From: Stutzerimonas stutzeri
GTDB lineage: Bacteria; Pseudomonadota; Gammaproteobacteria; Pseudomonadales; Pseudomonadaceae
Direction: 5' to 3'
Length of the DNA stretch: 64,000 bases
NCBI RefSeq assembly: GCF_015291885.1
Contig: NZ_CP036186.1
Coordinates: 2,245,001 to 2,309,000 of the forward strand
Each line of letters opens with the position of its first letter. The first letter of the stretch is position 1. A model generated the notes under the pieces. It did no database searches and was not told the DNA's origin. It was given only the letters and a program-made list of their open reading frames with translations. Made by a program: the position numbers and the translations under genes. This document shows positions 1 to 64,000 of this stretch, piece after piece.

Positions 1-286
1 GTTCGCGGTCGATACCCAGCACCTGAACGCCCAGATGGGTGTAGACGCCGTGGCTGCTGTAGTAGGCGGCATCGCACATGGCCAGCGACTCGGCGTCGCG
101 ACCGCCGAAGTATTCGGACAGGTGCACGCGGTCGTAGGCGCGCTGGCGCTCTTCGCCGAACACATGCAGCTCGTAGCGGGTGAGGGCGCCGCGCTCGATC
201 AGCTGTTCGATGCAGTGGTGACCGACCATGCCGTTGCCGACGATGACCAGTTTTTCGAGCGTGAGCGGAGTGACGGTAGAACTCAT
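1..286 (-). CDS. nirB: Assimilatory nitrite reductase large subunit NirB, N-terminal part (runs off window)
   Basis: Reading from 286 leftwards gives about 95 residues beginning MSSTVTPLTLEKLVIVGNGMVG. The VIVGNGMVGHHCIEQL segment is the FAD-binding Rossmann start typical of NirB, the cytoplasmic NAD(P)H-dependent siroheme/FAD enzyme that reduces nitrite to ammonium. The following ELHVFGEERQRAYDRVHLSEYF also fits NirB closely. The gene is cut by the window edge, so the 2Fe-2S and siroheme domains are not visible. The start at 286 follows a leader of about 215 nt containing an intrinsic terminator and ANTAR-type hairpins, which suggests control by transcription antitermination and nitrogen status. 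Identification from family knowledge; the partial length leaves a small chance of another NirB-like FAD protein. Confidence 0.88.
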   Translation of the reverse strand, partial: MSSTVTPLTLEKLVIVGNGMVGHHCIEQLIERGALTRYELHVFGEERQRAYDRVHLSEYFGGRDAESLAMCDAAYYSSHGVYTHLGVQVLGIDRE

Positions 287-334
287 GGCCTTTCCTCAGT
301 CGAGCTGCTGCGGCACTGGGCCGGCAAAACGCAA

Positions 335-372
335 AAAGGCGCCTGGAGCTGGTATCAGCTCCAGGCGCCTTT
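335..372 (-). terminator. Intrinsic terminator in the nirB leader (attenuator)
   Basis: A perfect 16-bp inverted repeat (arms 335-350 and 357-372, 6-nt loop) is followed on the minus strand by TTTTTGCGTTTTGCC. It lies 49 nt upstream of the nirB start and inside its transcript, so it should stop nirB transcription unless bypassed. Its 5' arm overlaps a hexaloop hairpin at 361-378, giving two mutually exclusive folds. Confidence 0.85.
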
Positions 373-470
373 GCCTGGTAATTTAGTGGTGTGTGGGGTG
401 GTCGGTCAGGCCTCGTTGCCTGCTACACCCGATCCCGTGCCTGTTGGCTTGACGGTCGCCGCTGACCGTC
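361..470 (-). promoter_or_regulatory. ANTAR-type two-hairpin antitermination leader of nirB (NasT target candidate)
   Basis: On the minus strand, hairpin P1 (451-470) has stem GACGGTC/GACCGTC with hexaloop AGCGGC. A second hairpin (361-378) has stem CCAGGC/GCCTGG with hexaloop AAAGGC and uses bases of the terminator's 5' arm. A third hexaloop (407-422) has stem CAGGC/GCCTG and loop AACGAG. All three loops have A at position 1 and G at position 4, the pattern bound by ANTAR-domain antiterminators such as NasR/NasT. Seen: stems, loops and overlap with the terminator. Inferred: NasT binding, with 361-378 as the decisive P2 hairpin. Confidence 0.7.
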
Positions 471-512
471 TGGGATGTCCTGCCGCGAGGCGGCAGGTGT
501 TGCGAGGGCGAT

Positions 513-528
513 TGCAGGTTGTATGCCA
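513..528 (-). promoter_or_regulatory. Candidate sigma-54 promoter of nirB
   Basis: The minus strand reads TGGCAT-ACAAC-CTGCA, matching the sigma-54 consensus TGGCAC-N5-TTGCA with the invariant GG (-24) and GC (-12) at correct spacing. Predicted transcription start is near 502, upstream of the hexaloop hairpins. It fits NtrC-dependent nitrite assimilation. No NtrC site was worked out. Confidence 0.62.
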
Positions 529-722
529 GCTTTTCCAGTAGCGCGCATGTGCGGCTGCCAGGCCGGTGATTGCGCGGTGCTGGTCGCTAGGATGCTCAGC
601 GATCAGCCTTCGTAACTCTGACCTGAGCGCGGCAGGCTTGAACCAGAACAGTGCGACGGTGCGGGCACGCTCCCCCCTTTGGGGCAATCAGGACCAGAGG
701 CAGGGCGCAGATTGTTTCTGCA

Positions 723-1481
723 TCAACCGCCAAACGCCTCGCGGAGCAGCTTCGGTAGCGCTTGGCCGGCAGACATGGCGATCAGATGCTCGCGGTTGCC
801 GGCAGTAGCCTCGCCCTGTGGGTTGATGTGCACCACGGTGGCTCCGGCGTCGCGCGCCCGGTGCGGCACCTCGGCAGCGGGATAGACCACGCCGGATGTG
901 CCCACCGACAGCAGCAGGTCGCATTCGCCAGCCGCCTTGAACGCGGCACTGAGTGCAGCGACGGGCAGGCTCTCGCCGAACCAGACGACGCCGGGGCGCA
1001 GCCGTCCGCCGCAGTGGCTGCAACGGGGCGGTTCGAGGCGACGACCGCCTTCGGGCTCGTCGGCAGCCGGCAGTGGCTCGGCTGGCTCGCGGGCGCAGGC
1101 GAAACAGCGCGGTCGGTGCAGGCTGCCGTGCAGGTGAATGACATCCTCGCTGCCGGCACGCTCGTGCAGGTCGTCGACGTTCTGCGTGATGAGCGTCAGT
1201 TGCGGTACATGGCGCGCGAGGTCGGCGATGGCCAGATGAGCAGGATTCGGCTGGGATTGGAGGACGCGCATGCGCCGCCATTCATACCAGCCCCAGACCA
1301 GCGCCGGATCGCGGCGAAACGCTTCGGGCGTGGCCAGCTCGCCCGGATCGAAACGCTCCCATAAACCGGTCAGCGCGTCGCGGAAGGTCGGGATGCCGCT
1401 CTCGGCAGAAACGCCGGCACCGGTGAACACGACGACATGGCGCGCCGAGCGCAGCGCGGAAATCAGAGAAGCTGGAATCAC
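723..1481 (-). CDS. cobB: Sir2-family NAD-dependent protein deacylase
   Basis: A 252-residue sirtuin, which removes acyl groups from lysines using NAD+ in the cytoplasm. Visible signatures are the NAD-binding GAGVSAESGIPTFRD near residue 20, TQNVDDLHERAG with the catalytic-region His, and two zinc-binding Cys pairs (CFAC and CSHCGG), followed by GVVWFGESLP. The start codon is GTG at 1481, with GGAG six bases upstream on the coding strand. Length is typical for bacterial CobB-like sirtuins. It is read divergently from the HemN-like gene and toward the nirB leader. The symbol cobB is used in the general sense; the exact orthology and substrates are unknown. Confidence 0.85.
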   Translation of the reverse strand: MIPASLISALRSARHVVVFTGAGVSAESGIPTFRDALTGLWERFDPGELATPEAFRRDPALVWGWYEWRRMRVLQSQPNPAHLAIADLARHVPQLTLITQNVDDLHERAGSEDVIHLHGSLHRPRCFACAREPAEPLPAADEPEGGRRLEPPRCSHCGGRLRPGVVWFGESLPVAALSAAFKAAGECDLLLSVGTSGVVYPAAEVPHRARDAGATVVHINPQGEATAGNREHLIAMSAGQALPKLLREAFGG

Positions 1482-1652
1482 GGTCGGCTCCGGATCAGGA
1501 ATGGCTGACCATCAATACCATCACGTCGCTGGCTTTCCAACGCGCCTGCTGGGCGAACGGCATTGGCTGGTGTCGGCTGTTCAAGCAGCACATCTTCCTT
1601 CGCGTCGAAGTTCTGACCGTCCAGCCGTTCGCTTTGGCCATCTGTCACCTAC

Positions 1653-1666
1653 TTGACGGACGTCAA
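1653..1666. promoter_or_regulatory. Anr/Dnr (FNR-family) box upstream of the HemN-like gene
   Basis: TTGACGGACGTCAA is a perfect TTGAC-N4-GTCAA palindrome resembling the FNR/Anr/Dnr consensus TTGAT-N4-ATCAA. Its centre is about 79 bases before the chosen start at 1739, so a class II arrangement would put transcription start near 1701. This also argues against the upstream ATG at 1634. Confidence 0.6.
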
Positions 1667-1738
1667 CGCCACGGGCAGCGGCTCGCGGATGATGCCCCAT
1701 ACAGCAATAGACGCAATATTCGATGCCGGGAGGCTCTT

Positions 1739-3064
1739 ATGCTTGGCTCAGTGGACTGGGATGACAGCCTGGTACAACGTTACGGGCAGATCGGGCGACT
1801 GCATTGCAGCTATCCGGCGGCGGTCGATTTCAGCGACCGTATCGCACCACTGGACTTGCTACGTGCGCTGCGGGAAAGCCGCCGAGCAGGGCGTCCGCTT
1901 TCCATCGCGATTCAGCAGCCCGACGGCGCAGAGTTGAAGCCCGGCGAGGCAGCGGCCTACCAGCTGCGTCTTGAGCGCGAGATCGATCAACTCGGTTGCC
2001 ACGTCGGGCCGATGCAGCAGGTCGAGCAGTTGCGGCTGAGCGCCGGCACACTGGGTATCGAGGCGCTGCAGCGGTTGGTAAGACTGCTCAAGGCGCGATT
2101 CAGCTTTGTCGATCCTCGTGCGGGCAGCTTTACCGCCGAGGTGGAACTGGCCCATGTCGACTGGCCGCTGATCGGGGCTCTGCATGAGCTCGGTTTCAAT
2201 CAGCTCAGCGTCGCCGTACCGGACCTGCGAGCCGATGATGGCGGGACGGTGGAGTATTTCCGCAGCTCAGCACGCATCCGCGCAGTGATCGAGGCAGCGC
2301 ACGCCTTGCACTACCGCTCGGTGAATCTCGATCTCGGCTACGGCAGGTCGTGGCAGACGCCCGCGAGCTTTGCGCGCAAGCTGGCGTCGATCATCGAACT
2401 GGCACCCGATCAGGTCACCATGTTCGACTACCGCGATGTCACTCCAGGCGGCGCGCGACTTGGCCTGGCTTCGGTCGCCGACACGCTGGCGATGTATCGC
2501 CATGGGGTCGAGCAGTTGAGTGCCGCCGGTTATCGCTACATCGGTCTTGGCAAGTTCGTGCTGCCGCATGATGACCTGGCCATGGCACAGGAGATTGGCG
2601 CACTGCATCACGATGTCCTCGGCTATACGCCGCATGGCGAGTGCGATCATCTTGGGTTGGGGGTCGGTGCTATCAGCCGGGTCGGTGGGTTGTTCTGCCA
2701 GAACGTCAGCACGGTCCAGGCCTATCAGCAGGCACTTGATCAGGGTCAGTTACCCAGCAGCTGCGGCCTGCATGCCAGCCATGTCGACTTGCTGCATAAC
2801 AGGCTGATCGAGCGCTTGCTGTGCACCTTCGCGCTGGATTTCGATGCCCTCAGCCTGCAAAGCGGTGTGGAGGTGCGCCAGCGTTACGCCGAGCACTGGG
2901 CAACGCTACGGCAGTTGCATGCCGATGGTGTAATCGTGCTGCAAGAAAACGGGCTGGAGATACCGCCGCACGCTCGACTGCTGGTTGCAGCCGTATGTGC
3001 GGCGTTCGAACACCCTAGCGTTGCGGCGCAAGGCCATTCCGTTGGCCAAGGCTGGCAGCGCTAA
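1739..3064 (+). CDS. HemN-like coproporphyrinogen III oxidase paralogue lacking the radical-SAM cysteine motif
   Basis: A 441-residue protein (ATG at 1739, GGAGG five bases upstream). It aligns along its whole length with anaerobic coproporphyrinogen oxidase HemN: WDDSLVQRYGQIGRLHCSYPAAVDFS at the start, VNLDLGYGRSWQTPASFA, QVTMFDYRDV, GYRYIGLGKFVLPHDDLA, GYTPHGECDHLGLGVGAISRVG, and the C-terminal HemN domain. However, where HemN has the VHVPFCxxxCxxCxC cluster-binding segment, this protein has RPLSIAIQQPDGAELKPGE with no cysteine, and GGGTP is replaced by RLSAGTLG. A [4Fe-4S] cluster and SAM cleavage are therefore unlikely. It probably has a regulatory, heme-carrier or lost role. The Anr/Dnr-like box upstream suggests low-oxygen expression. 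Confidence 0.8.
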   Translation: MLGSVDWDDSLVQRYGQIGRLHCSYPAAVDFSDRIAPLDLLRALRESRRAGRPLSIAIQQPDGAELKPGEAAAYQLRLEREIDQLGCHVGPMQQVEQLRLSAGTLGIEALQRLVRLLKARFSFVDPRAGSFTAEVELAHVDWPLIGALHELGFNQLSVAVPDLRADDGGTVEYFRSSARIRAVIEAAHALHYRSVNLDLGYGRSWQTPASFARKLASIIELAPDQVTMFDYRDVTPGGARLGLASVADTLAMYRHGVEQLSAAGYRYIGLGKFVLPHDDLAMAQEIGALHHDVLGYTPHGECDHLGLGVGAISRVGGLFCQNVSTVQAYQQALDQGQLPSSCGLHASHVDLLHNRLIERLLCTFALDFDALSLQSGVEVRQRYAEHWATLRQLHADGVIVLQENGLEIPPHARLLVAAVCAAFEHPSVAAQGHSVGQGWQR

Positions 3065-3077
3065 GCTGACCTCGATT

Positions 3078-4574
3078 TCAGCGTACGGTGAAGCGACCGC
3101 TCAGGTTGCCCAGGCGACCCGCCAGCTCGTGGAGCTGGCGACCATCGCTGTCCAGCTGGCTGGCATCGCCGGCGTTGCGTTCGGCGATCTGCTGAACGCT
3201 CTGCAGATGACGCCCCATATCGGCTGAAACGGCCGTCTGCTCATGGGTCGCTGCGGCAATCATCTCGTTCATCTGACTGATGCCCTCAATCTCGCTGGCG
3301 ATGGCATCCAATAAAGACGTGGTGTCCTGGCTGGTGCTCACGCAACGGGCAACGCTGTCGCGGCTGTTCTGCATCGCTTCGGTGGCCTTGCGACTGCCTT
3401 GCTGCAGGCGGCTAATGATGCCCTGGATCTCGGTGGTGGAAGCTGCGGTCTTCTGCGCCAGATTGCGCACCTCGTCGGCGACCACGGCGAACCCGCGACC
3501 CTGTTCCCCGGCTCGTGCGGCCTCGATGGCGGCATTGAGGGCGAGCAGGTTGGTCTGTTCGGCGATGGTACGGATCACCTCCAGCACGCGGTCGATCTGT
3601 TCCGATTGTGCGGCCAGGTCCTGGACTACGCGGTCAGTGCCTTCGATATGTTCGGCAAGGGTGCTGATCTCGCTGCGCACGCCACTCACCGCATTACGGC
3701 CCTGGCTGGCTTTCTGGCTGGCGCCTTGTGCTGCCTGAGCGGCGCGATCGGCATGGCCGGCAACATCATCGATGGCTACGGTTATCTGCTGCATGGCTTC
3801 GACCATGTAGGCAGTCTCGTCCAGTTGGCGGCTGGCACCGTCACGCAGCTGGCGGGTTGCCTCGCTGAGGTTGGCGGCGGTGCCGCCCAGCCCCGCGGTG
3901 TCGCGTACCACGGCGCCGACCAGATCGCCCAGCTGGTCGAGCAGTTGATTGAAGCGCTGGGTGACCGGCCCGCTGACCTGGCTGCGGTAGCTCAGATCGA
4001 TGCGTTCGGGACGCGCGGTGATGGCGGCGGCAGCGCCGAGCAGCGCTTCGCCTTCGCGGGCCTCGGCGGCGGCACGGATCGCCAGATAGACCAGGATTGC
4101 GCTTTCCAGCACCACGTAGAACGCATGCAGGAATACCTCGCCCCAGTTGCCATCGGGCATCAGGAATACGTCGGTGCCCTGTTGTTGCAGGGCGAAAAAG
4201 CTCAGGTGGTGCACGGCGATGGTCAGCGCGGCGACCACGATGGGCAGCCAGTCGCGGTAATACACCAGGAACGCCAACAGGGCGAAGATGCCGAAATGCA
4301 TCTCCAGCATGCCGTGAGCCTGGTTGATATGCAGCGCGGAGAACACCATGAATGCGGCGCCGATCAGGCAGCGCAGCAACCGTTGACCGGGTATCAGCAG
4401 GTACAGCGCCGTTACCGCGATACCGGTCAGCCCGCCGATAACCAAGGCTTGTGCCCAGGTGTCATAGAACGCCGCTACTCCGAAGGAATAGATCACCAGA
4501 AACCAGATCACACCCAGCATGATGCGATCGGCCTTCAGATAATGCGCTTGCAGCGTGACGCTTTCGGTGTTCAT
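3078..4574 (-). CDS. Methyl-accepting chemotaxis protein with polytopic membrane sensor
   Basis: A 498-residue chemoreceptor. The N-terminal ~190 residues hold about six hydrophobic segments instead of a periplasmic ligand pocket, with conserved-looking [11 protein letters not shown] and VHHLSFF motifs between them. The C-terminal half is a standard signalling domain with the hairpin tip around [32 protein letters not shown], which contacts CheA/CheW. No clear HAMP domain is seen. GGAG six bases before the ATG supports the start. It begins 31 bases after the CFA-like gene on the same strand, so it may be the last gene of the light-response operon; the sensed signal is unknown. A membrane-embedded sensor would suit redox, energy or hydrophobic signals (inference). 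Confidence 0.85.
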
Positions 4575-4605
4575 GAGGGGCTCCGGATGAAGTTACGCAA
4601 GGCTG

Positions 4606-5895
4606 TTAGCGGCTTGTATTTGAGCCACTTGACCCGTCGTAGAGCGGTTTCCGACGAGCGGCCGGTTTGGCCAGCAGCAGCTGTGCGGTGCCGATGGCGC
4701 GCTCGATGAAGCCGCCCTCGCAGTAGCACAGGTAGAACTCCCAGAGCCGGTAGAAATAGTCGTCGTAACCGTGGCGCTCCAGCTCGCCGCGGGCGCGGCG
4801 GAAGTTCTCGTGCCACAGGCGCAGAGTGCGCGCGTAGTGTTCGCCGAAGTCCTCCATGTGCAGCAGGTTCATGTCCGAGTCGCTGGACACGACATTGAGC
4901 ATCCGTTGCATGGAGGGCAGCGCGCCGCCGGGGAAGATGTAGCGCTGGATGAAGTCGACGCTGCGGCGCGCCTGTTCGTAGCGCTGGTCGCGAATGGTGA
5001 TGGCTTGCAGCAGCATCAGCCCGTCGTCCTTGAGCAGCCGCGAGCACTGTCGGAAGTAAGTCGGCAGGAAGTCGTGGCCGACCGCTTCGATCATTTCGAT
5101 GGACACCAGCTTGTCGAACTGACCGTCGAGATCGCGATAGTCCTTGAGCAGCAGGGTGATGCGGTCCTGCAGGCCCTGTTCTTCGATGCGTCGCTGGGTG
5201 TAGGCGAACTGTTCGCGCGACAGCGTGGTGGTGGTCACCCGGCAGCCGCGATGGGTAGCGGCATAGAGCGCCATGCTGCCCCAGCCGGTGCCGATCTCCA
5301 GCAAGTGATCCTCGGGCTGCAGGTCGAGCTTTTCGCAGATGCGCTCGAGCTTGTGTAGCTGGGCCTGTTCCAGATCCTGTTCGGGGCTGGTGAACATTGC
5401 CGCCGAGTACATCATGGTCGGGTCGAGAAATTGCTCGAAGAGCTCGTTGCCGAGGTCGTAATGGGCGGCGATATTGCGCTGCGAACCGCTGCGGGTGTTG
5501 CGGTTGAGCCAGTGCAGGGCCTTGATCACCGGCTGGCCGAACAGCGCCAGGCTGCCGCGCTCAATGTTGTCGAGCACGTCCATGTTGGCGACGAACAGGC
5601 GGATCACCGCGGTGAGGTCCGGGCTGTGCCAGTAGCCATGAATGTAGGCCTCGCCGGCGCCGATCGAACCGCGCGCAGCGATCAGGCCCCAGGCGGCACT
5701 GTCGGTCACGTGTATCTCTGCCTTGAGCGGACTCGCCAGGTCGCCGAACAGCTGGCAGACATCGCCATGCTGCAGCCTCAGCAACCCGTGGCGCAGGTGT
5801 TCGAGCTGATTCAGCACGGTACGGCGCAGCAGGCTGCTGGCCAGTCCCATGCCCGCCAGCGGACGGGCTTTGACGGTCAGGCTAGGGCTCTTCAT
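4606..5895 (-). CDS. cfa: Cyclopropane-fatty-acid synthase family SAM-dependent methyltransferase
   Basis: A 429-residue member of the CFA synthase family, which adds a methylene or methyl group from SAM to double bonds of phospholipid acyl chains at the inner membrane. The SAM-binding motif LLEIGTGWGSMALYAA and the downstream segments AHYDLGNELFEQFLD, MMYSAAMF, VSIEMIEAVGHDF and QRYIFPGGALPS are diagnostic. GGAG lies six bases before the ATG. Its start overlaps the DUF1365 gene by 14 bases. In light or singlet-oxygen operons of other proteobacteria such a protein can be UfaM, a furan-fatty-acid methylase, rather than Cfa itself. The sequence alone does not decide between the two. Confidence 0.85.
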   Translation of the reverse strand: MKSPSLTVKARPLAGMGLASSLLRRTVLNQLEHLRHGLLRLQHGDVCQLFGDLASPLKAEIHVTDSAAWGLIAARGSIGAGEAYIHGYWHSPDLTAVIRLFVANMDVLDNIERGSLALFGQPVIKALHWLNRNTRSGSQRNIAAHYDLGNELFEQFLDPTMMYSAAMFTSPEQDLEQAQLHKLERICEKLDLQPEDHLLEIGTGWGSMALYAATHRGCRVTTTTLSREQFAYTQRRIEEQGLQDRITLLLKDYRDLDGQFDKLVSIEMIEAVGHDFLPTYFRQCSRLLKDDGLMLLQAITIRDQRYEQARRSVDFIQRYIFPGGALPSMQRMLNVVSSDSDMNLLHMEDFGEHYARTLRLWHENFRRARGELERHGYDDYFYRLWEFYLCYCEGGFIERAIGTAQLLLAKPAARRKPLYDGSSGSNTSR

Positions 5896-6697
5896 GGCGG
5901 GCTCCGGTGGGTTGCGTGACGGCCAGCCCGTACGCCGTGGTAGCGGGCTGATGGGTAAAGATCGGTGTGCGCTTGAGTAGCAGGCGCAGCGCCTGCCAGT
6001 AGATGGCGAGCAGGGTCTTGGCGGTCATCCATGGGAAACTGAGCAGGTAGCGGTGCACTGCGCCGGAAGTCAGTGCCTGGCGTTGCAGGCCGAGAGTGGC
6101 GTCGAACAGCTTCTGCTCGCCCTGCCAGTCCTCCATGTGTACGCCGATGCGCCGTCCCGGCGGGTTGAAACGCATGCGGTATTCCAGCTCGCCAGGCAGG
6201 AACGGCGAGACGTGGAAGGTTTTGGCCACGGTGCAGCGCAGGTTGCGATTGCCGGATGCCGGCAGCACGTAGTGATAACGCTCGTGCCAGGGCGTGTTGC
6301 TGACTTCGCAGAGCACCGCGGTCAGCTGTTCCTGTTCGTCGAAGCAATAGAAGAAGCTGACCGGGTTGAAGCACAGGCCCCAGCTGCGCGGCTGGGTCAG
6401 CAGGCGCACGGCGCCGGTGACCGGCCGCCCGAGGGCTTCGCTGACCCGCTGGCGGACGGCGTCGGCCAGCGTGATGCCCTGGCTGGTGTATTGCGGCAGG
6501 TAGTCGCGCTCGCGGAAGGAAAATGCGGCGAAGCGGGCGCGACCGCTCAAGGGTGAAAGGCCGAGCACCGCGTCCTGCTCGGCCAGGTCGAGGTACAGCA
6601 AGCCCATGCGATAGCTGAACGCATGGGCCCGCGGCGCGAAGCGCCGATGCTGCACCCAGCCGCTGTACAGCGCGCTGTGCACGATGGCGCTGCTCAC
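5882..6697 (-). CDS. DUF1365 family protein
   Basis: A 271-residue protein of the DUF1365 family, beginning SALYSGWVQHRRFAPRAHAFSYRMGLLYLDL and containing FNPVSFFYCFDEQEQLTAVLCEVSNTPWHERYHYVL. These genes almost always sit between an FAD amine-oxidase-like gene and a CFA-synthase-like gene, as here, and are part of stress regulons controlled by sigma-E/ChrR or LitR in other proteobacteria. Its biochemical role is not established; a role in modifying unsaturated acyl chains together with its neighbours is the usual inference. It overlaps the upstream FAD gene by 4 bases and the downstream cfa-like gene by 14, implying translational coupling. Confidence 0.82.
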   Translation of the reverse strand: MSSAIVHSALYSGWVQHRRFAPRAHAFSYRMGLLYLDLAEQDAVLGLSPLSGRARFAAFSFRERDYLPQYTSQGITLADAVRQRVSEALGRPVTGAVRLLTQPRSWGLCFNPVSFFYCFDEQEQLTAVLCEVSNTPWHERYHYVLPASGNRNLRCTVAKTFHVSPFLPGELEYRMRFNPPGRRIGVHMEDWQGEQKLFDATLGLQRQALTSGAVHRYLLSFPWMTAKTLLAIYWQALRLLLKRTPIFTHQPATTAYGLAVTQPTGARHEEP

Positions 6698-7941
6698 AGC
6701 GACTCTCCGAAGGCGGCGGCGACGCGCAACGCGCTGACCACACCGTCCTCGTGGAAGCCGTTACCCCAATAGGCGCCACAGAAGTAGCTGTGGTGATCGC
6801 CGAGGAGTTCGTCGGCACGGGTCTGCGCGGTGATGCCGGCCAGGCTGTACTGCGGGTGGGCGTAGGAGAAGCGCGCGAGGATCAGTTCCGGATCGATCGC
6901 TTCGGTCTGGTTGAGGCTGACGCAGAAGGTTTCTGGCGACTCGATGCCCTGCAGAATGTTCATGTTGTAGGTCACCGCGGCCTGCTGCGCGGTCAGCCCA
7001 CCGAGGCGGTAGTTCCAGCTGGCCCAGGCGCGGCGCCGCTTGGGTAGCAGGCGCGTATCGGTGTGCAGCACCACGTCGTTTGCGGCGTAGCCGATGGCTC
7101 CGAGGATCTCTCGTTCGACCCGGCTCGGTTCGGCCAGCAGGCTCAGCGCCTGGTCGCTGTGACAGGCGAAGATCACCTTGTCGAAACGCTCGGCACCGGC
7201 CGGGCTCTGGATCGTTACGCCGTGCTCATCGCGCAGCACCTCGAACACCGGGCAGTTGAGACGGATGTGCTGGCTGAAACCCCGCGTCAGTGGCGATACA
7301 TAGGCGCTGGAGCCGCCTTCGACGACGTACCACTGTGGGCGATCGCTCACCGACAGCAGCCCGTGGTTCTTGAAGAAGCGGATGAAGAATTCCACCGGGA
7401 ATTCCAGCATGTCGGCCAGCGACATCGACCAGATCGCCGCGCCCATCGGCACGATGTAGTGATCGATGAAGCGCTGGCTGTAGCGGCCCAGCTTGAGGTA
7501 GTCGCCGAGGGTGACCTGGGCCCCGATGCGGCCGTGCTTGTAGTCATCCAGCGCTTCGCGGTTGAAGCGCAGGATGTCGCGGATCATGCCCCAGAAGGGC
7601 GGCGAGAGTAGGTTGCTGCGCTGGGCGAACAGGGTGTTGAGGTCGTGGCCGTTGTATTCCAGGTCGTTGCGCGGGTCGCTCACCGAAAAGCTCATTTCGG
7701 TCGGCTTGTAGCGCACCCCGATTTTGTCCAGCAACTTGATGAAGTTGGGGTAGGTCCAGTCGTTGAAGACAATGAAGCCGGTGTCCACCGCGTAGTCCCG
7801 GCCGTGCATGCGAAAGTCGACGGTATGGGTGTGACCACCCATCCAGCTGGCGGATTCGAACACCGCGATCTGGTGCTGACGGGACAGCAGATGCGCACAG
7901 GTAAGTCCGGCAATACCGCTGCCGATGATGGCGATCTTCAT
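6694..7941 (-). CDS. FAD-dependent amine-oxidase-like oxidoreductase
   Basis: A 415-residue flavoprotein starting MKIAIIGSGIAGLTCAHLL, with the GxGxxG dinucleotide fold in the first 20 residues and GGHTHTVD shortly after. TGFIVFNDWTYPNF and the C-terminal YFCGAYWGNGFHEDGVVSALRVA are typical of the NAD/FAD-binding amine-oxidase group that accompanies DUF1365 and CFA-like genes. The frame stays open far upstream, but the MKI start at 7941 gives the intact FAD fold and leaves only two bases to the SDR gene. In this gene neighbourhood such a protein may act as a fatty-acyl desaturase or oxidase; the substrate is unproven. Confidence 0.82.
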   Translation of the reverse strand: MKIAIIGSGIAGLTCAHLLSRQHQIAVFESASWMGGHTHTVDFRMHGRDYAVDTGFIVFNDWTYPNFIKLLDKIGVRYKPTEMSFSVSDPRNDLEYNGHDLNTLFAQRSNLLSPPFWGMIRDILRFNREALDDYKHGRIGAQVTLGDYLKLGRYSQRFIDHYIVPMGAAIWSMSLADMLEFPVEFFIRFFKNHGLLSVSDRPQWYVVEGGSSAYVSPLTRGFSQHIRLNCPVFEVLRDEHGVTIQSPAGAERFDKVIFACHSDQALSLLAEPSRVEREILGAIGYAANDVVLHTDTRLLPKRRRAWASWNYRLGGLTAQQAAVTYNMNILQGIESPETFCVSLNQTEAIDPELILARFSYAHPQYSLAGITAQTRADELLGDHHSYFCGAYWGNGFHEDGVVSALRVAAAFGESL

Positions 7942-7943
7942 GG

Positions 7944-8711
7944 TTATCCTTCCTTGAGTGGCGTGCGCGCCAGTCGCCGGCCGAGGGCGAATTGCAGGCG
8001 TGCGGGCAGCAGTGAGAGCAGGCGCAGTACGGCGATGAACGGCGCGGGAAAAGCGATGTGCAGCGGGCGGCGTTCCAGGCGCCTGGCGATCTGCCGTGCG
8101 GCCTTGTCCGCCGGCCAGGTCATGGGCATGGCAAAGTCGTTGCGACGGGTCAGCGGCGTGTCGACGAAACCGGGGCTGACGAGGGTAACGTCGATGCCCT
8201 CGCTGGCCAGATCCAGACGCAGTGATTCGAGCAGGTAGCGCAGCGCAGCCTTGGATGCGCCGTAAGCCCCGGCACGCGGTAGCGGCAGCCAGGTCACCGA
8301 GCTGCCGACACCGACCAGATGCGGGCGCACCCCTTGGCGCAGCAGTGGCAATGCGGCCTCGATGCAGTAGCCGACGGCAAGCACGTTGGCGCCCATCACA
8401 CGCCCCAGCAGCGCCGCGTCGAACCGGCCAGCGTCGATGTATTCGCAGGTGCCGGCGTTGAGGATCACGCTGTCCAGTGCGCCCCATTGCGTCTGGATGG
8501 CGGCGCCGATGTCGCGCACCTGTTCGCTGTCGGTGAGATCGCCGGGCAACACCAGCACACGCCCCGGGTAGCGCCGGGCAAAGGCCTGCAGCGGCTCGGC
8601 GCGGCGTGCCGACAGCGCCAGGCAGTGCCCGTCGGCGAGCAGCTGACGCGCCAGTTCCAGGCCGATGCCACTGCTGGCGCCGGTCAGCCAGATACGTCGC
8701 GAGAGGTTCAC
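7944..8711 (-). CDS. Short-chain dehydrogenase/reductase of the light-response operon
   Basis: A 255-residue classical SDR. The cofactor motif TGASSGIG is at residues 10-17, NAG (NAGTCEY) near 86, and the catalytic Ser/Tyr/Lys are visible in GVGSSVTWLPLPRAGAYGASKAAL. The segment SPGFVDTPLTRRNDFAMPMTW follows. Cytoplasmic NAD(P)-dependent oxidoreductase; the substrate is not deducible. It overlaps the NTF2-like gene by four bases and precedes the FAD oxidoreductase by two, so it belongs to the same mRNA. Related operons in other proteobacteria carry an SDR at this position. Confidence 0.83.
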   Translation of the reverse strand: MNLSRRIWLTGASSGIGLELARQLLADGHCLALSARRAEPLQAFARRYPGRVLVLPGDLTDSEQVRDIGAAIQTQWGALDSVILNAGTCEYIDAGRFDAALLGRVMGANVLAVGYCIEAALPLLRQGVRPHLVGVGSSVTWLPLPRAGAYGASKAALRYLLESLRLDLASEGIDVTLVSPGFVDTPLTRRNDFAMPMTWPADKAARQIARRLERRPLHIAFPAPFIAVLRLLSLLPARLQFALGRRLARTPLKEG

Positions 8712-9136
8712 GCGAGCCTCCGCTGCAGCCAGCGAATGGCCGCGCCGAGCAGCGGCACATGCTGATAGAGCAGGGCGCCGGCATCGAAGTAGTCGCGGTG
8801 GCGGACGACTTTGCCTGCGCCATTCCAGCGCAGCAGCGAGCAGCCTTCGAGGCTGATCAGCTCGCCGCCGTTCAGCCGCGGATGACGGTAGCTCATGATC
8901 CAGCGCAGATAGCCCTGGCCGTCGCGTACCTCGTCGTGGCTGATGAACTCGAAATGCAGGTGTTCGACGTTGGCGTACAGCTCGCTGAAATAGCGTTCCA
9001 GCTCGACTAGCCCGCAGACCTCATGCAGCGGGTCGGTGAAGTGCACGTCGGCGCTGTAGAGGTCGCGCAGGCGGTCGAGATTGGTCGCGTCGATACGGGC
9101 GAACTCGCTGGCGAAACGCTGCAGGAAGCCGCTCAT
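8708..9136 (-). CDS. NTF2/SnoaL-like protein
   Basis: A 142-residue single-domain protein with the cystatin-like NTF2 cone fold pattern: LRDLYSADVHFTDPLHEVCGLVELERYFSELYANVEHLHFEF, followed by strands ending in GCSLLRWNGAGKVVRHRDYFDAGALLYQHVPLLG. Such proteins are small-molecule isomerases or hydratases, or binding partners. No catalytic activity can be assigned. It overlaps phrB (four bases) and the SDR gene (four bases), consistent with a single operon. NTF2-like genes recur in this photolyase/SDR/DUF1365 context. Confidence 0.78.
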   Translation of the reverse strand: MSGFLQRFASEFARIDATNLDRLRDLYSADVHFTDPLHEVCGLVELERYFSELYANVEHLHFEFISHDEVRDGQGYLRWIMSYRHPRLNGGELISLEGCSLLRWNGAGKVVRHRDYFDAGALLYQHVPLLGAAIRWLQRRLA

Positions 9137-10563
9137 GCTTGCGCGTCCGGCAAGTTGCGAAAGGCATCCAGCGCCCGTGTGCGCGTGGCACTGAGGTCGA
9201 CGATGGGTGCCGGATATTCCGTTACGCCAAACAGGCTGCGGTGCGCCGACGGGTTATGCACGTCGCGCTTGCTCAGGTGCTGCAGCTCGGGAAGCCAGCG
9301 GCGCAGGAACTGCCCGTCCGGGTCGAAGCGCTGCGACTGGCTGATCGGATTGAACAGGCGGAAGTAGGGCACCGAATCCGTGCCGGTGGAGGCGCTCCAC
9401 TGCCAGCCGCCGTTGTTGGCGGCAAGGTCGCCGTCGATCAGGTGGCGCATGAACCAGCGCTCGCCCTCACGCCAATCGATCAGCAGGTTCTTGCTGAGGA
9501 ACATGGCGACGATCATGCGTAAACGGTTGTGCATCCAGCCGGTTTCCTGCATCTGTCGCATGGCTGCATCGATGACCGGAAAGCCGGTGCGGCCCTGCTG
9601 CCATGCTTCCAGCTCGTATGGCGCGCGCCGCCATGGCAGCGCCTCGGTTTCCGGGCGGAAGGCGTGGTACATCGACACCCGTGGGTAGCCCACCAGAATG
9701 TGCTTGTAGAACTCGCGCCAGAGCAGTTCGTTGATCCAGGTGGTGGCGCCGGTGCTGCCGCTGTCCAGCTCGCCCTGGTTGTAGCCAAGCGCCGCGTGCA
9801 GGCACTGGCGGATGGAAAGGACGCCAGCGGCGAGATAGGCCGACAGCTGGCTGGTACCGGGCTCGGCGGGCAGGTCGCGGCGCTGGTGGTAATCGCTCAG
9901 GTCGTCCTCTACGAACATTGCCAGGCGCCGTTGCGCGAATTCTTCACCAGCGGGCCACAACGCGCGCAAGTAGTCGGTCGGTCGTGGGAAACCAGCCACC
10001 GCTGCGGGAACCGGATCGCTGGTGATGGAAACAGGCGCCTGCGCTGCCGGCAGCGGCACGCAGGGCGGCAGCGACACACTCAGGCGCGAGAGGCACTGTT
10101 TGCGAAACTGACTGAACACCTTGAAGTAGCTACCCGACTGCGTCTGCACGCTGCCCGGGGTGAACAGCAGCTGGTCGAGATAACCGCGCACGCGGATGTC
10201 GAGGTCATCCAGCTTTGCAGCGACGGCTCGATCTCTGCGCTGCTCGTTGACGCCATACTCTTCGTTGTAATGCACACCCTGCACGTTCAGTTCGCGGCAG
10301 AGTTTCAGCAATGCGTCTGGTACCGTCTGCCAATCATCGACCTCGCGAATCAGCAGTGGCACGTTTAGCGCGTCCAGCCGGGTGGACAGCTCGGCAAGGT
10401 TGCGCAACCAGAAATCGACCTTGCAGGGGGCATCGTCGTGGGCGAGCCACTGGCCAGGCGTGACCAGATAAAGCGCCACGGTCGGGCCGGCCGCCAAGGC
10501 AGCTGCCAGGGCAGTGTTGTCACTCGCGCGTAGATCCGTACGAATCCAGAGCAATTGAGTCAT
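9133..10563 (-). CDS. phrB: Deoxyribodipyrimidine photolyase
   Basis: A 476-residue class I CPD photolyase, which uses blue light and FADH- to split cyclobutane pyrimidine dimers. It starts MTQLLWIRTDLRASDNTALAAAL, the usual N-terminal antenna domain. The FAD/DNA-binding domain is visible as WINELLWREFYKHILVGYPRVS, TGFPVIDAAMRQMQETGWMHNRLRM and NNGGWQWSASTGTDSVPYFRLFNP. The frame is open upstream, but the start at 10563 gives the normal N-terminus and overlaps the MerR gene by four bases. Expression is presumably light-induced through the MerR proteins encoded here. Confidence 0.93.
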   Translation of the reverse strand: MTQLLWIRTDLRASDNTALAAALAAGPTVALYLVTPGQWLAHDDAPCKVDFWLRNLAELSTRLDALNVPLLIREVDDWQTVPDALLKLCRELNVQGVHYNEEYGVNEQRRDRAVAAKLDDLDIRVRGYLDQLLFTPGSVQTQSGSYFKVFSQFRKQCLSRLSVSLPPCVPLPAAQAPVSITSDPVPAAVAGFPRPTDYLRALWPAGEEFAQRRLAMFVEDDLSDYHQRRDLPAEPGTSQLSAYLAAGVLSIRQCLHAALGYNQGELDSGSTGATTWINELLWREFYKHILVGYPRVSMYHAFRPETEALPWRRAPYELEAWQQGRTGFPVIDAAMRQMQETGWMHNRLRMIVAMFLSKNLLIDWREGERWFMRHLIDGDLAANNGGWQWSASTGTDSVPYFRLFNPISQSQRFDPDGQFLRRWLPELQHLSKRDVHNPSAHRSLFGVTEYPAPIVDLSATRTRALDAFRNLPDAQA

Positions 10564-11495
10564 AACGAGCTCCCTTCGCTGCCGGGCAGCAGGCCTGCCC
10601 CATGCAGCTGTTGCAGAGCGCCGAGGGGACCCTCGGCGAGCATCAGCCCGCGGTGTCGATGCAGTTCCGGAGCGTGGATATGAACGGCCGGGCCGGCCAC
10701 GCAGAGCGGCGCGATGCTTTGCTCGATCAGGCGTGGCAGGTCGCGTTGCAGGCAGTTGCCCGGCAGGCTGTTGCTCGCGTAGAGCAACAGAGCGCGAGGC
10801 AGGATGCGTTCCATTGCCAGGCTCAGCTCGTTCAGCGGTACCGGCCACTCGATGATCTCGACCGGGCAGTCTGTGCTGGAGACGAGCCAGGCGGTCAGCC
10901 ACAGGTCCGGCGCGAAGGACTCATCGTCCAGATTGGCAAGCAGCAGCGGGCGCCCTGCCTGTTGGCGATTGTTGTAGTAGATGCGTGTCGCCAGCTTGCT
11001 GCGTAGCCAGGAATGAAACAGCACCCGCTCCACGGCGGCGCCGTATTGGCCCTGCCAGCGTTGTTCGAGCGCGTCGAGTAGCGGATGCAGCAGGTGCTGG
11101 CAAAGCGTGCGCGGCGGATACAGCGCCATGGCCCGGTTGAAGGCATCGTCCAGACGTCGTTCGCTGAGGCGGTCAATGGCCTGCAGCAGCTCTTCGCGCA
11201 GCTCGGACCACTGGTTCTGCCTGGGCAGCTCCGGAGGCGTGGTAGTGTCCAGCAGCGGCTTGATCTGGCTGACGGAGACACCGCGGTTGAGCCAGGTGAG
11301 GATGTCGCGGATGCGCTGGATGTGCGCCTCTTCATACAGCCGATGACCCTTGGGCGTGCGCAGCGGGACGATCAGCCCGTAACGGCGCTCCCAGGCACGC
11401 AGGGTCACAGCGTTGACGCCGGTAATACGCGCCACTTCGCGGATCGGCAGCAGGCCATCGGCGGTCTGCTGCTCCAGGTCCGTTGGTTCACTCAT
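10560..11495 (-). CDS. MerR-family regulator 1 (class II LitR/PplR-like)
   Basis: A 311-residue regulator. Residues ~15-85 are a MerR winged helix (LLPIREVARITGVNAVTLRAWERRYGL, then GHRLYEEAHIQRIRDILTWL). The C-terminal ~200 residues resemble the CarH/LitR effector region (four-helix bundle then Rossmann-like part). However, I see neither the W-x9-EH pair nor the DxHxxG cobalamin-binding motif, so AdoB12 binding is unlikely. This matches the B12-independent LitR homologues of pseudomonads, which work with short LOV proteins to derepress phr and neighbours in light. It is transcribed between the DUF523 gene (two-base gap) and phrB (four-base overlap). TGTACA repeats in the operon promoter are its probable operators. 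Confidence 0.82.
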   Translation of the reverse strand: MSEPTDLEQQTADGLLPIREVARITGVNAVTLRAWERRYGLIVPLRTPKGHRLYEEAHIQRIRDILTWLNRGVSVSQIKPLLDTTTPPELPRQNQWSELREELLQAIDRLSERRLDDAFNRAMALYPPRTLCQHLLHPLLDALEQRWQGQYGAAVERVLFHSWLRSKLATRIYYNNRQQAGRPLLLANLDDESFAPDLWLTAWLVSSTDCPVEIIEWPVPLNELSLAMERILPRALLLYASNSLPGNCLQRDLPRLIEQSIAPLCVAGPAVHIHAPELHRHRGLMLAEGPLGALQQLHGAGLLPGSEGSSL

Positions 11496-11497
11496 GG

Positions 11498-12457
11498 TCA
11501 GATTCCGTTACGCAGGCTTAGGGTTTCAGGGTGCGGCTGCATATAGGCCTGGCGCGCAATGTAGTGATCGGGGTGGCGGCGGAAGTGATGTTTGAGCAGC
11601 GTAAGCGGCACCACCAGAGGGATGACTCCGTCGCGGTACTGGTCGATGAGGTGGCGTATCTCGCGGCGATCTTCCGAGCCCAGTGCGTTCTTGAGATAGC
11701 CACTCAAATGCAGCAGAACGTTGCAGTGCGTGCCGCGAGTTGCCGGCTTTTTAAGTGCTTGCATCATTTGGCTGAAGTAGTGGGGCGCAAACTCCTCAAG
11801 CGAGTGTTCGGCCAATCGGGCGACCAGGCGACCTAGCACCTTGTATTGCAGCGGGTTGCTGGCCATCAGCTGATACTTGTAACGCGAGTGGAAATCGACA
11901 ACGGCGCGCCGCGTCAGTCCGGCTTCAAAGAGGCGCTGCCAGTCGGCGTAGGCGTAGACGCGGGTCAGGAAGTTCTCGCGCAGCACGGCATCATTCAGCC
12001 GGCCATCCTCTTCTACCGGAAGGTCAGGGCAGGCCTGCATCAGCGCCTGGGCGAACACGCCGGTGCCTCCACCGGGCAAGGTATGGCCGTTGGCGGCATA
12101 GACCTTGACGCGTTCCATTCCGCAGGACGGCGACTTCTGCATGAGGATGTAGCCGCTGATACCGTGCAGCTGCTCAGCGATCTGCCGACCGTAGGTGGCC
12201 AGCGCTTCGGTGACGTCCAGTTCAGGGCGTACGGTCCCGACTGCCCTCGGCGCGTCGGTGTCGCCTACCAGGCGAATCGGTTCGCGAGGCGTGCCAAGCC
12301 CGATGGCCGCCTCCGGGCATACCGGAATGAACTCGAAGTGTTGCGCCAGGGTTTCGCTGCACAGGCGTGATTCCTTGTGTCCGCCATTGAAGCGCACCGG
12401 GTTGCCTAGCAGACAGGCGCTGATTCCGATCTTGGGCGTGGGAAGCGTGGTGTGCAT
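11498..12457 (-). CDS. DUF523 + DUF1722 fusion protein, first gene of the photolyase operon
   Basis: A 319-residue two-domain protein. The N-terminal DUF523 part shows IGISACLLGNPVRFNGG, FIPVCPEAAIGLGTPREPIRL and LMQKSPSCGMERVKVY with conserved cysteines. The C-terminal DUF1722 part shows VVDFHSRYKYQLMASNPLQYKVLGRLVA and LRHLIDQYRDGVIPLVVPLTLLKHHF-like sequence. The fusion is frequently encoded next to photolyase and MerR genes in proteobacteria; its function is not established. The frame extends to 12529, but GAGGT about seven bases before 12457 and a promoter predicted at 12507-12534 support 12457 as the start. Confidence 0.82.
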   Translation of the reverse strand: MHTTLPTPKIGISACLLGNPVRFNGGHKESRLCSETLAQHFEFIPVCPEAAIGLGTPREPIRLVGDTDAPRAVGTVRPELDVTEALATYGRQIAEQLHGISGYILMQKSPSCGMERVKVYAANGHTLPGGGTGVFAQALMQACPDLPVEEDGRLNDAVLRENFLTRVYAYADWQRLFEAGLTRRAVVDFHSRYKYQLMASNPLQYKVLGRLVARLAEHSLEEFAPHYFSQMMQALKKPATRGTHCNVLLHLSGYLKNALGSEDRREIRHLIDQYRDGVIPLVVPLTLLKHHFRRHPDHYIARQAYMQPHPETLSLRNGI

Positions 12458-12473
12458 GGTGGTGACCTCATCC

Positions 12474-12547
12474 TGTACAAGCTGGAGTTTTGTACAACTT
12501 GAGGTCATCATAATATTGAAATTGTACAAGTCAATAAGCGCTGTACA
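12474..12547 (-). promoter_or_regulatory. Promoter of the photolyase operon with four TGTACA half-sites
   Basis: The minus strand has TTGACT (12529-12534), 16 bases, then TATGAT (12507-12512), a good sigma-70 promoter with start near 12500. TGTACA occurs at 12542-12547, 12523-12528 (just inside the -35/-10 spacer), 12491-12496 and 12474-12479. Pair spacings are 13 and 11 bases, close to the T(G/A)TACA-N12-TGTA(C/T)A box I recall for class II LitR. The placement suggests repression in the dark by steric block. Confidence 0.68.
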
Positions 12548-12705
12548 ACTTAATCGAAATTCTTATACGTTTTACGTCAACTAGCGCCCTGGGATAGGGC
12601 TGCGACAGCCAATCATGCGCGATGCACAGCTATTCGTTACGAGGGTCGCGGCGATTGGGCTTGGAGGCTCTTGCCGTATTTGTCATGGGCATGGCATCGA
12701 GTTGC

Positions 12706-12744
12706 TGTACATTCGTGTAGCGCTGTATAGGTGTATGCTGTACA
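12706..12744 (+). promoter_or_regulatory. LitR/PplR-type box upstream of the SDR39U1-hemH pair
   Basis: TGTACA (12706-12711), 12 bases, TGTATA (12724-12729), and a further TGTACA at 12739-12744. The first pair exactly fits T(G/A)TACA-N12-TGTA(C/T)A. A weak sigma-70 promoter (TTGCTG 12703-12708, TATAGG 12726-12731, 17-base spacer) overlaps it, so the plus-strand genes are likely under the same light control as the divergent photolyase operon. Confidence 0.65.
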
Positions 12745-12790
12745 GGATGTCGTCGAACTAGCGCAGCGCGCTCGCGCACCAGGAGCTCAC

Positions 12791-13693
12791 ATGAATATCT
12801 TGCTGACTGGCGGTACCGGTTTGATTGGCCGCGCGTTGTGCCGACGCTGGGTGGCTGATGGGCATCGGCTGTGGGTCTGGAGCCGCACGCCGCAGCGGGT
12901 CGCGCAGCTGTGCGGTCCCGAAGTTCAAGGCGTGGGCAGCTTGCAGCAGCTGGATGCGGTGGCGCTGGACGCAGTGGTCAACCTGGCCGGCGCGCCTATC
13001 GCGGATCGCCCATGGACCAAGTCGCGCAAGGCGCTGTTGTGGGATAGCCGGGTGAAGCTCACCGATCAGTTGGTCGAATGGCTCGGCAAGCGCGAGCAGA
13101 AACCGCCGCTGCTGATTTCTGGCTCTGCAGTGGGGTGGTACGGCGATGGCGGTGAACACCGCCTCACCGAAGCCGATCAGCCAGTGTCAGCCGACTTTGC
13201 CAGCCAGTTGTGCAACGCCTGGGAAGAACGGGCGATGGAAGCGACGGTAGTGGGCATGAGGGTGGTGCTGGTTCGTACCGGGCTGGTGCTGGCAAAAGAC
13301 GGCGGGTTTCTAACGCGTCTGCTGCCGCTGTTCAAGCTGGGTCTGGGAGGGCGTCTGGGCAATGGCCGCCAGTGGATGCCCTGGATTCATATAGAGGATC
13401 AAATCGCCCTGATTGATTTTCTTCTACGGCAACCCGCAGCCAGTGGCCCCTACAATGCGTGTGCGCCGGAGCCGGTGCGCAACGCAGATTTCACTCGTAG
13501 CCTGGGGCGTGCCTTGAGTCGCCCGACGGTGCTGCCGGTGCCGGCAGCGATACTCAAGCCCATGCTGGGCGAGCTTGGGGGGCTGCTGCTTGGTGGCCAG
13601 CATGTGTCACCGCAAAGGTTGCAGGAAGAAGGCTTTAGCTTTCGTTTCAGTGATCTGGATTCGGCCCTGGCCGACCTATTGACGCACCCCTGA
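12791..13693 (+). CDS. SDR39U1/YfcH-type NAD-dependent epimerase family protein
   Basis: A 300-residue extended SDR of the TIGR01777 type. The Rossmann motif ILLTGGTGLIGRALCRRW is at the N-terminus, followed by VVNLAGAPIADRPW, SGSAVGWYGDGGEHRLTE (Tyr of the active-site region) and MPWIHIEDQIALIDFLL; the C-terminus has the DUF1731 part (FKLGLGGRLGNGRQW, PAAILKPMLGELG). The start at 12791 has AGGAG five bases upstream; the earlier in-frame ATG at 12731 lies within the promoter and operator. The function of the family is poorly known; it is often linked to heme or light-stress genes, as here with hemH 80 bases downstream. Confidence 0.85.
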   Translation: MNILLTGGTGLIGRALCRRWVADGHRLWVWSRTPQRVAQLCGPEVQGVGSLQQLDAVALDAVVNLAGAPIADRPWTKSRKALLWDSRVKLTDQLVEWLGKREQKPPLLISGSAVGWYGDGGEHRLTEADQPVSADFASQLCNAWEERAMEATVVGMRVVLVRTGLVLAKDGGFLTRLLPLFKLGLGGRLGNGRQWMPWIHIEDQIALIDFLLRQPAASGPYNACAPEPVRNADFTRSLGRALSRPTVLPVPAAILKPMLGELGGLLLGGQHVSPQRLQEEGFSFRFSDLDSALADLLTHP

Positions 13694-13773
13694 GGGGGCG
13701 CCCTGTGTGAAAATAGCGCGCCTGCCGCTTGCAGCGAGGCGTCAACCTTAAACAGTAGTCAGGAAAGTTTTGC

Positions 13774-14799
13774 ATGACAGAGCAGGCGTTGTTGTTGGTC
13801 AATCTGGGTTCGCCGGCCTCCACGGAAGTCGCTGATGTACGCCGCTACCTCAACCAGTTCCTGATGGATCCCTATGTGATCGATCTACCATGGCCGTTGC
13901 GGCGCCTGCTCGTCTCGCTGATTCTGATCAAGCGTCCCGAACAATCTGCGCATGCCTATGCCTCGATCTGGTGGCCGGAAGGCTCGCCGCTGGTCGTGCT
14001 CAGTCGCCGTTTGCAGGAGGCTGTAAAACCGCACTGGACGCAAGGGCCGGTCGAACTGGCGATGCGTTATGGTGAGCCGTCCATCGAAACCACACTGACC
14101 CGCCTGGCCGGACAGGGCATCAACCAGGTGACGCTGGCTCCGTTGTATCCGCAGTTTGCTGACAGCACCACCACGACCGTCATCGAAGAGGCGCGCCGGG
14201 TCATCCGTGAGCGCGGACTGAGCCTGCAGCTGTCGATTCTTCAGCCGTTCTACGATCAGCCGGAATATCTCGAAGCGCTGGCAGCCAGTGCCAGGCCGCA
14301 TCTTGAGCAGGATTTCGATCACCTGCTGCTGAGTTTTCACGGATTACCCGAGCGCCACCTGCACAAGGTCGATCCGACAGGTTCGCATTGCCTGAAGAGT
14401 GACGACTGCTGTCAGCGGGCTGAGGGCGCCGTGCTCGCCAGCTGTTATCGCGCGCAGTGCATGCGTACCGCTGCCGGATTCGCCGCGAAGGCGGGGTTGC
14501 GCGACGATCAGTGGTCGGTTTCTTTCCAGTCGCGTCTGGGGCGAGCCAAGTGGATCGAGCCCTATACCGAGGCGCGCTTGGACGAGCTCGCCGAGCGTGG
14601 GGTGAAGAAGTTGCTGGTAATGTGCCCGGCCTTTGTCGCCGACTGCATTGAAACCCTCGAGGAGATTGGCGACCGCGGGCGCGAGCAGTTCGTCGAGGCC
14701 GGTGGCGAAGAGCTGGTGCTGGTGCCGTGTCTAAACACTCACGAGGACTGGGTGCAGACGTTGGTGAAGCTGTGCAGTCGCGCGCCACTGGCGCTGTAG
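13774..14799 (+). CDS. hemH: Ferrochelatase
   Basis: A 341-residue ferrochelatase that inserts Fe2+ into protoporphyrin IX as the last step of heme synthesis, at or near the inner membrane. Diagnostic segments are [59 protein letters not shown] (catalytic His), [18 protein letters not shown] and [23 protein letters not shown] precedes the ATG. It follows SDR39U1 by 80 bases in the same orientation and may share the TGTACA-controlled promoter upstream. That would draw down photosensitising porphyrin in light (inference). A private promoter in the 80-base gap cannot be excluded. Confidence 0.95.
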
Positions 14800-14839
14800 C
14801 AATAACGGCTGGGAGGTGCCGCGGCGGCTCTTCCCAGTC

Positions 14840-17497
14840 CTATCCCTGCGTGCCTTCGCCGGTCCCTGCGGCATGAATCAGCTGCTCGAAGGCCTCCACG
14901 GATAGCGGCTTGCCGAACAGGTAGCCCTGAAAGTGGTAGCAGCCATTGGCGAGCAGCATCACCCTCTGCGGTTCGCATTCGACGCCTTCGGCGATAACTT
15001 CCAGACCCAATCCGCTGGCCAGCGCGCAGATCGAACGCACGATGGTCAGGCTGCTGGTGTCCTCCGGCAGCCGGCGAACGAAGGTCTGATCGATCTTCAG
15101 CTGATCCAGCGGCAATTGCTGCAGGTAGCTCATCGACGAATAGCCGGTGCCGAAATCGTCGATGGAAAAGCGGATGCCGCGGTCCTTCAGTCGGGTCATG
15201 CGGCTGATGGCTTCAGACATGTTGTCCAGCAGAAGCGTTTCGGTGAGCTCCAGCTTGAGTCGGGCCGGGTTTGCGCCGCTTTGCTCCAGCAGTTCAAGCA
15301 GCTTCTCCACGAAATTGTCCTGATACAGCAGGTGTGCGCTGAGGTTGACCGAAAGGGTCAGTTCAGCGAATGCCGCCACTTTTGCCCATTGCGCGAGCTG
15401 TGCGCACGCCTGGGTCAGAACCTGCTGATCGAGGGCGTGGATAAGGCCGGCGTGTTCAGCCTGTCTGATGAAGGCAGCCGGGGTTAGCAGACCGCGCTGA
15501 GGATGCTGCCAGCGCACCAGTGCTTCGGCGCCGACAATGCCTTCGGCATGTTCGAGCTGCGGCTGGAAATGCAGTACGAACTCGCCGTTTATCAGCCCCT
15601 GGCGCATCTCGTCTTCCAGGCGCAGGCGTTCTTGCACAGCTTGTTGCATGCGTGGATCGAAGAAGCGCAGAGCGTTCTTGCCGGAGATCTTCGCCTCGTA
15701 CATCGACATATCGGCGCGCTTCATCAACTCGTCGCTGCTGCTGGCGTCCGCGCCGAACAGCACCACGCCGATGCTTGCACTGCTGTACAGGCTGACGTCG
15801 TTCAGCTGGTACGGTCGATCCAGTGAGCCGAGCAGTTTCATGCCGATATGCTCGGCCTGGGCTGCGGCCTGTAATGGATCGTCCCCGAGACTCTCCAGCA
15901 TCACCACGAACTCATCACCACCAAAACGCGCGACCGTGTCGCTGGCCCGCACATCGCCGTGCAGCCGCTCGGCGGCGACGCGCAACACCTGGTCGCCGGT
16001 CTGGTGGCCGTGCAGGTCGTTGATGTTCTTGAAGTTGTCCAGATCGATGAACATCAAGGCGCCCAGCTGGCTGCTGCGTCGGCTCGCAGCCATCGCCTGG
16101 TGCAGGCGATCGAGCAATAGACGCCGGTTCGGCAGGCCGGTCAGGGGGTCATAGAACGCCAGGTTGTGGATGTGTTCTTCGGCTGCCTTGCGATCAGTAA
16201 TGTCGGTAAAAGCCGCGACATAGTGGGTAATTTCATCTCGCACGTTGCGTACTGCACTGATGGACAGCCATTCAGGGAATATCTGCCCGCTCTTGCGGCG
16301 GTTCCAGATTTCACCCTCCCAGACACCACTGGATTCGATACTGGACCACATCGAGCGGTAGAACTCTGCGCTGTGTTTTCCTGAAGCGAGCAGGGCGGTG
16401 GTTTGGCCGATAGCTTCCTCGGCGCTGTACCCACTGATGCGCGTGAAGGCACGGTTCACCCGCAGGATGCGGTTCTGCGCATCAGTGATCAGCATGCCTT
16501 GCTGCGATTCGAACGCGATGGCGGCAATCCTGCGCTCCAGTTCGGTATTCACTCTGTCGGTGATATCGCGACTCAGCCAGACCACCGCACGCTTTTGTCC
16601 TTCCGGTAGCTCCAGGGGTAAAGCTCGACCTTCGAACACCTTTGGCCCGCCCAGGGTAGCCATGCTGTATTCGATCAGCTGTGGCATGTCGCTGTTCAGG
16701 GTTCGTTGGATGAAGTCGAGAAAGCGACGCTCTTCCGCTTCGGCCATCACGTCATGCAGACGACGGCCAAGCAGCTTGCTCGCATCATCGTAGAGCAGGC
16801 TGCGTTCAGCGCAGAGGATCTCCAGATAGCGGCCATCTTCGTCGATAACCATGAGCAGGTCGGGAATCGCCTTGGTAATGGCCCGCAGCCGTGCTTCGCT
16901 GAAGCGCAGCGCCTGTTCGAAACGATCGCGTTCCAGTAGGTCATTGAGCATCACGCCTAGGGTGGCAGTTGCCAGCGGCAGTGCGAGCAATACCGGTAAG
17001 GCGATCTCCGCCATTGCGGAGGCGCCAAGTGGACTGGGTAGCAGCAACGCGACGAGGCCCAACACGCCGAGGTGTAGCAGCAGACCGAAGGCGAGCAGCT
17101 GCCAGAAGCCGATACGTAGCCACCGCTGGCGGTAGGCGCATCGGTAGCCGATGCCTAGCAGGATCGGCAGGAGGATGTTGGCAAGTCCGGGGACGAGACC
17201 TGGTCCGCCGATCCAAATACGGTAGCCGCCAGCCAGCACGCCGGCGGTTCCAGCCACTATAGGGCCGCCAAACAACCCAGCCATGCTGAGGACAACGGTG
17301 CGGGCGTCGAGAATGATTCCGGTCTGGCCGATGCTGGTGTTCAGCATGCCGAAGATGCAGGCGCTGCCGAACCAGAGTCCAGCGAGCAATTTTGCAGAGA
17401 GCTGACCGCTCCGGTTCCAACTACGTGTGGTGAAAGCCAGCAGCCAACATAACGCGAGCAGCATGACCGCGTTTTCTACGACAGCATTGATCGTCAA
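14840..17497 (-). CDS. Diguanylate cyclase/phosphodiesterase with membrane 5TM-LYT sensor and PAS domains
   Basis: An 885-residue c-di-GMP enzyme. The first ~190 residues form a hydrophobic multi-pass sensor like the 5TMR-LYT type (LLAGLWFGSACIFGMLNTSIGQTGIILDARTVVLSMAGLFGGPIVA). Two PAS modules follow (~205-320 and ~325-445, with ISGYSAEEAIGQ and WEGEIWNRRKSG). The GGDEF domain has an intact motif FGGDEFVVML (~525), and the EAL domain has GAEALVRWQ (~659) and DDFGTGYSSMSYL, so both synthesis and hydrolysis look possible. It is convergent with hemH (40-base gap) and lies downstream of the LOV gene. Ligand unknown; 5TM-LYT sensors in LytS bind or sense cell-wall or membrane signals. Confidence 0.9.
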   Translation of the reverse strand: MTINAVVENAVMLLALCWLLAFTTRSWNRSGQLSAKLLAGLWFGSACIFGMLNTSIGQTGIILDARTVVLSMAGLFGGPIVAGTAGVLAGGYRIWIGGPGLVPGLANILLPILLGIGYRCAYRQRWLRIGFWQLLAFGLLLHLGVLGLVALLLPSPLGASAMAEIALPVLLALPLATATLGVMLNDLLERDRFEQALRFSEARLRAITKAIPDLLMVIDEDGRYLEILCAERSLLYDDASKLLGRRLHDVMAEAEERRFLDFIQRTLNSDMPQLIEYSMATLGGPKVFEGRALPLELPEGQKRAVVWLSRDITDRVNTELERRIAAIAFESQQGMLITDAQNRILRVNRAFTRISGYSAEEAIGQTTALLASGKHSAEFYRSMWSSIESSGVWEGEIWNRRKSGQIFPEWLSISAVRNVRDEITHYVAAFTDITDRKAAEEHIHNLAFYDPLTGLPNRRLLLDRLHQAMAASRRSSQLGALMFIDLDNFKNINDLHGHQTGDQVLRVAAERLHGDVRASDTVARFGGDEFVVMLESLGDDPLQAAAQAEHIGMKLLGSLDRPYQLNDVSLYSSASIGVVLFGADASSSDELMKRADMSMYEAKISGKNALRFFDPRMQQAVQERLRLEDEMRQGLINGEFVLHFQPQLEHAEGIVGAEALVRWQHPQRGLLTPAAFIRQAEHAGLIHALDQQVLTQACAQLAQWAKVAAFAELTLSVNLSAHLLYQDNFVEKLLELLEQSGANPARLKLELTETLLLDNMSEAISRMTRLKDRGIRFSIDDFGTGYSSMSYLQQLPLDQLKIDQTFVRRLPEDTSSLTIVRSICALASGLGLEVIAEGVECEPQRVMLLANGCYHFQGYLFGKPLSVEAFEQLIHAAGTGEGTQG

Positions 17498-17675
17498 GAC
17501 AGATCCTAGGGCGTGAAGTGCCCACGGCAGGATTTAAGTGGCAAGGTGCCAGTATCCCACATCTGCCGCGCTCAGGTTACGACACTTAGGTCTTGTTTTT
17601 TGGGGCTGGAAGTAGAGGCGCACTTGCAGCGGTGCGCCTTGAGCTGCGGCCAACCAGGTGTTGGCCGTGCTGCAT

Positions 17676-18122
17676 TCAATTCTGCTGCTGGCTCAACTTT
17701 GCCTTGAGTTCGCGGATTTCCGCTTCCAGCGCTTCGACACGTTGCAGCGCATCGACCTCGGCAGTGACGTTCTTCTGGATGCCGATGAAGTAGGTCAGCT
17801 GGTCACCTTCGTTGAATACCGGCGTAATGGAAAGCTCGTTCCAGAACGGTGTGCCGTCCTTGCGGTAGTTGCGGATGATCTGGCGGCACGGCTGGTTGTT
17901 CTTCACCGCCTCGCGAATGGCCTGCAGGGCCGGCTGGTCGCGGTCCTCGCCCTGCAGGAAGCGGCAGTCGCGGTAGAGGATGTCGTCGACCGCATAGCCG
18001 GTCAGCCGCTCGAACGCTGGGTTGGCGTAGATCAGGATGTTGTCGTCGCCTTCCTGCTCGGCGACCACGATCCCGTCGTTGGAGGCTTCGATAACCAGTT
18101 GCAACAGCTTGGCATTGATCAT
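17676..18122 (-). CDS. Short LOV photoreceptor (PpSB-LOV type)
   Basis: A 148-residue protein made of a single LOV domain with an N-cap and a C-terminal coiled-coil helix (VDALQRVEALEAEIRELKAKLSQ). The flavin motif is YRDCRFLQGEDR, with Cys53 at the position that forms the FMN adduct under blue light. FWNELSITPVFNEGDQLTYFIGIQKNVTAEV completes the fold. The sequence is very close to P. putida SB1/SB2-LOV. Arg61 is present; position 66 is Leu. From memory, SB1-LOV (very slow dark decay) has Arg at both 61 and 66, so recovery here may be intermediate. It lies 77 bases after the DUF3833 gene and may end the folE operon. It is the probable light input for the two MerR proteins. Confidence 0.9.
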   Translation of the reverse strand: MINAKLLQLVIEASNDGIVVAEQEGDDNILIYANPAFERLTGYAVDDILYRDCRFLQGEDRDQPALQAIREAVKNNQPCRQIIRNYRKDGTPFWNELSITPVFNEGDQLTYFIGIQKNVTAEVDALQRVEALEAEIRELKAKLSQQQN

Positions 18123-18199
18123 GTCACGACATCCTGAAGGGGCATGCCGCGCATTCTAGAACAACTTGGCCCGCTCGGTGCCTTGCAAGTGCCATCAGC

Positions 18200-18727
18200 T
18201 CATTCGTTGCGTTTGCGGAAGAACAGGGTGACCTGTCCCACCTCCACGCCGAACTTGCTCATGAACGAACGGTTGGCCAGGGTGTTCTCGTCGATCAGGT
18301 ACATCCAGTCGTCCAGGTGTACGTCGTAGACCTTGTCATCCACCGGCAGGCTGAGCACGTAGCGCCAGCGCAGGGCATTGCCGGCCACTTCGCCTACCGC
18401 CTCGCCGACCACGTCTGCAGCCGTGCCGCGCCAGTGCCCCGGACTTTTCTCGGTCAGCGTCCAGACGCGCTGCTGGGTAGTGCCGTCGCTGTAGCGGAAG
18501 TGCTCGTCGAGGATCAGCTTATCGCCATCGAGGCTGCCTTCGATCTCGACATGGAAGCGCTTGACGACCTCGCCGGAGCGCTTCTGGAACATGCCCCAGG
18601 CATCCACCGTGCCGACGAAATACTTGCGCAGATCCAGCTGCGGCTCCTCGTCTCGGTAATGTTCGACGTCGACGGCGGTGCAGCTGAGCAACAGCAGGCA
18701 GCAAGCCAGGATCAATACCTTTTTCAT
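18200..18727 (-). CDS. DUF3833 family lipoprotein
   Basis: A 175-residue predicted lipoprotein starting MKKVLILACCLLLLSCTAVD, with lipobox LLSC and the modified Cys at 16. The remainder is a beta-rich DUF3833 domain (WGMFQKRSGEVVKRFHVEI, DGTTQQRVWTLTEKSPGHWRG, LRWRYVLSLPVDDKVYDVHLDDWMYLIDE). Family members occur next to SDR, MFS and CFA-like genes in light-induced clusters; function unknown, presumably envelope-bound. The start at 18727 overlaps the MFS stop by four bases. Confidence 0.82.
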   Translation of the reverse strand: MKKVLILACCLLLLSCTAVDVEHYRDEEPQLDLRKYFVGTVDAWGMFQKRSGEVVKRFHVEIEGSLDGDKLILDEHFRYSDGTTQQRVWTLTEKSPGHWRGTAADVVGEAVGEVAGNALRWRYVLSLPVDDKVYDVHLDDWMYLIDENTLANRSFMSKFGVEVGQVTLFFRKRNE

Positions 18728-19962
18728 GGTTTCGGTTCTCCGCAGGGCAGGGATGTGAGCAGCCGCGCCGCCAGCAGCTTCAGCAAGCAGGGCAGGCCGG
18801 CGTAGACCAGCGCAAGGTTCCAGCCGGCCGCGGTGCCTGGTTGGTAGTCGCTCAACGCCAGCAATGGCAAAGCCAGACCGGCAAGTGCCAGCGCCAGCTT
18901 GGCGAGAAAGCTCCACAGGCCGAAGTAGGCGGCGGTCGAGTCGCGCTCCTCGACTGGGATGATGTCGGCCAGCAGCGCTGGTGGCAGAGCCAGATCGGCT
19001 CCGAGGGCAAGGCCGGACATCATGCAGACGCCGGCATAGGCCCAGGCCGAGCCCGGTTCCAGCAGCACCGCCCAGATAAAAGCGGCGCAGGCCGTGAGCA
19101 TACCGATCCGCCAGCTGCGTCGTTTGCCGATGCGATCGGCCAGACGGGTCCAGAGCGGCAGGCCCAATGCGCCGCTGATGAAGTACAACGCTAGGAAAAG
19201 GCCGGTCAGTTGCGCCAGTTGCAGACGGTCGGCGATGAAGAACAGCGCCAGGGTGGCCGGAATCGCCACCGCCACGGCATTGATGAAGTAGACGCCCGCC
19301 AGCCGCTGGAACGCACGATTGCGCAGCGGCAGTCGCCAGCTGCTGGCTTGCGTGCGCACGGCGCGATGGGGGCGTGGGGCGCCGAACAACAAGGTCGCCG
19401 TGCCGAGAAACAGCAGCACGGCGAAGGTGGCGGCGAAGGTTGCCAGTGCCGCGGCCATGCCATATTGCGTCGCCAGCACGGTAGGCAGCACGCTGGCGAG
19501 CACCACGCCGAACAGCCCGGCACCTTCGCGCCAGGCAGCGACTCGGGTGCGGGTATCCGGCTGGTCGGAGAGGCGCGCGCCCCAGGCCAGATAGGTAATG
19601 TTGATCAGGCTGTGCAAGGTATAGGTGAGCGCCAGCAACGCGCCGAGCCAAGCGGCTAGGCCGAAGCTGCCGAAGTTGCCGGGTGGGATCAGCAGTGCCG
19701 CCATCGCCAGGCTCAGCAACACAGCCGCGCCGCCGAGCAGAATGGTCCAGCCGCGTGGTGAGCGACGATCGATAAGGCGGCCAAGCCAGGGGTCTTGCAC
19801 GGTGTCCAGCAGACGGGCGAGAAACAGCACCGCGCCGGTCAGCGTCAGACCGAGGCCGAGATCGGCCGCATAGAAATTCGGCACCAGCACATAGATCGGT
19901 AGCATGGCCATCGCCAGCGGCAGGCCGAGCATTCCATAGGCCGCCAGTGCCCGGCTTTTCAT
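18724..19962 (-). CDS. MFS transporter (GPH-like)
   Basis: A 412-residue inner-membrane transporter with about 12 hydrophobic helices. LARLLDTVQDPWLGRLIDRRSPRGW near residue 55 is the conserved loop typical of the glycoside-pentoside-hexuronide cation symporter group, and LADRIGKRRSWRIGML is the equivalent loop in the second half. The substrate is unknown. Overlaps of four bases with the CHI-like gene upstream and the DUF3833 gene downstream place it firmly in the folE operon. Confidence 0.85.
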   Translation of the reverse strand: MKSRALAAYGMLGLPLAMAMLPIYVLVPNFYAADLGLGLTLTGAVLFLARLLDTVQDPWLGRLIDRRSPRGWTILLGGAAVLLSLAMAALLIPPGNFGSFGLAAWLGALLALTYTLHSLINITYLAWGARLSDQPDTRTRVAAWREGAGLFGVVLASVLPTVLATQYGMAAALATFAATFAVLLFLGTATLLFGAPRPHRAVRTQASSWRLPLRNRAFQRLAGVYFINAVAVAIPATLALFFIADRLQLAQLTGLFLALYFISGALGLPLWTRLADRIGKRRSWRIGMLTACAAFIWAVLLEPGSAWAYAGVCMMSGLALGADLALPPALLADIIPVEERDSTAAYFGLWSFLAKLALALAGLALPLLALSDYQPGTAAGWNLALVYAGLPCLLKLLAARLLTSLPCGEPKP

Positions 19963-20477
19963 CGCTGGCCCAGCAGGTTGCGGCGCAGCTTCTGGTCGCG
20001 GCTGCGCGGGTCGAGCCAGATGGCGAAGAACGCGTCGGCGAACGCAGCGTCGGCGACCTCATGCTGCAGGCGATCATTCACGTAGAAGCGGCAACCGCGC
20101 CCGGGCAAGAAGACGCCGGTGATTCGGTCACCCGCCTTTACATCGACGAAGGCCTGCTGCATGTCTGCGCGCCAGCGACGCAGCTGTTCGACATCAAGCG
20201 ATTCACCGGACAGTCGCTGAATCTCTTCCAGGCTGGTGCGCACCAGGTCGTTGCGGCTGATGGAGCGGTGATAGGTCAGTTCCAGCGCAAACGGCGTCCG
20301 GGCTTGCAGAGGCGCGGCTTCGCTCCAAAGGCGCGCGTCATAGATGCGCAAACCGAAGAAGCGCAACTGGCCTTCACCGATCAGTCGCGCCTGTGGCACG
20401 GCTTCGCACCAGCTCGCCGCTGCGATCAGCGGGATCAGCGACAGCAGGCTGGCGAGCACAATGCGGCGGATATTCAC
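19959..20477 (-). CDS. Chalcone-isomerase-like exported protein
   Basis: A 172-residue protein with an N-terminal signal (RRIVLASLLSLIPLIAAASWCEA) and a chalcone-isomerase-like domain (IGEGQLRFFGLRIYDARLWS, ALELTYHRSISRNDLVRTSLEEI, ITGVFLPGRGCRFYVND, FFAIWLDPRSRDQKLRRNLLG). Such CHI-like bacterial proteins are periplasmic and have no proven isomerase activity; fatty-acid binding has been suggested for the fold. I choose GTG at 20477, which gives a normal signal peptide ten bases after folX; the frame is open to 20540 with an ATG inside folX. Confidence 0.75.
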   Translation of the reverse strand: MNIRRIVLASLLSLIPLIAAASWCEAVPQARLIGEGQLRFFGLRIYDARLWSEAAPLQARTPFALELTYHRSISRNDLVRTSLEEIQRLSGESLDVEQLRRWRADMQQAFVDVKAGDRITGVFLPGRGCRFYVNDRLQHEVADAAFADAFFAIWLDPRSRDQKLRRNLLGQR

Positions 20478-20487
20478 GACCCCGTGC

Positions 20488-20859
20488 TCAGCGACTGCCA
20501 GCGAGGGTGATCGAGACCGAATCGGCAAAGCGCAGCGCATGCGGCTTGTCGACTTCCACCTCGGCGTAGCTCACCGCGGGATGTGCCATCACCAGGTCGA
20601 GGATTTCCTGGGTCATGCGCTCGAGCAGGGCGAAGCGGTTGTGCTCGACATGACGAATGATCGCCTTGGTGATGGTGCGGTAGTTGAGCGCCTGCTCGAT
20701 GTCGTTGTCGCGCACCGCCTCGACCGCCGGGTAGAGGATATTCAGGTTGATCAGCACATCCTGACGGTTGAGTATCTCGTCCTCATTGATGCCGATGTAG
20801 GTGCGCAGGCGCAGATCCTTCACCCGGATGCGCGCCATTCCAGGCTCCAGACGCGACAT
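20488..20859 (-). CDS. folX: Dihydroneopterin triphosphate 2'-epimerase
   Basis: A 123-residue FolB-fold protein. [57 protein letters not shown] and [24 protein letters not shown] closely follow E. coli FolX rather than FolB, including the NRQD and RFADSVS segments. FolX converts dihydroneopterin triphosphate to dihydromonapterin triphosphate, leading to tetrahydromonapterin. Its ATG overlaps the folE stop by one base (TGATG). Pairing with folE suggests a dedicated pterin supply. Confidence 0.9.
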
Positions 20860-21416
20860 CACTGGCTCCTCCCGATCAGCTGGAGGAATTCCATCCGTGT
20901 GTTGCAGGAGCTGCGGAAGGCGCCGAGCATCACCGAGGTGTTCATCACCGAGTTCTGCTTCTCTACGCCGCGCATCATCATGCACATGTGCTTGGCTTCG
21001 ATCACCACCGCAACACCAGCGGCGCCGGTGACTTCCTGAATGGCCTCGGCGATCTGGCGGGTCAGGTTTTCCTGGATCTGCAGCCGGCGGGCGAACATGT
21101 CGACGATCCGCGCGATCTTCGACAAGCCCAGTACGCGCCCGGTGGGGATGTATGCCACATGGGCCTTGCCGATGAAGGGCAGCATGTGGTGCTCGCACAG
21201 AGAGTACAGCTCGATGTCCTTGACGATGACCATCTCGTCGTTGTCCGAGGCGAACAGCGCGCCGTTGACGATCTCTTCCAGGCTGCGGTTGTAACCGCCG
21301 CACAGGTATTGCATCGCCTTTGCCGCGCGTTGCGGCGTATCGCGCAGACCTTCGCGCTCGGGGTTTTCACCCACCCCGGACAATATTTCGCGGTAATGAC
21401 CAGGCAGATCGTTCAT
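20859..21416 (-). CDS. folE: GTP cyclohydrolase I
   Basis: A 185-residue type I GTP cyclohydrolase that makes dihydroneopterin triphosphate from GTP. The zinc and active-site motif [23 protein letters not shown] and the C-terminal [22 protein letters not shown] segment (here [14 protein letters not shown]) are intact, as are [27 protein letters not shown]. It is the first gene of a minus-strand chain with folX, CHI-like, MFS, DUF3833 and probably LOV. TGTACA sites at 21481-21516 lie upstream. Pterins could feed photolyase antenna cofactor or tetrahydromonapterin synthesis (inference). Confidence 0.94.
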
Positions 21417-21480
21417 GACGGTTCCTTTCGTAAGGCGGGCGCTGTTGTGGATGCACAGCGGGTACTGGATGCAATAAAGC

Positions 21481-21516
21481 TATACGAATATTCGTTGTTG
21501 TACAGATAAATGTACA
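21481..21516 (-). promoter_or_regulatory. LitR/PplR-type sites upstream of folE
   Basis: TATACG (21481-21486), 12 bases, TGTACA (21499-21504), then TGTACA again at 21511-21516. The first pair fits T(G/A)TACA-N12-TGTACA with one mismatch. It is 65-100 bases before the folE start, in an A/T-rich stretch where a promoter would lie, though no clear -35/-10 pair was resolved. Confidence 0.58.
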
Positions 21517-21606
21517 GGAATATTCTACTGAAACGAAAGCTGCTTCGCTGGAACCCGCAGTTTGTCAGGCAGAGAGCAATTGCCTGGCTATGCGGACAAG
21601 CGAATC

Positions 21607-21612
21607 TGTACA
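21607..21612 (+). promoter_or_regulatory. TGTACA half-site next to the 104-residue protein gene
   Basis: A single TGTACA 11 bases before the ATG at 21624; 18 bases upstream stands the poor partner TATGCG (21589-21594). The position suggests the small gene may join the same regulon, but a lone half-site is weak evidence. Confidence 0.35.
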
Positions 21613-21623
21613 GGTATCCGAAT

Positions 21624-21938
21624 ATGAAACTGAGCGTATCGAGGTTGAGGCTACGTATTGCGCTATGTCTCGGCCGAATAGAGCGGGTCGAGCTGCATGG
21701 TTTGCGCTGCTGTGGATACAGCGCCTGGGTGGTCGAGCGCAGCGGTCGCCGGCGGCAGTTCGCCGTAGGCCAGCGTAACGTCTGGAGCGACCAGGGCAGC
21801 TTGAAGCGGGAGCTTCGGGCGTGCGGTGTGCGCGAGGTCTACTGGCGGCAGCCGGTCAGCCATGACGAGATGATCGGCCGCCCGGCAGCTGTGGAGTTCG
21901 AGCTCGGCCTGCGCATGTCGCTGCTCGCACAGAACTAA
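21624..21938 (+). CDS. Small DUF6482-like protein
   Basis: A 104-residue soluble protein starting MKLSVSRLRLRIALCLGRIERVEL, followed by CCGYSAWVVERSGRRRQFAVGQRNVWSDQGSLKRELRACGV and a C-terminal PVSHDEMIGRPAA. The pattern of a short beta-rich N-terminal half and a helix resembles small Pseudomonas proteins of the DUF6482 kind; this is from memory of the family and is uncertain. The ribosome site is weak. It converges on the DUF393 gene with a four-base overlap. No function can be given. Confidence 0.6.
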   Translation: MKLSVSRLRLRIALCLGRIERVELHGLRCCGYSAWVVERSGRRRQFAVGQRNVWSDQGSLKRELRACGVREVYWRQPVSHDEMIGRPAAVEFELGLRMSLLAQN

Positions 21939-22381
21939 CGGTAATCTTCGGTTGTGCCGTCAGCGTTTGACGGCTTCTGCGGGACGTTGCACTGGGTGGC
22001 GCAACGATTCGCACCGTCGGGATGCGGCAGCCAATCCAGATGGGGGCGTAGCACGGCGAACAGCTGGTAGCCGAGCAGTAGCAGCGGGCGCAGTGGCTGC
22101 CAGCCGAGCGGGGTGGCCCAAACGCCGTGGCCCGCCAGACGCCAGCTCCAGTAGGTAGCGTCCACGCCAGTCAACCAGACTCCGCTGGCGCTACGCGCAT
22201 GCAAGCGCCTGCGCAGTTGCGTTACGTCTCGGTCGAGGCCGTCGGAGTTGAAGTCTGCAGCGCTGATATCGACTAGTAGCAGCCGTGCAGGATCGGCCTT
22301 TTTTTCTAGCCAGCGGACTTCACGGGCGCAGAGCGGGCAGGCGCGATCGACATAGAGCGTCAACGGCAGATCGGGCGTCAT
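21935..22381 (-). CDS. DUF393 (DCC family) thiol-disulfide oxidoreductase-like protein
   Basis: A 148-residue protein starting MTPDLPLTLYVDRACPLCAREVRWL. The YVDRACPLC motif (Asp, Cys-Pro-Leu-Cys near residues 12-18) defines the DCC/DUF393 family, with a thioredoxin-like fold. Later segments LHARSASGVWLTGVDATYWSWRLAG and PLRPLLLLGYQLFAVLRPHLDWL agree. Activity is presumed redox. It is read divergently from MerR gene 2, and the TTGTACAA element between them could regulate both. Confidence 0.82.
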   Translation of the reverse strand: MTPDLPLTLYVDRACPLCAREVRWLEKKADPARLLLVDISAADFNSDGLDRDVTQLRRRLHARSASGVWLTGVDATYWSWRLAGHGVWATPLGWQPLRPLLLLGYQLFAVLRPHLDWLPHPDGANRCATQCNVPQKPSNADGTTEDYR

Positions 22382-22398
22382 TTTATCGCACCTCGGGT

Positions 22399-22416
22399 TT
22401 GTACAACGTTTGTAGA
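22399..22416. promoter_or_regulatory. TGTACA/TGTAGA element between DUF393 and MerR gene 2
   Basis: TTGTACAA at 22399-22406 followed by TGTAGA at 22411-22416. On the plus strand TTTGTA (22398-22403), 16 bases, TATGCT (22420-22425) could be a promoter, in which case the site covers its -35 and would autoregulate the MerR gene. This also makes the ATG at 22421 an unlikely start. Confidence 0.5.
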
Positions 22417-22474
22417 GGGTATGCTGCGAAACGCTGGGTTACAATCTCGGCATTCTCTTCCAGCGAGCCGCCCC

Positions 22475-23422
22475 ATGACCGATTCTTCCGGCGCTTCGAA
22501 CCTGGCCTCGAATGCGTTCGAGCAGCAGGAGCTATTTCCTATCCGCGAGGTTTCCCGCCTTACTGGTGTCAACCCGGTGACTTTGCGCGCGTGGGAACGC
22601 CGCTACGGACTGATCCGGCCGACACGCACGGACAGTGGCCATCGGCTGTACTCGATGGCAGATGTGGAAGCGGTGCGCAGCATCCTTTCCTGGACCGAGC
22701 GTGGCGTGGCGGTAAGCAAGGTCGGCAGCATTCTGGCGCGCAGCGCGGCAACCCGCGAAGCTGAGGAGCCCGCAATAGTTGTCAGTGGGGAGTGGGGTGA
22801 GTGGCAAGCGCAGCTGCGCGAAGCCGTGAATAGTTTCGACGAGGTGCGCCTGGAGCAGCTTTATGGCCAGGTCTTCTCCACCTATCCGCTGGCCGTGGTT
22901 TTTCAGGATGTTCTGTTGCCGGTTTGGCAGGAGCTTCTGCTGCGTCAGGATGAGTTCGGCGGCACCAGCGAGTGGCTCTTTCTCGATGCCTTTCTCCGTG
23001 CCCGGGTGCTCCAGCGGTTGCAGCTGGCTCGCATGCCGGCTGGCGAGCGCGTACTGCTCGCCGCGATGCCAGGGCAGTGCCGCGAACTGGAGCTGCTGGT
23101 AGCAGGGCTGATGTTGAGCGGCGACAGCCTGGCCGTCAGCGTGCTGCCGATCGGGCAGCCGCTGGAGGAGCTCGCGCTGGTCTGCGACAAGATGAAACCG
23201 CAGGGCCTGGTCCTGTTCTCCAACGTTCCCCACGGCGAGGCGCAACTACGCCAGCTCAACAAGCTATCGCTAGGGCTTGATTGCCCGCTGGCGGTGGCCG
23301 GTGAGGCCGCCGAACTGGGTCGTGAAGCGCTGGCGGGTACGCCGATCGCCTGCCTGGGTAGTTCCGGCAAGCTGATGCAGCGCCGTTTGCGGCAATTTCT
23401 CGCCGGCCAGCTGGATACTTGA
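22475..23422 (+). CDS. MerR-family regulator 2 (class II LitR/PplR-like)
   Basis: A 315-residue paralogue of the MerR protein at 10560-11495. The winged helix reads LFPIREVSRLTGVNPVTLRAWERRYGLI then GHRLYSMADVEAVRSILSWTERGVAVSKV. The C-terminal domain (LLPVWQELLLRQDEFGGTSEWLFLDAFLRARVL, then a Rossmann-like half with GLVLFSN and CPLAVAG) has the LitR layout without the cobalamin His motif. Two such MerR proteins are known to act together in the P. putida light response. The start at 22475 is chosen over 22421 because the latter falls in the predicted promoter. Confidence 0.82.
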   Translation: MTDSSGASNLASNAFEQQELFPIREVSRLTGVNPVTLRAWERRYGLIRPTRTDSGHRLYSMADVEAVRSILSWTERGVAVSKVGSILARSAATREAEEPAIVVSGEWGEWQAQLREAVNSFDEVRLEQLYGQVFSTYPLAVVFQDVLLPVWQELLLRQDEFGGTSEWLFLDAFLRARVLQRLQLARMPAGERVLLAAMPGQCRELELLVAGLMLSGDSLAVSVLPIGQPLEELALVCDKMKPQGLVLFSNVPHGEAQLRQLNKLSLGLDCPLAVAGEAAELGREALAGTPIACLGSSGKLMQRRLRQFLAGQLDT

Positions 23423-23460
23423 GCGATGCGCGTGACTGTCGGGCTAGAGGAGAGTAATCC

Positions 23461-25992
23461 ATGACGCCAGACAGCGTTCCTTCTACCTTGCTACCGTTGC
23501 GCCACGTGCTTTCCAATGGTCTGCAGGTGGGCTTTATCCAGTTGCCGACTGGCAGCCAGGCGGCAGCGCTGGTGCGCGTGCATGCCGGTGCGCACGACGC
23601 GCCGAGTCAATATCCGGGGCTCGCACATTTTCTCGAGCATCTGCTGTTTCTAGGCAGCCATGCCTACGGGCCGTCGCAAAGTCTGATGCCGTTCGTGCAG
23701 GGCTGTGCCGGGCTACTGAATGCATCGACCCGCGAGCGCCACACCGATTTCTTCTTTCAGGTTTCGCCTGCGGCCTTTGACGAAGCGTTGAAGCGCCTGC
23801 TCGATATGCTTGCTCGGCCACTGCTCGATCCGGCTGCGCAGCTTCGCGAGCGCGAGGTATTGCAGGCCGAATTCCTGGCGCGTGGGCGGGATCGGGAAAC
23901 CCTGTGCGACGCCGCTATTGGTACGGCGCTGACCACCCCGCATCCGTTTTCTGCTTTTCACGCGGGCAATCGCGACACGCTGCCGGTAGAGCTGCTGGCG
24001 TTCCAGCAGGCGCTGCAGGGCTATCACAGACGCTTCTACCACGCCGAGCAGATGGAGCTGCTGGTTGCCGCTCCCTGCAGCCTTGAGCAACTGATTGAGG
24101 TGTTGAGTTGCGTCGAGTGCCAGCTGCCGGCTGCACCTTTGGTAGCAAGGCCGGTGCCGCCGTTGCGCGCTGATGACGGCGCCACGTTGCAGCTGAAGGT
24201 TGACGCTGCAAAGCCCTGCCTGGCCATGGCATTCGCGCTGGACGACCTGCCCGAAGGCGTCGCCGTGGCGCTGGATGTCCTGCGGTCATGCTTGGCCTCC
24301 CAGGCCAATGGCAGTTTCTTCGCGGCAATGCGCGAGGCGCACTGGTGCGATGCGCTGGGGCTGCGGACGCCCTACTGGCACGCGGGGCAGGGCGTGGTCG
24401 TACTCGAATTTCAGCTGACAGAGCAGGCCATGGCGGATCGCGGTCAGCTCGTTGCGGCAGCGCGTGGCTGGCTGCACTTCATGACATCGCAGGCGCCCTG
24501 GTCCGAGCTGTGGAGCGAATACGTGCATATTCGCCAGCGCGAGCTGCTGGGCAAGGAGCCATTGGCGCTGTTGCGCTATTGGATCGATCCGGGAGCCTGG
24601 TCGCCGTCTACCAACGCCGCAGATGTACAGCATGCGTTCAGGACGCTGGGCGCAGCGTTGCACGGCTGTGAGCCGATCATCCTTACCGTCGATGACAGCG
24701 ACGGTGACGGTCACGCGCGCGTCGCTACGAAAGGCGCGGGATTTGCGCTGCAGGTGGCTTCGCAACAGCTGCCGATTCCAGATCCCAGAGCGTGGCAATG
24801 GCAGCTCCCCGAACGCAATCCCTGGTTGAGTGAGCGAGTGCAGCCGCGGACGGCGCCGGTGCTGTCGCCATCGCTGTGTTGGCTCGAGCACGGCGACGGT
24901 GCGAGTGGGCAGGGTGCACTGTATGTCAGGTGGCGCCTGTCCAGTGGGCAGCCGGCGGCCGGCCTGTGGCACGTGCTGAACGCTGCATTGCGACCACATA
25001 CCCATGCCGCCGCACAGGCGGGGGTCGAGGTGCGTTTCGAAGACCACGGGCGCAGTTGGTGTCTGTCCCTGGTCGGCCATGCCGAGGCGGCACCGATCAT
25101 TCTTCGGGACTTGCTCAGGGTACTGAAGGCGCCACCAGCCAGTGCGTTCGATGAAGGTTCGCGCCTGCTCAGCAAAGCCGAAACCCCGTGTGCCGACGAG
25201 ATACTGATACGGCAGCTGCTACGCCGAATTCCTGCTCTGCTCGAGCCGATGACGTCCGTTGATGGCCTTCCTCTGCATCAGGCCGGACTCGATCAGCTCT
25301 GGCTCCGGTCACACTGGGATGCATTGGTGGTTGGATTCCCAGTTCATCTGAGTGGACCGTTGCAGGATGTTCTCGATGCTGTGCCCGGCATGCCGGACCT
25401 CATCAGCAGTGAGCAGGCCGCAGGCGTGCCGCGCTACCAGTGGTCTCGCTTTGGCGAGCCGGGTGAAGAAACTGCGCTGGTCCTGTTTTGCCCTCTGCCG
25501 GATCGTATGGCGGCCACGGAGGCGGCTTGGCGACAGCTTTCACGGCTCATGGAGGGAGAGTTCTTCCGCCGCCTGCGCAGCGAGCTGCAACTGGGCTACG
25601 CGGTGTTTTGCGGCTTTCGCCAGTTCGGCGAGCGGCCCGGTATCGTGTTCGCCGTGCAATCCCCCAGCGCTTCGGCCCCCGAAATTCTTGGCCATATCGA
25701 AGCCTTCCTTGAAGCCTTCGCTGGCAACCTGGCTGCGCAGGCCACCGCGGCGTCCCTCGACAGCGCGTCGCTGTCAGAACAGAGCGCGGACTTGCGGCGG
25801 CATGCCGAGCGTATCTGGCAAGCTCGCTTGGCTGGCGGCGACAACAGCCATCCCGCCGCTGTGAACGCCGCCTTGGCTGTCCTCCAGGTTCAGGATATGC
25901 GTGATCAGCTACATGCACTGCGCAGCGCCATCGGCGGTTGGTGTGTCGTGGCCAATGCAGACGCACCGGACGCGCGCTGGCAGCAGCGCTGA
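23461..25992 (+). CDS. pqqF: PqqF-like M16 zinc peptidase
   Basis: An 843-residue insulinase-family protease. The inverted zinc motif HFLEH (His56, Glu59, His60) is intact within YPGLAHFLEHLLFLGSHAYGPSQSLMPFVQGCAGLLNASTRERHTDFFF, which is the PqqF signature, and LREREVLQAEFLARGRDRE holds the third ligand region. The C-terminal half shows ESEFFRR-like LMEGEFFRRLRSELQLGYAVFCGFRQFGERPG. PqqF is thought to cut PqqA during pyrroloquinoline quinone synthesis. No pqqABCDE gene is adjacent, so it is an orphan here. It follows MerR gene 2 by 38 bases, so it could be co-transcribed. Confidence 0.85.
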   Translation: MTPDSVPSTLLPLRHVLSNGLQVGFIQLPTGSQAAALVRVHAGAHDAPSQYPGLAHFLEHLLFLGSHAYGPSQSLMPFVQGCAGLLNASTRERHTDFFFQVSPAAFDEALKRLLDMLARPLLDPAAQLREREVLQAEFLARGRDRETLCDAAIGTALTTPHPFSAFHAGNRDTLPVELLAFQQALQGYHRRFYHAEQMELLVAAPCSLEQLIEVLSCVECQLPAAPLVARPVPPLRADDGATLQLKVDAAKPCLAMAFALDDLPEGVAVALDVLRSCLASQANGSFFAAMREAHWCDALGLRTPYWHAGQGVVVLEFQLTEQAMADRGQLVAAARGWLHFMTSQAPWSELWSEYVHIRQRELLGKEPLALLRYWIDPGAWSPSTNAADVQHAFRTLGAALHGCEPIILTVDDSDGDGHARVATKGAGFALQVASQQLPIPDPRAWQWQLPERNPWLSERVQPRTAPVLSPSLCWLEHGDGASGQGALYVRWRLSSGQPAAGLWHVLNAALRPHTHAAAQAGVEVRFEDHGRSWCLSLVGHAEAAPIILRDLLRVLKAPPASAFDEGSRLLSKAETPCADEILIRQLLRRIPALLEPMTSVDGLPLHQAGLDQLWLRSHWDALVVGFPVHLSGPLQDVLDAVPGMPDLISSEQAAGVPRYQWSRFGEPGEETALVLFCPLPDRMAATEAAWRQLSRLMEGEFFRRLRSELQLGYAVFCGFRQFGERPGIVFAVQSPSASAPEILGHIEAFLEAFAGNLAAQATAASLDSASLSEQSADLRRHAERIWQARLAGGDNSHPAAVNAALAVLQVQDMRDQLHALRSAIGGWCVVANADAPDARWQQR

Positions 25993-26286
25993 CCGAACCC
26001 GCCCCCGTCGTCAGACGGTAGCCCTGTACTGCCGGGCGTTCCGCCATCCACTACGAGCAATAGAAGGATCGGGCTTTTGTCTGCGCCGGATTAGGCGCGC
26101 GCTGCTTTGGATGTAGTACCTAAGCCCACATCTATGACGTCAGCGGATGACATGCTTTGCGCGCAGATCGACCCCCGCGGCGAAAGTACTAGCCTTTCGC
26201 CGCCATCGAAGCGTATGTGCGCCCTGATGGCCTTTCGATAATCGCTCCCGTCACGACTGCTTGTCGTCATTACCGCGGAGAGCGCC

Positions 26287-27474
26287 ATGCACAAGAACAA
26301 GAAAGCCGTATCAACCCTGCTACCACTGGCCCTTGCCAGTGCCGTCGCCATGACCGTAAGCCAATCGGCACTTGCCGAAATCATGCTTTACGATGAAGGG
26401 GACACCACCTTCGCCGTAGATGGTTACTTCAACACCTTCTACGTCCACAGCGACATCGATCGGGATGGTGAGCAGTTCGACCGCAAGCAGTCGCGGGTGA
26501 AGATGGGCTTTCTGCCCAACTGGATCGGCTTCAACTTCGGCAAGCAGGTCGGCGACCTCAAACTCGGTGGCCGCTCATCCTTCTGGGTAACGATCAACGA
26601 CAGCGATACCAACGGCACCGAAACCGGCATCGACGTGCGTCAGTTCTACGCGACCGCAGCGAGTGAGCAGTGGGGCGAAGTGCTTTTCGGTAAGGATTTC
26701 GGCCTGTTCGGTCGCTCCAACATCCTGCTCGACGAAATGCTCAGCGGTTACGGTCAGGTCAGCGATACCCTGGGCCTGGTCGATGGCGGCGGCGTCTCCT
26801 TCGGCAATATTGGTACCGGCTATCCATACCCGTTCCCGACTTCGCAGATCACCTATCGCTCGCCGAAGATGAATGGTCTGCGCATCGCCGCAGGCATCAT
26901 GGACCCGGTGGATACCACCGAGGACACCTCGTCCACTCTGGACAAGGCGTACCAGGAAGCGCCGCGTTTCGAAACCGAGATCACCTACGAGTTCGAGATG
27001 GGCGGCACGCAGTTCTACACCTGGATCAACGGCATGCAGCAGAGCTCGGACAACACCGACAGCAGCATCGACAAAGTCGATTCCAAGGGCCTGGGTTACG
27101 GCGTGCAGGCCAAAATGGGCAGCCTGTCGCTGACCGCCTCGGGCTTCCAGGCCGAGGGCATCAACCCGTTCTTCACCAACAACGCCGGCGAAGCACTGCT
27201 GCGTGAGGTGGACAGCGACGGCTACCTGCTGCAGGGTTCCTACCGCTTCGGCAAGAACCGCGTAGCCCTGTCCTACGGCAAAACGAAGGATGACGGCAAC
27301 GGTCTGGGCAGTGCGGCTGACTACGAGACCCGCGGCATCGCTCTGTTTCACAGCATCAACGACAACCTGACGCTGGTTGCCGAGCTGAACCAGTTCGAGA
27401 TCGAAGGCAAGGATAGCCCGGCGCTGGATGAAGAAACCCGCACCTTCGCAGTGGGTGCGGCGCTCAGCTTCTAA
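26287..27474 (+). CDS. Outer-membrane porin
   Basis: A 395-residue predicted 16-strand porin. The signal peptide is MHKNKKAVSTLLPLALASAVAM...SALA, with cleavage near residue 30. The mature part alternates short amphipathic strands and ends in the outer-membrane C-terminal Phe (VGAALSF). Segments VDGYFNTFYVHSDIDRDG, WGEVLFGKDFGLFGRSNILLDEMLSGYG and FHSINDNLTLVAELNQFE are porin-like. GGAG lies six bases before the ATG. A 294-base gap upstream has no gene I can support. The substrate is unknown; related porins often accompany quinoprotein alcohol oxidation genes. Confidence 0.83.
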   Translation: MHKNKKAVSTLLPLALASAVAMTVSQSALAEIMLYDEGDTTFAVDGYFNTFYVHSDIDRDGEQFDRKQSRVKMGFLPNWIGFNFGKQVGDLKLGGRSSFWVTINDSDTNGTETGIDVRQFYATAASEQWGEVLFGKDFGLFGRSNILLDEMLSGYGQVSDTLGLVDGGGVSFGNIGTGYPYPFPTSQITYRSPKMNGLRIAAGIMDPVDTTEDTSSTLDKAYQEAPRFETEITYEFEMGGTQFYTWINGMQQSSDNTDSSIDKVDSKGLGYGVQAKMGSLSLTASGFQAEGINPFFTNNAGEALLREVDSDGYLLQGSYRFGKNRVALSYGKTKDDGNGLGSAADYETRGIALFHSINDNLTLVAELNQFEIEGKDSPALDEETRTFAVGAALSF

Positions 27475-27802
27475 GCAACAGCGACGGAAGGGCGCGGATG
27501 GCAGTCGAACCGTAGGTCGTGCCATCCGTTGCGATGCAGTGGTGCGTACGTTGATCGTCCCCACGCCCTGAGTGCAACGACAACCGCTGCACCTGAAAGG
27601 CTGGTACCCGTGAGGGGCCAGCCTTTTCGCCATCTGCTCAATTCGACATCACCGCTCTCGGCAGCGGAACTGTTGGCAACCTGCGTTGTTTCGTCGCGAT
27701 GCTACCTAGGCAGGCCTTTACCGGTACTCAAGTAGCATTTTCGTCCCATATGCCCTGCCCAAGAATGGGGACATCCGATTCAGGTGGTGCGGGGTATCGT
27801 GC
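27475..27802. other. Intergenic region between porin and nosP
   Basis: 328 bases without a supported gene. It holds the porin terminator (27596-27628) and, after it, the presumed nosP promoter region. A weak sigma-70 or other promoter was not resolved. Confidence 0.6.
27596..27628 (+). terminator. Intrinsic terminator after the porin gene
   Basis: AAAGGCTGG (27596-27604) pairs with CCAGCCTTT (27618-27626), followed by TTCGC. It stands about 120 bases after the porin stop and could end that transcript. Confidence 0.7.
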
Positions 27803-28966
27803 GTGACCGATGAACAAGGCGAAGTGATCCGCACGGCGATGTCCGAGGCGCGGCTACCCGAAACGGTGGCGCAGGACCTGGCGCGCCAACTGATGCACCC
27901 GCATCTGGGCTTCGTGCTGTTCTTCTGTTCAGCGGAATATGACTTGCCGGCACTGGGCGATGCGCTGCGCCAATACTTCGGTGGCGTGCGTCTGGTCGGT
28001 TGCACTTCGGCGGGCGAGATCACCTCCCAAGGCTATGGGCGTAGCTGCGTGACGGCAGTCGGCTTCGACCATCGAAGCTTCTCCATCGCCTGCGAGCTGA
28101 TCGACGAGATGGATCGCTTCAGCCTGATCGAGGCACAGCAGTTGGTCGAACGCCTGGGTAGCGACTGCCGCAGCAACTCGCTGGCACCGATCAAGGACCA
28201 CAGCTTTGCGCTGACGCTGCTCGACGGGCTATCCAGTCGTGAGGAGATCGTGCTGTCCGCGCTCAGCGCCGCGTTCGGCAGCATTCCGCACTTCGGTGGT
28301 TCGGCCGGCGACGACAATCACCTCAGCGATACCTACGTCTACTACGACGGCCGGTTCTACAGTGGTGCGGCGATCGTGGTGCTGATCAATACCTGGCTGG
28401 ATTTCGAGGTGTTCACCACCCATCACATCCTGCCACTCGAAGACAAACTGGTGGTGACCCGCGCCGACAGCAACAGCCGACGGGTTTACGAACTGAACGC
28501 CGAGCCGGCCGCCGAGGAATACGCACGGCTGATCGGTGTGCCAGTAAGCGATCTCGATCACCGCCTGTTCGCGGCCCACCCGCTGGCGGTGCGGATCAAC
28601 GAGCACTACTACGTGCGTTCGATCCAGAAGGTCAATGAGGACATGAGCCTGACCTTCTATTGCGCTGTGGAGAACGGCATCGTGCTCACCGCCATGGAAC
28701 CCGGCCCGCTGATGCCGAATCTGGAAGCCCTGTTCGAGCGGCTGGAACAGCGCCTCGGCCCGCCGCTGCTCACGATTGGTTGCGACTGCTTTCTGCGCCG
28801 GCTGGAAATCGAGGGCAACGACACCAGCGAACAGACTTCGGCTTTTCTCCGACGCCAGCAGGTGATCGGCTTCAACACCTACGGAGAGCAGTTCAATGGC
28901 ATGCACATCAACCAGACCTTCACCGGTGTCGCCATTGGCAGACCGGGAGGCCGGGCAGGTCGCTGA
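27803..28966 (+). CDS. nosP: NosP-type FIST-domain nitric oxide sensor
   Basis: A 387-residue FIST protein. FIST_N includes LGFVLFFCSAEYDLPALGDALRQYF, VRLVGCTSAGEI and GGSAGDDNHLSDTYVYYDG; FIST_C includes FAAHPLAVRINEHYYVRSIQKVNEDMSLTFYCAVENGIVL and QVIGFNTYGEQFNGMHINQTFTGVAIG. In P. aeruginosa NosP is a heme protein that binds NO and controls the kinase NahK encoded next door; the same gene pair is seen here. The start is GTG at 27803 with GGGG eight bases upstream, although alternatives exist. Its end overlaps the kinase gene by 71 bases. Confidence 0.87.
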   Translation: MTDEQGEVIRTAMSEARLPETVAQDLARQLMHPHLGFVLFFCSAEYDLPALGDALRQYFGGVRLVGCTSAGEITSQGYGRSCVTAVGFDHRSFSIACELIDEMDRFSLIEAQQLVERLGSDCRSNSLAPIKDHSFALTLLDGLSSREEIVLSALSAAFGSIPHFGGSAGDDNHLSDTYVYYDGRFYSGAAIVVLINTWLDFEVFTTHHILPLEDKLVVTRADSNSRRVYELNAEPAAEEYARLIGVPVSDLDHRLFAAHPLAVRINEHYYVRSIQKVNEDMSLTFYCAVENGIVLTAMEPGPLMPNLEALFERLEQRLGPPLLTIGCDCFLRRLEIEGNDTSEQTSAFLRRQQVIGFNTYGEQFNGMHINQTFTGVAIGRPGGRAGR

Positions 28967-31535
28967 GCTGCTGGCGCGTCAGGCCGAACTCGAGCGGGAA
29001 AACCTCAAGCTCAAGCGCATCAACGCTGCGCTGATCGAGCGCGTCGAGTCCAGTGGCGCGGGGCGGGATGCCTCCTATGCGGCGTTTCAGCATTCGGTGG
29101 AGCTGGCCGAGCAGGTCCGCGAGCGCACCGATGCTCTGAATCAGGCGATGGCCGAACTCAAGGGCAGCAACCAGCTGCTTAGCGATGCGCGGCTGCGCGC
29201 GGAAACCGCGCATCAGCACCTGGTCGACGCCATCGAAAGCATTTCCGATGCCTTCGTGCTGTTCGACCGCGACCAGCGCATCGTCCTGTTCAACCGTCGT
29301 TTCAAGTCGCTATGGACACGCACGCGCGCGCGCATCAACGCCGGCACCCGGCTGGCGGAGGTGCGCCGGCTGGCGGAAAGCACCGGGCTGATCGTCGAGG
29401 AACACCGCGGCAAGGGCGACGAGCCAACAGTGTATCGCCTGAACAACGGGCGCTGGGTGCAGGTCAGTGAGCGCCCGACCCGCGAAGGCGGGCTGGTGAT
29501 TCTCTACACCGACATCACCGAGGTGAAAGTCAGCGAAACCATGCGCCGCGAGCAGGCCCTGGCGCAGAAGTCGCGGCTGTTGCAGCGCGCCGTGGACAAC
29601 CTGTCCCAAGGCGTGGCAATGGTCAGCGCCGAAGGCGCGCTGGAACTGTGGAATCGGCGTTTTCTCGAACTCTGTGGTTTGGCGCCGATCGAGGCGCACC
29701 GGCCATTTGAGGAGGTCATGGCCGACAGCGAGCTGACCCTGCTCACACCTAACAGCCGTGACGCCCGCGGCCGGCCGATTCGCGAACTGGAGCAGCGGCT
29801 GTTCGATGGGCGCGTGCTGGAAATCCGCACCCATGCGCTGCCAACCGGTGGCTTCGTCAATACCTTCACCGACATCACCGAGCGCTACCGCCATGCCGAG
29901 GCGCTGCGCGAGAGCGAGCGCTGGATCCGCCTGATCACCGACCATGTGCCGGCGTTGATCGCCTATGTCTCGGCCGATCTCACATACGAGTTCACCAACA
30001 AGGTCTACGAGGAATGGTATCGCTGGCCCAGCGACGGCATGCTCGGCCAGTCGCTGCGCGAGGTCCACAGCGGCGAGCACTGGCGGCAGCTGGAGCCGTA
30101 CATCGACCGGGCACTCTCCGGCGAAAGCGTCAGCTTCGAGATGGCCGAGCGCAACCATGCCGGCCAGCAGCGCTACATGCTGCGCTCCTATGTGCCGAAC
30201 CGGCAGGCCAATGGCGAAGTGGCTGGCATCTTCGTGCTGATTCAGGACATCACCGATCGCCGGCGCACCGCCGAGGCGCTGCATCAGGCCTATCAGAATC
30301 TCGAACAGCGGGTGCGTGAGCGCACCGCCGAGCTGACCAGCCTCAACGACCAGCTGCTGCGCGAGATTGACGAGCGCAGCCATGTAGAGGCGCGGCTGCG
30401 TGAAGCCAAGCGTGAGGCGGAAGTAGCCAATCTGTCGAAGACCAAATTCCTTGCTGCGGTCAGTCATGACCTGCTGCAGCCGCTCAACGCCGCGCGGCTG
30501 TTCACCAGCGCCTTGCTCGAGCAACCGGGAGCGCCCAACGGCGGGCTGATCCGCAACATCAGCAATTCGCTGGAAGATGTGGAAAACCTGCTCGGCACGC
30601 TGGTCGACATTTCCAAGCTGGATGCCGGTGTGATCAAGCCGGATATTGCTCCGTTCGCTGTCAGTGAGCTGCTGGAAAACCTCGCCATGGAGTTTCGCCA
30701 GATCGCCGGGGCCGAGCAGCTGCAGCTGGACTTCATTCCCTGTTCGGCGCTGGTGCGCAGCGATATCCAGCTGCTTGCACGCATCCTGCGCAACCTGCTG
30801 ACCAACGCTATTCGCTATACGCCGCAGGGGCGCGTGCTGCTGGGCTGTCGCCGCCATCGGCAAAGCCTGTCCATCGAGGTGTGGGACACCGGCGTCGGCA
30901 TCGCCTCGGACAAGCTCGAGGAGATATTCCATGAGTTCAAACGTGGGGAGGGCGTGCGTCCCAACCAGGACCGCGGCCTCGGCCTAGGCCTGGCCATCGT
31001 CGAGAAGATCGCGCGCATCCTCGGGCATCGCATTCGCGTCACGTCCCAGCCGGGGCGCGGCTCCTGCTTCACCATCGACGTACCGCTGGCCAAGCGCGCA
31101 CCCAAGGCGCGGCCTGAGCCAAGCACCACGGAGCTGGTGCTACAGCGACTGCAGGGCGCTCGGGTGTGGGTTCTGGATAACGACACGGCGATCTGTGCCG
31201 GCATGCGCACGCTGCTGGAAGGCTGGGGCTGCAAGGTGATCACCGCACTGTCCGAGGAAGACCTGGCGCGACAGGTCGACAACTTCCATGCCGAAGCCGA
31301 CCTGATGATCGCCGACTACCACTTGGACAATGGCCACACCGGCATCGACGTGGTCGCTACCGTCAATGCGCGCCGCGCCAGCCCGTTGCCGGCGCTGATG
31401 ATCACGGCCAATTACAGCAACGAGCTCAAGCAGCAGGTTCGCGAGCTGGGCCATATGCTGATGCACAAGCCGGTGCGGCCGATGAAGCTGAAGACCGCCA
31501 TGTGCCATATGCTCGAGCATGGTACAGCTGGATAA
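28896..31535 (+). CDS. nahK: NahK-type hybrid sensor histidine kinase
   Basis: An 879-residue cytosolic hybrid kinase with no membrane span. After a coiled coil come PAS modules (roughly 100-220, 225-345 and 345-470), a second coiled coil, HisKA with FLAAVSHDLLQPLNAARLF (phospho-His near 524), HATPase motifs (RNLLTNAIRYTPQG, DTGVGIASDKL, GLGLGLAIVEKI) and a receiver domain with IADYHLD (Asp near 806). This is the layout of NahK/ErcS'. GGAGAG seven bases before 28896 supports the start inside nosP. NosP-NO is known to inhibit NahK, which feeds HptB/Gac-Rsm and biofilm control; NahK (ErcS') also belongs to the ethanol-oxidation network. Confidence 0.87.
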   Translation: MACTSTRPSPVSPLADREAGQVAELLARQAELERENLKLKRINAALIERVESSGAGRDASYAAFQHSVELAEQVRERTDALNQAMAELKGSNQLLSDARLRAETAHQHLVDAIESISDAFVLFDRDQRIVLFNRRFKSLWTRTRARINAGTRLAEVRRLAESTGLIVEEHRGKGDEPTVYRLNNGRWVQVSERPTREGGLVILYTDITEVKVSETMRREQALAQKSRLLQRAVDNLSQGVAMVSAEGALELWNRRFLELCGLAPIEAHRPFEEVMADSELTLLTPNSRDARGRPIRELEQRLFDGRVLEIRTHALPTGGFVNTFTDITERYRHAEALRESERWIRLITDHVPALIAYVSADLTYEFTNKVYEEWYRWPSDGMLGQSLREVHSGEHWRQLEPYIDRALSGESVSFEMAERNHAGQQRYMLRSYVPNRQANGEVAGIFVLIQDITDRRRTAEALHQAYQNLEQRVRERTAELTSLNDQLLREIDERSHVEARLREAKREAEVANLSKTKFLAAVSHDLLQPLNAARLFTSALLEQPGAPNGGLIRNISNSLEDVENLLGTLVDISKLDAGVIKPDIAPFAVSELLENLAMEFRQIAGAEQLQLDFIPCSALVRSDIQLLARILRNLLTNAIRYTPQGRVLLGCRRHRQSLSIEVWDTGVGIASDKLEEIFHEFKRGEGVRPNQDRGLGLGLAIVEKIARILGHRIRVTSQPGRGSCFTIDVPLAKRAPKARPEPSTTELVLQRLQGARVWVLDNDTAICAGMRTLLEGWGCKVITALSEEDLARQVDNFHAEADLMIADYHLDNGHTGIDVVATVNARRASPLPALMITANYSNELKQQVRELGHMLMHKPVRPMKLKTAMCHMLEHGTAG

Positions 31536-31660
31536 CTGAGGTGCCGGGCCCGGCAGCCTTCGGATGGCGGCATCACCGCGGACCGCCTCCTGCAGCGTCT
31601 GGTGTTTACCGTCTGCTTTGGCGGGAGCACGACCTCGGGGGCCATTTTTTAGGTTTCAGG

Positions 31661-32668
31661 CTATTTGTGCTCCGACCGAATCCAGATCCCGTTTCCCCGC
31701 AGGCGCTCGCGATCATGTGGTCGCTCAAGTCCAAGAAGCGGACCTTTGGGCACGATGCCATTTCCGTTGATCTGCCGATGGCTGGCGTAGTAGTGATTCT
31801 TGATGTGAGTGAAATCCACCGTTTCGGCAATTCCCGGCCACTGGTACAGCTCGCGCAGCCAGTTCGACAGGTTCGGATAGTCCTCGATTCGGCGCAGGTT
31901 GCACTTGAAGTGGCCGTGGTACACCGCATCGAAGCGCACGGCCGTGGTGAACAGGCGCCAGTCAGCCTCCGTGAGATATTCGCCAGTCAGATAGCGTTGT
32001 TTGCCAAGACGCCGCTCAACCCAGTCGAGCTCGTGAAATAGCTCGTCGAATGCCTCTTCATACGCCTCCTGTGTGGTGGCGAAGCCGGCGCGGTATACGC
32101 CGTTGTTGATGGCCGGGTAGATCCGCGCATTGAGTGCATCGATCTCGCCACGTAATGGTTCAGGATTGAAATCCAGCTGCGAGCCGGTGAGGTCGTCGAA
32201 CGCACCGTTGAAAATGCGGATGATCTCGGCGGACTCATTGTTAACGATGCAGTGGCGTTCCCGATCCCACAGGATAGGAACCGTCACGCGGCCAGAGTAG
32301 CCCGAGTCATCGCGGGTGTAGCGTTGATGCAGATATTCAAGGCCGTCCAGCGCGTCCCCGCTGGAGCCGGTTGCCTTGTCGAAGGTCCAGCCGTTCTCCG
32401 CCATTAGCCAGCTGACCACAGACACGTCGATCAGGGTCTCCAAACCTTTGAGCTTGCGGTAGATCAGTGTGCGGTGAGCCCAAGGGCACGCTAGCGCAAC
32501 GTACAGGTGGTAACGGCCGGCCTCGGCTGGAAAGCCGGTTTTGCCGCCGGGCCCCGGCGAGCCATCCCGGGTGATCCAGTTGTGACGCTTGGAGTGTTCG
32601 CGTTCGAACCTGCCATCTCGGCTTGAATACCAGCGGTCATGCCACTGGCCATCGATAAGTAATCCCAT
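31661..32668 (-). CDS. yqjG: Glutathionyl-hydroquinone reductase (Xi-class GST)
   Basis: A 335-residue Xi-class glutathione transferase that reduces glutathionyl-hydroquinones. The catalytic motif LYVALACPWAHRTLIYRKLKGL carries the active Cys (about residue 62), and EYLHQRYTRDDSGYSGRVTVPILWD and IVNNESAEIIRIFN form the rest of the thioredoxin-like domain. YLTEADWRLFTTAVRFDAVYHGHFKCNL lies in the helical C-domain. The length matches E. coli YqjG (about 330). Convergent with nahK with 125 bases between. Cytosolic. Confidence 0.9.
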   Translation of the reverse strand: MGLLIDGQWHDRWYSSRDGRFEREHSKRHNWITRDGSPGPGGKTGFPAEAGRYHLYVALACPWAHRTLIYRKLKGLETLIDVSVVSWLMAENGWTFDKATGSSGDALDGLEYLHQRYTRDDSGYSGRVTVPILWDRERHCIVNNESAEIIRIFNGAFDDLTGSQLDFNPEPLRGEIDALNARIYPAINNGVYRAGFATTQEAYEEAFDELFHELDWVERRLGKQRYLTGEYLTEADWRLFTTAVRFDAVYHGHFKCNLRRIEDYPNLSNWLRELYQWPGIAETVDFTHIKNHYYASHRQINGNGIVPKGPLLGLERPHDRERLRGNGIWIRSEHK

Positions 32669-32752
32669 TTTGTCCTCCTGTTACGGCATAGGAGGGCAGT
32701 CTAGGAAGCATCGTTCGATCGATGTGACCGAATGGCGGGTTAATCCTATCGC

Positions 32753-33736
32753 TTAAATCGATGAATGGCGGGCCTGCCAGTAGCTTTTCGCTTGCTCGAA
32801 AGCCGCGTCTCGAGTCGCGCCAAGCCCTCGCAGGGCAAGGGCCATGGTGGCGATCACTGCGAGTTCGCCGTACGCGTCTTGTTGCTCTCCAGCCCAGACG
32901 GCAAGCAGCTGCTGTGGGTCGAGCTGCGCGGGCTTCACGTGACGTCGCTCGGACAGCGCCGGCCATTCCTCATCCCACGGTGTGCCGCCAGTGGTGCCGT
33001 AGAGGTGCGAGATGTTGTCCGGGTTCATCTCGATTTCGCCGCCTTCGCCCTTGATGACGATGGCGTGGTCACCGAGCAATGTGCTGGCCTGGCGATGAGT
33101 GTCCTGATAACCGGGGTGGAAGATGCTCTGCAACCCGCAGCGCGCGCCCAGTGGGCTGAGCAGGCGTGCCAGTGAATGCACTGGGGAGCGCAGGCCGAGC
33201 AAGTTGCGCATGTCGATCATGCGCTGCAGCACGGGCATCCAGGCTCCCAGCGGGATGAACGCGAGATTGCTCTGGTCCAGCGCAGCGCCTACTTGCTCCC
33301 AACTGTTGCAGTGACGGATGCCCAGCAGCTCCAGTTGCTGTTCGCTATAGATGCGTCCGGCGGTGTGTGCGCCGCCGCCATGAAGGAGGATGCGCACGCC
33401 GTTGTTCGCCAGGCACTTGGCGGCCAGCAGATACCAGGGCAGGTGGCGTTTCTTGCCGGCATAGGTCGGCCAGTCGATATCGACCGAGATAGTCGGTGCC
33501 TGCACGCGCTCACGCACGGCCTGGGTAAAGCCCGCCAGCTCGTCGGGGCTTTCTTCCTTGTGCCGCAGCAACATGAGGAAGGCGCCCAGCTGAGCGTCCT
33601 CCACCTTGCCGTCGAGCAGCATGCCCATGGCTTCGCGGGCTTCTTCGCGTGTCAGGTCGCGGGCGCCACGCTTGCCTTTGCCAAGGATGCGCACGAAGGC
33701 GGCGAAAGGATGTTCTGCAGGTGTTTCGAGGCTCAT
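32753..33736 (-). CDS. ybiB: YbiB/TrpD2-like glycosyltransferase-family protein
   Basis: A 327-residue protein of the anthranilate phosphoribosyltransferase fold: DGKVEDAQLGAFLMLLRHKEESPDELAGFTQAV in the N-terminal helical domain, then LLHGGGAHTAGRIYSEQQLELLG, HSLARLLSPLGARCGLQSIFHPGYQDTHRQASTLLG and VIKGEGGEIEMNPD. TrpD2/YbiB proteins bind nucleic acid and are not tryptophan enzymes; the KGEGGE segment fits that group. It overlaps tusE by four bases and is the last gene of the tus operon, which suggests a tRNA- or RNA-related role (inference). Confidence 0.82.
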   Translation of the reverse strand: MSLETPAEHPFAAFVRILGKGKRGARDLTREEAREAMGMLLDGKVEDAQLGAFLMLLRHKEESPDELAGFTQAVRERVQAPTISVDIDWPTYAGKKRHLPWYLLAAKCLANNGVRILLHGGGAHTAGRIYSEQQLELLGIRHCNSWEQVGAALDQSNLAFIPLGAWMPVLQRMIDMRNLLGLRSPVHSLARLLSPLGARCGLQSIFHPGYQDTHRQASTLLGDHAIVIKGEGGEIEMNPDNISHLYGTTGGTPWDEEWPALSERRHVKPAQLDPQQLLAVWAGEQQDAYGELAVIATMALALRGLGATRDAAFEQAKSYWQARHSSI

Positions 33737-34068
33737 AGGCAGTTGCTCGGTTTTGGCAGCCCGGCCAGCTTGGCGGCCAGTTTGGCAGGGGCGCCCTTGA
33801 ACAGGCGGTTGAGGTGCATGCTGTTGCCCTTTTCAGGCCCCAGCTTGAGTGCGGTGTACTTGATCAGCGGGCGTGTGGCCGGCGACAGCTGGAATTCAGC
33901 ATAGAACTCGCGCAGCAGTCGAAGCACTTCCCGATGTTCGTCTTCCAGCTCCAACTCCTCACGGCGCGCCAGCGCTTCGGCAACGGCTTCGTTCCAGTCG
34001 CTCAGATCGACCAGAAAGCCGTCCTTGTCCAGCGCGATCTCGCGCCCATCCACGACCAGGCTGCTCAT
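33733..34068 (-). CDS. tusE: Sulfurtransferase TusE (DsrC family)
   Basis: A 111-residue DsrC/TusE protein. LDKDGFLVDLSDWNEAVAEALARREEL and HLRLLREFYAEFQLSPATRPLIKYT-like sequence are characteristic, and the penultimate Cys (KPSNCL, Cys110) is the sulfur-accepting residue. TusE passes persulfide sulfur from TusBCD to MnmA for 2-thiouridine at tRNA position 34. Four-base overlaps with tusB and the ybiB-like gene. Confidence 0.92.
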   Translation of the reverse strand: MSSLVVDGREIALDKDGFLVDLSDWNEAVAEALARREELELEDEHREVLRLLREFYAEFQLSPATRPLIKYTALKLGPEKGNSMHLNRLFKGAPAKLAAKLAGLPKPSNCL

Positions 34069-34367
34069 AGCCAGCTGTTGATCCGTTCGTAACGGCAGGT
34101 CAGTTCAACGAAGCCCGCGTAGTCCAGCAATTGCACGCGCGGCGGCAGCATGCCGAGTGCCCGGGCCTGCACGTCTTCTTCAAGTGCGAACAGCGCGACC
34201 TGCTCTGGCAGTTGCTCCAATTCGGTCGCGGGTTTGGTTCCGGCTGTCAGGGCGTAGGTTGCGTCGCCGGCCAGCAGCAGGGCGTCGGTGTCACCTAGCA
34301 GCGGCAGACAGCTGCTGAAGCGGCCGTCGCTGAAGGGCGAATGGGAAAGCACATGCAAAGTGGCCAT
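34065..34367 (-). CDS. tusB: Sulfurtransferase complex subunit TusB (DsrH family)
   Basis: A 100-residue protein starting MATLHVLSHSPFSDGRFSSCLPLLGDTDALLLAGDATYAL, with the DsrH fold and the C-terminal VQLLDYAGFVELTCRYERINSWL. It forms the TusBCD heterohexamer in the tRNA 2-thiouridine relay. It lies between tusC (one shared base) and tusE. Confidence 0.9.
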   Translation of the reverse strand: MATLHVLSHSPFSDGRFSSCLPLLGDTDALLLAGDATYALTAGTKPATELEQLPEQVALFALEEDVQARALGMLPPRVQLLDYAGFVELTCRYERINSWL

Positions 34368-34729
34368 CAGATCGTGATCACATGGTCATAGCGGTTGATC
34401 AGGGTGCTCAGGTCGGTGTCGTCGAGGATTTCGACTGGCAGCGCCAGAGAGGATTCATCCAGGTTGCGCTCGGCCAGGCTGCGGCGAGCGACGAACAGAC
34501 TGTCGATGCCGAACAGCGGCAGCGCCTGCAGATTCGCGCTCAGATCTTTCTGCTCGAGCGATGCGGCCTGCTGCGCCTTCGTAAGCTGGAATACGCCGTC
34601 GTCGAGAAACAGCAGCCCGAGCGGCAGTTCGAAAGCGCCGCCGGCCAACACGATATCCAGTGCCTCGCGGGCCGACGGGCCGGCCCAGGGCCCCTGACGG
34701 CTAATGACTAGCATGGAACGCACCATCAT
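34367..34729 (-). CDS. tusC: Sulfurtransferase complex subunit TusC (DsrF family)
   Basis: A 120-residue protein: MLVISRQGPWAGPSAREALDIVLAGGAFELPLGLLFLDDGVFQL, followed by LPLFGIDSLFVARRSLAERNLD and LINRYDHVITI at the end. Typical DsrF/TusC length and pattern. Overlaps tusD by four bases. Confidence 0.9.
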   Translation of the reverse strand: MMVRSMLVISRQGPWAGPSAREALDIVLAGGAFELPLGLLFLDDGVFQLTKAQQAASLEQKDLSANLQALPLFGIDSLFVARRSLAERNLDESSLALPVEILDDTDLSTLINRYDHVITI

Positions 34730-35118
34730 TGGCCTCCGAAGCAGACGAGCCGATCCGCTTGTTGCGCGGCTTCATGCAGCTGGCCCAGCCCCGACAGCTC
34801 CCAGCCAGCGGCAAGGTTCGCTGCCGGACGCTGGTAGCGCTGCGCTTCGCCGGCATCCAGTACGCCGCGACGCAGGCCGGCGGCGATGCAGACCACGCCG
34901 TCCAGCTGGTTGGCGCTGACGAAACGGCTCCATTCAGCCGCCACGTCCAGTTCGTCCTGTGCCGCCACGACATTCGCTGAAGCACTGTGCACGCCATCCT
35001 GATAGAAGAACAGCCGGACGATTTCATGCCCGCCAGCGAGCACGGCTTCGGCAAAGCGCAACGCGCGGCGGGCAGCGGGTGAATGGGGCGGGGCAAACAG
35101 GGCGATTACGAATTTCAT
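34726..35118 (-). CDS. tusD: Sulfurtransferase complex subunit TusD (DsrE family)
   Basis: A 130-residue protein starting MKFVIALFAPPHSPAARRALRFAEAVLAGGHEIVRLFFYQDGVHSA. The catalytic Cys is in LDGVVCIAAGLRRGV (about residue 77), equivalent to TusD Cys78 of E. coli. First gene of tusDCBE. The frame extends upstream to 35196 through the yccA terminator, but 35118 gives the normal DsrE N-terminus. The promoter must lie within the 50 bases between the terminator and the start. Confidence 0.92.
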   Translation of the reverse strand: MKFVIALFAPPHSPAARRALRFAEAVLAGGHEIVRLFFYQDGVHSASANVVAAQDELDVAAEWSRFVSANQLDGVVCIAAGLRRGVLDAGEAQRYQRPAANLAAGWELSGLGQLHEAAQQADRLVCFGGQ

Positions 35119-35166
35119 CGGGGCACCATGGCAGAACAGCCGACATGATACGCCAGCTGCAGGCAT

Positions 35167-35190
35167 GAAAAAGCCCGCCGAAGCGGGCTT
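35167..35190 (-). terminator. Intrinsic terminator of yccA
   Basis: AAGCCCGC (35171-35178), loop CGAA, GCGGGCTT (35183-35190); on the minus strand the hairpin is followed by a run of T (35167-35170 read as TTTT). It begins 19 bases after the yccA stop and separates it from the tus operon. Confidence 0.88.
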
Positions 35191-35208
35191 GTTCAAGCTG
35201 GGGAGCGA

Positions 35209-35877
35209 TCAGTCGTCGCCACCGAAGATGCCCAGCAGCTGCAGCAGGCTGATGAACAGGTTGTATAGCGAAACGAACAGGCCAATGGTGGCCATGATGT
35301 AGTTGCGCTCGCCGCCGTGGATGATGGCGCTGGTCTGGAACAGGATGCAGGCCGAGGAGAACAGCACGAAACCTGCGCTGATCGCCAGTTGCAGCCCAGT
35401 AATCTGGAAGAAGAAGCCCGCCAGCATGGCGCCGATCAACACGAAGAAGCCCGCGGTGATGAAGCCACTGAGGAAGCTCATGTCCTTGCGAGTGATCAGC
35501 ACGTAGGCCGACAGTCCGAAGAACACCAGGGCAGTCATCGACAACGCCGAGCTGATCAGCTCACCGCCGTTGGCCAGACCCAGATACATGTTGAGGATCG
35601 GGCCCAGGGTGTAGCCCATGAAGCCGGTCAAAGCGAAGGTGGAAACCAGACCCCATGCCGAGTTGCGCAGCTTGGCAGTGAGGAAGAACAGCCCGTAAAA
35701 GCCGATCAGCACCACGAAGATATTCGGGTAGGCCGCGTTGGCCTGCATGGCCAAATAGGCAACCAGGCCGCTGAACGCGAGGGTCATGGCCAGTAGCCCG
35801 TAGGTGTTACGCAGGACCTTGCTGACCTCGCGCTGTTCGACCTGCGTGTGGCTAAGCGCGTATTCGTGTTCGTGCAT
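35209..35877 (-). CDS. yccA: Bax inhibitor-1 family inner-membrane protein
   Basis: A 222-residue protein with seven hydrophobic helices, typical of the BI-1/YccA family. [56 protein letters not shown] and the C-terminal [18 protein letters not shown] with the conserved acidic end are visible. YccA modulates FtsH proteolysis in E. coli; bacterial relatives act as Ca2+ leak channels. AAGGAG lies seven bases before the ATG, and an extended -10 (TGCTATGAT, -10 at 35924-35929) is seen upstream on the minus strand. Monocistronic, with its own terminator. Confidence 0.92.
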
Positions 35878-35961
35878 GGCGACACTCCTTGGATGAATTC
35901 AAGCCTGAGACGATTTGTCCCGGATCATAGCAGAGGCAAGTTGAATGCCTAGCATCAGTGT

Positions 35962-35989
35962 TTGACAGTGTATTTCTATCCGGTACTAT
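35962..35989 (+). promoter_or_regulatory. Sigma-70 promoter of tRNA-Ser
   Basis: TTGACA (35962-35967), 16 bases, TACTAT (35984-35989), followed by a GC-rich discriminator and the tRNA at 36006. Near-consensus and typical of a stable RNA promoter. Confidence 0.8.
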
Positions 35990-36005
35990 TGCGCCCGCTT
36001 TATCC

Positions 36006-36095
36006 GGAAGTGTGGCCGAGTGGTTGAAGGCAGCGGTCTTGAAAACCGCCGAAGGGGAGACCCTTCCCAGAGTTCGAATCTCTGCGCTTCCGCCA
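36006..36095 (+). tRNA. tRNA-Ser (anticodon UGA)
   Basis: 90 nt including an encoded CCA. Acceptor arms GGAAGTG/CGCTTCC pair; the anticodon loop CTTGAAA carries TGA; a long variable arm (GAAGGGGAGACCCTTC) marks a class II tRNA; and the T-loop GTTCGAATC is standard. Reads UCN serine codons. Confidence 0.96.
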
Positions 36096-36104
36096 TCTGA
36101 AAAC

Positions 36105-36137
36105 CTGAAGGCCCGTATTCCGGGGCCTTCAGTGTTT
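36105..36137 (+). terminator. Terminator after tRNA-Ser
   Basis: CTGAAGGCCC (36105-36114) pairs with GGGCCTTCAG (36123-36132), followed by TGTTTCT. Starts ten bases after the tRNA. The region 36138-36426 beyond it shows no gene I can support, but contains two closely spaced copies of TGGTCCCA. Confidence 0.75.
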
Positions 36138-36426
36138 CTGGGGTTCCGAAAAGGGGCGTTGTTGGTCCCAGTTTGGTCCCATCACGATCATGCGAGCGCA
36201 GGCGACCTCCCCGAAAGCGACGCCTTCGTAGTCACTTCAGCGCAACTGCCACGCACGCCGCAAGCAAACCCAAACGGGCGCAATTTTGGTGCGTTGTCCC
36301 GCCTGGCCGTTCGTTGATGGTTGCTCGATGAGATCGCTCCAGCCTGTGGCAGAGTTGGCAGTTGCCGAGGTGGCGATGCGCCAGCCGGCTGCTAGAATGC
36401 GGCGCCTGACAAATGGAGTTGTCGCC

Positions 36427-36699
36427 ATGAAACGTTTCAGGCAACCGGAAGCCTTCGCACTGATTCAGCAGCACTTCGAGCCGCTGGTATTCAGCGCCCG
36501 CATGGACTCGCCGTCCACCGTACGCGTAATGCTCATCGATGAGGCGACCGGCGAATCGCTGCTGCTCACCGGCCTGCCGTGCCGTATATCCCTTTCCCGC
36601 GCCGACATCGCCGGCCTGATCAGCACCATCGATCTGGATGCCGCCGCCCTCAGATCCTCCCTGCTAAGCAACCTCAAACGCCCTCGGTTGCTCGGCTAG
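36427..36699 (+). CDS. DUF1652-like small protein
   Basis: A 90-residue protein starting MKRFRQPEAFALIQQHFEPLVFSARMD, followed by TVRVMLIDEATGESLLLTGLPCRISLSRADIAGLISTIDLD. The pattern (helix, HF-P, short beta-hairpins, VTGI-like turn, helix) resembles the Pseudomonas DUF1652 family. The frame extends upstream to 36286 but the start at 36427 gives the family-like N-terminus. The 3' end overlaps the converging tetR gene by 26 bases. Function unknown. Confidence 0.6.
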   Translation: MKRFRQPEAFALIQQHFEPLVFSARMDSPSTVRVMLIDEATGESLLLTGLPCRISLSRADIAGLISTIDLDAAALRSSLLSNLKRPRLLG

Positions 36700-37330
36700 T
36701 CTGCTGGGCAGTGTCGATATGCACTGCCGTCACCAGTGCCAACAGATTGCTCGCCATAAAGGGCGCCTGCTCCCTGAGTGAGAACAGCTTCGGTGACAGC
36801 AGCCAGGTGTGGGTGATGCCCATCAAACTTGAGTAGAGCAGCAACGCTAGCGCGCGGGGCGGTTGGCAGTGCTGAATAACCTGCACGTGCTGCCCTTGCT
36901 CGATCAGCTCCTCGAGCAATTGGACCATGTCGCGGGTCAGCTTGCGCTCACGCTTGAGCGTGCTGGCCATCTGCGCTGTGAGTTCGGTCTTGTTCAGCAG
37001 GATCTCGAAAGACTGGCGATACCAGCGGTCGTCCAGTAGCAGGCGGAACCACTCGTTGACGAAATGCTCGAGGGCGGCAGCTGGTTCCTTGGCGAGTTTC
37101 CGGCTGCGCGCTATCAATCGCTCCAACGGCTCTTGGGAAATGGTCAGTACGGCCTGGTAAAGCTCGTCCTTGCTCTTGAAATGCCAGTAGATAGGGCCGC
37201 GACTGAAGCCCGCGGCCTCGGCGATCATCGCTAGCGTGGTGTTCGAGTAGCCGTTGCGGCTGAACAGCTCGAGTGCTGCGGCGATGACCTTGAGGCGAGT
37301 CTGCTCGGCGTCTTCTTTGGTACGGCGCAT
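36674..37330 (-). CDS. TetR-family transcriptional regulator
   Basis: A 218-residue repressor. The DNA-binding helix-turn-helix is RLKVIAAALELFSRNGYSNTTLAMIAEAAGFSRGPIYWHFKSKDELYQAVL (residues ~10-60). The C-terminal ligand domain (ALEHFVNEWFRLLLDDRWYRQSFEILLNKTELT) is AcrR/TtgR-like. It is encoded 64 bases downstream of the binding-protein gene at 37395 in the same direction, so it may be co-transcribed with glnT and that gene. A candidate operator is the TATACA-N8-TGTATA repeat before glnT (inference). Confidence 0.85.
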   Translation of the reverse strand: MRRTKEDAEQTRLKVIAAALELFSRNGYSNTTLAMIAEAAGFSRGPIYWHFKSKDELYQAVLTISQEPLERLIARSRKLAKEPAAALEHFVNEWFRLLLDDRWYRQSFEILLNKTELTAQMASTLKRERKLTRDMVQLLEELIEQGQHVQVIQHCQPPRALALLLYSSLMGITHTWLLSPKLFSLREQAPFMASNLLALVTAVHIDTAQQTSRATEGV

Positions 37331-37394
37331 AAGGCTCCTCGAAATGCTCGGCGGCCACGCAGCGTGCCGGCAAGGCCCACTGCGTGGCAAGCCC

Positions 37395-38459
37395 TCACAG
37401 GGCGCCGTCGGCGGCCATCTGCATGTAGGTGGTGTCGAAGCGCAGCTTGAGATTGCCCTGGTCACCGAGCGCGCCGGTCGGCATGGCGATACCGACAAAG
37501 TCCACTGAATCCGCACCATCGCCCAGCAGGCCGTGGTCGAAGGAGAACGTGCGCACGCTGTCCACGGCTTCATGGGCCTGAGCGCCTGAGATGAAGGCGA
37601 CCGCTTCGGCTGGCTGATAGAACATGTGGGTACCCTTGAGTTGCGCCTCGTAGCCGGCCTGGTCGGTGCCGGAAGCTGCGCCCAGCTGGGCGCGCAGCTC
37701 GGCGCCTTCCGGTGTGTCGCTGGCCATGATCGCCATCACCTCGTACCAGGCGCCGGTGACCGCCTTGCCGAAGGCGGGGTTGTCGGCCAGCGTCTCGCTG
37801 TTGACGATCAGCAGGTCCTTGACGTGGCCCGGCACGCTGGCCGAGTCGAAGACTTGATGGGCGTCGGGAGCGGCGGCAACTTCCTGCAGCAGCGGGCTCC
37901 AGGTCGCCACGTTACGAACATCGGCGGTGCTGAATGCGGCAACGATGTCCGCATCCGAGGTGTTGACCACCTGCACGTCCTTCTCCGACAGGCCCACGCT
38001 GTCCAGCGCCTTGGCCAGGATGTAGTGCGACACCGACAGTTCCACTAGGTGCACCTGCTGGCCCTTGATCTGCTTGAGATCGCTGGTGCCCTTCATCACC
38101 AGGCCGTCGTTGCCGTTGGAGTAGCTGCCGACGATCAGCGCGGTGGTGTCGACGCCACCAGCCGCCGGGATCGACAGCGCATCCATGCTGGTGGCGACCA
38201 CGCCGTCGAACTGGCCGGCGCTGTACTGGTTGATGGACTCGACATAGTCGTTGATCTGGCTGATGTTTACCTCGATCCCGTACTTGTCGGCCCACTTCTT
38301 CATGATTCCGGACTCGTCGGCGTACTTCCACGGCATCCAGCCGACGTAGATGGTCCAGGCCAGGTTAAAGGTTTTTTTCTCCTCCGCCTGGGCCAGCGGA
38401 GAAAGGGCGGCCAGGGCGATGGCCCCTGCGCAGAACAGCTTTTTCATGGTGCCTTGCAT
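37395..38459 (-). CDS. ABC substrate-binding protein, urea/guanidine-carboxylase-region type
   Basis: A 354-residue periplasmic binding protein with signal MKKLFCAGAIALAALSPLAQA. NLAWTIYVGWMPWKYADESGIMKKWADKYGIEVNISQINDYVESINQYSAGQFDGVVATSMDALSIPAAGG is very similar to the TIGR03427 group normally encoded at the head of urea/guanidine carboxylase operons. It is 15 bases downstream of glnT. Its permease and ATPase are not adjacent; the best candidates are the genes at 59451-61111, over 20 kb away, whose operon lacks a binding protein. A second start, MQGTMKK at 38459, versus MKK at 38447 is not resolved. Confidence 0.82.
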   Translation of the reverse strand: MQGTMKKLFCAGAIALAALSPLAQAEEKKTFNLAWTIYVGWMPWKYADESGIMKKWADKYGIEVNISQINDYVESINQYSAGQFDGVVATSMDALSIPAAGGVDTTALIVGSYSNGNDGLVMKGTSDLKQIKGQQVHLVELSVSHYILAKALDSVGLSEKDVQVVNTSDADIVAAFSTADVRNVATWSPLLQEVAAAPDAHQVFDSASVPGHVKDLLIVNSETLADNPAFGKAVTGAWYEVMAIMASDTPEGAELRAQLGAASGTDQAGYEAQLKGTHMFYQPAEAVAFISGAQAHEAVDSVRTFSFDHGLLGDGADSVDFVGIAMPTGALGDQGNLKLRFDTTYMQMAADGAL

Positions 38460-38474
38460 GGTGAGACTCCCTGT

Positions 38475-39839
38475 TCAGAAGAATTTCAGATAGCGCTGGA
38501 TTTCCCAGTCGGAAACATGGGTGTGGTAGGCGTTCCACTCGTCGCGCTTGAAGTCGACGAAGGCTTCGTACATCGCATCGCCGAAGACCTGACGGGACAG
38601 CGGATCGGCCTCGAACGCGTCGATGGCTTCGCTGAGGGTGCGCGGCAGGGTTTCGATACCCATGTCCGCGACGTCCTTTTCGCTGTAGTCGTACATGTTC
38701 TCGCGGTGCGGCTGGCCCGGTTCGAGCTTGTCGCGGATGCCCTCGAGGCCTGCGGCGAGGATCATTGCGGCGCCGAGGTAGGGGTTGCAGCCGATATCCG
38801 CGGCGCGGCATTCGACCCGCGCGCCCTGGGACGGAATGCGCAGCATGTTGGTGCGGTTGTTGTTGCCGTAGCAGACGAACACCGGCGCCCAGGTCGAGCC
38901 GGACATGGCGCCTTTGCGGATCAGCCGCTTGTAACTGTTTACCGTAGGCGCGATGACCGCGCAGATGGCCTTGGCGTGTTTAAGCACGCCGGCGATGAAG
39001 TGATAGGCGAGCGGGGTGACGCCGCAGCCGTGCGGATCTTCGCCATCCACTTCGAACAGGTTCTTGCCCGAGGCCAGGTCCGCCAGGGACATGTTGTAGT
39101 GCGCACCGCTGCCGGTGCGCTGCGCGGACGGCTTGGGCATGAAGGTGGCGAAGGCGCCGTGCTTACGAGCGATCTCGTTGGCCATCATGCGGAAGAACAC
39201 GAAGCGGTCGGCCATGGTCAGCGCGTCGGCGTACTTGAAGTCGGTTTCGAACTGGCCGTTGGCGTCTTCATGGTCGAACGAGTACACGCCCCAGCCCATC
39301 TCGTTCATGGCTTCCACCAGCTCATCGATCACCGGCAGATTGTCCATCAACAGACGCGGGTCGTAGCAGGGCTTGGCCGCGGTATCGCGATCGCTGAGCG
39401 GGGCGAAGCCGCCGTCCGGGGTGTCCTTGTAGAGGAAGAACTCGGTCTCGATGCCCAGATTGAAGCTGTAGCCCATCTCGGCCGCAGCATCGGTCTGGCG
39501 CTTGAGGATGCCGCGCGAGCAGGCGTCGAAGGGCTTGCCGTCTAGATAAAGGTCGCTGGCGAACCAGGCCAGGCTGCGATTCCAGCTGCACTGGGTGGCG
39601 CTGGCCGGATCGGGCATCGCCGCCACTTCGTTATCGCTGATCTGCTGCGGCACGCCGTCAAGTGCCGCGCCGGTGTATAGCTCGGAACCGCGAAGCATCT
39701 GCCCCAGATGGTCGAGCGGGACGAACTTGCCTTTGATCACGCCGTGCATGTCGACGTAGCTGGCCATGGCGTACTTCACGCCCTTGTCCTGCAGCCGCTG
39801 TTTCAGCTCCTCGACGGAGGAGAGGGGAAAGCTGGTCAT
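38475..39839 (-). CDS. glnT: Glutamine synthetase type III (GlnT)
   Basis: A 454-residue glutamine synthetase that condenses glutamate and ammonia. KYAMASYVDMHGVIKGKFVPLDHL opens the beta-grasp domain. The catalytic domain shows NLGIETEFFLYKD, YSFDHEDANGQFETDFKY, FMPKPSAQRTGSGAHYNMSL and NRTNMLRIPSQGARVECRAADIGCNPYLG. The frame opens upstream, but MTSFPL at 39839 is the family-like start. Placement next to a guanidine/urea transport protein suggests it assimilates ammonia released by the neighbouring pathways. Confidence 0.9.
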   Translation of the reverse strand: MTSFPLSSVEELKQRLQDKGVKYAMASYVDMHGVIKGKFVPLDHLGQMLRGSELYTGAALDGVPQQISDNEVAAMPDPASATQCSWNRSLAWFASDLYLDGKPFDACSRGILKRQTDAAAEMGYSFNLGIETEFFLYKDTPDGGFAPLSDRDTAAKPCYDPRLLMDNLPVIDELVEAMNEMGWGVYSFDHEDANGQFETDFKYADALTMADRFVFFRMMANEIARKHGAFATFMPKPSAQRTGSGAHYNMSLADLASGKNLFEVDGEDPHGCGVTPLAYHFIAGVLKHAKAICAVIAPTVNSYKRLIRKGAMSGSTWAPVFVCYGNNNRTNMLRIPSQGARVECRAADIGCNPYLGAAMILAAGLEGIRDKLEPGQPHRENMYDYSEKDVADMGIETLPRTLSEAIDAFEADPLSRQVFGDAMYEAFVDFKRDEWNAYHTHVSDWEIQRYLKFF

Positions 39840-39905
39840 CTGCTTGCGCTCCTTGGAGTCATGAGTGGCGGCGCTTGGCACCGCTGGCACGATTCCTTCA
39901 TCCAA

Positions 39906-39925
39906 TATACATGCCAGCGTGTATA
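39906..39925. promoter_or_regulatory. Inverted repeat TATACA-N8-TGTATA before glnT (candidate TetR operator)
   Basis: Perfect six-base arms at 39906-39911 and 39920-39925, between divergent glnT and the alpha/beta hydrolase gene. On the minus strand it overlaps TGGCAT-GTATA-TTGGA (39901-39916), a sigma-54-like sequence with a mismatch at the invariant -12 C. The regulator at 36674-37330 is a natural candidate to bind it. Confidence 0.45.
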
Positions 39926-39984
39926 GAAACGGGTTACGGCTGGTGCCACTGCTTGCCCGTTTCGCAGATGTGGGAGTCATGCAG

Positions 39985-41007
39985 ATGCTTGAAATAAAAA
40001 GGGAAAAGAAACTTCACGCGCTGGGCGAAATGCGCCTGGAAAGTGGCGAGCGATTGCGTAATGCACGCATCTGCTATCAGGTAATCGGTACGCCGAACCG
40101 CGCGCGGGACAACCTGGTGCTGATTCCGAGCTACTACGGCGGCACACATTGGGGCAGCCTGCCCCTGCTTGGTGCGGAGGGGCCACTGGCAGGCGGCGAT
40201 TACTGCGTGGTGCTGAGCAACCTGTTCGGCGCCGGCTGGTCGACGTCGCCGAGCAATGCGGCGCCAGGACAGGAAGGTGCGGGCTTTCCACAGGTGAGCC
40301 TGCTAGACAATGTGCACGCACAGAAGGCGTTGCTCGACCGACTGTTCGGTGACGACTGGCAGCTCGCCTTGGTCAGCGGCTGGTCCATGGGCGGCATGCA
40401 GACGCTGTTCTGGGCGATGGCCTATCCCGAGCGGATGCGCGCCATCCTGCCGTTCTGCTGCACGGCACGCTGCTGGCCGCACAACCGGGTGTTTCTCGAA
40501 GGGGTGAAGGCGGCGCTCTGCGCCGACGCCGCCTGGCTGGGAGGGCGCTACAGCGTGCCGCCGGAACGTGGTCTGCGGGCTTTCGGCCGTGCCTATGCCG
40601 GCTGGGCCTATTCGCAGGCGTTCTATCGTCACGAGCTGTGGCGCGAGCTGGGTTTCGAGAGCCTGGAGGCGCTGCTCGACTACTGGGAACAGGATCATCT
40701 GGAGCAGGACGCCAACGATCTGCTCTGCGTGCTGCATACCTGGCAGTCGGCCGACCCGGCCCGCAGTTTCGCTGCCGGCTCGCTGGCCGAAGCGCTGGGT
40801 CGCATCCGTGCGCGGTCCATCCTTATGCCCGGCAGCAGCGATCTGTATTTCACCGTCGAGGATGCCCGCCACGAGGCCGCGCTGATTCCGGGTGCCGAGC
40901 TACGGGCGCTCGAATCGGACTGGGGCCATTGCGCCGGTGGGCCGGGCCGCAGCGCGCCGGCCATGCGTCAGGTGTTCGCGGCAATGGCCGAACTGCTTGG
41001 CCGCTAG
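39985..41007 (+). CDS. Alpha/beta hydrolase, homoserine O-acetyltransferase-like
   Basis: A 340-residue alpha/beta-hydrolase of the MetX-like group. RICYQVIGTPNRARDNLVLIPSYYGGTHWG resembles the oxyanion region, LALVSGWSMGGMQTLFWAMAYPERM carries the nucleophile elbow GWSMGG (Ser about 125), and the C-terminal LMPGSSDLYFTVEDARHEA and ESDWGHCAGGPG carry the Asp and His. The ATG at 39985 has GGGAG eight bases upstream; 39979 is an alternative. It runs divergently from glnT and converges on the ABC ATPase gene. Substrate unknown; many such proteins are hydrolases rather than acetyltransferases. Confidence 0.8.
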   Translation: MLEIKREKKLHALGEMRLESGERLRNARICYQVIGTPNRARDNLVLIPSYYGGTHWGSLPLLGAEGPLAGGDYCVVLSNLFGAGWSTSPSNAAPGQEGAGFPQVSLLDNVHAQKALLDRLFGDDWQLALVSGWSMGGMQTLFWAMAYPERMRAILPFCCTARCWPHNRVFLEGVKAALCADAAWLGGRYSVPPERGLRAFGRAYAGWAYSQAFYRHELWRELGFESLEALLDYWEQDHLEQDANDLLCVLHTWQSADPARSFAAGSLAEALGRIRARSILMPGSSDLYFTVEDARHEAALIPGAELRALESDWGHCAGGPGRSAPAMRQVFAAMAELLGR

Positions 41008-41010
41008 CCT

Positions 41011-41856
41011 TCAGCCGGCCACGGCGCTGAGTTTGGCCAGCTGCTCGAGGTCGGTCTGCATGCCGGAGGTTTCGCGGATACGGGCGAGGATCTCGCGCTT
41101 GAGCTCGGTGAATTCCGGCGCGAGCTTCATGTCCTGATGCCGCTGGGCCGGCAGCGGCACCTCGTAGATGGAATCGATGCGCCCGGGGCGTGGCGCCATC
41201 AGCACGATGCGGGTGCCCAGATAGATGGCTTCTTCGACATCGTGGGTGACGAACAGGATGGTGCTCTTTTCCAGCCGGTGCACATGGCGGATCAGGTCGT
41301 GCATGACTTCGCGGGTCTGCGCATCCAGCGCACCGAACGGCTCGTCCATCAGCAGTGTCGCGGGTTTGGGCAGCAGGGCGCGAGCGATGGCGACGCGTTG
41401 CTGCATGCCGCCGGAGAGCTGGCTGGGGTAGGCATCGGCGAAGCGCGTCAGACCCATCAGGTTGAGCAGGGCATCGGCGCGGCCGGCGGCGGACTCCACG
41501 TCTCCATCGTGGCGCACGGTGTCGCCGATCACCTTGAGCTGGCGGCAGAACTTGATGTTCTGCATCACCGTCAGCCAGGGGTAGAGGCTGTAGTGCTGGA
41601 AGACCATGGCGCGGTCGACGCCGGGGCCGTCGATGGGCCTGCCGTCGAGCAGGATTTCGCCGCGACTCAGCGTCTCCAGCCCGGCGATGATGCGCAGCAG
41701 GGTGGACTTGCCGCAGCCGGAGGCGCCGACGAAGGTGACGAACTCGTTGGGCTGGATATCCAGGTCGATCGACTGCAGCGCCTGCACCTCACGGCGCTCG
41801 CTGACAAAGGTCTTGCCGACCTGGCGTACACGAATCTTGGCATCGGACATGGTCAT
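41011..41856 (-). CDS. ABC transporter ATPase of operon A
   Basis: A 281-residue ATPase of the nitrate/sulfonate/taurine (SsuB/TauB) type. Walker A is GASGCGKSTLLR, the Q-loop lies in VFQHYSLYPWLTV, the signature is LSGGMQQRVAIARAL, Walker B is TLLMDEPFGALD and the switch His is in FVTHDVEEA. The start at 41856 overlaps the permease stop (ATGA). It is the last gene of the operon headed by riboswitch A, so it most likely powers the permease at 41853 and the binding protein at 48494. Confidence 0.9.
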   Translation of the reverse strand: MTMSDAKIRVRQVGKTFVSERREVQALQSIDLDIQPNEFVTFVGASGCGKSTLLRIIAGLETLSRGEILLDGRPIDGPGVDRAMVFQHYSLYPWLTVMQNIKFCRQLKVIGDTVRHDGDVESAAGRADALLNLMGLTRFADAYPSQLSGGMQQRVAIARALLPKPATLLMDEPFGALDAQTREVMHDLIRHVHRLEKSTILFVTHDVEEAIYLGTRIVLMAPRPGRIDSIYEVPLPAQRHQDMKLAPEFTELKREILARIRETSGMQTDLEQLAKLSAVAG

Positions 41857-42731
41857 TTCCTCATCCAGGGAAAGGCGCGGCGGTGCAACCAGCGGAAGGC
41901 CTGATCGGTGAGCAGGCCGATCAGCCCGATCAGCAGGATGCCGGCGAAGATCTTGTCGGTGTGCATGTAGCGCTGCGCCTTGAGAATGGCGTAGCCGAGG
42001 CCGGAGTTGGCCGCGACCAGTTCGGCCACCACCAGGTAGGTCCAGGCCCAGCCGCAGGTGATGCGCAGGGTGTCGAGCAGCGCCGGCTTGGCCGACGGCA
42101 GGATCACCAGCTTGACGATCTCGCTGCGGTTGGCGCCCATGGTCTGCGCCGCCTCGATCTGCGCCATGGGTACGCGGCGCACGTCTTCGGCGACCATCAG
42201 GACCATCTGGAAAAAGGTGCCGATGAAGATGATCAGCACCTTGGAGCCTTCGTCGATGCCGACCCAGAGCATCACCAGCGGAATGAAGGCCACGGCCGGC
42301 ATGTAGCGAATGAAGTCGGTGAGCGGTTCTAGAAAGGCCTGCACCGGACGGTAGGTGCCGATGTACAGCCCCAGCGGCAGGGCGACCAGCGCCGAGGCGC
42401 CGAAGCCCGCCATGACCCGCCAGACGCTGATGCCGATATCCCCCAGCAGCCCCTCGCTGGTCCACCAGCGTCCGATGCGTTCGAGCACTGCGCCGGGGCT
42501 GGGCATAAACATCGGGTCGGCCAGGCCGAGGGCGGTCCATAGCCACCAGATGGCGAAGGGCAGGCTCAGTCCGGCGCCAGTTAGCAGCCAGGCACTGCGC
42601 CGCGAGAGGTCGCCGCGAATGCGCCAGAAACTGCCTTTGCGCACCACCGGTTCGGCTCGTGCGACGGGTGCTGTGGTGTGTCGTTGTTGAGCGGCGGGGG
42701 CAGCGGAGGGAATGCTGATCTGTGCGGTCAT
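41853..42731 (-). CDS. ABC transporter permease of operon A
   Basis: A 292-residue inner-membrane permease of the SsuC/TauC type with about six spans. The EAA loop is AQIEAAQTMGANRSEIVKLVILPSAKPALLDTLRI. The start at 42731 overlaps the preceding unknown gene by four bases. The N-terminal ~50 residues before the first span are Ala/Arg/Pro-rich and cytoplasmic. Confidence 0.88.
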   Translation of the reverse strand: MTAQISIPSAAPAAQQRHTTAPVARAEPVVRKGSFWRIRGDLSRRSAWLLTGAGLSLPFAIWWLWTALGLADPMFMPSPGAVLERIGRWWTSEGLLGDIGISVWRVMAGFGASALVALPLGLYIGTYRPVQAFLEPLTDFIRYMPAVAFIPLVMLWVGIDEGSKVLIIFIGTFFQMVLMVAEDVRRVPMAQIEAAQTMGANRSEIVKLVILPSAKPALLDTLRITCGWAWTYLVVAELVAANSGLGYAILKAQRYMHTDKIFAGILLIGLIGLLTDQAFRWLHRRAFPWMRK

Positions 42732-43537
42732 GCGGGAACCTCCTCTGTAGCGGTAGGCACATCCAGTTCGACGCGTTGCCAGCCGCCGGCCGCCTGATAA
42801 CGGCCCAGCGCGGCGAGGTCCGCGGCGGGAAGACTGGCGGGGTCGGCGAAGTTCCAGTAGCTCGACAACAGGGCGTCGCCGACGCGGCCGGGGAGCGTCG
42901 AGTGGGTGATTTGCCAGGGTGTTGCGCCATTGCGGTGGCGGCCGAAGGACAGCTCGCACGCCAGCAACTGTGGCCGCAGCGCGGGGCTGACGGCGGCCAG
43001 TTGGTCACGCAGATATCCTGTGCTGGCCGGCAGCAGAATCGGCCGCTCGGCAGCGAACAGGAAGTAGTCGCCCGCTACCAGCAGACAGGCCTGGCGGGCT
43101 GGCTGCTCCGCTGCGCGCAGCCAGATGCCCCAGCTGCGCCCCTGCGACTCCGGTAGGCGCTGCCAGATTTCGTGGTAGCTGCCGTCCAGCCCGTCCTCCA
43201 GCAGCCGCTCCGGGGTCTCGAAGCGCATCAGGCCGATATCCGCCGGTCCGCCCGGCGGCTGGAAGTCGATCAACCGATGCCACTGGCAGATATCGCCGTT
43301 GACCTCGGTGACGCCGGCGAAGCCAGCCTGCTCGCTCAGGGCCAGCTGCTGGGCATGGCTGCAGGTTTCTAGCGAGGCGGCTGGCGGCAGCGCTTGCGGC
43401 CGCGGCAGGCGCAGGTCGGCGTGCAGGCTGGCGGTTTGCAGCCAGTACACCTCGCTGGTTTCGTCACGCAAGCCGGCCGTCGTGGTCAGCAGGCGGCGGC
43501 GCCAGACGCCGAGATAGGCATCGGGAACGGTTTTCAT
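42728..43537 (-). CDS. Protein of unknown function in guanidine-riboswitch operon A
   Basis: A 269-residue soluble protein with no signal peptide or membrane span. It has many aromatic and beta-prone segments: VWRRRLLTTTAGLRDETSEVYWLQT, ASLHADLRLPRP, FAGVTEVNGDICQWHRLIDFQPPGG, YHEIWQRLP, ACLLVAGDYFLFAAER and TPWQITHSTLPGRVGDALL. The look is of two small beta-barrels, lipocalin-like, but I do not recognise a named family. It lies between the isochorismatase-family gene (49-base gap) and the permease (four-base overlap), so it should be translated together with the transporter. A role in binding or modifying the imported compound is only a guess. Confidence 0.75.
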   Translation of the reverse strand: MKTVPDAYLGVWRRRLLTTTAGLRDETSEVYWLQTASLHADLRLPRPQALPPAASLETCSHAQQLALSEQAGFAGVTEVNGDICQWHRLIDFQPPGGPADIGLMRFETPERLLEDGLDGSYHEIWQRLPESQGRSWGIWLRAAEQPARQACLLVAGDYFLFAAERPILLPASTGYLRDQLAAVSPALRPQLLACELSFGRHRNGATPWQITHSTLPGRVGDALLSSYWNFADPASLPAADLAALGRYQAAGGWQRVELDVPTATEEVPA

Positions 43538-43586
43538 GGGTAATGCTCCGCAAATGGCGTGCTTCGGACGCGATCAGGCTTAGGAG

Positions 43587-44246
43587 TCATGGCGATCCCT
43601 CCAACTGGCTCAGCAGCCCATGGCTGTCGATCACGCTGCCGAACAGGCCGCCTTCCACCTCGATCATCGCCAGCGCAGCCGCATGCAGTTGCGGGTCGGA
43701 CGAGGCGCAGGCATCGCAGACGGTCAGGCAGTCGAAGCCAAGGTCGATGGCCTGGCGCAGCGTCGAAGACACGCAGACCTCGGTAGTCACGCCGGTCAGG
43801 ATCAGCCGCTCGATACCGCGGCGGCGCAGGATCAGCTCCAGATCGGTGTAGGCAAAGGCGCTGTAGCCGGGCTTGTCGATCACCGGCTCGCCGGCGCGTG
43901 GTTGCAGTTCGTCGATCAGGTTATGGCCGAATTCGCCGCGCACCAGCAGGCGGCCGAGGGGGCCTGCGCTGCCGATGGGGGCGCCGGTCGCTTCGGCACG
44001 GCGGCGTTTGGGCTCGGGCAGGTCGGAGAGATCCGGGCGATGGCCTTCACGGGTGTGCACCACCAGCATGCCCACGCCGCGGGCGCGATCCAGCAGCGTC
44101 TGGATCGCCGGGATCGGCGCGCGCAGGCGGCTGACGTCCATGCCGGCCTGGTCGGCGTAGCCGCCCAGGGCGCAAAAGTCGCGCTGCATGTCGATCACCA
44201 GCAGCGCCGTATGCTCGGAGAGCAGCGGGTTCGTCGTCAGGCTCAC
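43587..44246 (-). CDS. Isochorismatase-like cysteine hydrolase (biuret/guanylurea/carbamoylsarcosine hydrolase type)
   Basis: A 219-residue isochorismatase-like amidohydrolase. The catalytic Asp is in LLVIDMQRDFCALGGY, the Lys in VIDKPGYSAFAYTDL and the Cys in LTGVTTEVCVSSTLRQA. HTREGHRPDLSDLPEPKRRRAEATGAPIGSAGPLGRLLVRGEFGH is the substrate-lid region. The family includes biuret, guanylurea, ureidoacrylate and N-carbamoylsarcosine hydrolases, all acting on C-N bonds of urea- or guanidine-like compounds. The start is GTG at 44246, overlapping the creatininase stop by four bases. Exact substrate unknown. Confidence 0.85.
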   Translation of the reverse strand: MSLTTNPLLSEHTALLVIDMQRDFCALGGYADQAGMDVSRLRAPIPAIQTLLDRARGVGMLVVHTREGHRPDLSDLPEPKRRRAEATGAPIGSAGPLGRLLVRGEFGHNLIDELQPRAGEPVIDKPGYSAFAYTDLELILRRRGIERLILTGVTTEVCVSSTLRQAIDLGFDCLTVCDACASSDPQLHAAALAMIEVEGGLFGSVIDSHGLLSQLEGSP

Positions 44247-45004
44247 AGGGCGAACTCCTTGCACACCGCGGCGGCTATGCCTTCGACGATGTCGTCGGCC
44301 AGCCGCTGGCCTTTCGCCGCGCTGGAGCCCTTGGCCGAGGACAGCACCCCGGAGGGCGGCACCCATTCGGTACGGGTGGGGTACATGTCGTAGGGCGGAA
44401 AGTCGGCCGGGGCGTCGTCGGGAATCTTCTCCAGCGCGACCAGTTGCGGATGGAAATGCAGCATCAGCGAGGTCTCGATCACCGCGGCATGCTCCAGCGC
44501 GAAACCGGGGAAGCCTTCCGGGAAGATGTCGGTCAGGGTCTGCTCGCGACAGAAATCCCAGTGCTCCAGGCGCATCACCTCCAGCCCGGCGTCCGGCCCG
44601 AGGTCGCGCAGCGCCAGCTGGATGCCCTCGGCGACGAACCACTGGTTCTCGTAATGGCCGAGCACCAGCACCAGGCGGCGCACACCGTGGCGATGGAATT
44701 CACGCACGGCGTCGCGCACCAGGGCGCTCAAGGTCGCGCCATCCAGGCTGGTGGTGCCGCAGAAGTGCTGGCCGCCGCCGCATTTCGGTTGCGACTTGTA
44801 GCCGTATGACAACGCCGGTGCGACCAGCCCGCCGACCCGCGCCGCGACGTCGGCACTGATCGCGCTGGCCAGCAGCGCGTCGGTGCCCAGCGGCAGGTGT
44901 GGGCCATGCTGCTCGGTGGCGCCGCAGGGCAGAAAGACCACGGCGCCTTCGCGCACGCGGCGTTCGTAGTCGACCCAGCTCAGTTGATCCATGTGCACGG
45001 TCAT
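44243..45004 (-). CDS. Creatininase-family amidohydrolase
   Basis: A 253-residue metal-dependent hydrolase. VFLPCGATEQHGPHLPLGTDALLA carries the metal ligands (Glu, His, Asp) of creatininase; LVLGHYENQWFVAEGIQLAL corresponds to the GHGGN/HYEN region, and EHAAVIETSLMLHFHPQLV carries the ligand Glu near the end. Creatininase itself opens creatinine, a cyclic methylguanidine, to creatine, which makes this a striking member of a guanidine-riboswitch operon. Other family members act on formamides or lactams, so the substrate is not settled. Overlaps of four bases on both sides. Confidence 0.85.
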   Translation of the reverse strand: MTVHMDQLSWVDYERRVREGAVVFLPCGATEQHGPHLPLGTDALLASAISADVAARVGGLVAPALSYGYKSQPKCGGGQHFCGTTSLDGATLSALVRDAVREFHRHGVRRLVLVLGHYENQWFVAEGIQLALRDLGPDAGLEVMRLEHWDFCREQTLTDIFPEGFPGFALEHAAVIETSLMLHFHPQLVALEKIPDDAPADFPPYDMYPTRTEWVPPSGVLSSAKGSSAAKGQRLADDIVEGIAAAVCKEFAL

Positions 45005-45885
45005 GCGCAGGTGCTCCTTGTCGCGATTGAAAGGGGACGTTCCGGCCAGCCGGCGATCAGCGCGGCGGTGGTGATAAGGGCGGCACCGAGCCATTCGTTC
45101 GGGCCGATGGCGTGGCTGCCGAACCAGGCGGACGACAGCACCGCGGCGATCAGCTCGAACACCACCAGCACTGCGGCGCGGCCGGCTTCCAGATGAGTCA
45201 GGCCGTACTGCACAGCGGCCATGCTGACCAGCCAGCCGAGGGCGAGCAGGGTGATCTGCCAGCTCAGGGTCAGATCCAGGGGCGGAAGTGGCTGGCGCAG
45301 CAGCAGGCAGAACAGCCCACCGAGCAGCGCGCTGCCGACGAAACTGACCAGCGCCTTGCTCGCCAGCGGCACCCGGTCGGCGGCGCGAGTGGCGAGGTTG
45401 TTGAGGCTGAAGGCGAGGCCGGCGGAAAGTGCCAGCCAGTCGTTCGCGCCGGGTGCGTCCAGCGCTTCGCTCGTGACGCCGAGGGTCAGGCCGATGCCGA
45501 GCATCGCCAGCCCCAGGGCGAACAGCCGTGTGCCGCTGAGGCGTTCGCCGAGCAGCAGCCAGCCGCCGACCATCGCCCACACCGGCGCCAGGTAGAACAG
45601 CAGCATCACCCGCACCACGTTGCCGTCGGCCAGGGCGGTAACCAGGGCGGCGGTGGCCCAGCCACCGCACAGGCCCATGGTGAGCACCTGGCGATACTGG
45701 CTCGCCCACAGGCGGCGCTGCTGCCAGAGCACTGGCAGCGCCAGCAGGCTGAGTAGCGAATAGGTCAGCAGCACCAGCGGCATGCCGGCCAGGCCGCGGG
45801 CCGCGAAGAACTGCAGCGGCAGCCAGCCCAGCCCCCACATGATGGCGCCGCCGATCAGCATGCCCTGTGGCATCAGGCTGTTCAT
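45001..45885 (-). CDS. EamA/DMT-superfamily transporter
   Basis: A 294-residue protein with ten hydrophobic helices in two EamA repeats (LMPQGMLIGGAIMWGLGWLPLQFFAARGL; LSAGLAFSLNNLATRAADRVPLASKALVSFVGSALLGGLF). DMT transporters export small polar compounds. In this operon it may export a product or an inhibitory intermediate, for example guanidine, whose efflux genes are common guanidine-riboswitch targets (inference; the known exporters are SMR type, not EamA). Start at 45885 overlaps the SDR by four bases. Confidence 0.83.
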   Translation of the reverse strand: MNSLMPQGMLIGGAIMWGLGWLPLQFFAARGLAGMPLVLLTYSLLSLLALPVLWQQRRLWASQYRQVLTMGLCGGWATAALVTALADGNVVRVMLLFYLAPVWAMVGGWLLLGERLSGTRLFALGLAMLGIGLTLGVTSEALDAPGANDWLALSAGLAFSLNNLATRAADRVPLASKALVSFVGSALLGGLFCLLLRQPLPPLDLTLSWQITLLALGWLVSMAAVQYGLTHLEAGRAAVLVVFELIAAVLSSAWFGSHAIGPNEWLGAALITTAALIAGWPERPLSIATRSTCA

Positions 45886-46637
45886 GCGCCCATCCAGGAG
45901 CCGCCGTTGGGCCCGAGCAGCTGTCCGGTGAAATAGCTCGCCTGCGGCGAAAGCAGGAAGACGATGGCCGCCGCGACTTCCTCCGGCGTACCCAGGCGAG
46001 CCATGGGGATCGCCAGCTCCTTGGCCATCCACTCGTCGCTCATGTGCTCCGGGCTGACCATCGCCGTGGCGATGGGGCCGGGCGCGACGCCATTGATGCG
46101 GATGCCGTCTGCAGCGAATTCGCGCGCCAACGAGCGGGTCAGGCCGATCACCCCGGCCTTGGCGGTGCAATAGGCGGCGTACTGTTCGCGGCCGAGAAAT
46201 CCGAGGTCCGAGGCGACATTGACGATGGCGCCGCTGCGCCGCGGCTGCATGTGTGCCAGTGCATGGCGGCAGCAGCGGTAGACGCCGGCGAGATCGACGC
46301 CCAGCACCCTTGCCCAGTCCGCCTCGCTGGTTTCGAGAAAGGGCTTTTCCAGGATCACCCCGGCGTTGTTGACCAGCAGATCCAGCGGTCCCTGCGCCTG
46401 GATGGTCTCGAACATTGCCGCGACCGCGGCCGGATCGCTGACATCGGCCTCGATGGCCCAGGCGCAGCCGCCGTTGGCGATGACCTGCTCGAGCACTCGT
46501 TCCGCCAGGTCGTGTTGATCGCGATGGTTGATCCAGACCCGCGCGTCTTCGGCGGCCAGCGCGAGTGCAGTGGCGCGGCCGATACCGGTCGCCGCGCCGG
46601 TGACCAGAGCGGTCTGCCCGGTAAAGATGGCAGCCAT
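45882..46637 (-). CDS. Short-chain dehydrogenase/reductase (operon A, second)
   Basis: A 251-residue classical SDR: TGAATGIG cofactor motif (~13-20), LLVNNAGVILEKPFLETSE, catalytic IVNVASDLGFLGREQYAAYCTAKAGVIGLTRSLA with Ser, Tyr and Lys, and NGVAPGPIATAM. NAD(P)-linked, cytoplasmic. Shares one base with the end of the first SDR (TGATG). Together the two SDRs could oxidise an alcohol or hemiaminal made by the desaturase-like enzyme encoded just upstream (inference). Confidence 0.85.
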   Translation of the reverse strand: MAAIFTGQTALVTGAATGIGRATALALAAEDARVWINHRDQHDLAERVLEQVIANGGCAWAIEADVSDPAAVAAMFETIQAQGPLDLLVNNAGVILEKPFLETSEADWARVLGVDLAGVYRCCRHALAHMQPRRSGAIVNVASDLGFLGREQYAAYCTAKAGVIGLTRSLAREFAADGIRINGVAPGPIATAMVSPEHMSDEWMAKELAIPMARLGTPEEVAAAIVFLLSPQASYFTGQLLGPNGGSWMGA

Positions 46638-47425
46638 CAGTGCATCACCTCGCCGTGGCTGACCGACAGCGCCTGGCCGGTCAGGGCGGCGGCCAGCGGT
46701 GAGCCAAGGAACAGGAAGGTGCCACCCAGATCGGCCGGTGTCAGCAGCTCCGGAATGGCCTGGTTGGCGAGTATCGCCGCGAGCTCGGCGCTGTCGCTGC
46801 GGCCGTTGGCGTCCGCCATCACCTGCAGCGAGCGCATGGCCGCATCGGTGCCGATCCAGCCGGGGCACACCGCGTTCACCCGGATGCGCCGCGGGCCCAG
46901 CTCCCAGGCCAGCGAGCGGGTCAGACCGACCACCGCGTGCTTGCTGGCGACATAGGCGGAAAAGCCCGGCACGCCTTTCAGGCCCCAGATCGAGGCCTGG
47001 TTGATTACGCTGGCGCCGGCACGCAGACGTGGCAGCAACGCACGGGTCAGGCGCTGCATGGAGCCGACGTTGTTCTCCAGCAGGGCCGACCAGCGCTGAT
47101 CGGCGTCGAAGCTGCACTCATCCAGCGGTGTGGCGTATTCGACGCCGGCGTTGTTGACCAGCACATCGGCATTGAGGCCGCGGCAGGCGAGGTCATCGGC
47201 GTACTGCTGCACTGCCTGGCGATCGCCCAGGTCCAGTGCGGTGCAGTGCAGCGACGTGTCGCCAGCGAGTTCGTCGGCAAGCCGGGCGAGGGCGTCGGCG
47301 TCACGATCCAGCAGTTCCAGGGTGGCGCCGGCAGCGGCGAAGCTCTGCGCCAGGCCCCGGCCGATGCCCCCGGCGGCGCCGGTGATGACCACGCAACGGC
47401 CTCGGTAATCCAGTGCCTTGTGCAT
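46637..47425 (-). CDS. Short-chain dehydrogenase/reductase (operon A, first)
   Basis: A 262-residue classical SDR: ITGAAGGIGRGLAQSFAAAGATLELLDRD, VLVNNAGVEYATPLDECS, SVINQASIWGLKGVPGFSAYVASKHAVVGLTRSLAWELGPRRIRVNAVCPGWIGTDAAM. The acidic residue ending beta-2 (LLDRD) favours NAD over NADP. It begins one base after the desaturase stop codon, so the two are tightly coupled. Substrate unknown. Confidence 0.85.
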   Translation of the reverse strand: MHKALDYRGRCVVITGAAGGIGRGLAQSFAAAGATLELLDRDADALARLADELAGDTSLHCTALDLGDRQAVQQYADDLACRGLNADVLVNNAGVEYATPLDECSFDADQRWSALLENNVGSMQRLTRALLPRLRAGASVINQASIWGLKGVPGFSAYVASKHAVVGLTRSLAWELGPRRIRVNAVCPGWIGTDAAMRSLQVMADANGRSDSAELAAILANQAIPELLTPADLGGTFLFLGSPLAAALTGQALSVSHGEVMH

Positions 47426-47426
47426 G

Positions 47427-48449
47427 TCACACCGCCGTCAGGAACGAGACGCCCACGGCGCCGTAGAAGTTGTCGGCCTTGTGCGGCCCTTCGCTCACCA
47501 CGCCGTAGTCATCGTCCAGCACGCGGCGCACGCGGTAGCGGTGGAAGCTGCCGAGCAGCTTGCGCATCGGAATGACCTGGTTGTAGGTGCTGCCGTACAG
47601 CTCGGCATGCAGCCTGGGCAGGCGATACCAGGGCGCCACGGGCTTTTCGTGGTGGGCGTTGTGGAAAGAGAAGTTGAGCAGCAGCAGGTTCAGCGCCGGC
47701 CAGCGCTCGGAAACCACGTTGCTGTAGGTGTTCTGCTGCTCGTAGCTGCGGTCGCGGCGCTTGTCCTCCGGCAGCTTGCCACCGTCTTCCAGCACGGCGA
47801 AGGCCTCGTAGGTGTGCTGATAGGCATCGGCGAAGCGCAGCACGCTGAGCATGATCATCCAGGCTACGGCGTAGAGCAGCACGGCCTTCGGCGAGAGCAC
47901 CGCAAGCCCGGCAAAAAGCAGTGTGCGAACGGCCAGCACCGCGGCGACCTTGCCGCGCCGGGCGCGGTGCTTGTCGTTGTCGGTGATGAAGGGCAGGGCG
48001 ATCACGTAGAAATGCATGATCAGTTCCACCGCCGGCACATAGGCCCATTCCAGCGCCAGCACCAGCTTCTGGAACCACACGGGGCGCGCCTTGAGAAAGG
48101 CCTTGCTGTCGAAGGTGATCACGTCGGCGCGGTCGACGTGGTGGCGCATGTGCTTCTTGCGCAGGTCCTGGAACTCGGCGTAGCAGCTGCCGCACAGCCA
48201 GCTGCAGACATTGCCGGCCCATTCGTTGTGCTTGGGCACGCTGAAGATGGCGCCGTGGGCGAATTCGTGGATCAGGTAGGCGGCGATGATCATGCCGTGG
48301 GCCAGCAGCAGCGTGCCCAGCGCGTTCAGCCAGCCGTTACCGGCGAACAGCAGAGCCAGGCCACCGGCGTAGGCGAGTACGGTGTAGAGGATCGCCAGCG
48401 TGTTTGGCAGGCGGCCATCGGCGTAACGGTACAGAGGTTTGGCAGTCAT
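47427..48449 (-). CDS. Membrane di-iron fatty-acid-desaturase-family hydroxylase/desaturase
   Basis: A 340-residue integral membrane protein with four or more spans and the three His boxes of the family: HEFAHG (~52-57), KKHMRHH (~98-104) and FHNAHHE (~265). These bind a non-heme di-iron centre that uses O2 and electrons from a redoxin to hydroxylate or desaturate C-H bonds. The ATG at 48449 has GGAG six bases upstream; an in-frame GTG at 48464 is less likely. Being second in a guanidine-riboswitch operon, it is more plausibly a hydroxylase of an alkylguanidine-type compound than a lipid desaturase (inference). No ferredoxin gene is adjacent. Confidence 0.85.
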   Translation of the reverse strand: MTAKPLYRYADGRLPNTLAILYTVLAYAGGLALLFAGNGWLNALGTLLLAHGMIIAAYLIHEFAHGAIFSVPKHNEWAGNVCSWLCGSCYAEFQDLRKKHMRHHVDRADVITFDSKAFLKARPVWFQKLVLALEWAYVPAVELIMHFYVIALPFITDNDKHRARRGKVAAVLAVRTLLFAGLAVLSPKAVLLYAVAWMIMLSVLRFADAYQHTYEAFAVLEDGGKLPEDKRRDRSYEQQNTYSNVVSERWPALNLLLLNFSFHNAHHEKPVAPWYRLPRLHAELYGSTYNQVIPMRKLLGSFHRYRVRRVLDDDYGVVSEGPHKADNFYGAVGVSFLTAV

Positions 48450-48493
48450 GGTTTTCTCCAGCACAGGCGGGCAACGGCCCGCCCGGCATCGGC

Positions 48494-49495
48494 TTACTGG
48501 GCGAGCGCTTCGGTGAATTGGGCGTCGTAGGTCTGGCTGAAATCCGGGATGGTCGGGATCTGCCCGTTGTCCTTGAGCAGCTTGGCGATGATCGCGCCGC
48601 TGCCATGGAAGGAATGGGTGTCGTCGCCTGGGCTGAAGCTCTTGCCCATCTCCGCAAGGGGGATGTTGTAGGCGCCGACCATCTGCTCGACGGCTTCTTC
48701 GGCGCTGACGCCAAGCACCTCACCGATGATCTTCGCCGACTCCTCAGGGTGCGCCTGCATGTAGGCCAGGCCGTCGAGATAGCCCTGGATCATCGCCTTG
48801 ATGGCGGCGGGCTTCTTGGCGATCACCGCCTCGTCGAACACCAGTACATCAGTGATCAGCCCCGGTGCGTCCTTGGACGAATAGACCACCTTGAATTTGT
48901 CGCCGCCGCCCATGGAAAGGATCTGCGAGACGTTGGGCTCGTAGGTCACGCCGACCGGCAGGTTACCCGAGGCCATGGCGCCGGGGATGCCTTCCGGGGT
49001 CATGTTGACGGCATTGATGTCCTTGTCGCTCATGCCGTTCTGCTGCAGCGCATAGGCCAGCAGGAAGTCGGAGGGCGACAGTGGATTGAAGCCGACCTTC
49101 TTGCCCTTGAAGTCGGCCACGGACTGAATCGAGGCATCGGCAACGATGGCGTCACCGCCATTTGAGAAGTCGATGGGCATCACCACCCGGTGCTTCAAGC
49201 CCTTGGCGACCGAGGCCACTACCTGGTCGTAGGTGAGCATGCCACCGTCCAGCGCGCGGCTTACCATGGCGGTGGGGATCAGCGCCGGGTCGTTGAAGAA
49301 CTGCAGGTCCACGTCCAGGCCGTGGGGCTTGAACAGGTCGAGCTTGTTGGCAACATAGAAGGGGCCATAGCCGGCCCAGACCACGGTGCCGATCTTCAGC
49401 TTCTCGGCAGCCTGGCTGGCCAGCGGTGAAAACAACGTCGCGACGGCCAGGCCGGCGGCGAGGAGGGTCTTGTTCAGCGAGCGCAGTGTGGACAT
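48494..49495 (-). CDS. ABC substrate-binding protein of operon A
   Basis: A 333-residue periplasmic protein of the NMT1/SsuA/TauA type. Signal peptide MSTLRSLNKTLLAAGLAVAT...SQAAE, then LKIGTVVWAGYGPFYVANKLDLFKPHGLDVDLQFFNDPALIPTAMVSRALDGGMLTYDQVVASVAKG and DFKGKKVGFNPLSPSDFLLAYALQQNG. First gene after guanidine-I riboswitch A (49545-49635). It probably delivers its ligand to the permease/ATPase pair at the far end of the same operon. The ligand is presumably a guanidine derivative. Confidence 0.88.
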   Translation of the reverse strand: MSTLRSLNKTLLAAGLAVATLFSPLASQAAEKLKIGTVVWAGYGPFYVANKLDLFKPHGLDVDLQFFNDPALIPTAMVSRALDGGMLTYDQVVASVAKGLKHRVVMPIDFSNGGDAIVADASIQSVADFKGKKVGFNPLSPSDFLLAYALQQNGMSDKDINAVNMTPEGIPGAMASGNLPVGVTYEPNVSQILSMGGGDKFKVVYSSKDAPGLITDVLVFDEAVIAKKPAAIKAMIQGYLDGLAYMQAHPEESAKIIGEVLGVSAEEAVEQMVGAYNIPLAEMGKSFSPGDDTHSFHGSGAIIAKLLKDNGQIPTIPDFSQTYDAQFTEALAQ

Positions 49496-49544
49496 GGCGT
49501 GATTTCCCTACACATTGGAATGACAGGCACGGGATGACATCGCG

Positions 49545-49635
49545 TCTCCCGGGCTTTTATCCCTCCGTGTAGTCCCGTCCCTGGGACCGGAGAACTCTCG
49601 GACCAGCGCCCACTCCCTGTGAGCCGGAACCCTAG
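49545..49635 (-). ncRNA. Guanidine-I (ykkC) riboswitch A
   Basis: The minus strand contains the ykkC-I consensus in order: CTAGGGTTCCG (49635-49625), CTGGTCCGAGAGTT, ACACGG and GGGATAAAAGCCCGGGAGA ending at 49545. It stands 49 bases before the binding-protein start. A downstream ATCCCGTG (in 49526-49540) can pair with CACGG...GGAT of the aptamer, a possible switching helix. It senses free guanidinium and turns genes on. Confidence 0.95.
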
Positions 49636-49667
49636 TTCTCCTTGAAGTTGCTCCTGTGATTGTGCCA

Positions 49668-49683
49668 AGCGTCATGAGTGCCG
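49668..49683 (-). promoter_or_regulatory. Weak sigma-54-like promoter upstream of riboswitch A
   Basis: The minus strand reads CGGCAC-TCATG-ACGCT: GG and GC are correctly spaced, but the -12 element is poor. The region 49684-49987 beyond it contains no gene I can support. Confidence 0.35.
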
Positions 49684-49987
49684 GTGGCGACTCATCCCGT
49701 TCACTGTGGATAGAGCAGGTTGCGTGCCAGATGCCGTGCAAGCTTGGAAAACCCGCATGAAACGGGGCGTGCGGTGCAGCACGGGGCTCTTTGTTGAGTG
49801 GGCGGACGTGCTCGGATGCAGGTCAATTTCCGAAACGACGCTCCCGAATGGTGCTGCACCGTGCATGATCGAGTATCGACAGTGGATCTGCCCCAGCGCC
49901 GCGGATGCTGGCCGGCGAAAACCTTGAACGATGCCGGGCCAGGTCAGTCGGAATAAATGAATCCATGAGAAACAGGGAGCCACCACA

Positions 49988-50074
49988 ATGCTGAAATTTC
50001 TTGGCAGCACCATCGGTATCATTTTTCTGATCGGCCTGATCGTCGTCTTCGGTCTCTTTGCGCTGATCTTCTAA
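49988..50074 (+). CDS. 28-residue single-span membrane peptide
   Basis: An open frame of 28 codons beginning MLKFLGSTIGIIFLIG and continuing with an unbroken hydrophobic helix to the stop at 50072-50074. A good ribosome site, GGGAG, lies eight bases before the ATG. Almost the entire peptide is one transmembrane segment, with Lys3 the only charge. It resembles short inner-membrane peptides often missed by annotation. It lies 104 bases before the mscS-like gene in the same direction. No family recognised. Confidence 0.55.
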   Translation: MLKFLGSTIGIIFLIGLIVVFGLFALIF

Positions 50075-50177
50075 GCATCCACGTTCGCTCTGAGCCGCAG
50101 TCCGTAAGCCGGCCGGCTCGGGGCTGCGGTTCTGCTGTGCTTAATCAGCCACGTCTGCCTCGGCCCGCCCGCTGCCC

Positions 50178-51506
50178 ATGAAAGCCCTGTCGCTCGCCAT
50201 TCTAACGCTGCTATTGACCGTCACAACCCTGCTCACCCCGTCGGCAGTTACGGCGCAGGTGGATGATGGCTTGGCTACCGTGCGCCTTGATGGTCGTGCG
50301 CTGTTCCGCCTGGGCGGCACTGAGGAACTGGATGCGCGCCTGCGAGCGCGGCAAATCGAACGTCAATTGCTGGCAGTGCTGGAAACGCCACTAGGGATTA
50401 CCAAGGCGCGCGTAGTGCCCGTTGGCGAGAATGCCGATGCGCGCCAAATCACAATGGCGGGGCGCACGCTTATGCAGGTCACCGAGGAGGATGCCGAAGC
50501 CAACGGCCGCACCCTGGAAGCGCAGACCGTGGAGTGGGCCACTGTGCTCGAAGCGGCGCTGGAGCAGGCCAGCACCCGGCGTACGTCCGAGCGCGACCGC
50601 TTCGTCACCGATGTGCGCGCCAGCATCGATACGGCTTTCGCCCGGCTTCTTGAAGCAGCTATCAGCATCGTGCCTCGTGCGCTGGCGGCGCTTCTTGTCA
50701 TCGGTGTGTTTTGGGCTCTGGCTGCTGGCGTGCGAGCGTTGATCCGGATTATCTCCCATCGTCTGATACGCGATCGGACGGTGGAGAACCTGATCAAGCA
50801 GGTCAGCTACTACACGGTGTGGTTACTCGGCCTGATCGTGGCGGCCAACGCCTTCGGGCTGGAACCGGGCACGCTGGTTACGGGCCTTGGGCTGACCAGT
50901 CTGGCGCTCGGCTTCGCACTCAAGGACATCCTTTCCAACTTTGTCAGCGGCCTGCTGATCCTCACCTTGCGGCCGTTCCAGCTCGGCGACCAGATCATCA
51001 TCGGCGACACCGAGGGCAGTGTGGAGCGCATCGAACTGCGTGCTACTCAAATCCGCACCTATGACGGCCGCAGGGTATTGGTGCCCAACGCCGAGACGTT
51101 TACCTCCCGCGTCACCAATAACACCGCGGCGCCAATACGCCGCGGTCAGGTGATTTGCTACTTGGGCTATAACGTCGACTTGCAGCGCGTGCTGGACGTG
51201 CTCAAGGAGGCCACTCAACGCGCGGAGGGCGTTATCGCCGAGCCGCCGCCTTCAGTGGCGATACGCGAGATGGGCCAGAGCGAGCTCGCCTTCCAGGTGC
51301 AGTTCTGGTGCGACTCACGCCGATCCGATTTCATGCTTACCGCATCACGGGTGCGCGCCAATCTAATAGAGGCCTTGCGCGCCGCGGGCATTGCACTGCC
51401 TGGGTCGGGAGTTCAGCAGGTGGTGTTGCGAGAAGGCCGATTGACGCTAGACGGCGTACCGCCAATGCCACGAAGCGAGGGAGAGTCGAGCAGTGGCGGT
51501 TTATAG
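50178..51506 (+). CDS. MscS-family mechanosensitive ion channel
   Basis: A 442-residue small-conductance channel. An N-terminal signal or helix (LSLAILTLLLTVTTLLTPSAVTAQ) precedes a ~110-residue periplasmic part, then membrane helices (IVPRALAALLVIGVFWALAAGV; SYYTVWLLGLIVAANAFGL). The pore helix and beta domain follow: GLGLTSLALGFALKDILSNFVSGLLILTLRPFQLGDQIIIGDTEGSVERIELRATQIRTYDGRRVLVPNAE. It protects against osmotic downshift. It separates the two guanidine operons and runs opposite to them; no regulatory link is visible. Confidence 0.88.
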   Translation: MKALSLAILTLLLTVTTLLTPSAVTAQVDDGLATVRLDGRALFRLGGTEELDARLRARQIERQLLAVLETPLGITKARVVPVGENADARQITMAGRTLMQVTEEDAEANGRTLEAQTVEWATVLEAALEQASTRRTSERDRFVTDVRASIDTAFARLLEAAISIVPRALAALLVIGVFWALAAGVRALIRIISHRLIRDRTVENLIKQVSYYTVWLLGLIVAANAFGLEPGTLVTGLGLTSLALGFALKDILSNFVSGLLILTLRPFQLGDQIIIGDTEGSVERIELRATQIRTYDGRRVLVPNAETFTSRVTNNTAAPIRRGQVICYLGYNVDLQRVLDVLKEATQRAEGVIAEPPPSVAIREMGQSELAFQVQFWCDSRRSDFMLTASRVRANLIEALRAAGIALPGSGVQQVVLREGRLTLDGVPPMPRSEGESSSGGL

Positions 51507-51662
51507 AACTCCGAGGCAGTTTTTGCGTGTGCCCAAGATGCTGCGGTGGGAGGCTGCGACGACGGGGGACGGCTGCTGAGTGCAGGTCCGTCACCCGGTT
51601 CCCGGCCAAGGTGGTGGGCTGAAACCCACCCTACGAGCTGATCAGGTGTCGGGCAAATGCTT

Positions 51663-53480
51663 TCAAGGCTGCTCCGCTTGGCTGCGTTGCGCCAACCAAG
51701 ACTTCCAGCCGCCGAAACGAGTGATGTCCTCGGCATCGGCCAACCCATAGCCGTCGCAGATAAAGCCGGTTTCCCAGCGCCCGTCATCTAGCTCCACTTT
51801 GCCCAGGCCCAGCGGCGCGGGGATGCCGGTCAGGAAAGAGCCCAGCTCGCTGCTGGGGATGTCCCAGACTTCCACGGCAATCGCCGCGCCACCCTCGGCG
51901 ACACGCACCATCCCCGGGCGTAATATCGGGCCGCCGGCCAGCGCATAGAGCTTGTACGCCGCGCTGCTGGTGGTTGCCTCCAGCAGCCGACCGCCGCGCT
52001 GGCGAAGTTGCCAGTTCAGCGGCAGGCCATCGAGGTGCGCACCGCAGACGACTACTCTTGATCGGTCGCTGCGCGCCGGATTCTGCGGGGCAGGTGTTGT
52101 GATCGCATTGCTGCCCACCAGGGCCAGGCCGGTCTTGCGTTGCAGTGCGTCTGCCAGGCTCAGCAGGTATTGGTCGGTGAACACGCGGCCGAACAGCGTC
52201 ACGCCCCAGGGCAGCTCGTTCTCCATAACGCCGGCAGGTGCAGCCACGGCGGCGTAATCCAGCATGTTCATGAAGTTGGTGTAGTAGCCCAGGTCCGAGT
52301 TGCGCTTGACCGGTTCGGCGTGAAGCTCGGCGAGCGTCACCGGGCGCGGGTACGCGGGCGTCAGTACGCAATCGACCTCGGCCATGATCCGGTCGCAGAT
52401 GGCCTTCAGCTGCTGCAGGCGGTATTGCGCTTCGAACAGTTGCACGGCGGTGGTGACCGGTGCCTTTTCCAGTACCGCCTTTATCACCGGCAGGACGGCG
52501 TCGGGTTGCTGCTCGATCAGCGCGCCGGCCACGCTATAGCGTTCGGCGACCCAGGGGCCTTCGTAGAGCAGGCGCGCGGCTTCTAGGAAGGGCGAAAAGT
52601 CCATTTCCACCGGCTCGCCACCGATGGCTTTTAGCTGCTCAATGGTGGCGGCGAACAGCGCCGGACTTTCCGGGCAGCCGAGGAATTCGAGTTGCTTCGG
52701 CACACCGAAGCGAAAGGGTTTCACCTGGCCAAATGCCGTGCCGTCGTTCCACAGCGGGTTGGCGCGGCTGTATTCGTCATGCGGATCGAGCTTGGCGGTG
52801 AGCGCCAGCAGCTGGCTGGCTTCGGCCGCTGTGGCGGTGAAGAAGGTCACGCAGTCCAGCGTGCGACAGGCCGGGACAACGCCGGCGGTGGAGATTAGCC
52901 CTTTGCTGGCCTTGAGGCCCACCAGATTGTTCAGCGCCGCCGGCACGCGGCCGGAGCCTGCGGTGTCGGTGCCCAGGGCAAAAGTGCACAGGCCCAGCGC
53001 CACGGCCAGAGATGAGCCGGCGCTGGAGCCACCGGAGGGGTAGTCGGGGCGCACGCTGTTGCGGCACTCGCCATAGGGCGAGCGGGTGCCGTTGAGCCCG
53101 GTGGCGAATTGGTCGAGGTTGGTCTTGCCGAGTGGTATTGCTCCCAGCGCAATCAACTGTTCGACGATGGTGGCGCTGGTTTCAGGGGTGTAGGCGAACG
53201 CCGGGCACGCAGCAGTCGTGGGTATGCCGGCCAGGTCGATGTTGTCCTTGATGGCGAACGGGATGCCGTAGAGCGGCAGCTTGTCTGGCGTCTTGTTCTC
53301 CAGTGCGGTCAGGTAGGGTTCGAGCTCTTCGACGCTTAGCAGGTGGATAAAGGCGTTGAATTCCCCGTTCAGTTCAGCGGCCGTGGCGTGTAGTTGCAGG
53401 ATCAGCTGGCGCGGGGTCGTGGTGCCGGCTTCATAGGCATTGCGCAGCGTGTCGAGGCGCAGATCGAAATGGGTCGTCAT
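51663..53480 (-). CDS. atzF: Allophanate hydrolase
   Basis: A 605-residue amidase-signature enzyme that splits allophanate into ammonia and CO2. The Lys-cisSer-Ser triad is in IPFAIKDNIDLAG, YPSGGSSAGSSLAVALG and GTDTAGSGRVPAALNNLVGLKAS. The extra C-terminal domain of ~130 residues (RVVVCGAHLDGLPLNWQLRQRGGRLLEATTSSAAYKLYALAGGPILRPGMVRV) is the AtzF/DUR1,2 C-domain. The start at 53480 gives MTTHFDLRLDTLRNAY. Last gene of operon B; a 728-base gap of repeats separates it from the carboxylase gene. Confidence 0.93.
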   Translation of the reverse strand: MTTHFDLRLDTLRNAYEAGTTTPRQLILQLHATAAELNGEFNAFIHLLSVEELEPYLTALENKTPDKLPLYGIPFAIKDNIDLAGIPTTAACPAFAYTPETSATIVEQLIALGAIPLGKTNLDQFATGLNGTRSPYGECRNSVRPDYPSGGSSAGSSLAVALGLCTFALGTDTAGSGRVPAALNNLVGLKASKGLISTAGVVPACRTLDCVTFFTATAAEASQLLALTAKLDPHDEYSRANPLWNDGTAFGQVKPFRFGVPKQLEFLGCPESPALFAATIEQLKAIGGEPVEMDFSPFLEAARLLYEGPWVAERYSVAGALIEQQPDAVLPVIKAVLEKAPVTTAVQLFEAQYRLQQLKAICDRIMAEVDCVLTPAYPRPVTLAELHAEPVKRNSDLGYYTNFMNMLDYAAVAAPAGVMENELPWGVTLFGRVFTDQYLLSLADALQRKTGLALVGSNAITTPAPQNPARSDRSRVVVCGAHLDGLPLNWQLRQRGGRLLEATTSSAAYKLYALAGGPILRPGMVRVAEGGAAIAVEVWDIPSSELGSFLTGIPAPLGLGKVELDDGRWETGFICDGYGLADAEDITRFGGWKSWLAQRSQAEQP

Positions 53481-53551
53481 GGTTGGCTTCCTCTGTGGCA
53501 GGCCTGGTCTGTTCGGGCGGTCGGGATTCAGGTCAGGCTGGCGGCCCTTTC

Positions 53552-54045
53552 CCCTCACCCCAGCCCTCTCCCCAAAGGGGCGAGGGGGTTGATCCGGTGT
53601 TGCTGGCGGTCTTTGTGGTCTGGCGTTGCTTTGGTGCTGTTAGTCCGGCGCCTGTGGTGTGTGTCGTGGCGAGGCATCTGGTTGGGTTTCTTTCCCTCAC
53701 CCCAGCCCTCTCCCCCAAGGGGGCGAGGGGGTTGATCCGGTGTTGCTGGCGGTCTTTGTGGTCTGGCGTTGCTTTAGTGCTGTTAGTCCGGAGCCTTTGA
53801 TGTGTGTCGTGGCGAGGCATCTGGTTGGGTTTCTTCCCCTCTCCCCGGCCCTCTCCCCCAAGGGGCGAGGGGGTTGATCCGGTGTTGCTGGCGGTCAGGT
53901 GGTCCGGTGTTGCTTTAGTGCTGTCAGTGCGGAGCCTGTGGTATGTCGTGGCGGAGGAACTTGGTTGGGCCTCTTTCCCCTCACCCCAGCCCTCTCCCCA
54001 AAGGGGCGAGGGGGTTGATTCGGTGTTGCTGTTGGTCTGTGGTCT
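53552..54045. repeat. Four tandem ~142-base units, each with a REP-like palindrome
   Basis: Near-identical units start at 53552, 53694, 53837 and 53978 (steps 142, 143 and 141). Each opens with CCCTCACCCCAGCCCTCTCC, then CCAAAGGGGCGAGGG, which folds into a GC hairpin, followed by a shared spacer (TTGATCCGGTGTTGCTGGC and onward). The last copy degrades after about 54045. They occupy the untranslated gap between the carboxylase and atzF genes. Confidence 0.85.
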
Positions 54046-54147
54046 GACATTGATTTCGTATCGCAGGCGCCGGGAGTTCGGTGTGTGGTTCATGGCAATG
54101 CGCGAGCTGCGTCGATGTCAGCCCCCCCGCGCCCGCGCCGAACCGGT

Positions 54148-54183
54148 CCCCTCTCCCTGAGGGAGAGGGCTAGGGTGAGGGGG
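54148..54183. repeat. Inverted REP-like palindrome
   Basis: CCCCTCTCCCTGAGGGAGAG followed by GGCTAGGGTGAGGG: same family as the tandem units but in opposite orientation, 26 bases after the carboxylase stop codon. Confidence 0.75.
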
Positions 54184-54208
54184 AAATGGTCGGCAAAGAC
54201 CACAGTTC

Positions 54209-57200
54209 TCAAACCTCCTCGATCACCACCACCCGTTGGCCGGCGCGCACCGGAGAGCCGGGTTGCACACGGATGTCCTTCACCACCCCGGCGACCGGAG
54301 CGATGAGCGGAATCTCCATCTTCATGCTCTCAAGGATCACCAGCACGTCGCCGGCAGCCACGCGCGTGCCCTCAGCCACCGACACCTGCCAGAGATTGCC
54401 GGCGATATGGCTCTCGATGCCGTGCTGGCCGCAACCGAGCGGGGCGTCCTCGCCGAGATCGGCCGCTACTTCCTCGCTCTCGAAATGCGCCAGCCCCGAT
54501 TCGATCCAGCGCTGGCGTTCGGCGTCGAAGGCGCCGCGCTGCTGGCGGCGGAAGGTGTCGATGCTGTCGGCCTCGGCGGCGAGAAAGCCCTGGTAGTCCG
54601 ACAGGCGCAGCTCGGTCTCCTCGATCCTCAGTGGGTAGCGGCCCAGCGGGAAATCGCGGCGGATCTTCTGCAGATCCTCGGCCGAGACCGGGAAGAAGCG
54701 GATCTGGTCAAAGAAGCGCAGCAGCCACGGCTGGCCGCCGAAGGCCTCGACCGCGCGGTAGCGGTTCCACATCTGCAGGGTGCGGCCGACGAACTGGTAG
54801 CCGCCCGGGCCTTCCATGCCGTAGATGCACATGTACGCGCCGCCGATACCCACCGAATTCTCCGCTGTCCAGGTACGCGCCGGGTTGTATTTGGTAGTAA
54901 CCAGACGGTGGCGCGGGTCCAGCGGGGTGGCCACCGGCGCGCCGAGGTAAACGTCACCCAGGCCCATCACCAGGTAGCTGGCCTCGAACACCGTGCGGTA
55001 CACCTCGTCGAGGTTCGGCAGGTCGTTGATGCGACGGATGAACTCCAGGTTGCTCGGGCACCAGGGCGCGTCCTTGCGGACCGTGGTCATGTACTTCTCG
55101 ATCGCCAGCTGGCAAGCCGGGTCGTCCCAGGACAGCGGCAGGTGGACGATGCGCGAGGGCACTTTGAGATCCTGCGCGGCGCACACTGCGTCCCACAGGC
55201 CGGCAACCGTCTCCAGCAGCGCGGTCAGCGGCAGGGTTTCCGGCTGGTAGTGGACCTGCAGGGAGCGGATACCGGGCGTGAGGTCGATGACGCCGTCGAG
55301 GTTCTCGGCTTCGAGGGCCTGCATCAAGGCATGGCCGCGGAAGCGCAGCACCAGGTTCAGTTCCGGTGCGCCGATTTCTAGCAGCAAATGGGTGTCGCCG
55401 GAGAGTCGGGCGACCAGACGGGTGTCGTCCTGGCCGAGGTCGAGGACGATGGGGGAGGTGAGCGCATATTCCGCAGACTGCGCGTAAATGCCCCCTCTCC
55501 CCCCGGGAGAGGGCTGGGGTGAGGGGCTTTTGCTGTCGGTTGAAACAGCCATCACCCCGATCGCGGGCCGCCCCGGCCCCTCTCTCGGAGGGAGAGGGGA
55601 GACAAGCGCGCACTCTTCGCGCCGGGCTCTTGCCAGCTCCCGCGCTGTGGCGATATCCACCGGGACAAAGCGCACTTTATCCCCTGCCTTAAGCTGCCCG
55701 AGCTGCCACAGGTCCGCCTCGATAATGGTCACCGGACAGACAAACCCCCCCAGGCTCGGGCCGTCCGGGCCGAGGATCACCGGCATGTCGCCGGTGAAGT
55801 CCACCGCACCGATGGCGTAGGGGTTGTCGTGGATATTGGATGGATGCAAACCGGCTTCGCCGCCGCTCTCGCGCACCCATTCGGGCTTGGGCCCGATCAG
55901 ACGCACGCCGGTGCGGCTGGAGTTGAAGTGCACTTCCCAGTCGGTGGCGAAGAAACGCGCGATATAGCTTTCGGTGAAATACTCCGGCGCGCCGTGCGGG
56001 CCGTAGATCACCCGCAGCTCGCGCACCGCCGGCAAGGCGCTGCACAGCTCGTCTGCCAGCGTGGCGCCGGCAGACGAGTCGCTCAGCGGCGCCAGGTGCA
56101 GCACGTCGCCGGCACGCAGGGCGCGGCCGCCGTGACCGCCGAACTGGCCGAGGGTAAAGGTGCTCTTGCTGCCCAGATACTCCGGCACCTGCACCCCGCC
56201 GCGCACGGCCAGGTAGGAGCGGGCACCGGCGCCGGCGATGGTGCCGATGGTCAGGGTGCTGCCGGCCTTGACCAGAATGGCAGTGCACATCGGCTGCGCG
56301 ACGTCATCGAGCCTGAGCGGAATCTCGGCACCGGTGACCGTCACCACCGCATCGGTGTTAAAGCGCAGAATCGGTCCGCTCATGGTGATTTCCAGCCCGG
56401 CGGCGTCCTCGGGGTTGCCCAAAAGGGCATTGCCCAGGCGCAGCGCGCGGCTGTCCATCGGGCCGGACGGCGGCACGCCCACCGCCCAGTAGCCGAGGCG
56501 ACCGGGGAAGTCCTGCACGGTGGTCTGGGTGCCGGCGCTGATGACCTCGAAGGTATCGGCCTTGTAGCTGAGGCCCTCCAGACAGCGGGTCCAGGGGTTG
56601 CCGCTGGCAAACGGGGTGAAGGCAAGGATCTGGCGCAAGTAACCGCGGTTGGTTTCCACACCGTAGAGCAGGGTGTCGCCGAGGGCGGCGTCCAGCGCAA
56701 CGCGGGCGTCCTCGCGGCTCGGCGCCCAGGTGATGATCTTGGCGATCATCGGGTCGAAATACGGCGGGATCTCGCAGCCAGCCTCGACCCAGGTGTCGAT
56801 GCGCAGTTGCCGGCTTTCCGCTTCCGGGAAATTAACGGCGGTGAGCAGGCCCGGGCTCGGCTGGAAATCCCGGCCCGGGTCTTCGGCGTAGACGCGCGCT
56901 TGGATCGAGTGGCCGCTGGGCTTGAGACCCTTCACCAGCTCGGCCAAAGGCGGCAGGTCGCCGGCGGCCAGCTCGATCATCCAGCGCACCAGATCGACGC
57001 CCCAGACCTGCTCGGTGACGCCGTGCTCGACCTGCAGGCGGGTGTTCACCTCGAGGAAGTAGAAGCGCAGGGCCTCAGCGTCGTAGACGAACTCGACGGT
57101 GCCGGCGCTGCGGTAGTCGACGGCCTTGGCCAGCGTGATAGCCGCTTCGCACAGGGCCTCGGCCATGCCGGCCGGCAGGTTCGGTGCCGGAGTTTCCTCC

Positions 57201-57913
57201 AGCACCTTCTGGTTGCGTCGCTGCACCGAGCAGTCGCGCACGCCGAGGGCGATGACGTCGCCGGCACCATCGCCGAACACCTGTACTTCCAGATGGCGGG
57301 CGCGCTCGATGTACTTCTCGATGAATACGCCCGAATCGCTGAAGTTGTTCTGCCCCAGGCGCTTGACCGCGTCGAAGGCCTCGGCGAGTTCCGCCGCCGA
57401 GCGGCACACGCGCATGCCGATACCGCCACCGCCTGCGGTGCTTTTCAGCATCACCGGGTAGCCGACCTGCTCGGCTGCGCCGAGGGCATCGGAAAGGCTG
57501 TCGAGCAGCTCAGTGCCCTCCAGCATCGGTACGCCGCGTTGTTTGGCCAGGGCGCGGGCGGTGTGCTTGAGGCCAAACACCCGCAGCTGTTCTGGCGTCG
57601 GGCCGACAAAGGCGATGCCGGCGGCTTCGCAGGCTTCGGCAAAGGCGGCGTTCTCGGAGAGAAAGCCGTAGCCGGGGTGAATGGCTTTCGCGCCGGTTTC
57701 CCGGGCGATGCGGAGAATCTTCTCCACCACCAGATAGGTCTGCGCTGCCGGGCCTTCGCCCAGGCTGTGGGCCTCGTCGGCCTGCTGGATATGCAGGCTG
57801 GCGGCGTCGGCCTCGGAGTAGACGGCCACGCCTTTCACATCCAGGGCGCGCAGCGTACGCAGGATGCGGCAGGCAATGGCGCCGCGGTTGGCGATCAGCA
57901 GTTTGTTGAACAT
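54209..57913 (-). CDS. Guanidine carboxylase (urea-carboxylase family)
   Basis: A 1234-residue biotin enzyme. Biotin carboxylase spans ~1-450 ([61 protein letters not shown]). AHS2/KipA-like domain ~465-770 ([26 protein letters not shown]) and AHS1/KipI-like domain ~815-1020 form the carboxyltransferase, and biotinyl domain ~1165-1234 has [11 protein letters not shown]. It was long called urea carboxylase; when linked to guanidine-I riboswitches and DUF1989 partners, the enzyme carboxylates guanidine. Residues ~772-808 are translated REP DNA inserted in frame at the AHS2-AHS1 junction. GC/UC specificity should be checked at the active-site residue. Confidence 0.9.
   Translation of the reverse strand: [1234 protein letters not shown]
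55490..55600. repeat. REP pair (BIME) inserted in frame within the carboxylase gene
   Basis: 111 bases (37 codons) containing two opposed palindromes: CCCTCTCCCCCCGGGAGAGG plus GCTGGGGTGAGGGG (55492-55526), and CCCCTCTCTCGGAGGGAGAG (around 55577-55597). The peptide reads [11 protein letters not shown] ... [13 protein letters not shown], the usual translation of such repeats. The length is a multiple of three, so the frame is kept. Confidence 0.82.
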
Positions 57914-58071
57914 GGTCAGTAACCCTCGAAGGGCTGGCGGGCCGTCCCGCCTTTATTCATCAGTGCCACGGCCGTCCGTGGTTGGGGAGGGTTTCTTCGT
58001 TGCCTGCAGCTCGGGGCGCTGCCCGGCGCGCGCCTGCAGCAGCGGCAGCAGGTGGCGTCGCAACAGCGCCA

Positions 58072-58707
58072 TCAGTCCCACACCAGCACCTCGGCGGGCG
58101 TCGGGTTCCAGCCGTTGCAGGGGTTGTTCAGCTGCGGGCAGTTGGAGATCAGTACGATCACGTCCTGCTCGGCCTTCAGCTCCACGTACTTGCCTGGTGC
58201 GGAAAGGCCGTCCTCGAAGGTCAGGCCGCCCTCGGGCGTCACCGGCACGTTCATGAAAAAGTTGATGTTGGCGCCGATGTCGCGCTTCTCTAGACGGCCG
58301 TCGTGCAGGCTGGCGCGCAGGAAGTTGTCGCGACAGCTGTGCATGTAGCGCTTGTCCAGCGCGTAGCGCACCACGTTGCTCTCCTGGGCGCAGGCGCCGC
58401 CGAGGGTATCGTGGCGACCGCAGGTGTCGGCGACGATGGTCAGCAAGGGGTTGCCGAGGTTGGAATACAACACCGTGCCGGCGGTGAGATAGACCTTGTT
58501 CTGCCGGCGCAGGGTGCGCTGCGGGTCAAAGCGTTCGCGTGGGTTCTTCGCGCTGAAGAACAGCGTGTCGATGGCTTGATTGCCCTCGACATCCAGCAGG
58601 CGCAGGGTCTGCCCGGCCTTCACTTCGAACAGGTACGGCTCGCCGGCCGGAATCAGGTGCCGGAAGCTGGCGGTTTCGGGATGCAGGCTGCTTTCTACGA
58701 TGGTCAT
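58072..58707 (-). CDS. Carboxyguanidine deiminase subunit (DUF1989, UAAP2-like)
   Basis: A 211-residue DUF1989 protein: [88 protein letters not shown]. Cys and His in ADTCGRHD are probably metal or catalytic residues. Two DUF1989 subunits (CgdA/CgdB, formerly urea-amidolyase-associated proteins) convert carboxyguanidine to allophanate, the step between the carboxylase and AtzF. Which subunit is A or B I leave open. It follows the other DUF1989 gene by 13 bases; a 158-base gap precedes the carboxylase. Confidence 0.9.
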
Positions 58708-58720
58708 GTCGGCAACCTCT

Positions 58721-59449
58721 TCAGATGTAGAGTCGTTCGGTGTTGTGGAAGCCCCGGCCGTTCTCCGGGCGCGAAGTGCGGCAGAGCACGCTGATGCCGT
58801 CGCTCTCGACCTTGTGCCAGCTCAGCTGCACCGGTTTGGGTGCGTACAGCGGATTGGGATCCAGCGGATGCTGCAGGGCGGTGAGGATCACCAGGGTGTC
58901 CATCGGCGCGTACAACTCCAGGTAATCGCCGGCCTTGGAGTTGCCCTGGTGGAAGGCGAAGGTGCCGTCGGCGGTGACGTCCACCCGACTGAACAGATTG
59001 AGCACCATGAGCAGGTCCTGCAGGTTGAGGTTCCACTTGCCCATTTCCACCAGCAGGTTGTCGGTGCCATTGCGGAAGAAGCCGTTGCGCAGTTCCTGAT
59101 AGCGACCCTGGCCGTACTTCTCGGCGACTTCATCGGCGTTCAGCACGCCGCCAAAGCTGTCGTGCCAGCCGCAGGTGTCGGCGGTGATGGCAGCGAGTAC
59201 GCGGCCCATGTCCGAGTAGAGGCAATGACCGGCGGTGAGCTTGGCGGTGTGCTGGCACTTGAGGGTGTCCGGCAGGTTCAGCCGCTCGCTCTTCTCCTGG
59301 GCGTTGAGCAGCATCAGGCTGACGTTGGCGCCGCCTTCGAGATCGGTCAGACGCAGCAGCTGGCCACGCTTGAGGACGAAGGAGGTGTGGCCGCCACCGG
59401 GAACGGTTTCCTCGTACAGCGTGGGGCGGATCGCGAGTGAAGCGCTCAT
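58721..59449 (-). CDS. Carboxyguanidine deiminase subunit (DUF1989, UAAP1-like)
   Basis: A 242-residue DUF1989 protein: [86 protein letters not shown]. The ADTCGWHD motif parallels the partner subunit. The frame opens upstream to 59524, but MSASLAIRP at 59449 is right next to the ATPase stop (59451). Predicted to form the heteromeric deiminase with the 58072-58707 product. Confidence 0.9.
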
Positions 59450-59450
59450 G

Positions 59451-60299
59451 TCAGGCTCCTTGATAGGCAGTGCGGAATTTCTCGCTGAGGGTGGCCGGCA
59501 GGCCAGCGGACGCGCCGGGAGCATGGCGGCCCTCGTGCAAGGGAATGTCGTAGGTCACCCGCGCGCCATAGGCACCCGGGGCGTGGGGATCGATGCGCGG
59601 CTTGTCGAAGACCAGGATGCGGCTGCCGAGGGTGAAGCCTTCCGAGAGGTCATGGGTGACCATGAACACCGTCAGCCGGGTTTCCCGCCACAGCTCCAGC
59701 AGCAGCGCATGCATGTCCTTGCGGATGCCGGGGTCGAGTGCGCCGAACGGCTCGTCCAGTAACAGCACGCGGGGCTTCATGATCAGCGCCTGAGCGATGG
59801 CCAGGCGCTGTTGCATGCCGCCGGACAGCTGCGCCGGGTACTTGTCCAGCGCGTGGCCGAGGCCGACCTTGTGCAGCATCTGCGCGGCCTGCTCGCGGGC
59901 ATCGCGCTTGCGGTGACCAAGCAGACGCCCCAGCAACGGGGCGCGCGGCAGTTCCAGGCCGAGGGCGACGTTGTCCAGTACGGTCAGGTGCGGAAATACC
60001 GAATAGTGCTGAAAGACCACACCGCGGCTGGCATCCGGCTCGTTTGCCAGCGGCTGGCCATCGAGCAGGATCTCGCCGCGACTAGGCGCTTCCTGGCCAA
60101 GCAGCAGCCGCAAAAAGGTGGATTTTCCGCAACCGGACGCACCGACCAGGGTGCAGAACTCACCTTCGGCGATATTCAAGTTCAGGCGCTCCAGCACGAC
60201 CTGATCGCCGTACTGCTGCCAGACGTTCTTCACCTGAATGAAGGAACCGGGGTTGCCGCCTGCACGAGCCACGGGCGCCATGGCGTTGTTCTCGCTCAT
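59451..60299 (-). CDS. ABC transporter ATPase of operon B
   Basis: A 282-residue ATPase: Walker A GASGCGKSTFLRLLLG, Q-loop VFQHYSVFPHL, signature LSGGMQQRLAIAQAL, Walker B RVLLLDEPFGALD, switch His in MVTHDLSEGF. It belongs to the nitrate/sulfonate-type importers found in guanidine carboxylase operons. Overlaps the permease gene by four bases. The partner binding protein is not in this operon; the TIGR03427-type gene at 37395 is the likely one. Confidence 0.9.
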   Translation of the reverse strand: MSENNAMAPVARAGGNPGSFIQVKNVWQQYGDQVVLERLNLNIAEGEFCTLVGASGCGKSTFLRLLLGQEAPSRGEILLDGQPLANEPDASRGVVFQHYSVFPHLTVLDNVALGLELPRAPLLGRLLGHRKRDAREQAAQMLHKVGLGHALDKYPAQLSGGMQQRLAIAQALIMKPRVLLLDEPFGALDPGIRKDMHALLLELWRETRLTVFMVTHDLSEGFTLGSRILVFDKPRIDPHAPGAYGARVTYDIPLHEGRHAPGASAGLPATLSEKFRTAYQGA

Positions 60300-61111
60300 G
60301 CCTTGGCTCCTTCATACCAGGGGAACAGTAGCTGGGTCAGGCGCCGCAGCAGGTAATCCATGGCCCAGGCCAGCAGGGTGATCCAGGCGACATAGGGCAG
60401 GATCACGTCCATAGCCATGTAGCGACGCACGAGAAAGATGCGGTAACCCAGACCATCGGTGGAGGCGATTGCTTCGGCGGCGATGAGGAACAGCCAGGCC
60501 GAGCCGAGTACCAGGCGCAGGCTGATCAGCAGGCGCGGCAGCAGCTGCGGCAGGACCAGACGCAGGATCAGGGTCCAGGTGTTGGCGCCCAAGGTTTGCG
60601 CCTTGATCAGCAGCTCACGGGGGATTTCCCGTGCGCGCTGTTCCAGGTCGCGCGCCAGGATCGGCGTGATGCCGATGACGATCAGCATCACCTTGGACAG
60701 CTCGCCCAGGCCGAAGACGATGAACAGGATCGGGAGGATCGCCAGTGGCGGCACCATCGACAGCACCGTGAGCAAGGGCGAGAGCGGGGCGCTGAACAGC
60801 GGCAGGGTGCCGGCGGCGATACCCAGGCATAGGCCAGCGACGGACGCGATGGCCAGGCCGATGCCGAGTCGCTTGAGGCTGGAGGAGGTGTCCTGCCAGA
60901 ACAGGAAGTCGCCCGAGCGTTTATCGGGGGTGAAGGCCAGGCGCTCTACGGCTGCGCTCATCTGGCTGAAGCTGGGCAGCAGCTTGTCGTTGGGGTTGAG
61001 ATCCAGGCGTTGGGCCGAGTTGGTCAGGTACAGCGCCAGCAACAGAGCGAACGGCAGGATCGCCAGTGCCCACCAGCCGCTGCGTCCGGGTATGCGATTG
61101 ATCAGACGCAT
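60296..61111 (-). CDS. ABC transporter permease of operon B
   Basis: A 271-residue inner-membrane permease with about six spans; the EAA loop is IPRELLIKAQTLGANTWTLILRLVLPQLLPRLLISLRL. First gene of operon B after the riboswitch leader. The usual binding-protein gene that precedes the permease in such operons is absent here. A 41-codon leader frame (61102-61227) overlaps the start. Confidence 0.88.
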   Translation of the reverse strand: MRLINRIPGRSGWWALAILPFALLLALYLTNSAQRLDLNPNDKLLPSFSQMSAAVERLAFTPDKRSGDFLFWQDTSSSLKRLGIGLAIASVAGLCLGIAAGTLPLFSAPLSPLLTVLSMVPPLAILPILFIVFGLGELSKVMLIVIGITPILARDLEQRAREIPRELLIKAQTLGANTWTLILRLVLPQLLPRLLISLRLVLGSAWLFLIAAEAIASTDGLGYRIFLVRRYMAMDVILPYVAWITLLAWAMDYLLRRLTQLLFPWYEGAKA

Positions 61112-61227
61112 GGGCAGATACCCCGCGTGACGGCGTCAACGGCTGGAATACTGTGAGGTTCGGGTGCGGCGGAGGCCCTGGCGCAAGGCAGGGCGGAGAA
61201 CGGCGAAGCCGTTTCGAGCGGGCACAT
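61102..61227 (-). CDS. Possible 41-residue leader peptide between riboswitch B and the permease
   Basis: An open frame beginning MCPLETASPFSALPC, with a strong ribosome site (GGAGGG, seven bases before ATG at 61227). It ends at 61102, ten bases inside the permease gene, so translation of the two would be coupled. No family similarity is seen. It could be a translational-coupling leader or the relic left where a binding-protein gene was lost. Confidence 0.35.
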   Translation of the reverse strand: MCPLETASPFSALPCARASAAPEPHSIPAVDAVTRGICPCV

Positions 61228-61279
61228 GGCAAACCCTCCAGTATTGGGAATAGCGCAGGAGCTGCGTGCGATCACGCTG

Positions 61280-61368
61280 TCTCCCGGGCTTTTATCCCGC
61301 CGTGTAACCTCACTGGAGGTCGCCAACTCTCGGACCAGCCACTCGTTTTTGACGAGTCGGAACCCTAG
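61280..61368 (-). ncRNA. Guanidine-I (ykkC) riboswitch B
   Basis: The minus strand carries CTAGGGTTCCG (61368-61358), GGCTGGTCCGAGAGTTGGC, ACACGG and GGGATAAAAGCCCGGGAGA ending at 61280. All the conserved ykkC-I blocks are intact. It is 168 bases upstream of the permease start. It should activate the guanidine degradation operon when guanidinium is bound. Confidence 0.96.
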
Positions 61369-61423
61369 TCGGCTATTTCAAATTGTCTTGCAGATGCAGC
61401 AGCTTTCTTCGCACAGGATGTAA

Positions 61424-61439
61424 AGCAAGAGCGATGCCA
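61424..61439 (-). promoter_or_regulatory. Sigma-54 promoter of operon B
   Basis: The minus strand reads TGGCAT-CGCTC-TTGCT, an almost perfect match to TGGCAC-N5-TTGCA/T. Predicted start near 61413 gives about 45 nt before the aptamer. It suggests nitrogen-limitation (NtrC) control on top of guanidine sensing. The rest of the gap (61440-61581) holds a GGCGTTGC hairpin at 61546-61567 after the chemoreceptor gene and nothing else I can support. Confidence 0.7.
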
Positions 61440-61581
61440 ATGCACAGGAATCGCGCGCTTTAGGCGTCCTGGGGAAGGTTGGGGTTGGGGGGTTGCCCTG
61501 TTTTGGGGCTGCGGTCGAGGCAGTGCATGCTTTTCGAGCGCGAAGGGCGTTGCACGAGCGCAACGCCGCATTGGCAGGAGT

Positions 61582-63051
61582 CTAGAGCTTGAGTTGACCG
61601 ATGGCTCGGCTCAGATCGGTGGACAGCGTGGCCAGCTCGGCACTGGTGCTGGCTGAGCTTACGGTCTGCTCCACGGTGCGTTCCGTGACGTCGCGGATGC
61701 CGGTAACCGAGCGGTTGAGCTCTTCGGCGACCTGGCTCTGTTGCTCGGCGGCAACGGCGATCTGCGTGTTGCTTTCGCGCATCTGTGCGACTGCGCCAGC
61801 GATGGCTTCCAGTGCCTGGGCCGCCTCGTGCGCCTCACGCACGCAATCGTCGGCCTTGAGCGAACTCTCTTGCATGAACTCAACGGCATCGCGAGTCATG
61901 GCCTGCAGGCCGGAGATCATCTGGGTGATTTCGTCGGTGGAGTCCTGCACGCGTTTGGCAAGGTTGCGCACTTCATCGGCGACCACGGCAAAACCGCGAC
62001 CTTGCTCACCGGCACGGGCAGCTTCGATAGCAGCGTTGAGTGCAAGCAGATTGGTCTGCTCTGCAATGCTGTGGATCACATTGACCACGCTGTTGATCTT
62101 CTGGCTGTCGGCGGCGAGCTGACCGATCATCTCGCCGGTCTGCTGGACGCCGAGAGAAAGGCTGGAGATGGATTTCTCGACACGCCCGACCACGCGATGG
62201 CCGTCGCCAGCGAGGCGATCGGCGTTCTGCGACTGATCCCGTGTTTCGCGCGCATGCTCGGCAATCTGATGCACCGTGGCGCTCATCTCATTGATCGCCG
62301 TGGCCGCCTGGTCGGTTTCGCCCTGTTGGCCGCGCATGCCTTGGTGCACGTCGTTCATGCTCTGGGCAAGCCTGCTCGTGCCTTCGTCGAGACGCGCGGC
62401 CGCTTGGGCGACGGTGCTGACAACACGCTGATAGCCGGCCTGCATCGCGTTGAACGCACTGGCCATCTGGCCAACTTCGTCACGGCTATCCAGTGGAACG
62501 CGGGCCTGCAGGTCGCCACTGCGCTCTACATGCAGCATGACGTCCTTGAGCGTGTTCAGGTGGCTGAGCAAGAAGCGGATAAGCAGTTGCGATGCGCCGA
62601 GCAGACCGAGCATCAGCACGGCGACCGCCATCGCATAGCTGAAGAAATGCTCGCTCAGCACCTGAATGACGCTGGGGGCTCGAGCCAGTACCGCCAGTTT
62701 CTGGCCATCGGTTCGGGTAATGGTCTGCGCACCGACCACTGGGTTATTGCCGAAGATCCGGTCATGGGCGAGGGCAGTCCAGCCACTATCTGCAACCGAC
62801 TGGCCCTCGACCTGAATTCGCTGGCCCGTCTGAAACACAGCTACGTCCTGGCTCTGCGGCAGGGCAGCGGAGCCGGGCCAGGCTGCCAACAGTGAAGCGC
62901 GAGCCTGCGCAGCTGACTGGGCATCGGCGCTGCGCGCGCCTTGCTCCAGCTGCACGGCATATAGCACCAACAACAACGCGATGACGAAAGTCACCATGTT
63001 GAGCGCCCAGAATTTGTACTTGAGCGACAGATCGCGAATCCAAACGGCCAT
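61582..63051 (-). CDS. Methyl-accepting chemotaxis protein (two-span, HAMP)
   Basis: A 489-residue chemoreceptor with TM1 ([22 protein letters not shown]), a short ~125-residue periplasmic sensor, TM2 ([26 protein letters not shown]), HAMP ([39 protein letters not shown]) and a signalling hairpin with [32 protein letters not shown]. The ligand is unknown. Adjacent to the guanidine operon but in a separate transcription unit with a 213-base gap, so a chemotactic link to nitrogen compounds is only a possibility. Confidence 0.9.
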
Positions 63052-63157
63052 GACTGCTCTTCTTCATATAGGAGGTTGCCGGTGCGTGGCTTAACACGTG
63101 CGGCGCGACTGAACAATTAACGGCCGCGGCAGGCAGACCTTGAGCAAAAAATGTGAA

Positions 63158-63964
63158 TCAGTCGAGGTCGGGCAAGCCGAAGAATGCGCGGGCGCAGCGA
63201 GTCGTGTGCTCAGCGAGTTGTACTTCGCTTTCGCCACGATGCAGCGCCACCTCGCGCAGCACCTCTGGCAGATAAGCCGGTTGGTTCTGTCCGCTTTTGG
63301 GCTTTGGTCGCAGGCTGCGTGGTAACAGGTAGGGGGCGTCGCTTTCCAGCATCAGCCGACCCTCGGGAATGTCCTTCATAAGCGGATGCAGGTGCGTGCC
63401 GCGACGCTCGTCGCAGATCCAGCCGGTAATGCCAATGTGTAGATCTAGGTCGAGATAGGCGTATAGCGCTGGTTTCTCGCCGGTGAAGCAGTGCACCACT
63501 GCGGCGCTCAACTGGTCACGGAACGGACGCAGAATCGCGACTAGCCGTTCGCTGGCGTCGCGCTCGTGAAGGAAGACTGGCAGCTGCAATTCGACGGCGA
63601 GCTGTAACTGTTCCTCCAGTGCGCGCTCTTGCTGCGGCCGCGGCGAGAAATCGCGGTTGAAATCCAATCCGCACTCGCCGACTGCACGCGTCTCGGGCTC
63701 GCCCAGCAGGCCGCGCAGCTGACTGAGGCTATCGGTCGTCCACTGGCTCGCATCATGCGGATGCACACCTGCGGTACTGAATAGATGCAGGCGGGACTCG
63801 TCCAGTTGGCGACAGAGCATGAGTGCAGCTTCACTTTCCGCCAAGCTAGTTCCAGTTAGCACCATCTGCATGACGCCAGCCGCTTTGGCGCGCTCGACAA
63901 CCGCGGATGGGTCGGAAGCGAATGTCGGATGAGTCAGATTGACCCCGATGTCGATAAGTTGCAT
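63158..63964 (-). CDS. tatD: TatD-family metal-dependent DNase
   Basis: A 268-residue TIM-barrel hydrolase. Unusually for TatD, the first metal motif reads IDIGVNLTH (DxGxN-L) rather than DxHxH; this variant is the one found in E. coli TatD itself. [61 protein letters not shown] and [10 protein letters not shown] complete the active site. 3'-5' exonuclease with a role in DNA repair after oxidative damage. The start at 63964 has GAGG about five bases upstream. Confidence 0.9.
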
Positions 63965-64000
63965 TGCAACCTCATGATGTAAATTCAATGTAAATCATAT

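What the first reader, a model, noticed from the sequence alone, without database searches (positions are those of the whole stretch)
41011..49635. Riboswitch A operon: candidate pathway for a substituted guanidine
Under a guanidine-I riboswitch lie a binding protein, di-iron membrane desaturase/hydroxylase, two SDRs, an EamA transporter, a creatininase-family and an isochorismatase-family hydrolase, an unknown protein, and the permease and ATPase. Genes overlap or abut almost throughout. Known chemistry: hydroxylating the carbon next to a guanidine nitrogen gives an unstable hemiaminal that releases guanidine; creatininase acts on cyclic methylguanidine; isochorismatase-like hydrolases act on guanylurea, biuret and carbamoylsarcosine. 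I infer a catabolic route that frees guanidine (the riboswitch ligand, so feed-forward) for operon B. I know of no described system with this gene set.
Basis: inference. Interest (0 to 1): 0.88.

Follow-up and report, generated by a model that had tools for sequence, protein, structure and literature searches.

The report
Riboswitch operon that strips alkylguanidines
A bacterial operon headed by a guanidine-sensing RNA appears to import a substituted guanidine, probably methylguanidine and perhaps creatinine, and to release free guanidine with a membrane oxygenase where the described system uses a different one, which matters because natural sources of guanidine are poorly understood.

Summary
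In detail: a guanidine-I riboswitch and ten co-directional genes (49646-41011, minus strand), about 2 kb from a guanidine carboxylase operon with its own riboswitches. It is a homologue of MgdL, an experimentally shown N-(hydroxymethyl)guanidine lyase (30% identity, E 1e-20, catalytic Asp-x-Arg kept), checked against the characterised mgdH-mgdL pair, found by its published primers. MgdL's partner is a 2-oxoglutarate dioxygenase; here a membrane di-iron "desaturase" stands in its place. Of 84 informative desaturase loci, 65 carry the MgdL-like gene, 17 an unrelated TIM-barrel gene, none both, two neither; the TIM gene also pairs with MgdH-like dioxygenases. So two oxygenases and two putative lyases occur in all four combinations. 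Best reading: a new methylguanidine-type dealkylase feeding guanidine to the carboxylase. The SDRs, creatininase-like and biuret-hydrolase-like enzymes form an optional module that I propose, unproven, turns creatinine into methylguanidine by the creatol/creatone route. No substrate is shown. Guanidine-I riboswitches were found at 61 of 65 MgdL-type loci but only 2 of 17 TIM-type loci. The strain lacks a lactonase-like gene that 52 of 84 informative loci carry.

The parts
49544..49646 (-). Guanidine-I riboswitch aptamer heading operon A
   Evidence: Rfam RF00442, 86.4 bits, GA 63; no sigma-70-like promoter or intrinsic-terminator match in 49400-50000 by the simple scan
48494..49495 (-). Periplasmic substrate-binding protein (NMT1/SsuA-like), proposed importer subunit
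   Evidence: Pfam NMT1 3.8e-26; SsuA_fam and TIGR03427 hits below cut-off; SBP-type gene somewhere in 76 of 80 desaturase loci
47427..48449 (-). Membrane di-iron 'fatty acid desaturase' family protein, proposed alkylguanidine hydroxylase
   Evidence: PF00487 2.1e-35; histidines 61/65, 100/103/104 and 263/266/267 invariant in 18 rows; weak full-length match to GntB, 25.8 bits, cut-off 380; model pLDDT 83, weak fold matches to AlkB, E 0.03 and 0.12
46637..47425 (-). SDR 1 (short-chain dehydrogenase)
   Evidence: Pfam adh_short_C2 8.2e-47
45882..46637 (-). SDR 2 (short-chain dehydrogenase)
   Evidence: Pfam adh_short_C2 1.2e-63
45001..45885 (-). EamA-family transporter
   Evidence: Pfam EamA 1.6e-17
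44243..45004 (-). Creatininase-family amidohydrolase with changed active-site position
   Evidence: TIGR04448 387.9 bits, cut-off 235; metal-ligand positions kept, Trp174 position is Phe (roles recalled)
43587..44246 (-). Isochorismatase-family (biuret-hydrolase-like) amidase, GTG start
   Evidence: NF050097 269.3 bits, cut-off 370; nearest PDB chains 6azo 'putative amidase' 1.9e-68 and 6xjm 'biuret hydrolase' 3.1e-67
42728..43537 (-). MgdL homologue (HRI1-type beta-barrel), proposed N-(hydroxyalkyl)guanidine lyase
   Evidence: BLASTP to characterised MgdL 30% identity, 1e-20; D41/R43 align with catalytic D49/R51; model pLDDT 92; best PDB fold YLR301w, 4e-4
41853..42731 (-). ABC permease
   Evidence: Pfam BPD_transp_1 1.5e-27
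41011..41856 (-). ABC ATPase
   Evidence: Pfam ABC_tran 7.5e-32
61279..61379 (-). Guanidine-I riboswitch of operon B
   Evidence: RF00442 97.6 bits
58072..61111 (-). Operon B: permease, ATPase, UAAP1, UAAP2
   Evidence: ORFs; UAAP1 328.8 bits; UAAP2 319.3 bits; permease and ATPase named from their sequence, not scanned
57937..57983 (-). Guanidine-II riboswitch before the carboxylase
   Evidence: RF01068 40.4 bits, GA 32
54209..57913 (-). Carboxylase (urea/guanidine carboxylase family)
   Evidence: TIGR02712 1853.6 bits, cut-off 1303.85
51663..53558 (-). Allophanate hydrolase
   Evidence: TIGR02713 768 bits, cut-off 511

Best explanation
Operon A is a guanidine-riboswitch-headed import and dealkylation pathway. 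The ABC transporter brings in a substituted guanidine. The membrane di-iron protein hydroxylates the carbon attached to a guanidine nitrogen, most likely the methyl of methylguanidine. The MgdL-like beta-barrel protein splits the resulting hemiaminal into guanidine and an aldehyde (formaldehyde). Guanidine then acts on the riboswitches and is degraded by the carboxylase of operon B. Shown here by sequence: the riboswitches, the gene order, MgdL homology with its catalytic pair, and oxygenase-lyase pairing across genomes. Inferred: that the desaturase acts on alkylguanidines, that the substrate is methylguanidine, that guanidine induces operon A, and that the SDRs, creatininase-like and biuret-hydrolase-like enzymes are an upstream module making alkylguanidine from a larger or cyclic precursor.
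For: MgdL homology to the published gene pair: all four cloning primers lie in order in L198, E 1e-20, D49/R51 aligned and invariant with W, E and D residues. Pairing: of 97 desaturase loci examined, 84 are informative: MgdL-like only 65, TIM barrel only 17, both 0, neither 2. Counting only the 90 loci fetched by the desaturase itself, 77 are informative: 64, 12, 0 and 1. L027 and L084 are one locus fetched twice, and L041 and L042 have identical desaturase DNA. Of 24 TIM places found I read 22: 10 beside or within one gene of a desaturase, 11 of an MgdH-like dioxygenase, one at a contig end. Guanidine-I riboswitch in 70 of 80 desaturase loci. Desaturase plus TIM inside carboxylase gene clusters: L025 and L193. 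Minimal loci SBP-desaturase-MgdL-permease-ATPase: L027 (=L084) and L028. A membrane enzyme acting on a guanidino substrate is known: GntB (PMC10367076 passages).
Against: No activity was measured. The GntB match is far below its cut-off (25.8 against 380 bits), and five of nine relatives scanned (L023-L026 and P0233) gave no GntB match at E 0.01. Of the 17 TIM-type loci only L022 and L025 show a guanidine-I hit and L193 a guanidine-II; L023, L024, L026, L098, L101, L108, L111, L114 and L176-L181 show no guanidine-I, so the guanidine link is weaker there. The partner maps to only two changes on the desaturase tree, so independent events are few. The genome holds three other 2-oxoglutarate oxygenases 32-41% identical to MgdH, whose context I did not read. 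MgdL had narrow specificity (PMC12508155) and 30% identity does not fix the substrate.
Confidence: 0.7

Rival explanations
1. Creatinine route (an extension of the best explanation). An oxygenase makes 5-hydroxycreatinine (creatol), an SDR oxidises it to 5-oxocreatinine (creatone A), the altered creatininase opens the ring to creatone B, the biuret-hydrolase-like amidase releases methylguanidine and oxalate, and the core then frees guanidine. This gives all enzyme families a step; structures of the creatones are recalled.
For: Creatinine to methylguanidine via creatol, creatone A or creatone B is described, and called unclear as to enzymes (PMC11970497 passages; PMC3775425 passages). Creatininase family membership, with the Trp174 position Phe (60) or Tyr (5) in 65 of 65 aligned operon copies, window included, Trp in P. 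putida creatininase. A second desaturase together with creatininase in L091, L094 and L097. No good creatinase match in the genome.
Against: SDR1-SDR2-creatininase with an ABC transporter also occurs without oxygenase or guanidine-I riboswitch (L169-L171), so its substrate may be another compound. Only 4 of 97 loci have a second desaturase, so one enzyme would need two activities. Why two SDRs are needed is unexplained. Oxalate use was not looked for.
Confidence: 0.3
2. Classical opening first. Creatininase converts creatinine to creatine, and the desaturase plus lyase then remove the N-methyl or N-carboxymethyl group, finally giving guanidine.
For: Creatininase equivalog score and kept metal-ligand positions; no good creatinase match for the usual next step (the query was taken for a creatinase by recall, and NCBIfam names it none).
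Against: Leaves both SDRs and the amidase without a role; active-site position changed across the operon clade.
Confidence: 0.2
3. The substrate is a longer guanidino compound. Hydroxylation beside the guanidine gives guanidine and a semialdehyde, which the SDRs and the lactonase-like gene of relatives process.
For: Two SDRs, an EamA transporter, and an MBL lactonase-like gene in 52 of 84 informative loci. Arginine and homoarginine hydroxylation is a known guanidine source (PMC12186494 passages).
Against: 5-hydroxyarginine and 6-hydroxyhomoarginine are reported too unstable to detect and should not need a lyase, whereas an MgdL-like lyase is conserved; creatininase and amidase remain unexplained.
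Confidence: 0.2
4. The desaturase is an ordinary lipid enzyme that happens to sit in the operon.
For: FA_desaturase family.
Against: Conserved with binding protein, riboswitch and lyase over many families; rare, 7 of 398 Pseudomonadota genomes at E 1e-20, the window's own included.
Confidence: 0.04

Closest known systems
MgdH-MgdL methylguanidine demethylase of Vreelandella boliviensis (PMC12508155; abstract, introduction, section 8 and passages read)
   Same: Oxygenase plus MgdL-family lyase under guanidine riboswitches, linked to the guanidine carboxylase pathway and an ABC importer; catalytic Asp-x-Arg pair conserved
   Different: Oxygenase is a membrane di-iron desaturase-family protein, not a 2-oxoglutarate dioxygenase; separate operon; added SDRs, creatininase-like, biuret-hydrolase-like, EamA and (in many relatives) lactonase-like genes
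GntB, guanitoxin-pathway L-arginine hydroxylase (PMC10367076 passages; NF041365)
   Same: Membrane enzyme hydroxylating a guanidino substrate; full-length profile match
   Different: Score 25.8 bits against a cut-off of 380
Creatininase of Pseudomonas putida (1j2t, 1q3k)
   Same: 51% identity; metal-ligand positions and Trp154/His178 positions kept (roles recalled)
   Different: Positions 78, 174 and 175 changed
Biuret hydrolase BiuH (6azo, 6xjm) and guanylurea hydrolase
   Same: Same isochorismatase subfamily by profile; a Lys that PDB variants replace is kept (inferred)
   Different: Below the BiuH cut-off; guanylurea hydrolase sequence not compared

Membership tests
Guanidine-I riboswitch | Matches RF00442 above gathering score | tested here: met
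   86.4 bits, GA 63
Guanidine-I riboswitch | Binds guanidine and activates the operon | not testable with these tools
   Needs in-line probing and a reporter
MgdL lyase family | Sequence homology to characterised MgdL | tested here: met
   30% identity, E 1e-20 to the primer-identified MgdL; profile against the MgdL orthologue of L122, E 4.5e-31
MgdL lyase family | Catalytic Asp49 and Arg51 | tested here: met
   D41 and R43, invariant in 13 aligned rows
MgdL lyase family | Cleaves N-(hydroxymethyl)guanidine | not testable with these tools
   Needs enzyme assay
MgdH methylguanidine hydroxylase | 2-oxoglutarate/Fe(II) dioxygenase in the operon | tested here: not met
   No such gene among the ten; a PF00487 protein is there instead
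Membrane di-iron FA_desaturase superfamily | PF00487 and histidine boxes | tested here: met
   2.1e-35; box histidines invariant in 18 rows
GntB arginine hydroxylase | NF041365 curated cut-off | tested here: not met
   25.8 against 380 bits
Creatininase | TIGR04448 cut-off and metal-ligand positions | tested here: met
   387.9 against 235 bits; positions kept
Creatininase | Active-site Trp174 (role recalled) | tested here: not met
   Phe in the window; Phe 60, Tyr 5 of 65 aligned operon copies
Biuret hydrolase | NF050097 curated cut-off | tested here: not met
   269.3 against 370 bits
Guanidine carboxylase pathway (operon B) | Carboxylase, UAAP1, UAAP2, allophanate hydrolase and guanidine riboswitches | tested here: met
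   guanidine rather than urea as substrate is inferred from the riboswitches

The most novel reading that the evidence does not exclude
The operon is a dedicated bacterial creatinine-to-guanidine pathway: a membrane di-iron oxygenase, SDR, altered creatininase and biuret-hydrolase-like amidase carry creatinine through creatol and the creatones to methylguanidine, and an oxygenase with an MgdL-type lyase, or in other bacteria a TIM-barrel lyase, then frees guanidine to the riboswitch and the carboxylase.
Probability: 0.27. Interest if true: 0.92.

Novelty: new variant of a known kind. Interest (0 to 1): 0.8.

Why it matters
Guanidine riboswitches are widespread, yet few guanidine-producing reactions are described (PMC12186494 and PMC12508155, parts read). 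This operon points to a second, unrelated oxygenase class for freeing guanidine, found in Pseudomonadaceae, Burkholderiales, iron and sulfur oxidisers and acidophiles (titles), and to a second, unrelated candidate lyase. It names concrete genes that could explain how vertebrate waste such as creatinine and methylguanidine re-enters the nitrogen cycle, and gives the SDR, creatininase and amidase genes a testable job.

Tried and rejected
Lipid desaturation as the role was rejected on context. PDB sequence searches with the MgdL-like protein and its profile found nothing; by fold only yeast YLR301w reached E under 0.001. A PDB sequence search with the desaturase profile found nothing; its model (pLDDT 83) matched best a chain each of two chloroplast FtsHi motor complexes (8.2e-4, 3.7e-3) and then AlkB (0.03, 0.12). 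A plasmid search with the desaturase gave one distant record, Gloeothece. Paper searches for creatinine degradation with guanidine and riboswitch gave 0 papers, and for guanidine, riboswitch and fatty acid desaturase one unrelated listing; the 2021 guanidine-use paper was not held. I first thought Asp175 of creatininase diagnostic; it is Ala also in L145 and L141, so only position 174 is used. I took an M24-family gene beside the Trp174-keeping copy of L172 for a creatinase by recall; NCBIfam gives only sub-cut-off peptidase and ectoine-hydrolase hits, so I no longer lean on it. A terminator platform for the riboswitch was not supported. An earlier count said seven TIM loci were fetched because of TIM; the right number is five (L178-L181, L193).


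Full report
What is there. The minus strand from 49646 to 41011 holds a guanidine-I riboswitch and ten open genes in one direction: binding protein, FA_desaturase-family membrane protein, two SDRs, EamA transporter, creatininase-family and isochorismatase-family hydrolases, an unclassified 269-residue protein, permease and ATPase. Seven of nine junctions lie within 4 nt. About 2 kb upstream lies operon B with its own guanidine-I and guanidine-II riboswitches, permease, ATPase, UAAP1, UAAP2, a carboxylase (TIGR02712, 1853.6 bits) and an allophanate hydrolase.

Conservation. A search of 97 relatives found the desaturase in 41 genomes at E 0.001, four of them only weakly; a wider draw found it in 7 of 398 Pseudomonadota genomes at E 1e-20, the window's own included. 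In those 80 loci, some cut by contig ends, a binding protein is present in 76, SDR1 in 58, SDR2 60, EamA 55, creatininase 57, isochorismatase 59, the unclassified gene 60 and a carboxylase 25 (presence anywhere in the locus). A covariance model built from seven aptamers, two of the window and five of desaturase loci, all seven confirmed by Rfam, finds guanidine-I in 70 of 80 loci, one partial at a contig edge; these hits were not each re-checked with Rfam. The ten without are L044, L053, L090, L098, L101, L102, L108, L111, L114 and L115; L053, L102 and L115 lack the upstream DNA.

The unknown protein. Some relatives reach the HRI1 domain weakly. D41, R43, W32, W86, W125, E114 and E123 are invariant in 29 rows. 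The characterised lyase for N-(hydroxymethyl)guanidine, MgdL, is modelled as a beta-barrel and needs Asp49 and Arg51 (PMC12508155, section 8). To compare directly I searched 82 genomes of one genus for the published mgdL start primer; three matched, and one, L198, carries all four published mgdH and mgdL primer sites in order. Its MgdL and the window protein align with 30% identity over 235 columns, E 1e-20, with D49/R51 on D41/R43. An MgdL orthologue in the published gene order (L122) gives 33% identity, E 3e-24; the gene before it is a 2OG-Fe(II) oxygenase. The AlphaFold model (mean pLDDT 92) matches yeast YLR301w best (E 4e-4; that YLR301w is HRI1 is recalled).

Oxygenase and lyase are interchangeable pairs. 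In place of MgdH, operon A has the desaturase. Some desaturase loci lack the MgdL-like gene but hold a xylose-isomerase-like TIM-barrel gene (PF01261). Of 97 loci examined, 13 are cut off and uninformative; of the other 84, 65 have only the MgdL-like gene, 17 only the TIM gene, none both, and two neither, L089 and L174. Five TIM loci (L178-L181, L193) were fetched because of TIM, and L174 and L175 because of creatininase; without these seven, 77 informative loci split 64, 12, 0 and 1. L027 and L084 are one locus fetched twice and L041 and L042 share identical desaturase DNA. In 11 loci the TIM gene lies 6 to 66 nt from the desaturase. Searched on its own, the TIM gene occurs in 24 of 390 genomes of the order at E 1e-20. 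I read 22 of those 24 places (G209 and G264 were not fetched): 10 are beside or within one gene of a desaturase, 11 beside or within one gene of a dioxygenase 52 to 58% identical to the MgdH of L122, and one is at a contig end next to UAAP genes. L173, found by another route, also has TIM with an MgdH-like gene. Thus MgdH or desaturase combines with MgdL or TIM in all four ways. On a tree of 47 desaturases under 90% identical the partner changes at least twice, with Gallionellaceae TIM loci nested among MgdL-type loci, so independent events are few.

Mechanism. I conclude that the desaturase hydroxylates a carbon on a guanidine nitrogen and the MgdL-like protein splits the hemiaminal, freeing guanidine for the riboswitches and the carboxylase. 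The minimal locus, binding protein, desaturase, MgdL-like, permease, ATPase (L027 = L084, and L028), has no creatininase or SDR match. In L025 and L193 the desaturase and TIM lie in a carboxylase gene cluster. Methylguanidine is the simplest substrate, by analogy with MgdL's narrow specificity. This is inference. Against it: guanidine-I was found at 61 of 65 MgdL-type loci but at only 2 of 17 TIM-type loci, L022 and L025; L193 has guanidine-II; none was found at L023, L024, L026, L098, L101, L108, L111, L114 and L176-L181. The last could stand under riboswitches beyond the DNA fetched, or serve another compound. The genome has three other dioxygenases 32 to 41% identical to MgdH whose context I did not read. 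The nearest curated relative by full-length profile, GntB, scores far below its cut-off and is not matched by several distant copies. The desaturase model (pLDDT 83) has AlkB among its few, weak fold matches.

The upstream module. Of 84 informative loci, an operon-type creatininase (200 bits or more) lies in 55 MgdL-type loci, the two 'neither' loci and no TIM-type locus; L193 holds a distant family member (27% identity). In 65 of 65 aligned operon copies the position of Trp174 is Phe (60) or Tyr (5) and that of Asp175 is Ala; position 78 is Cys in 64 of 65 (site roles recalled). In the 19 operon copies set beside P. putida creatininase the metal-ligand positions are kept. The window genome shows no good match to a protein that I take for a creatinase by recall (best 26% identity, partial; NCBIfam does not name that query). 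A review states that creatinine goes to methylguanidine through creatol, creatone A or creatone B, and that it is unclear whether the steps are enzymatic (PMC11970497 passages); its reference list includes a title naming L-gulono-gamma-lactone oxidase as the methylguanidine-producing enzyme of rat liver, so 'first enzyme' is not claimed. Hydroxylation, SDR oxidation, ring opening by the altered creatininase and amide cleavage by the biuret-hydrolase-like enzyme would fit these steps, leaving one SDR over. But SDR1-SDR2-creatininase cassettes also occur without oxygenase or guanidine-I (L169-L171), so I hold this at 0.3.

Variation. A lactonase-like MBL gene (below all NCBIfam cut-offs) is found in 52 of 84 informative loci. 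In the window it is missing, with about 68 bp at 43622-43555 in its place; four of five compared sister loci keep it and L040 lacks it too. A search of the own genome with a distant copy found none.

Known or new. The closest system is MgdH/MgdL. The paper parts I read and the listings of ten paper searches show no description of a desaturase-family guanidine-releasing enzyme, of the TIM gene in this role, or of this gene set; the library lacks most subscription papers and all bioRxiv preprints. I therefore call it a new variant of a known kind, with a possible new creatinine pathway.

Noticed in passing
window 43622-43555 (between isochorismatase and MgdL-like genes): A lactonase-like MBL gene of about 0.8 kb present in four of five compared sister loci is missing here, replaced by about 68 bp; function unknown.
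   Followed up: partly
L173 12083-15060 and L182-L192: MgdH-like dioxygenase next to or near the TIM-barrel gene; in L173 also an agmatinase-family ureohydrolase; no guanidine riboswitch in the seven of these loci scanned with Rfam. Possibly another alkylguanidine pathway.
   Followed up: partly
L169, L170, L171: Binding protein, permease, ATPase, creatininase-like, SDR1 and SDR2 cassette without desaturase match or guanidine-I riboswitch; L171 adds an M20 carbamoylase-like gene (name recalled) and a UAAP2-like gene.
   Followed up: partly
L091, L094, L097, L104: Second desaturase copy in the locus.
   Followed up: no
window 39980-37395: Type III glutamine synthetase (581 bits) and a binding protein of the urea-carboxylase-linked family TIGR03427 (508 bits) downstream of operon A, found in many sister loci; the binding protein may serve operon B.
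   Followed up: partly
L193: One co-directional cluster with ABC genes, creatininase-like, glutamine-synthetase-like, desaturase, TIM, UAAP1, UAAP2, carboxylase and allophanate hydrolase, with a guanidine-II riboswitch.
   Followed up: partly
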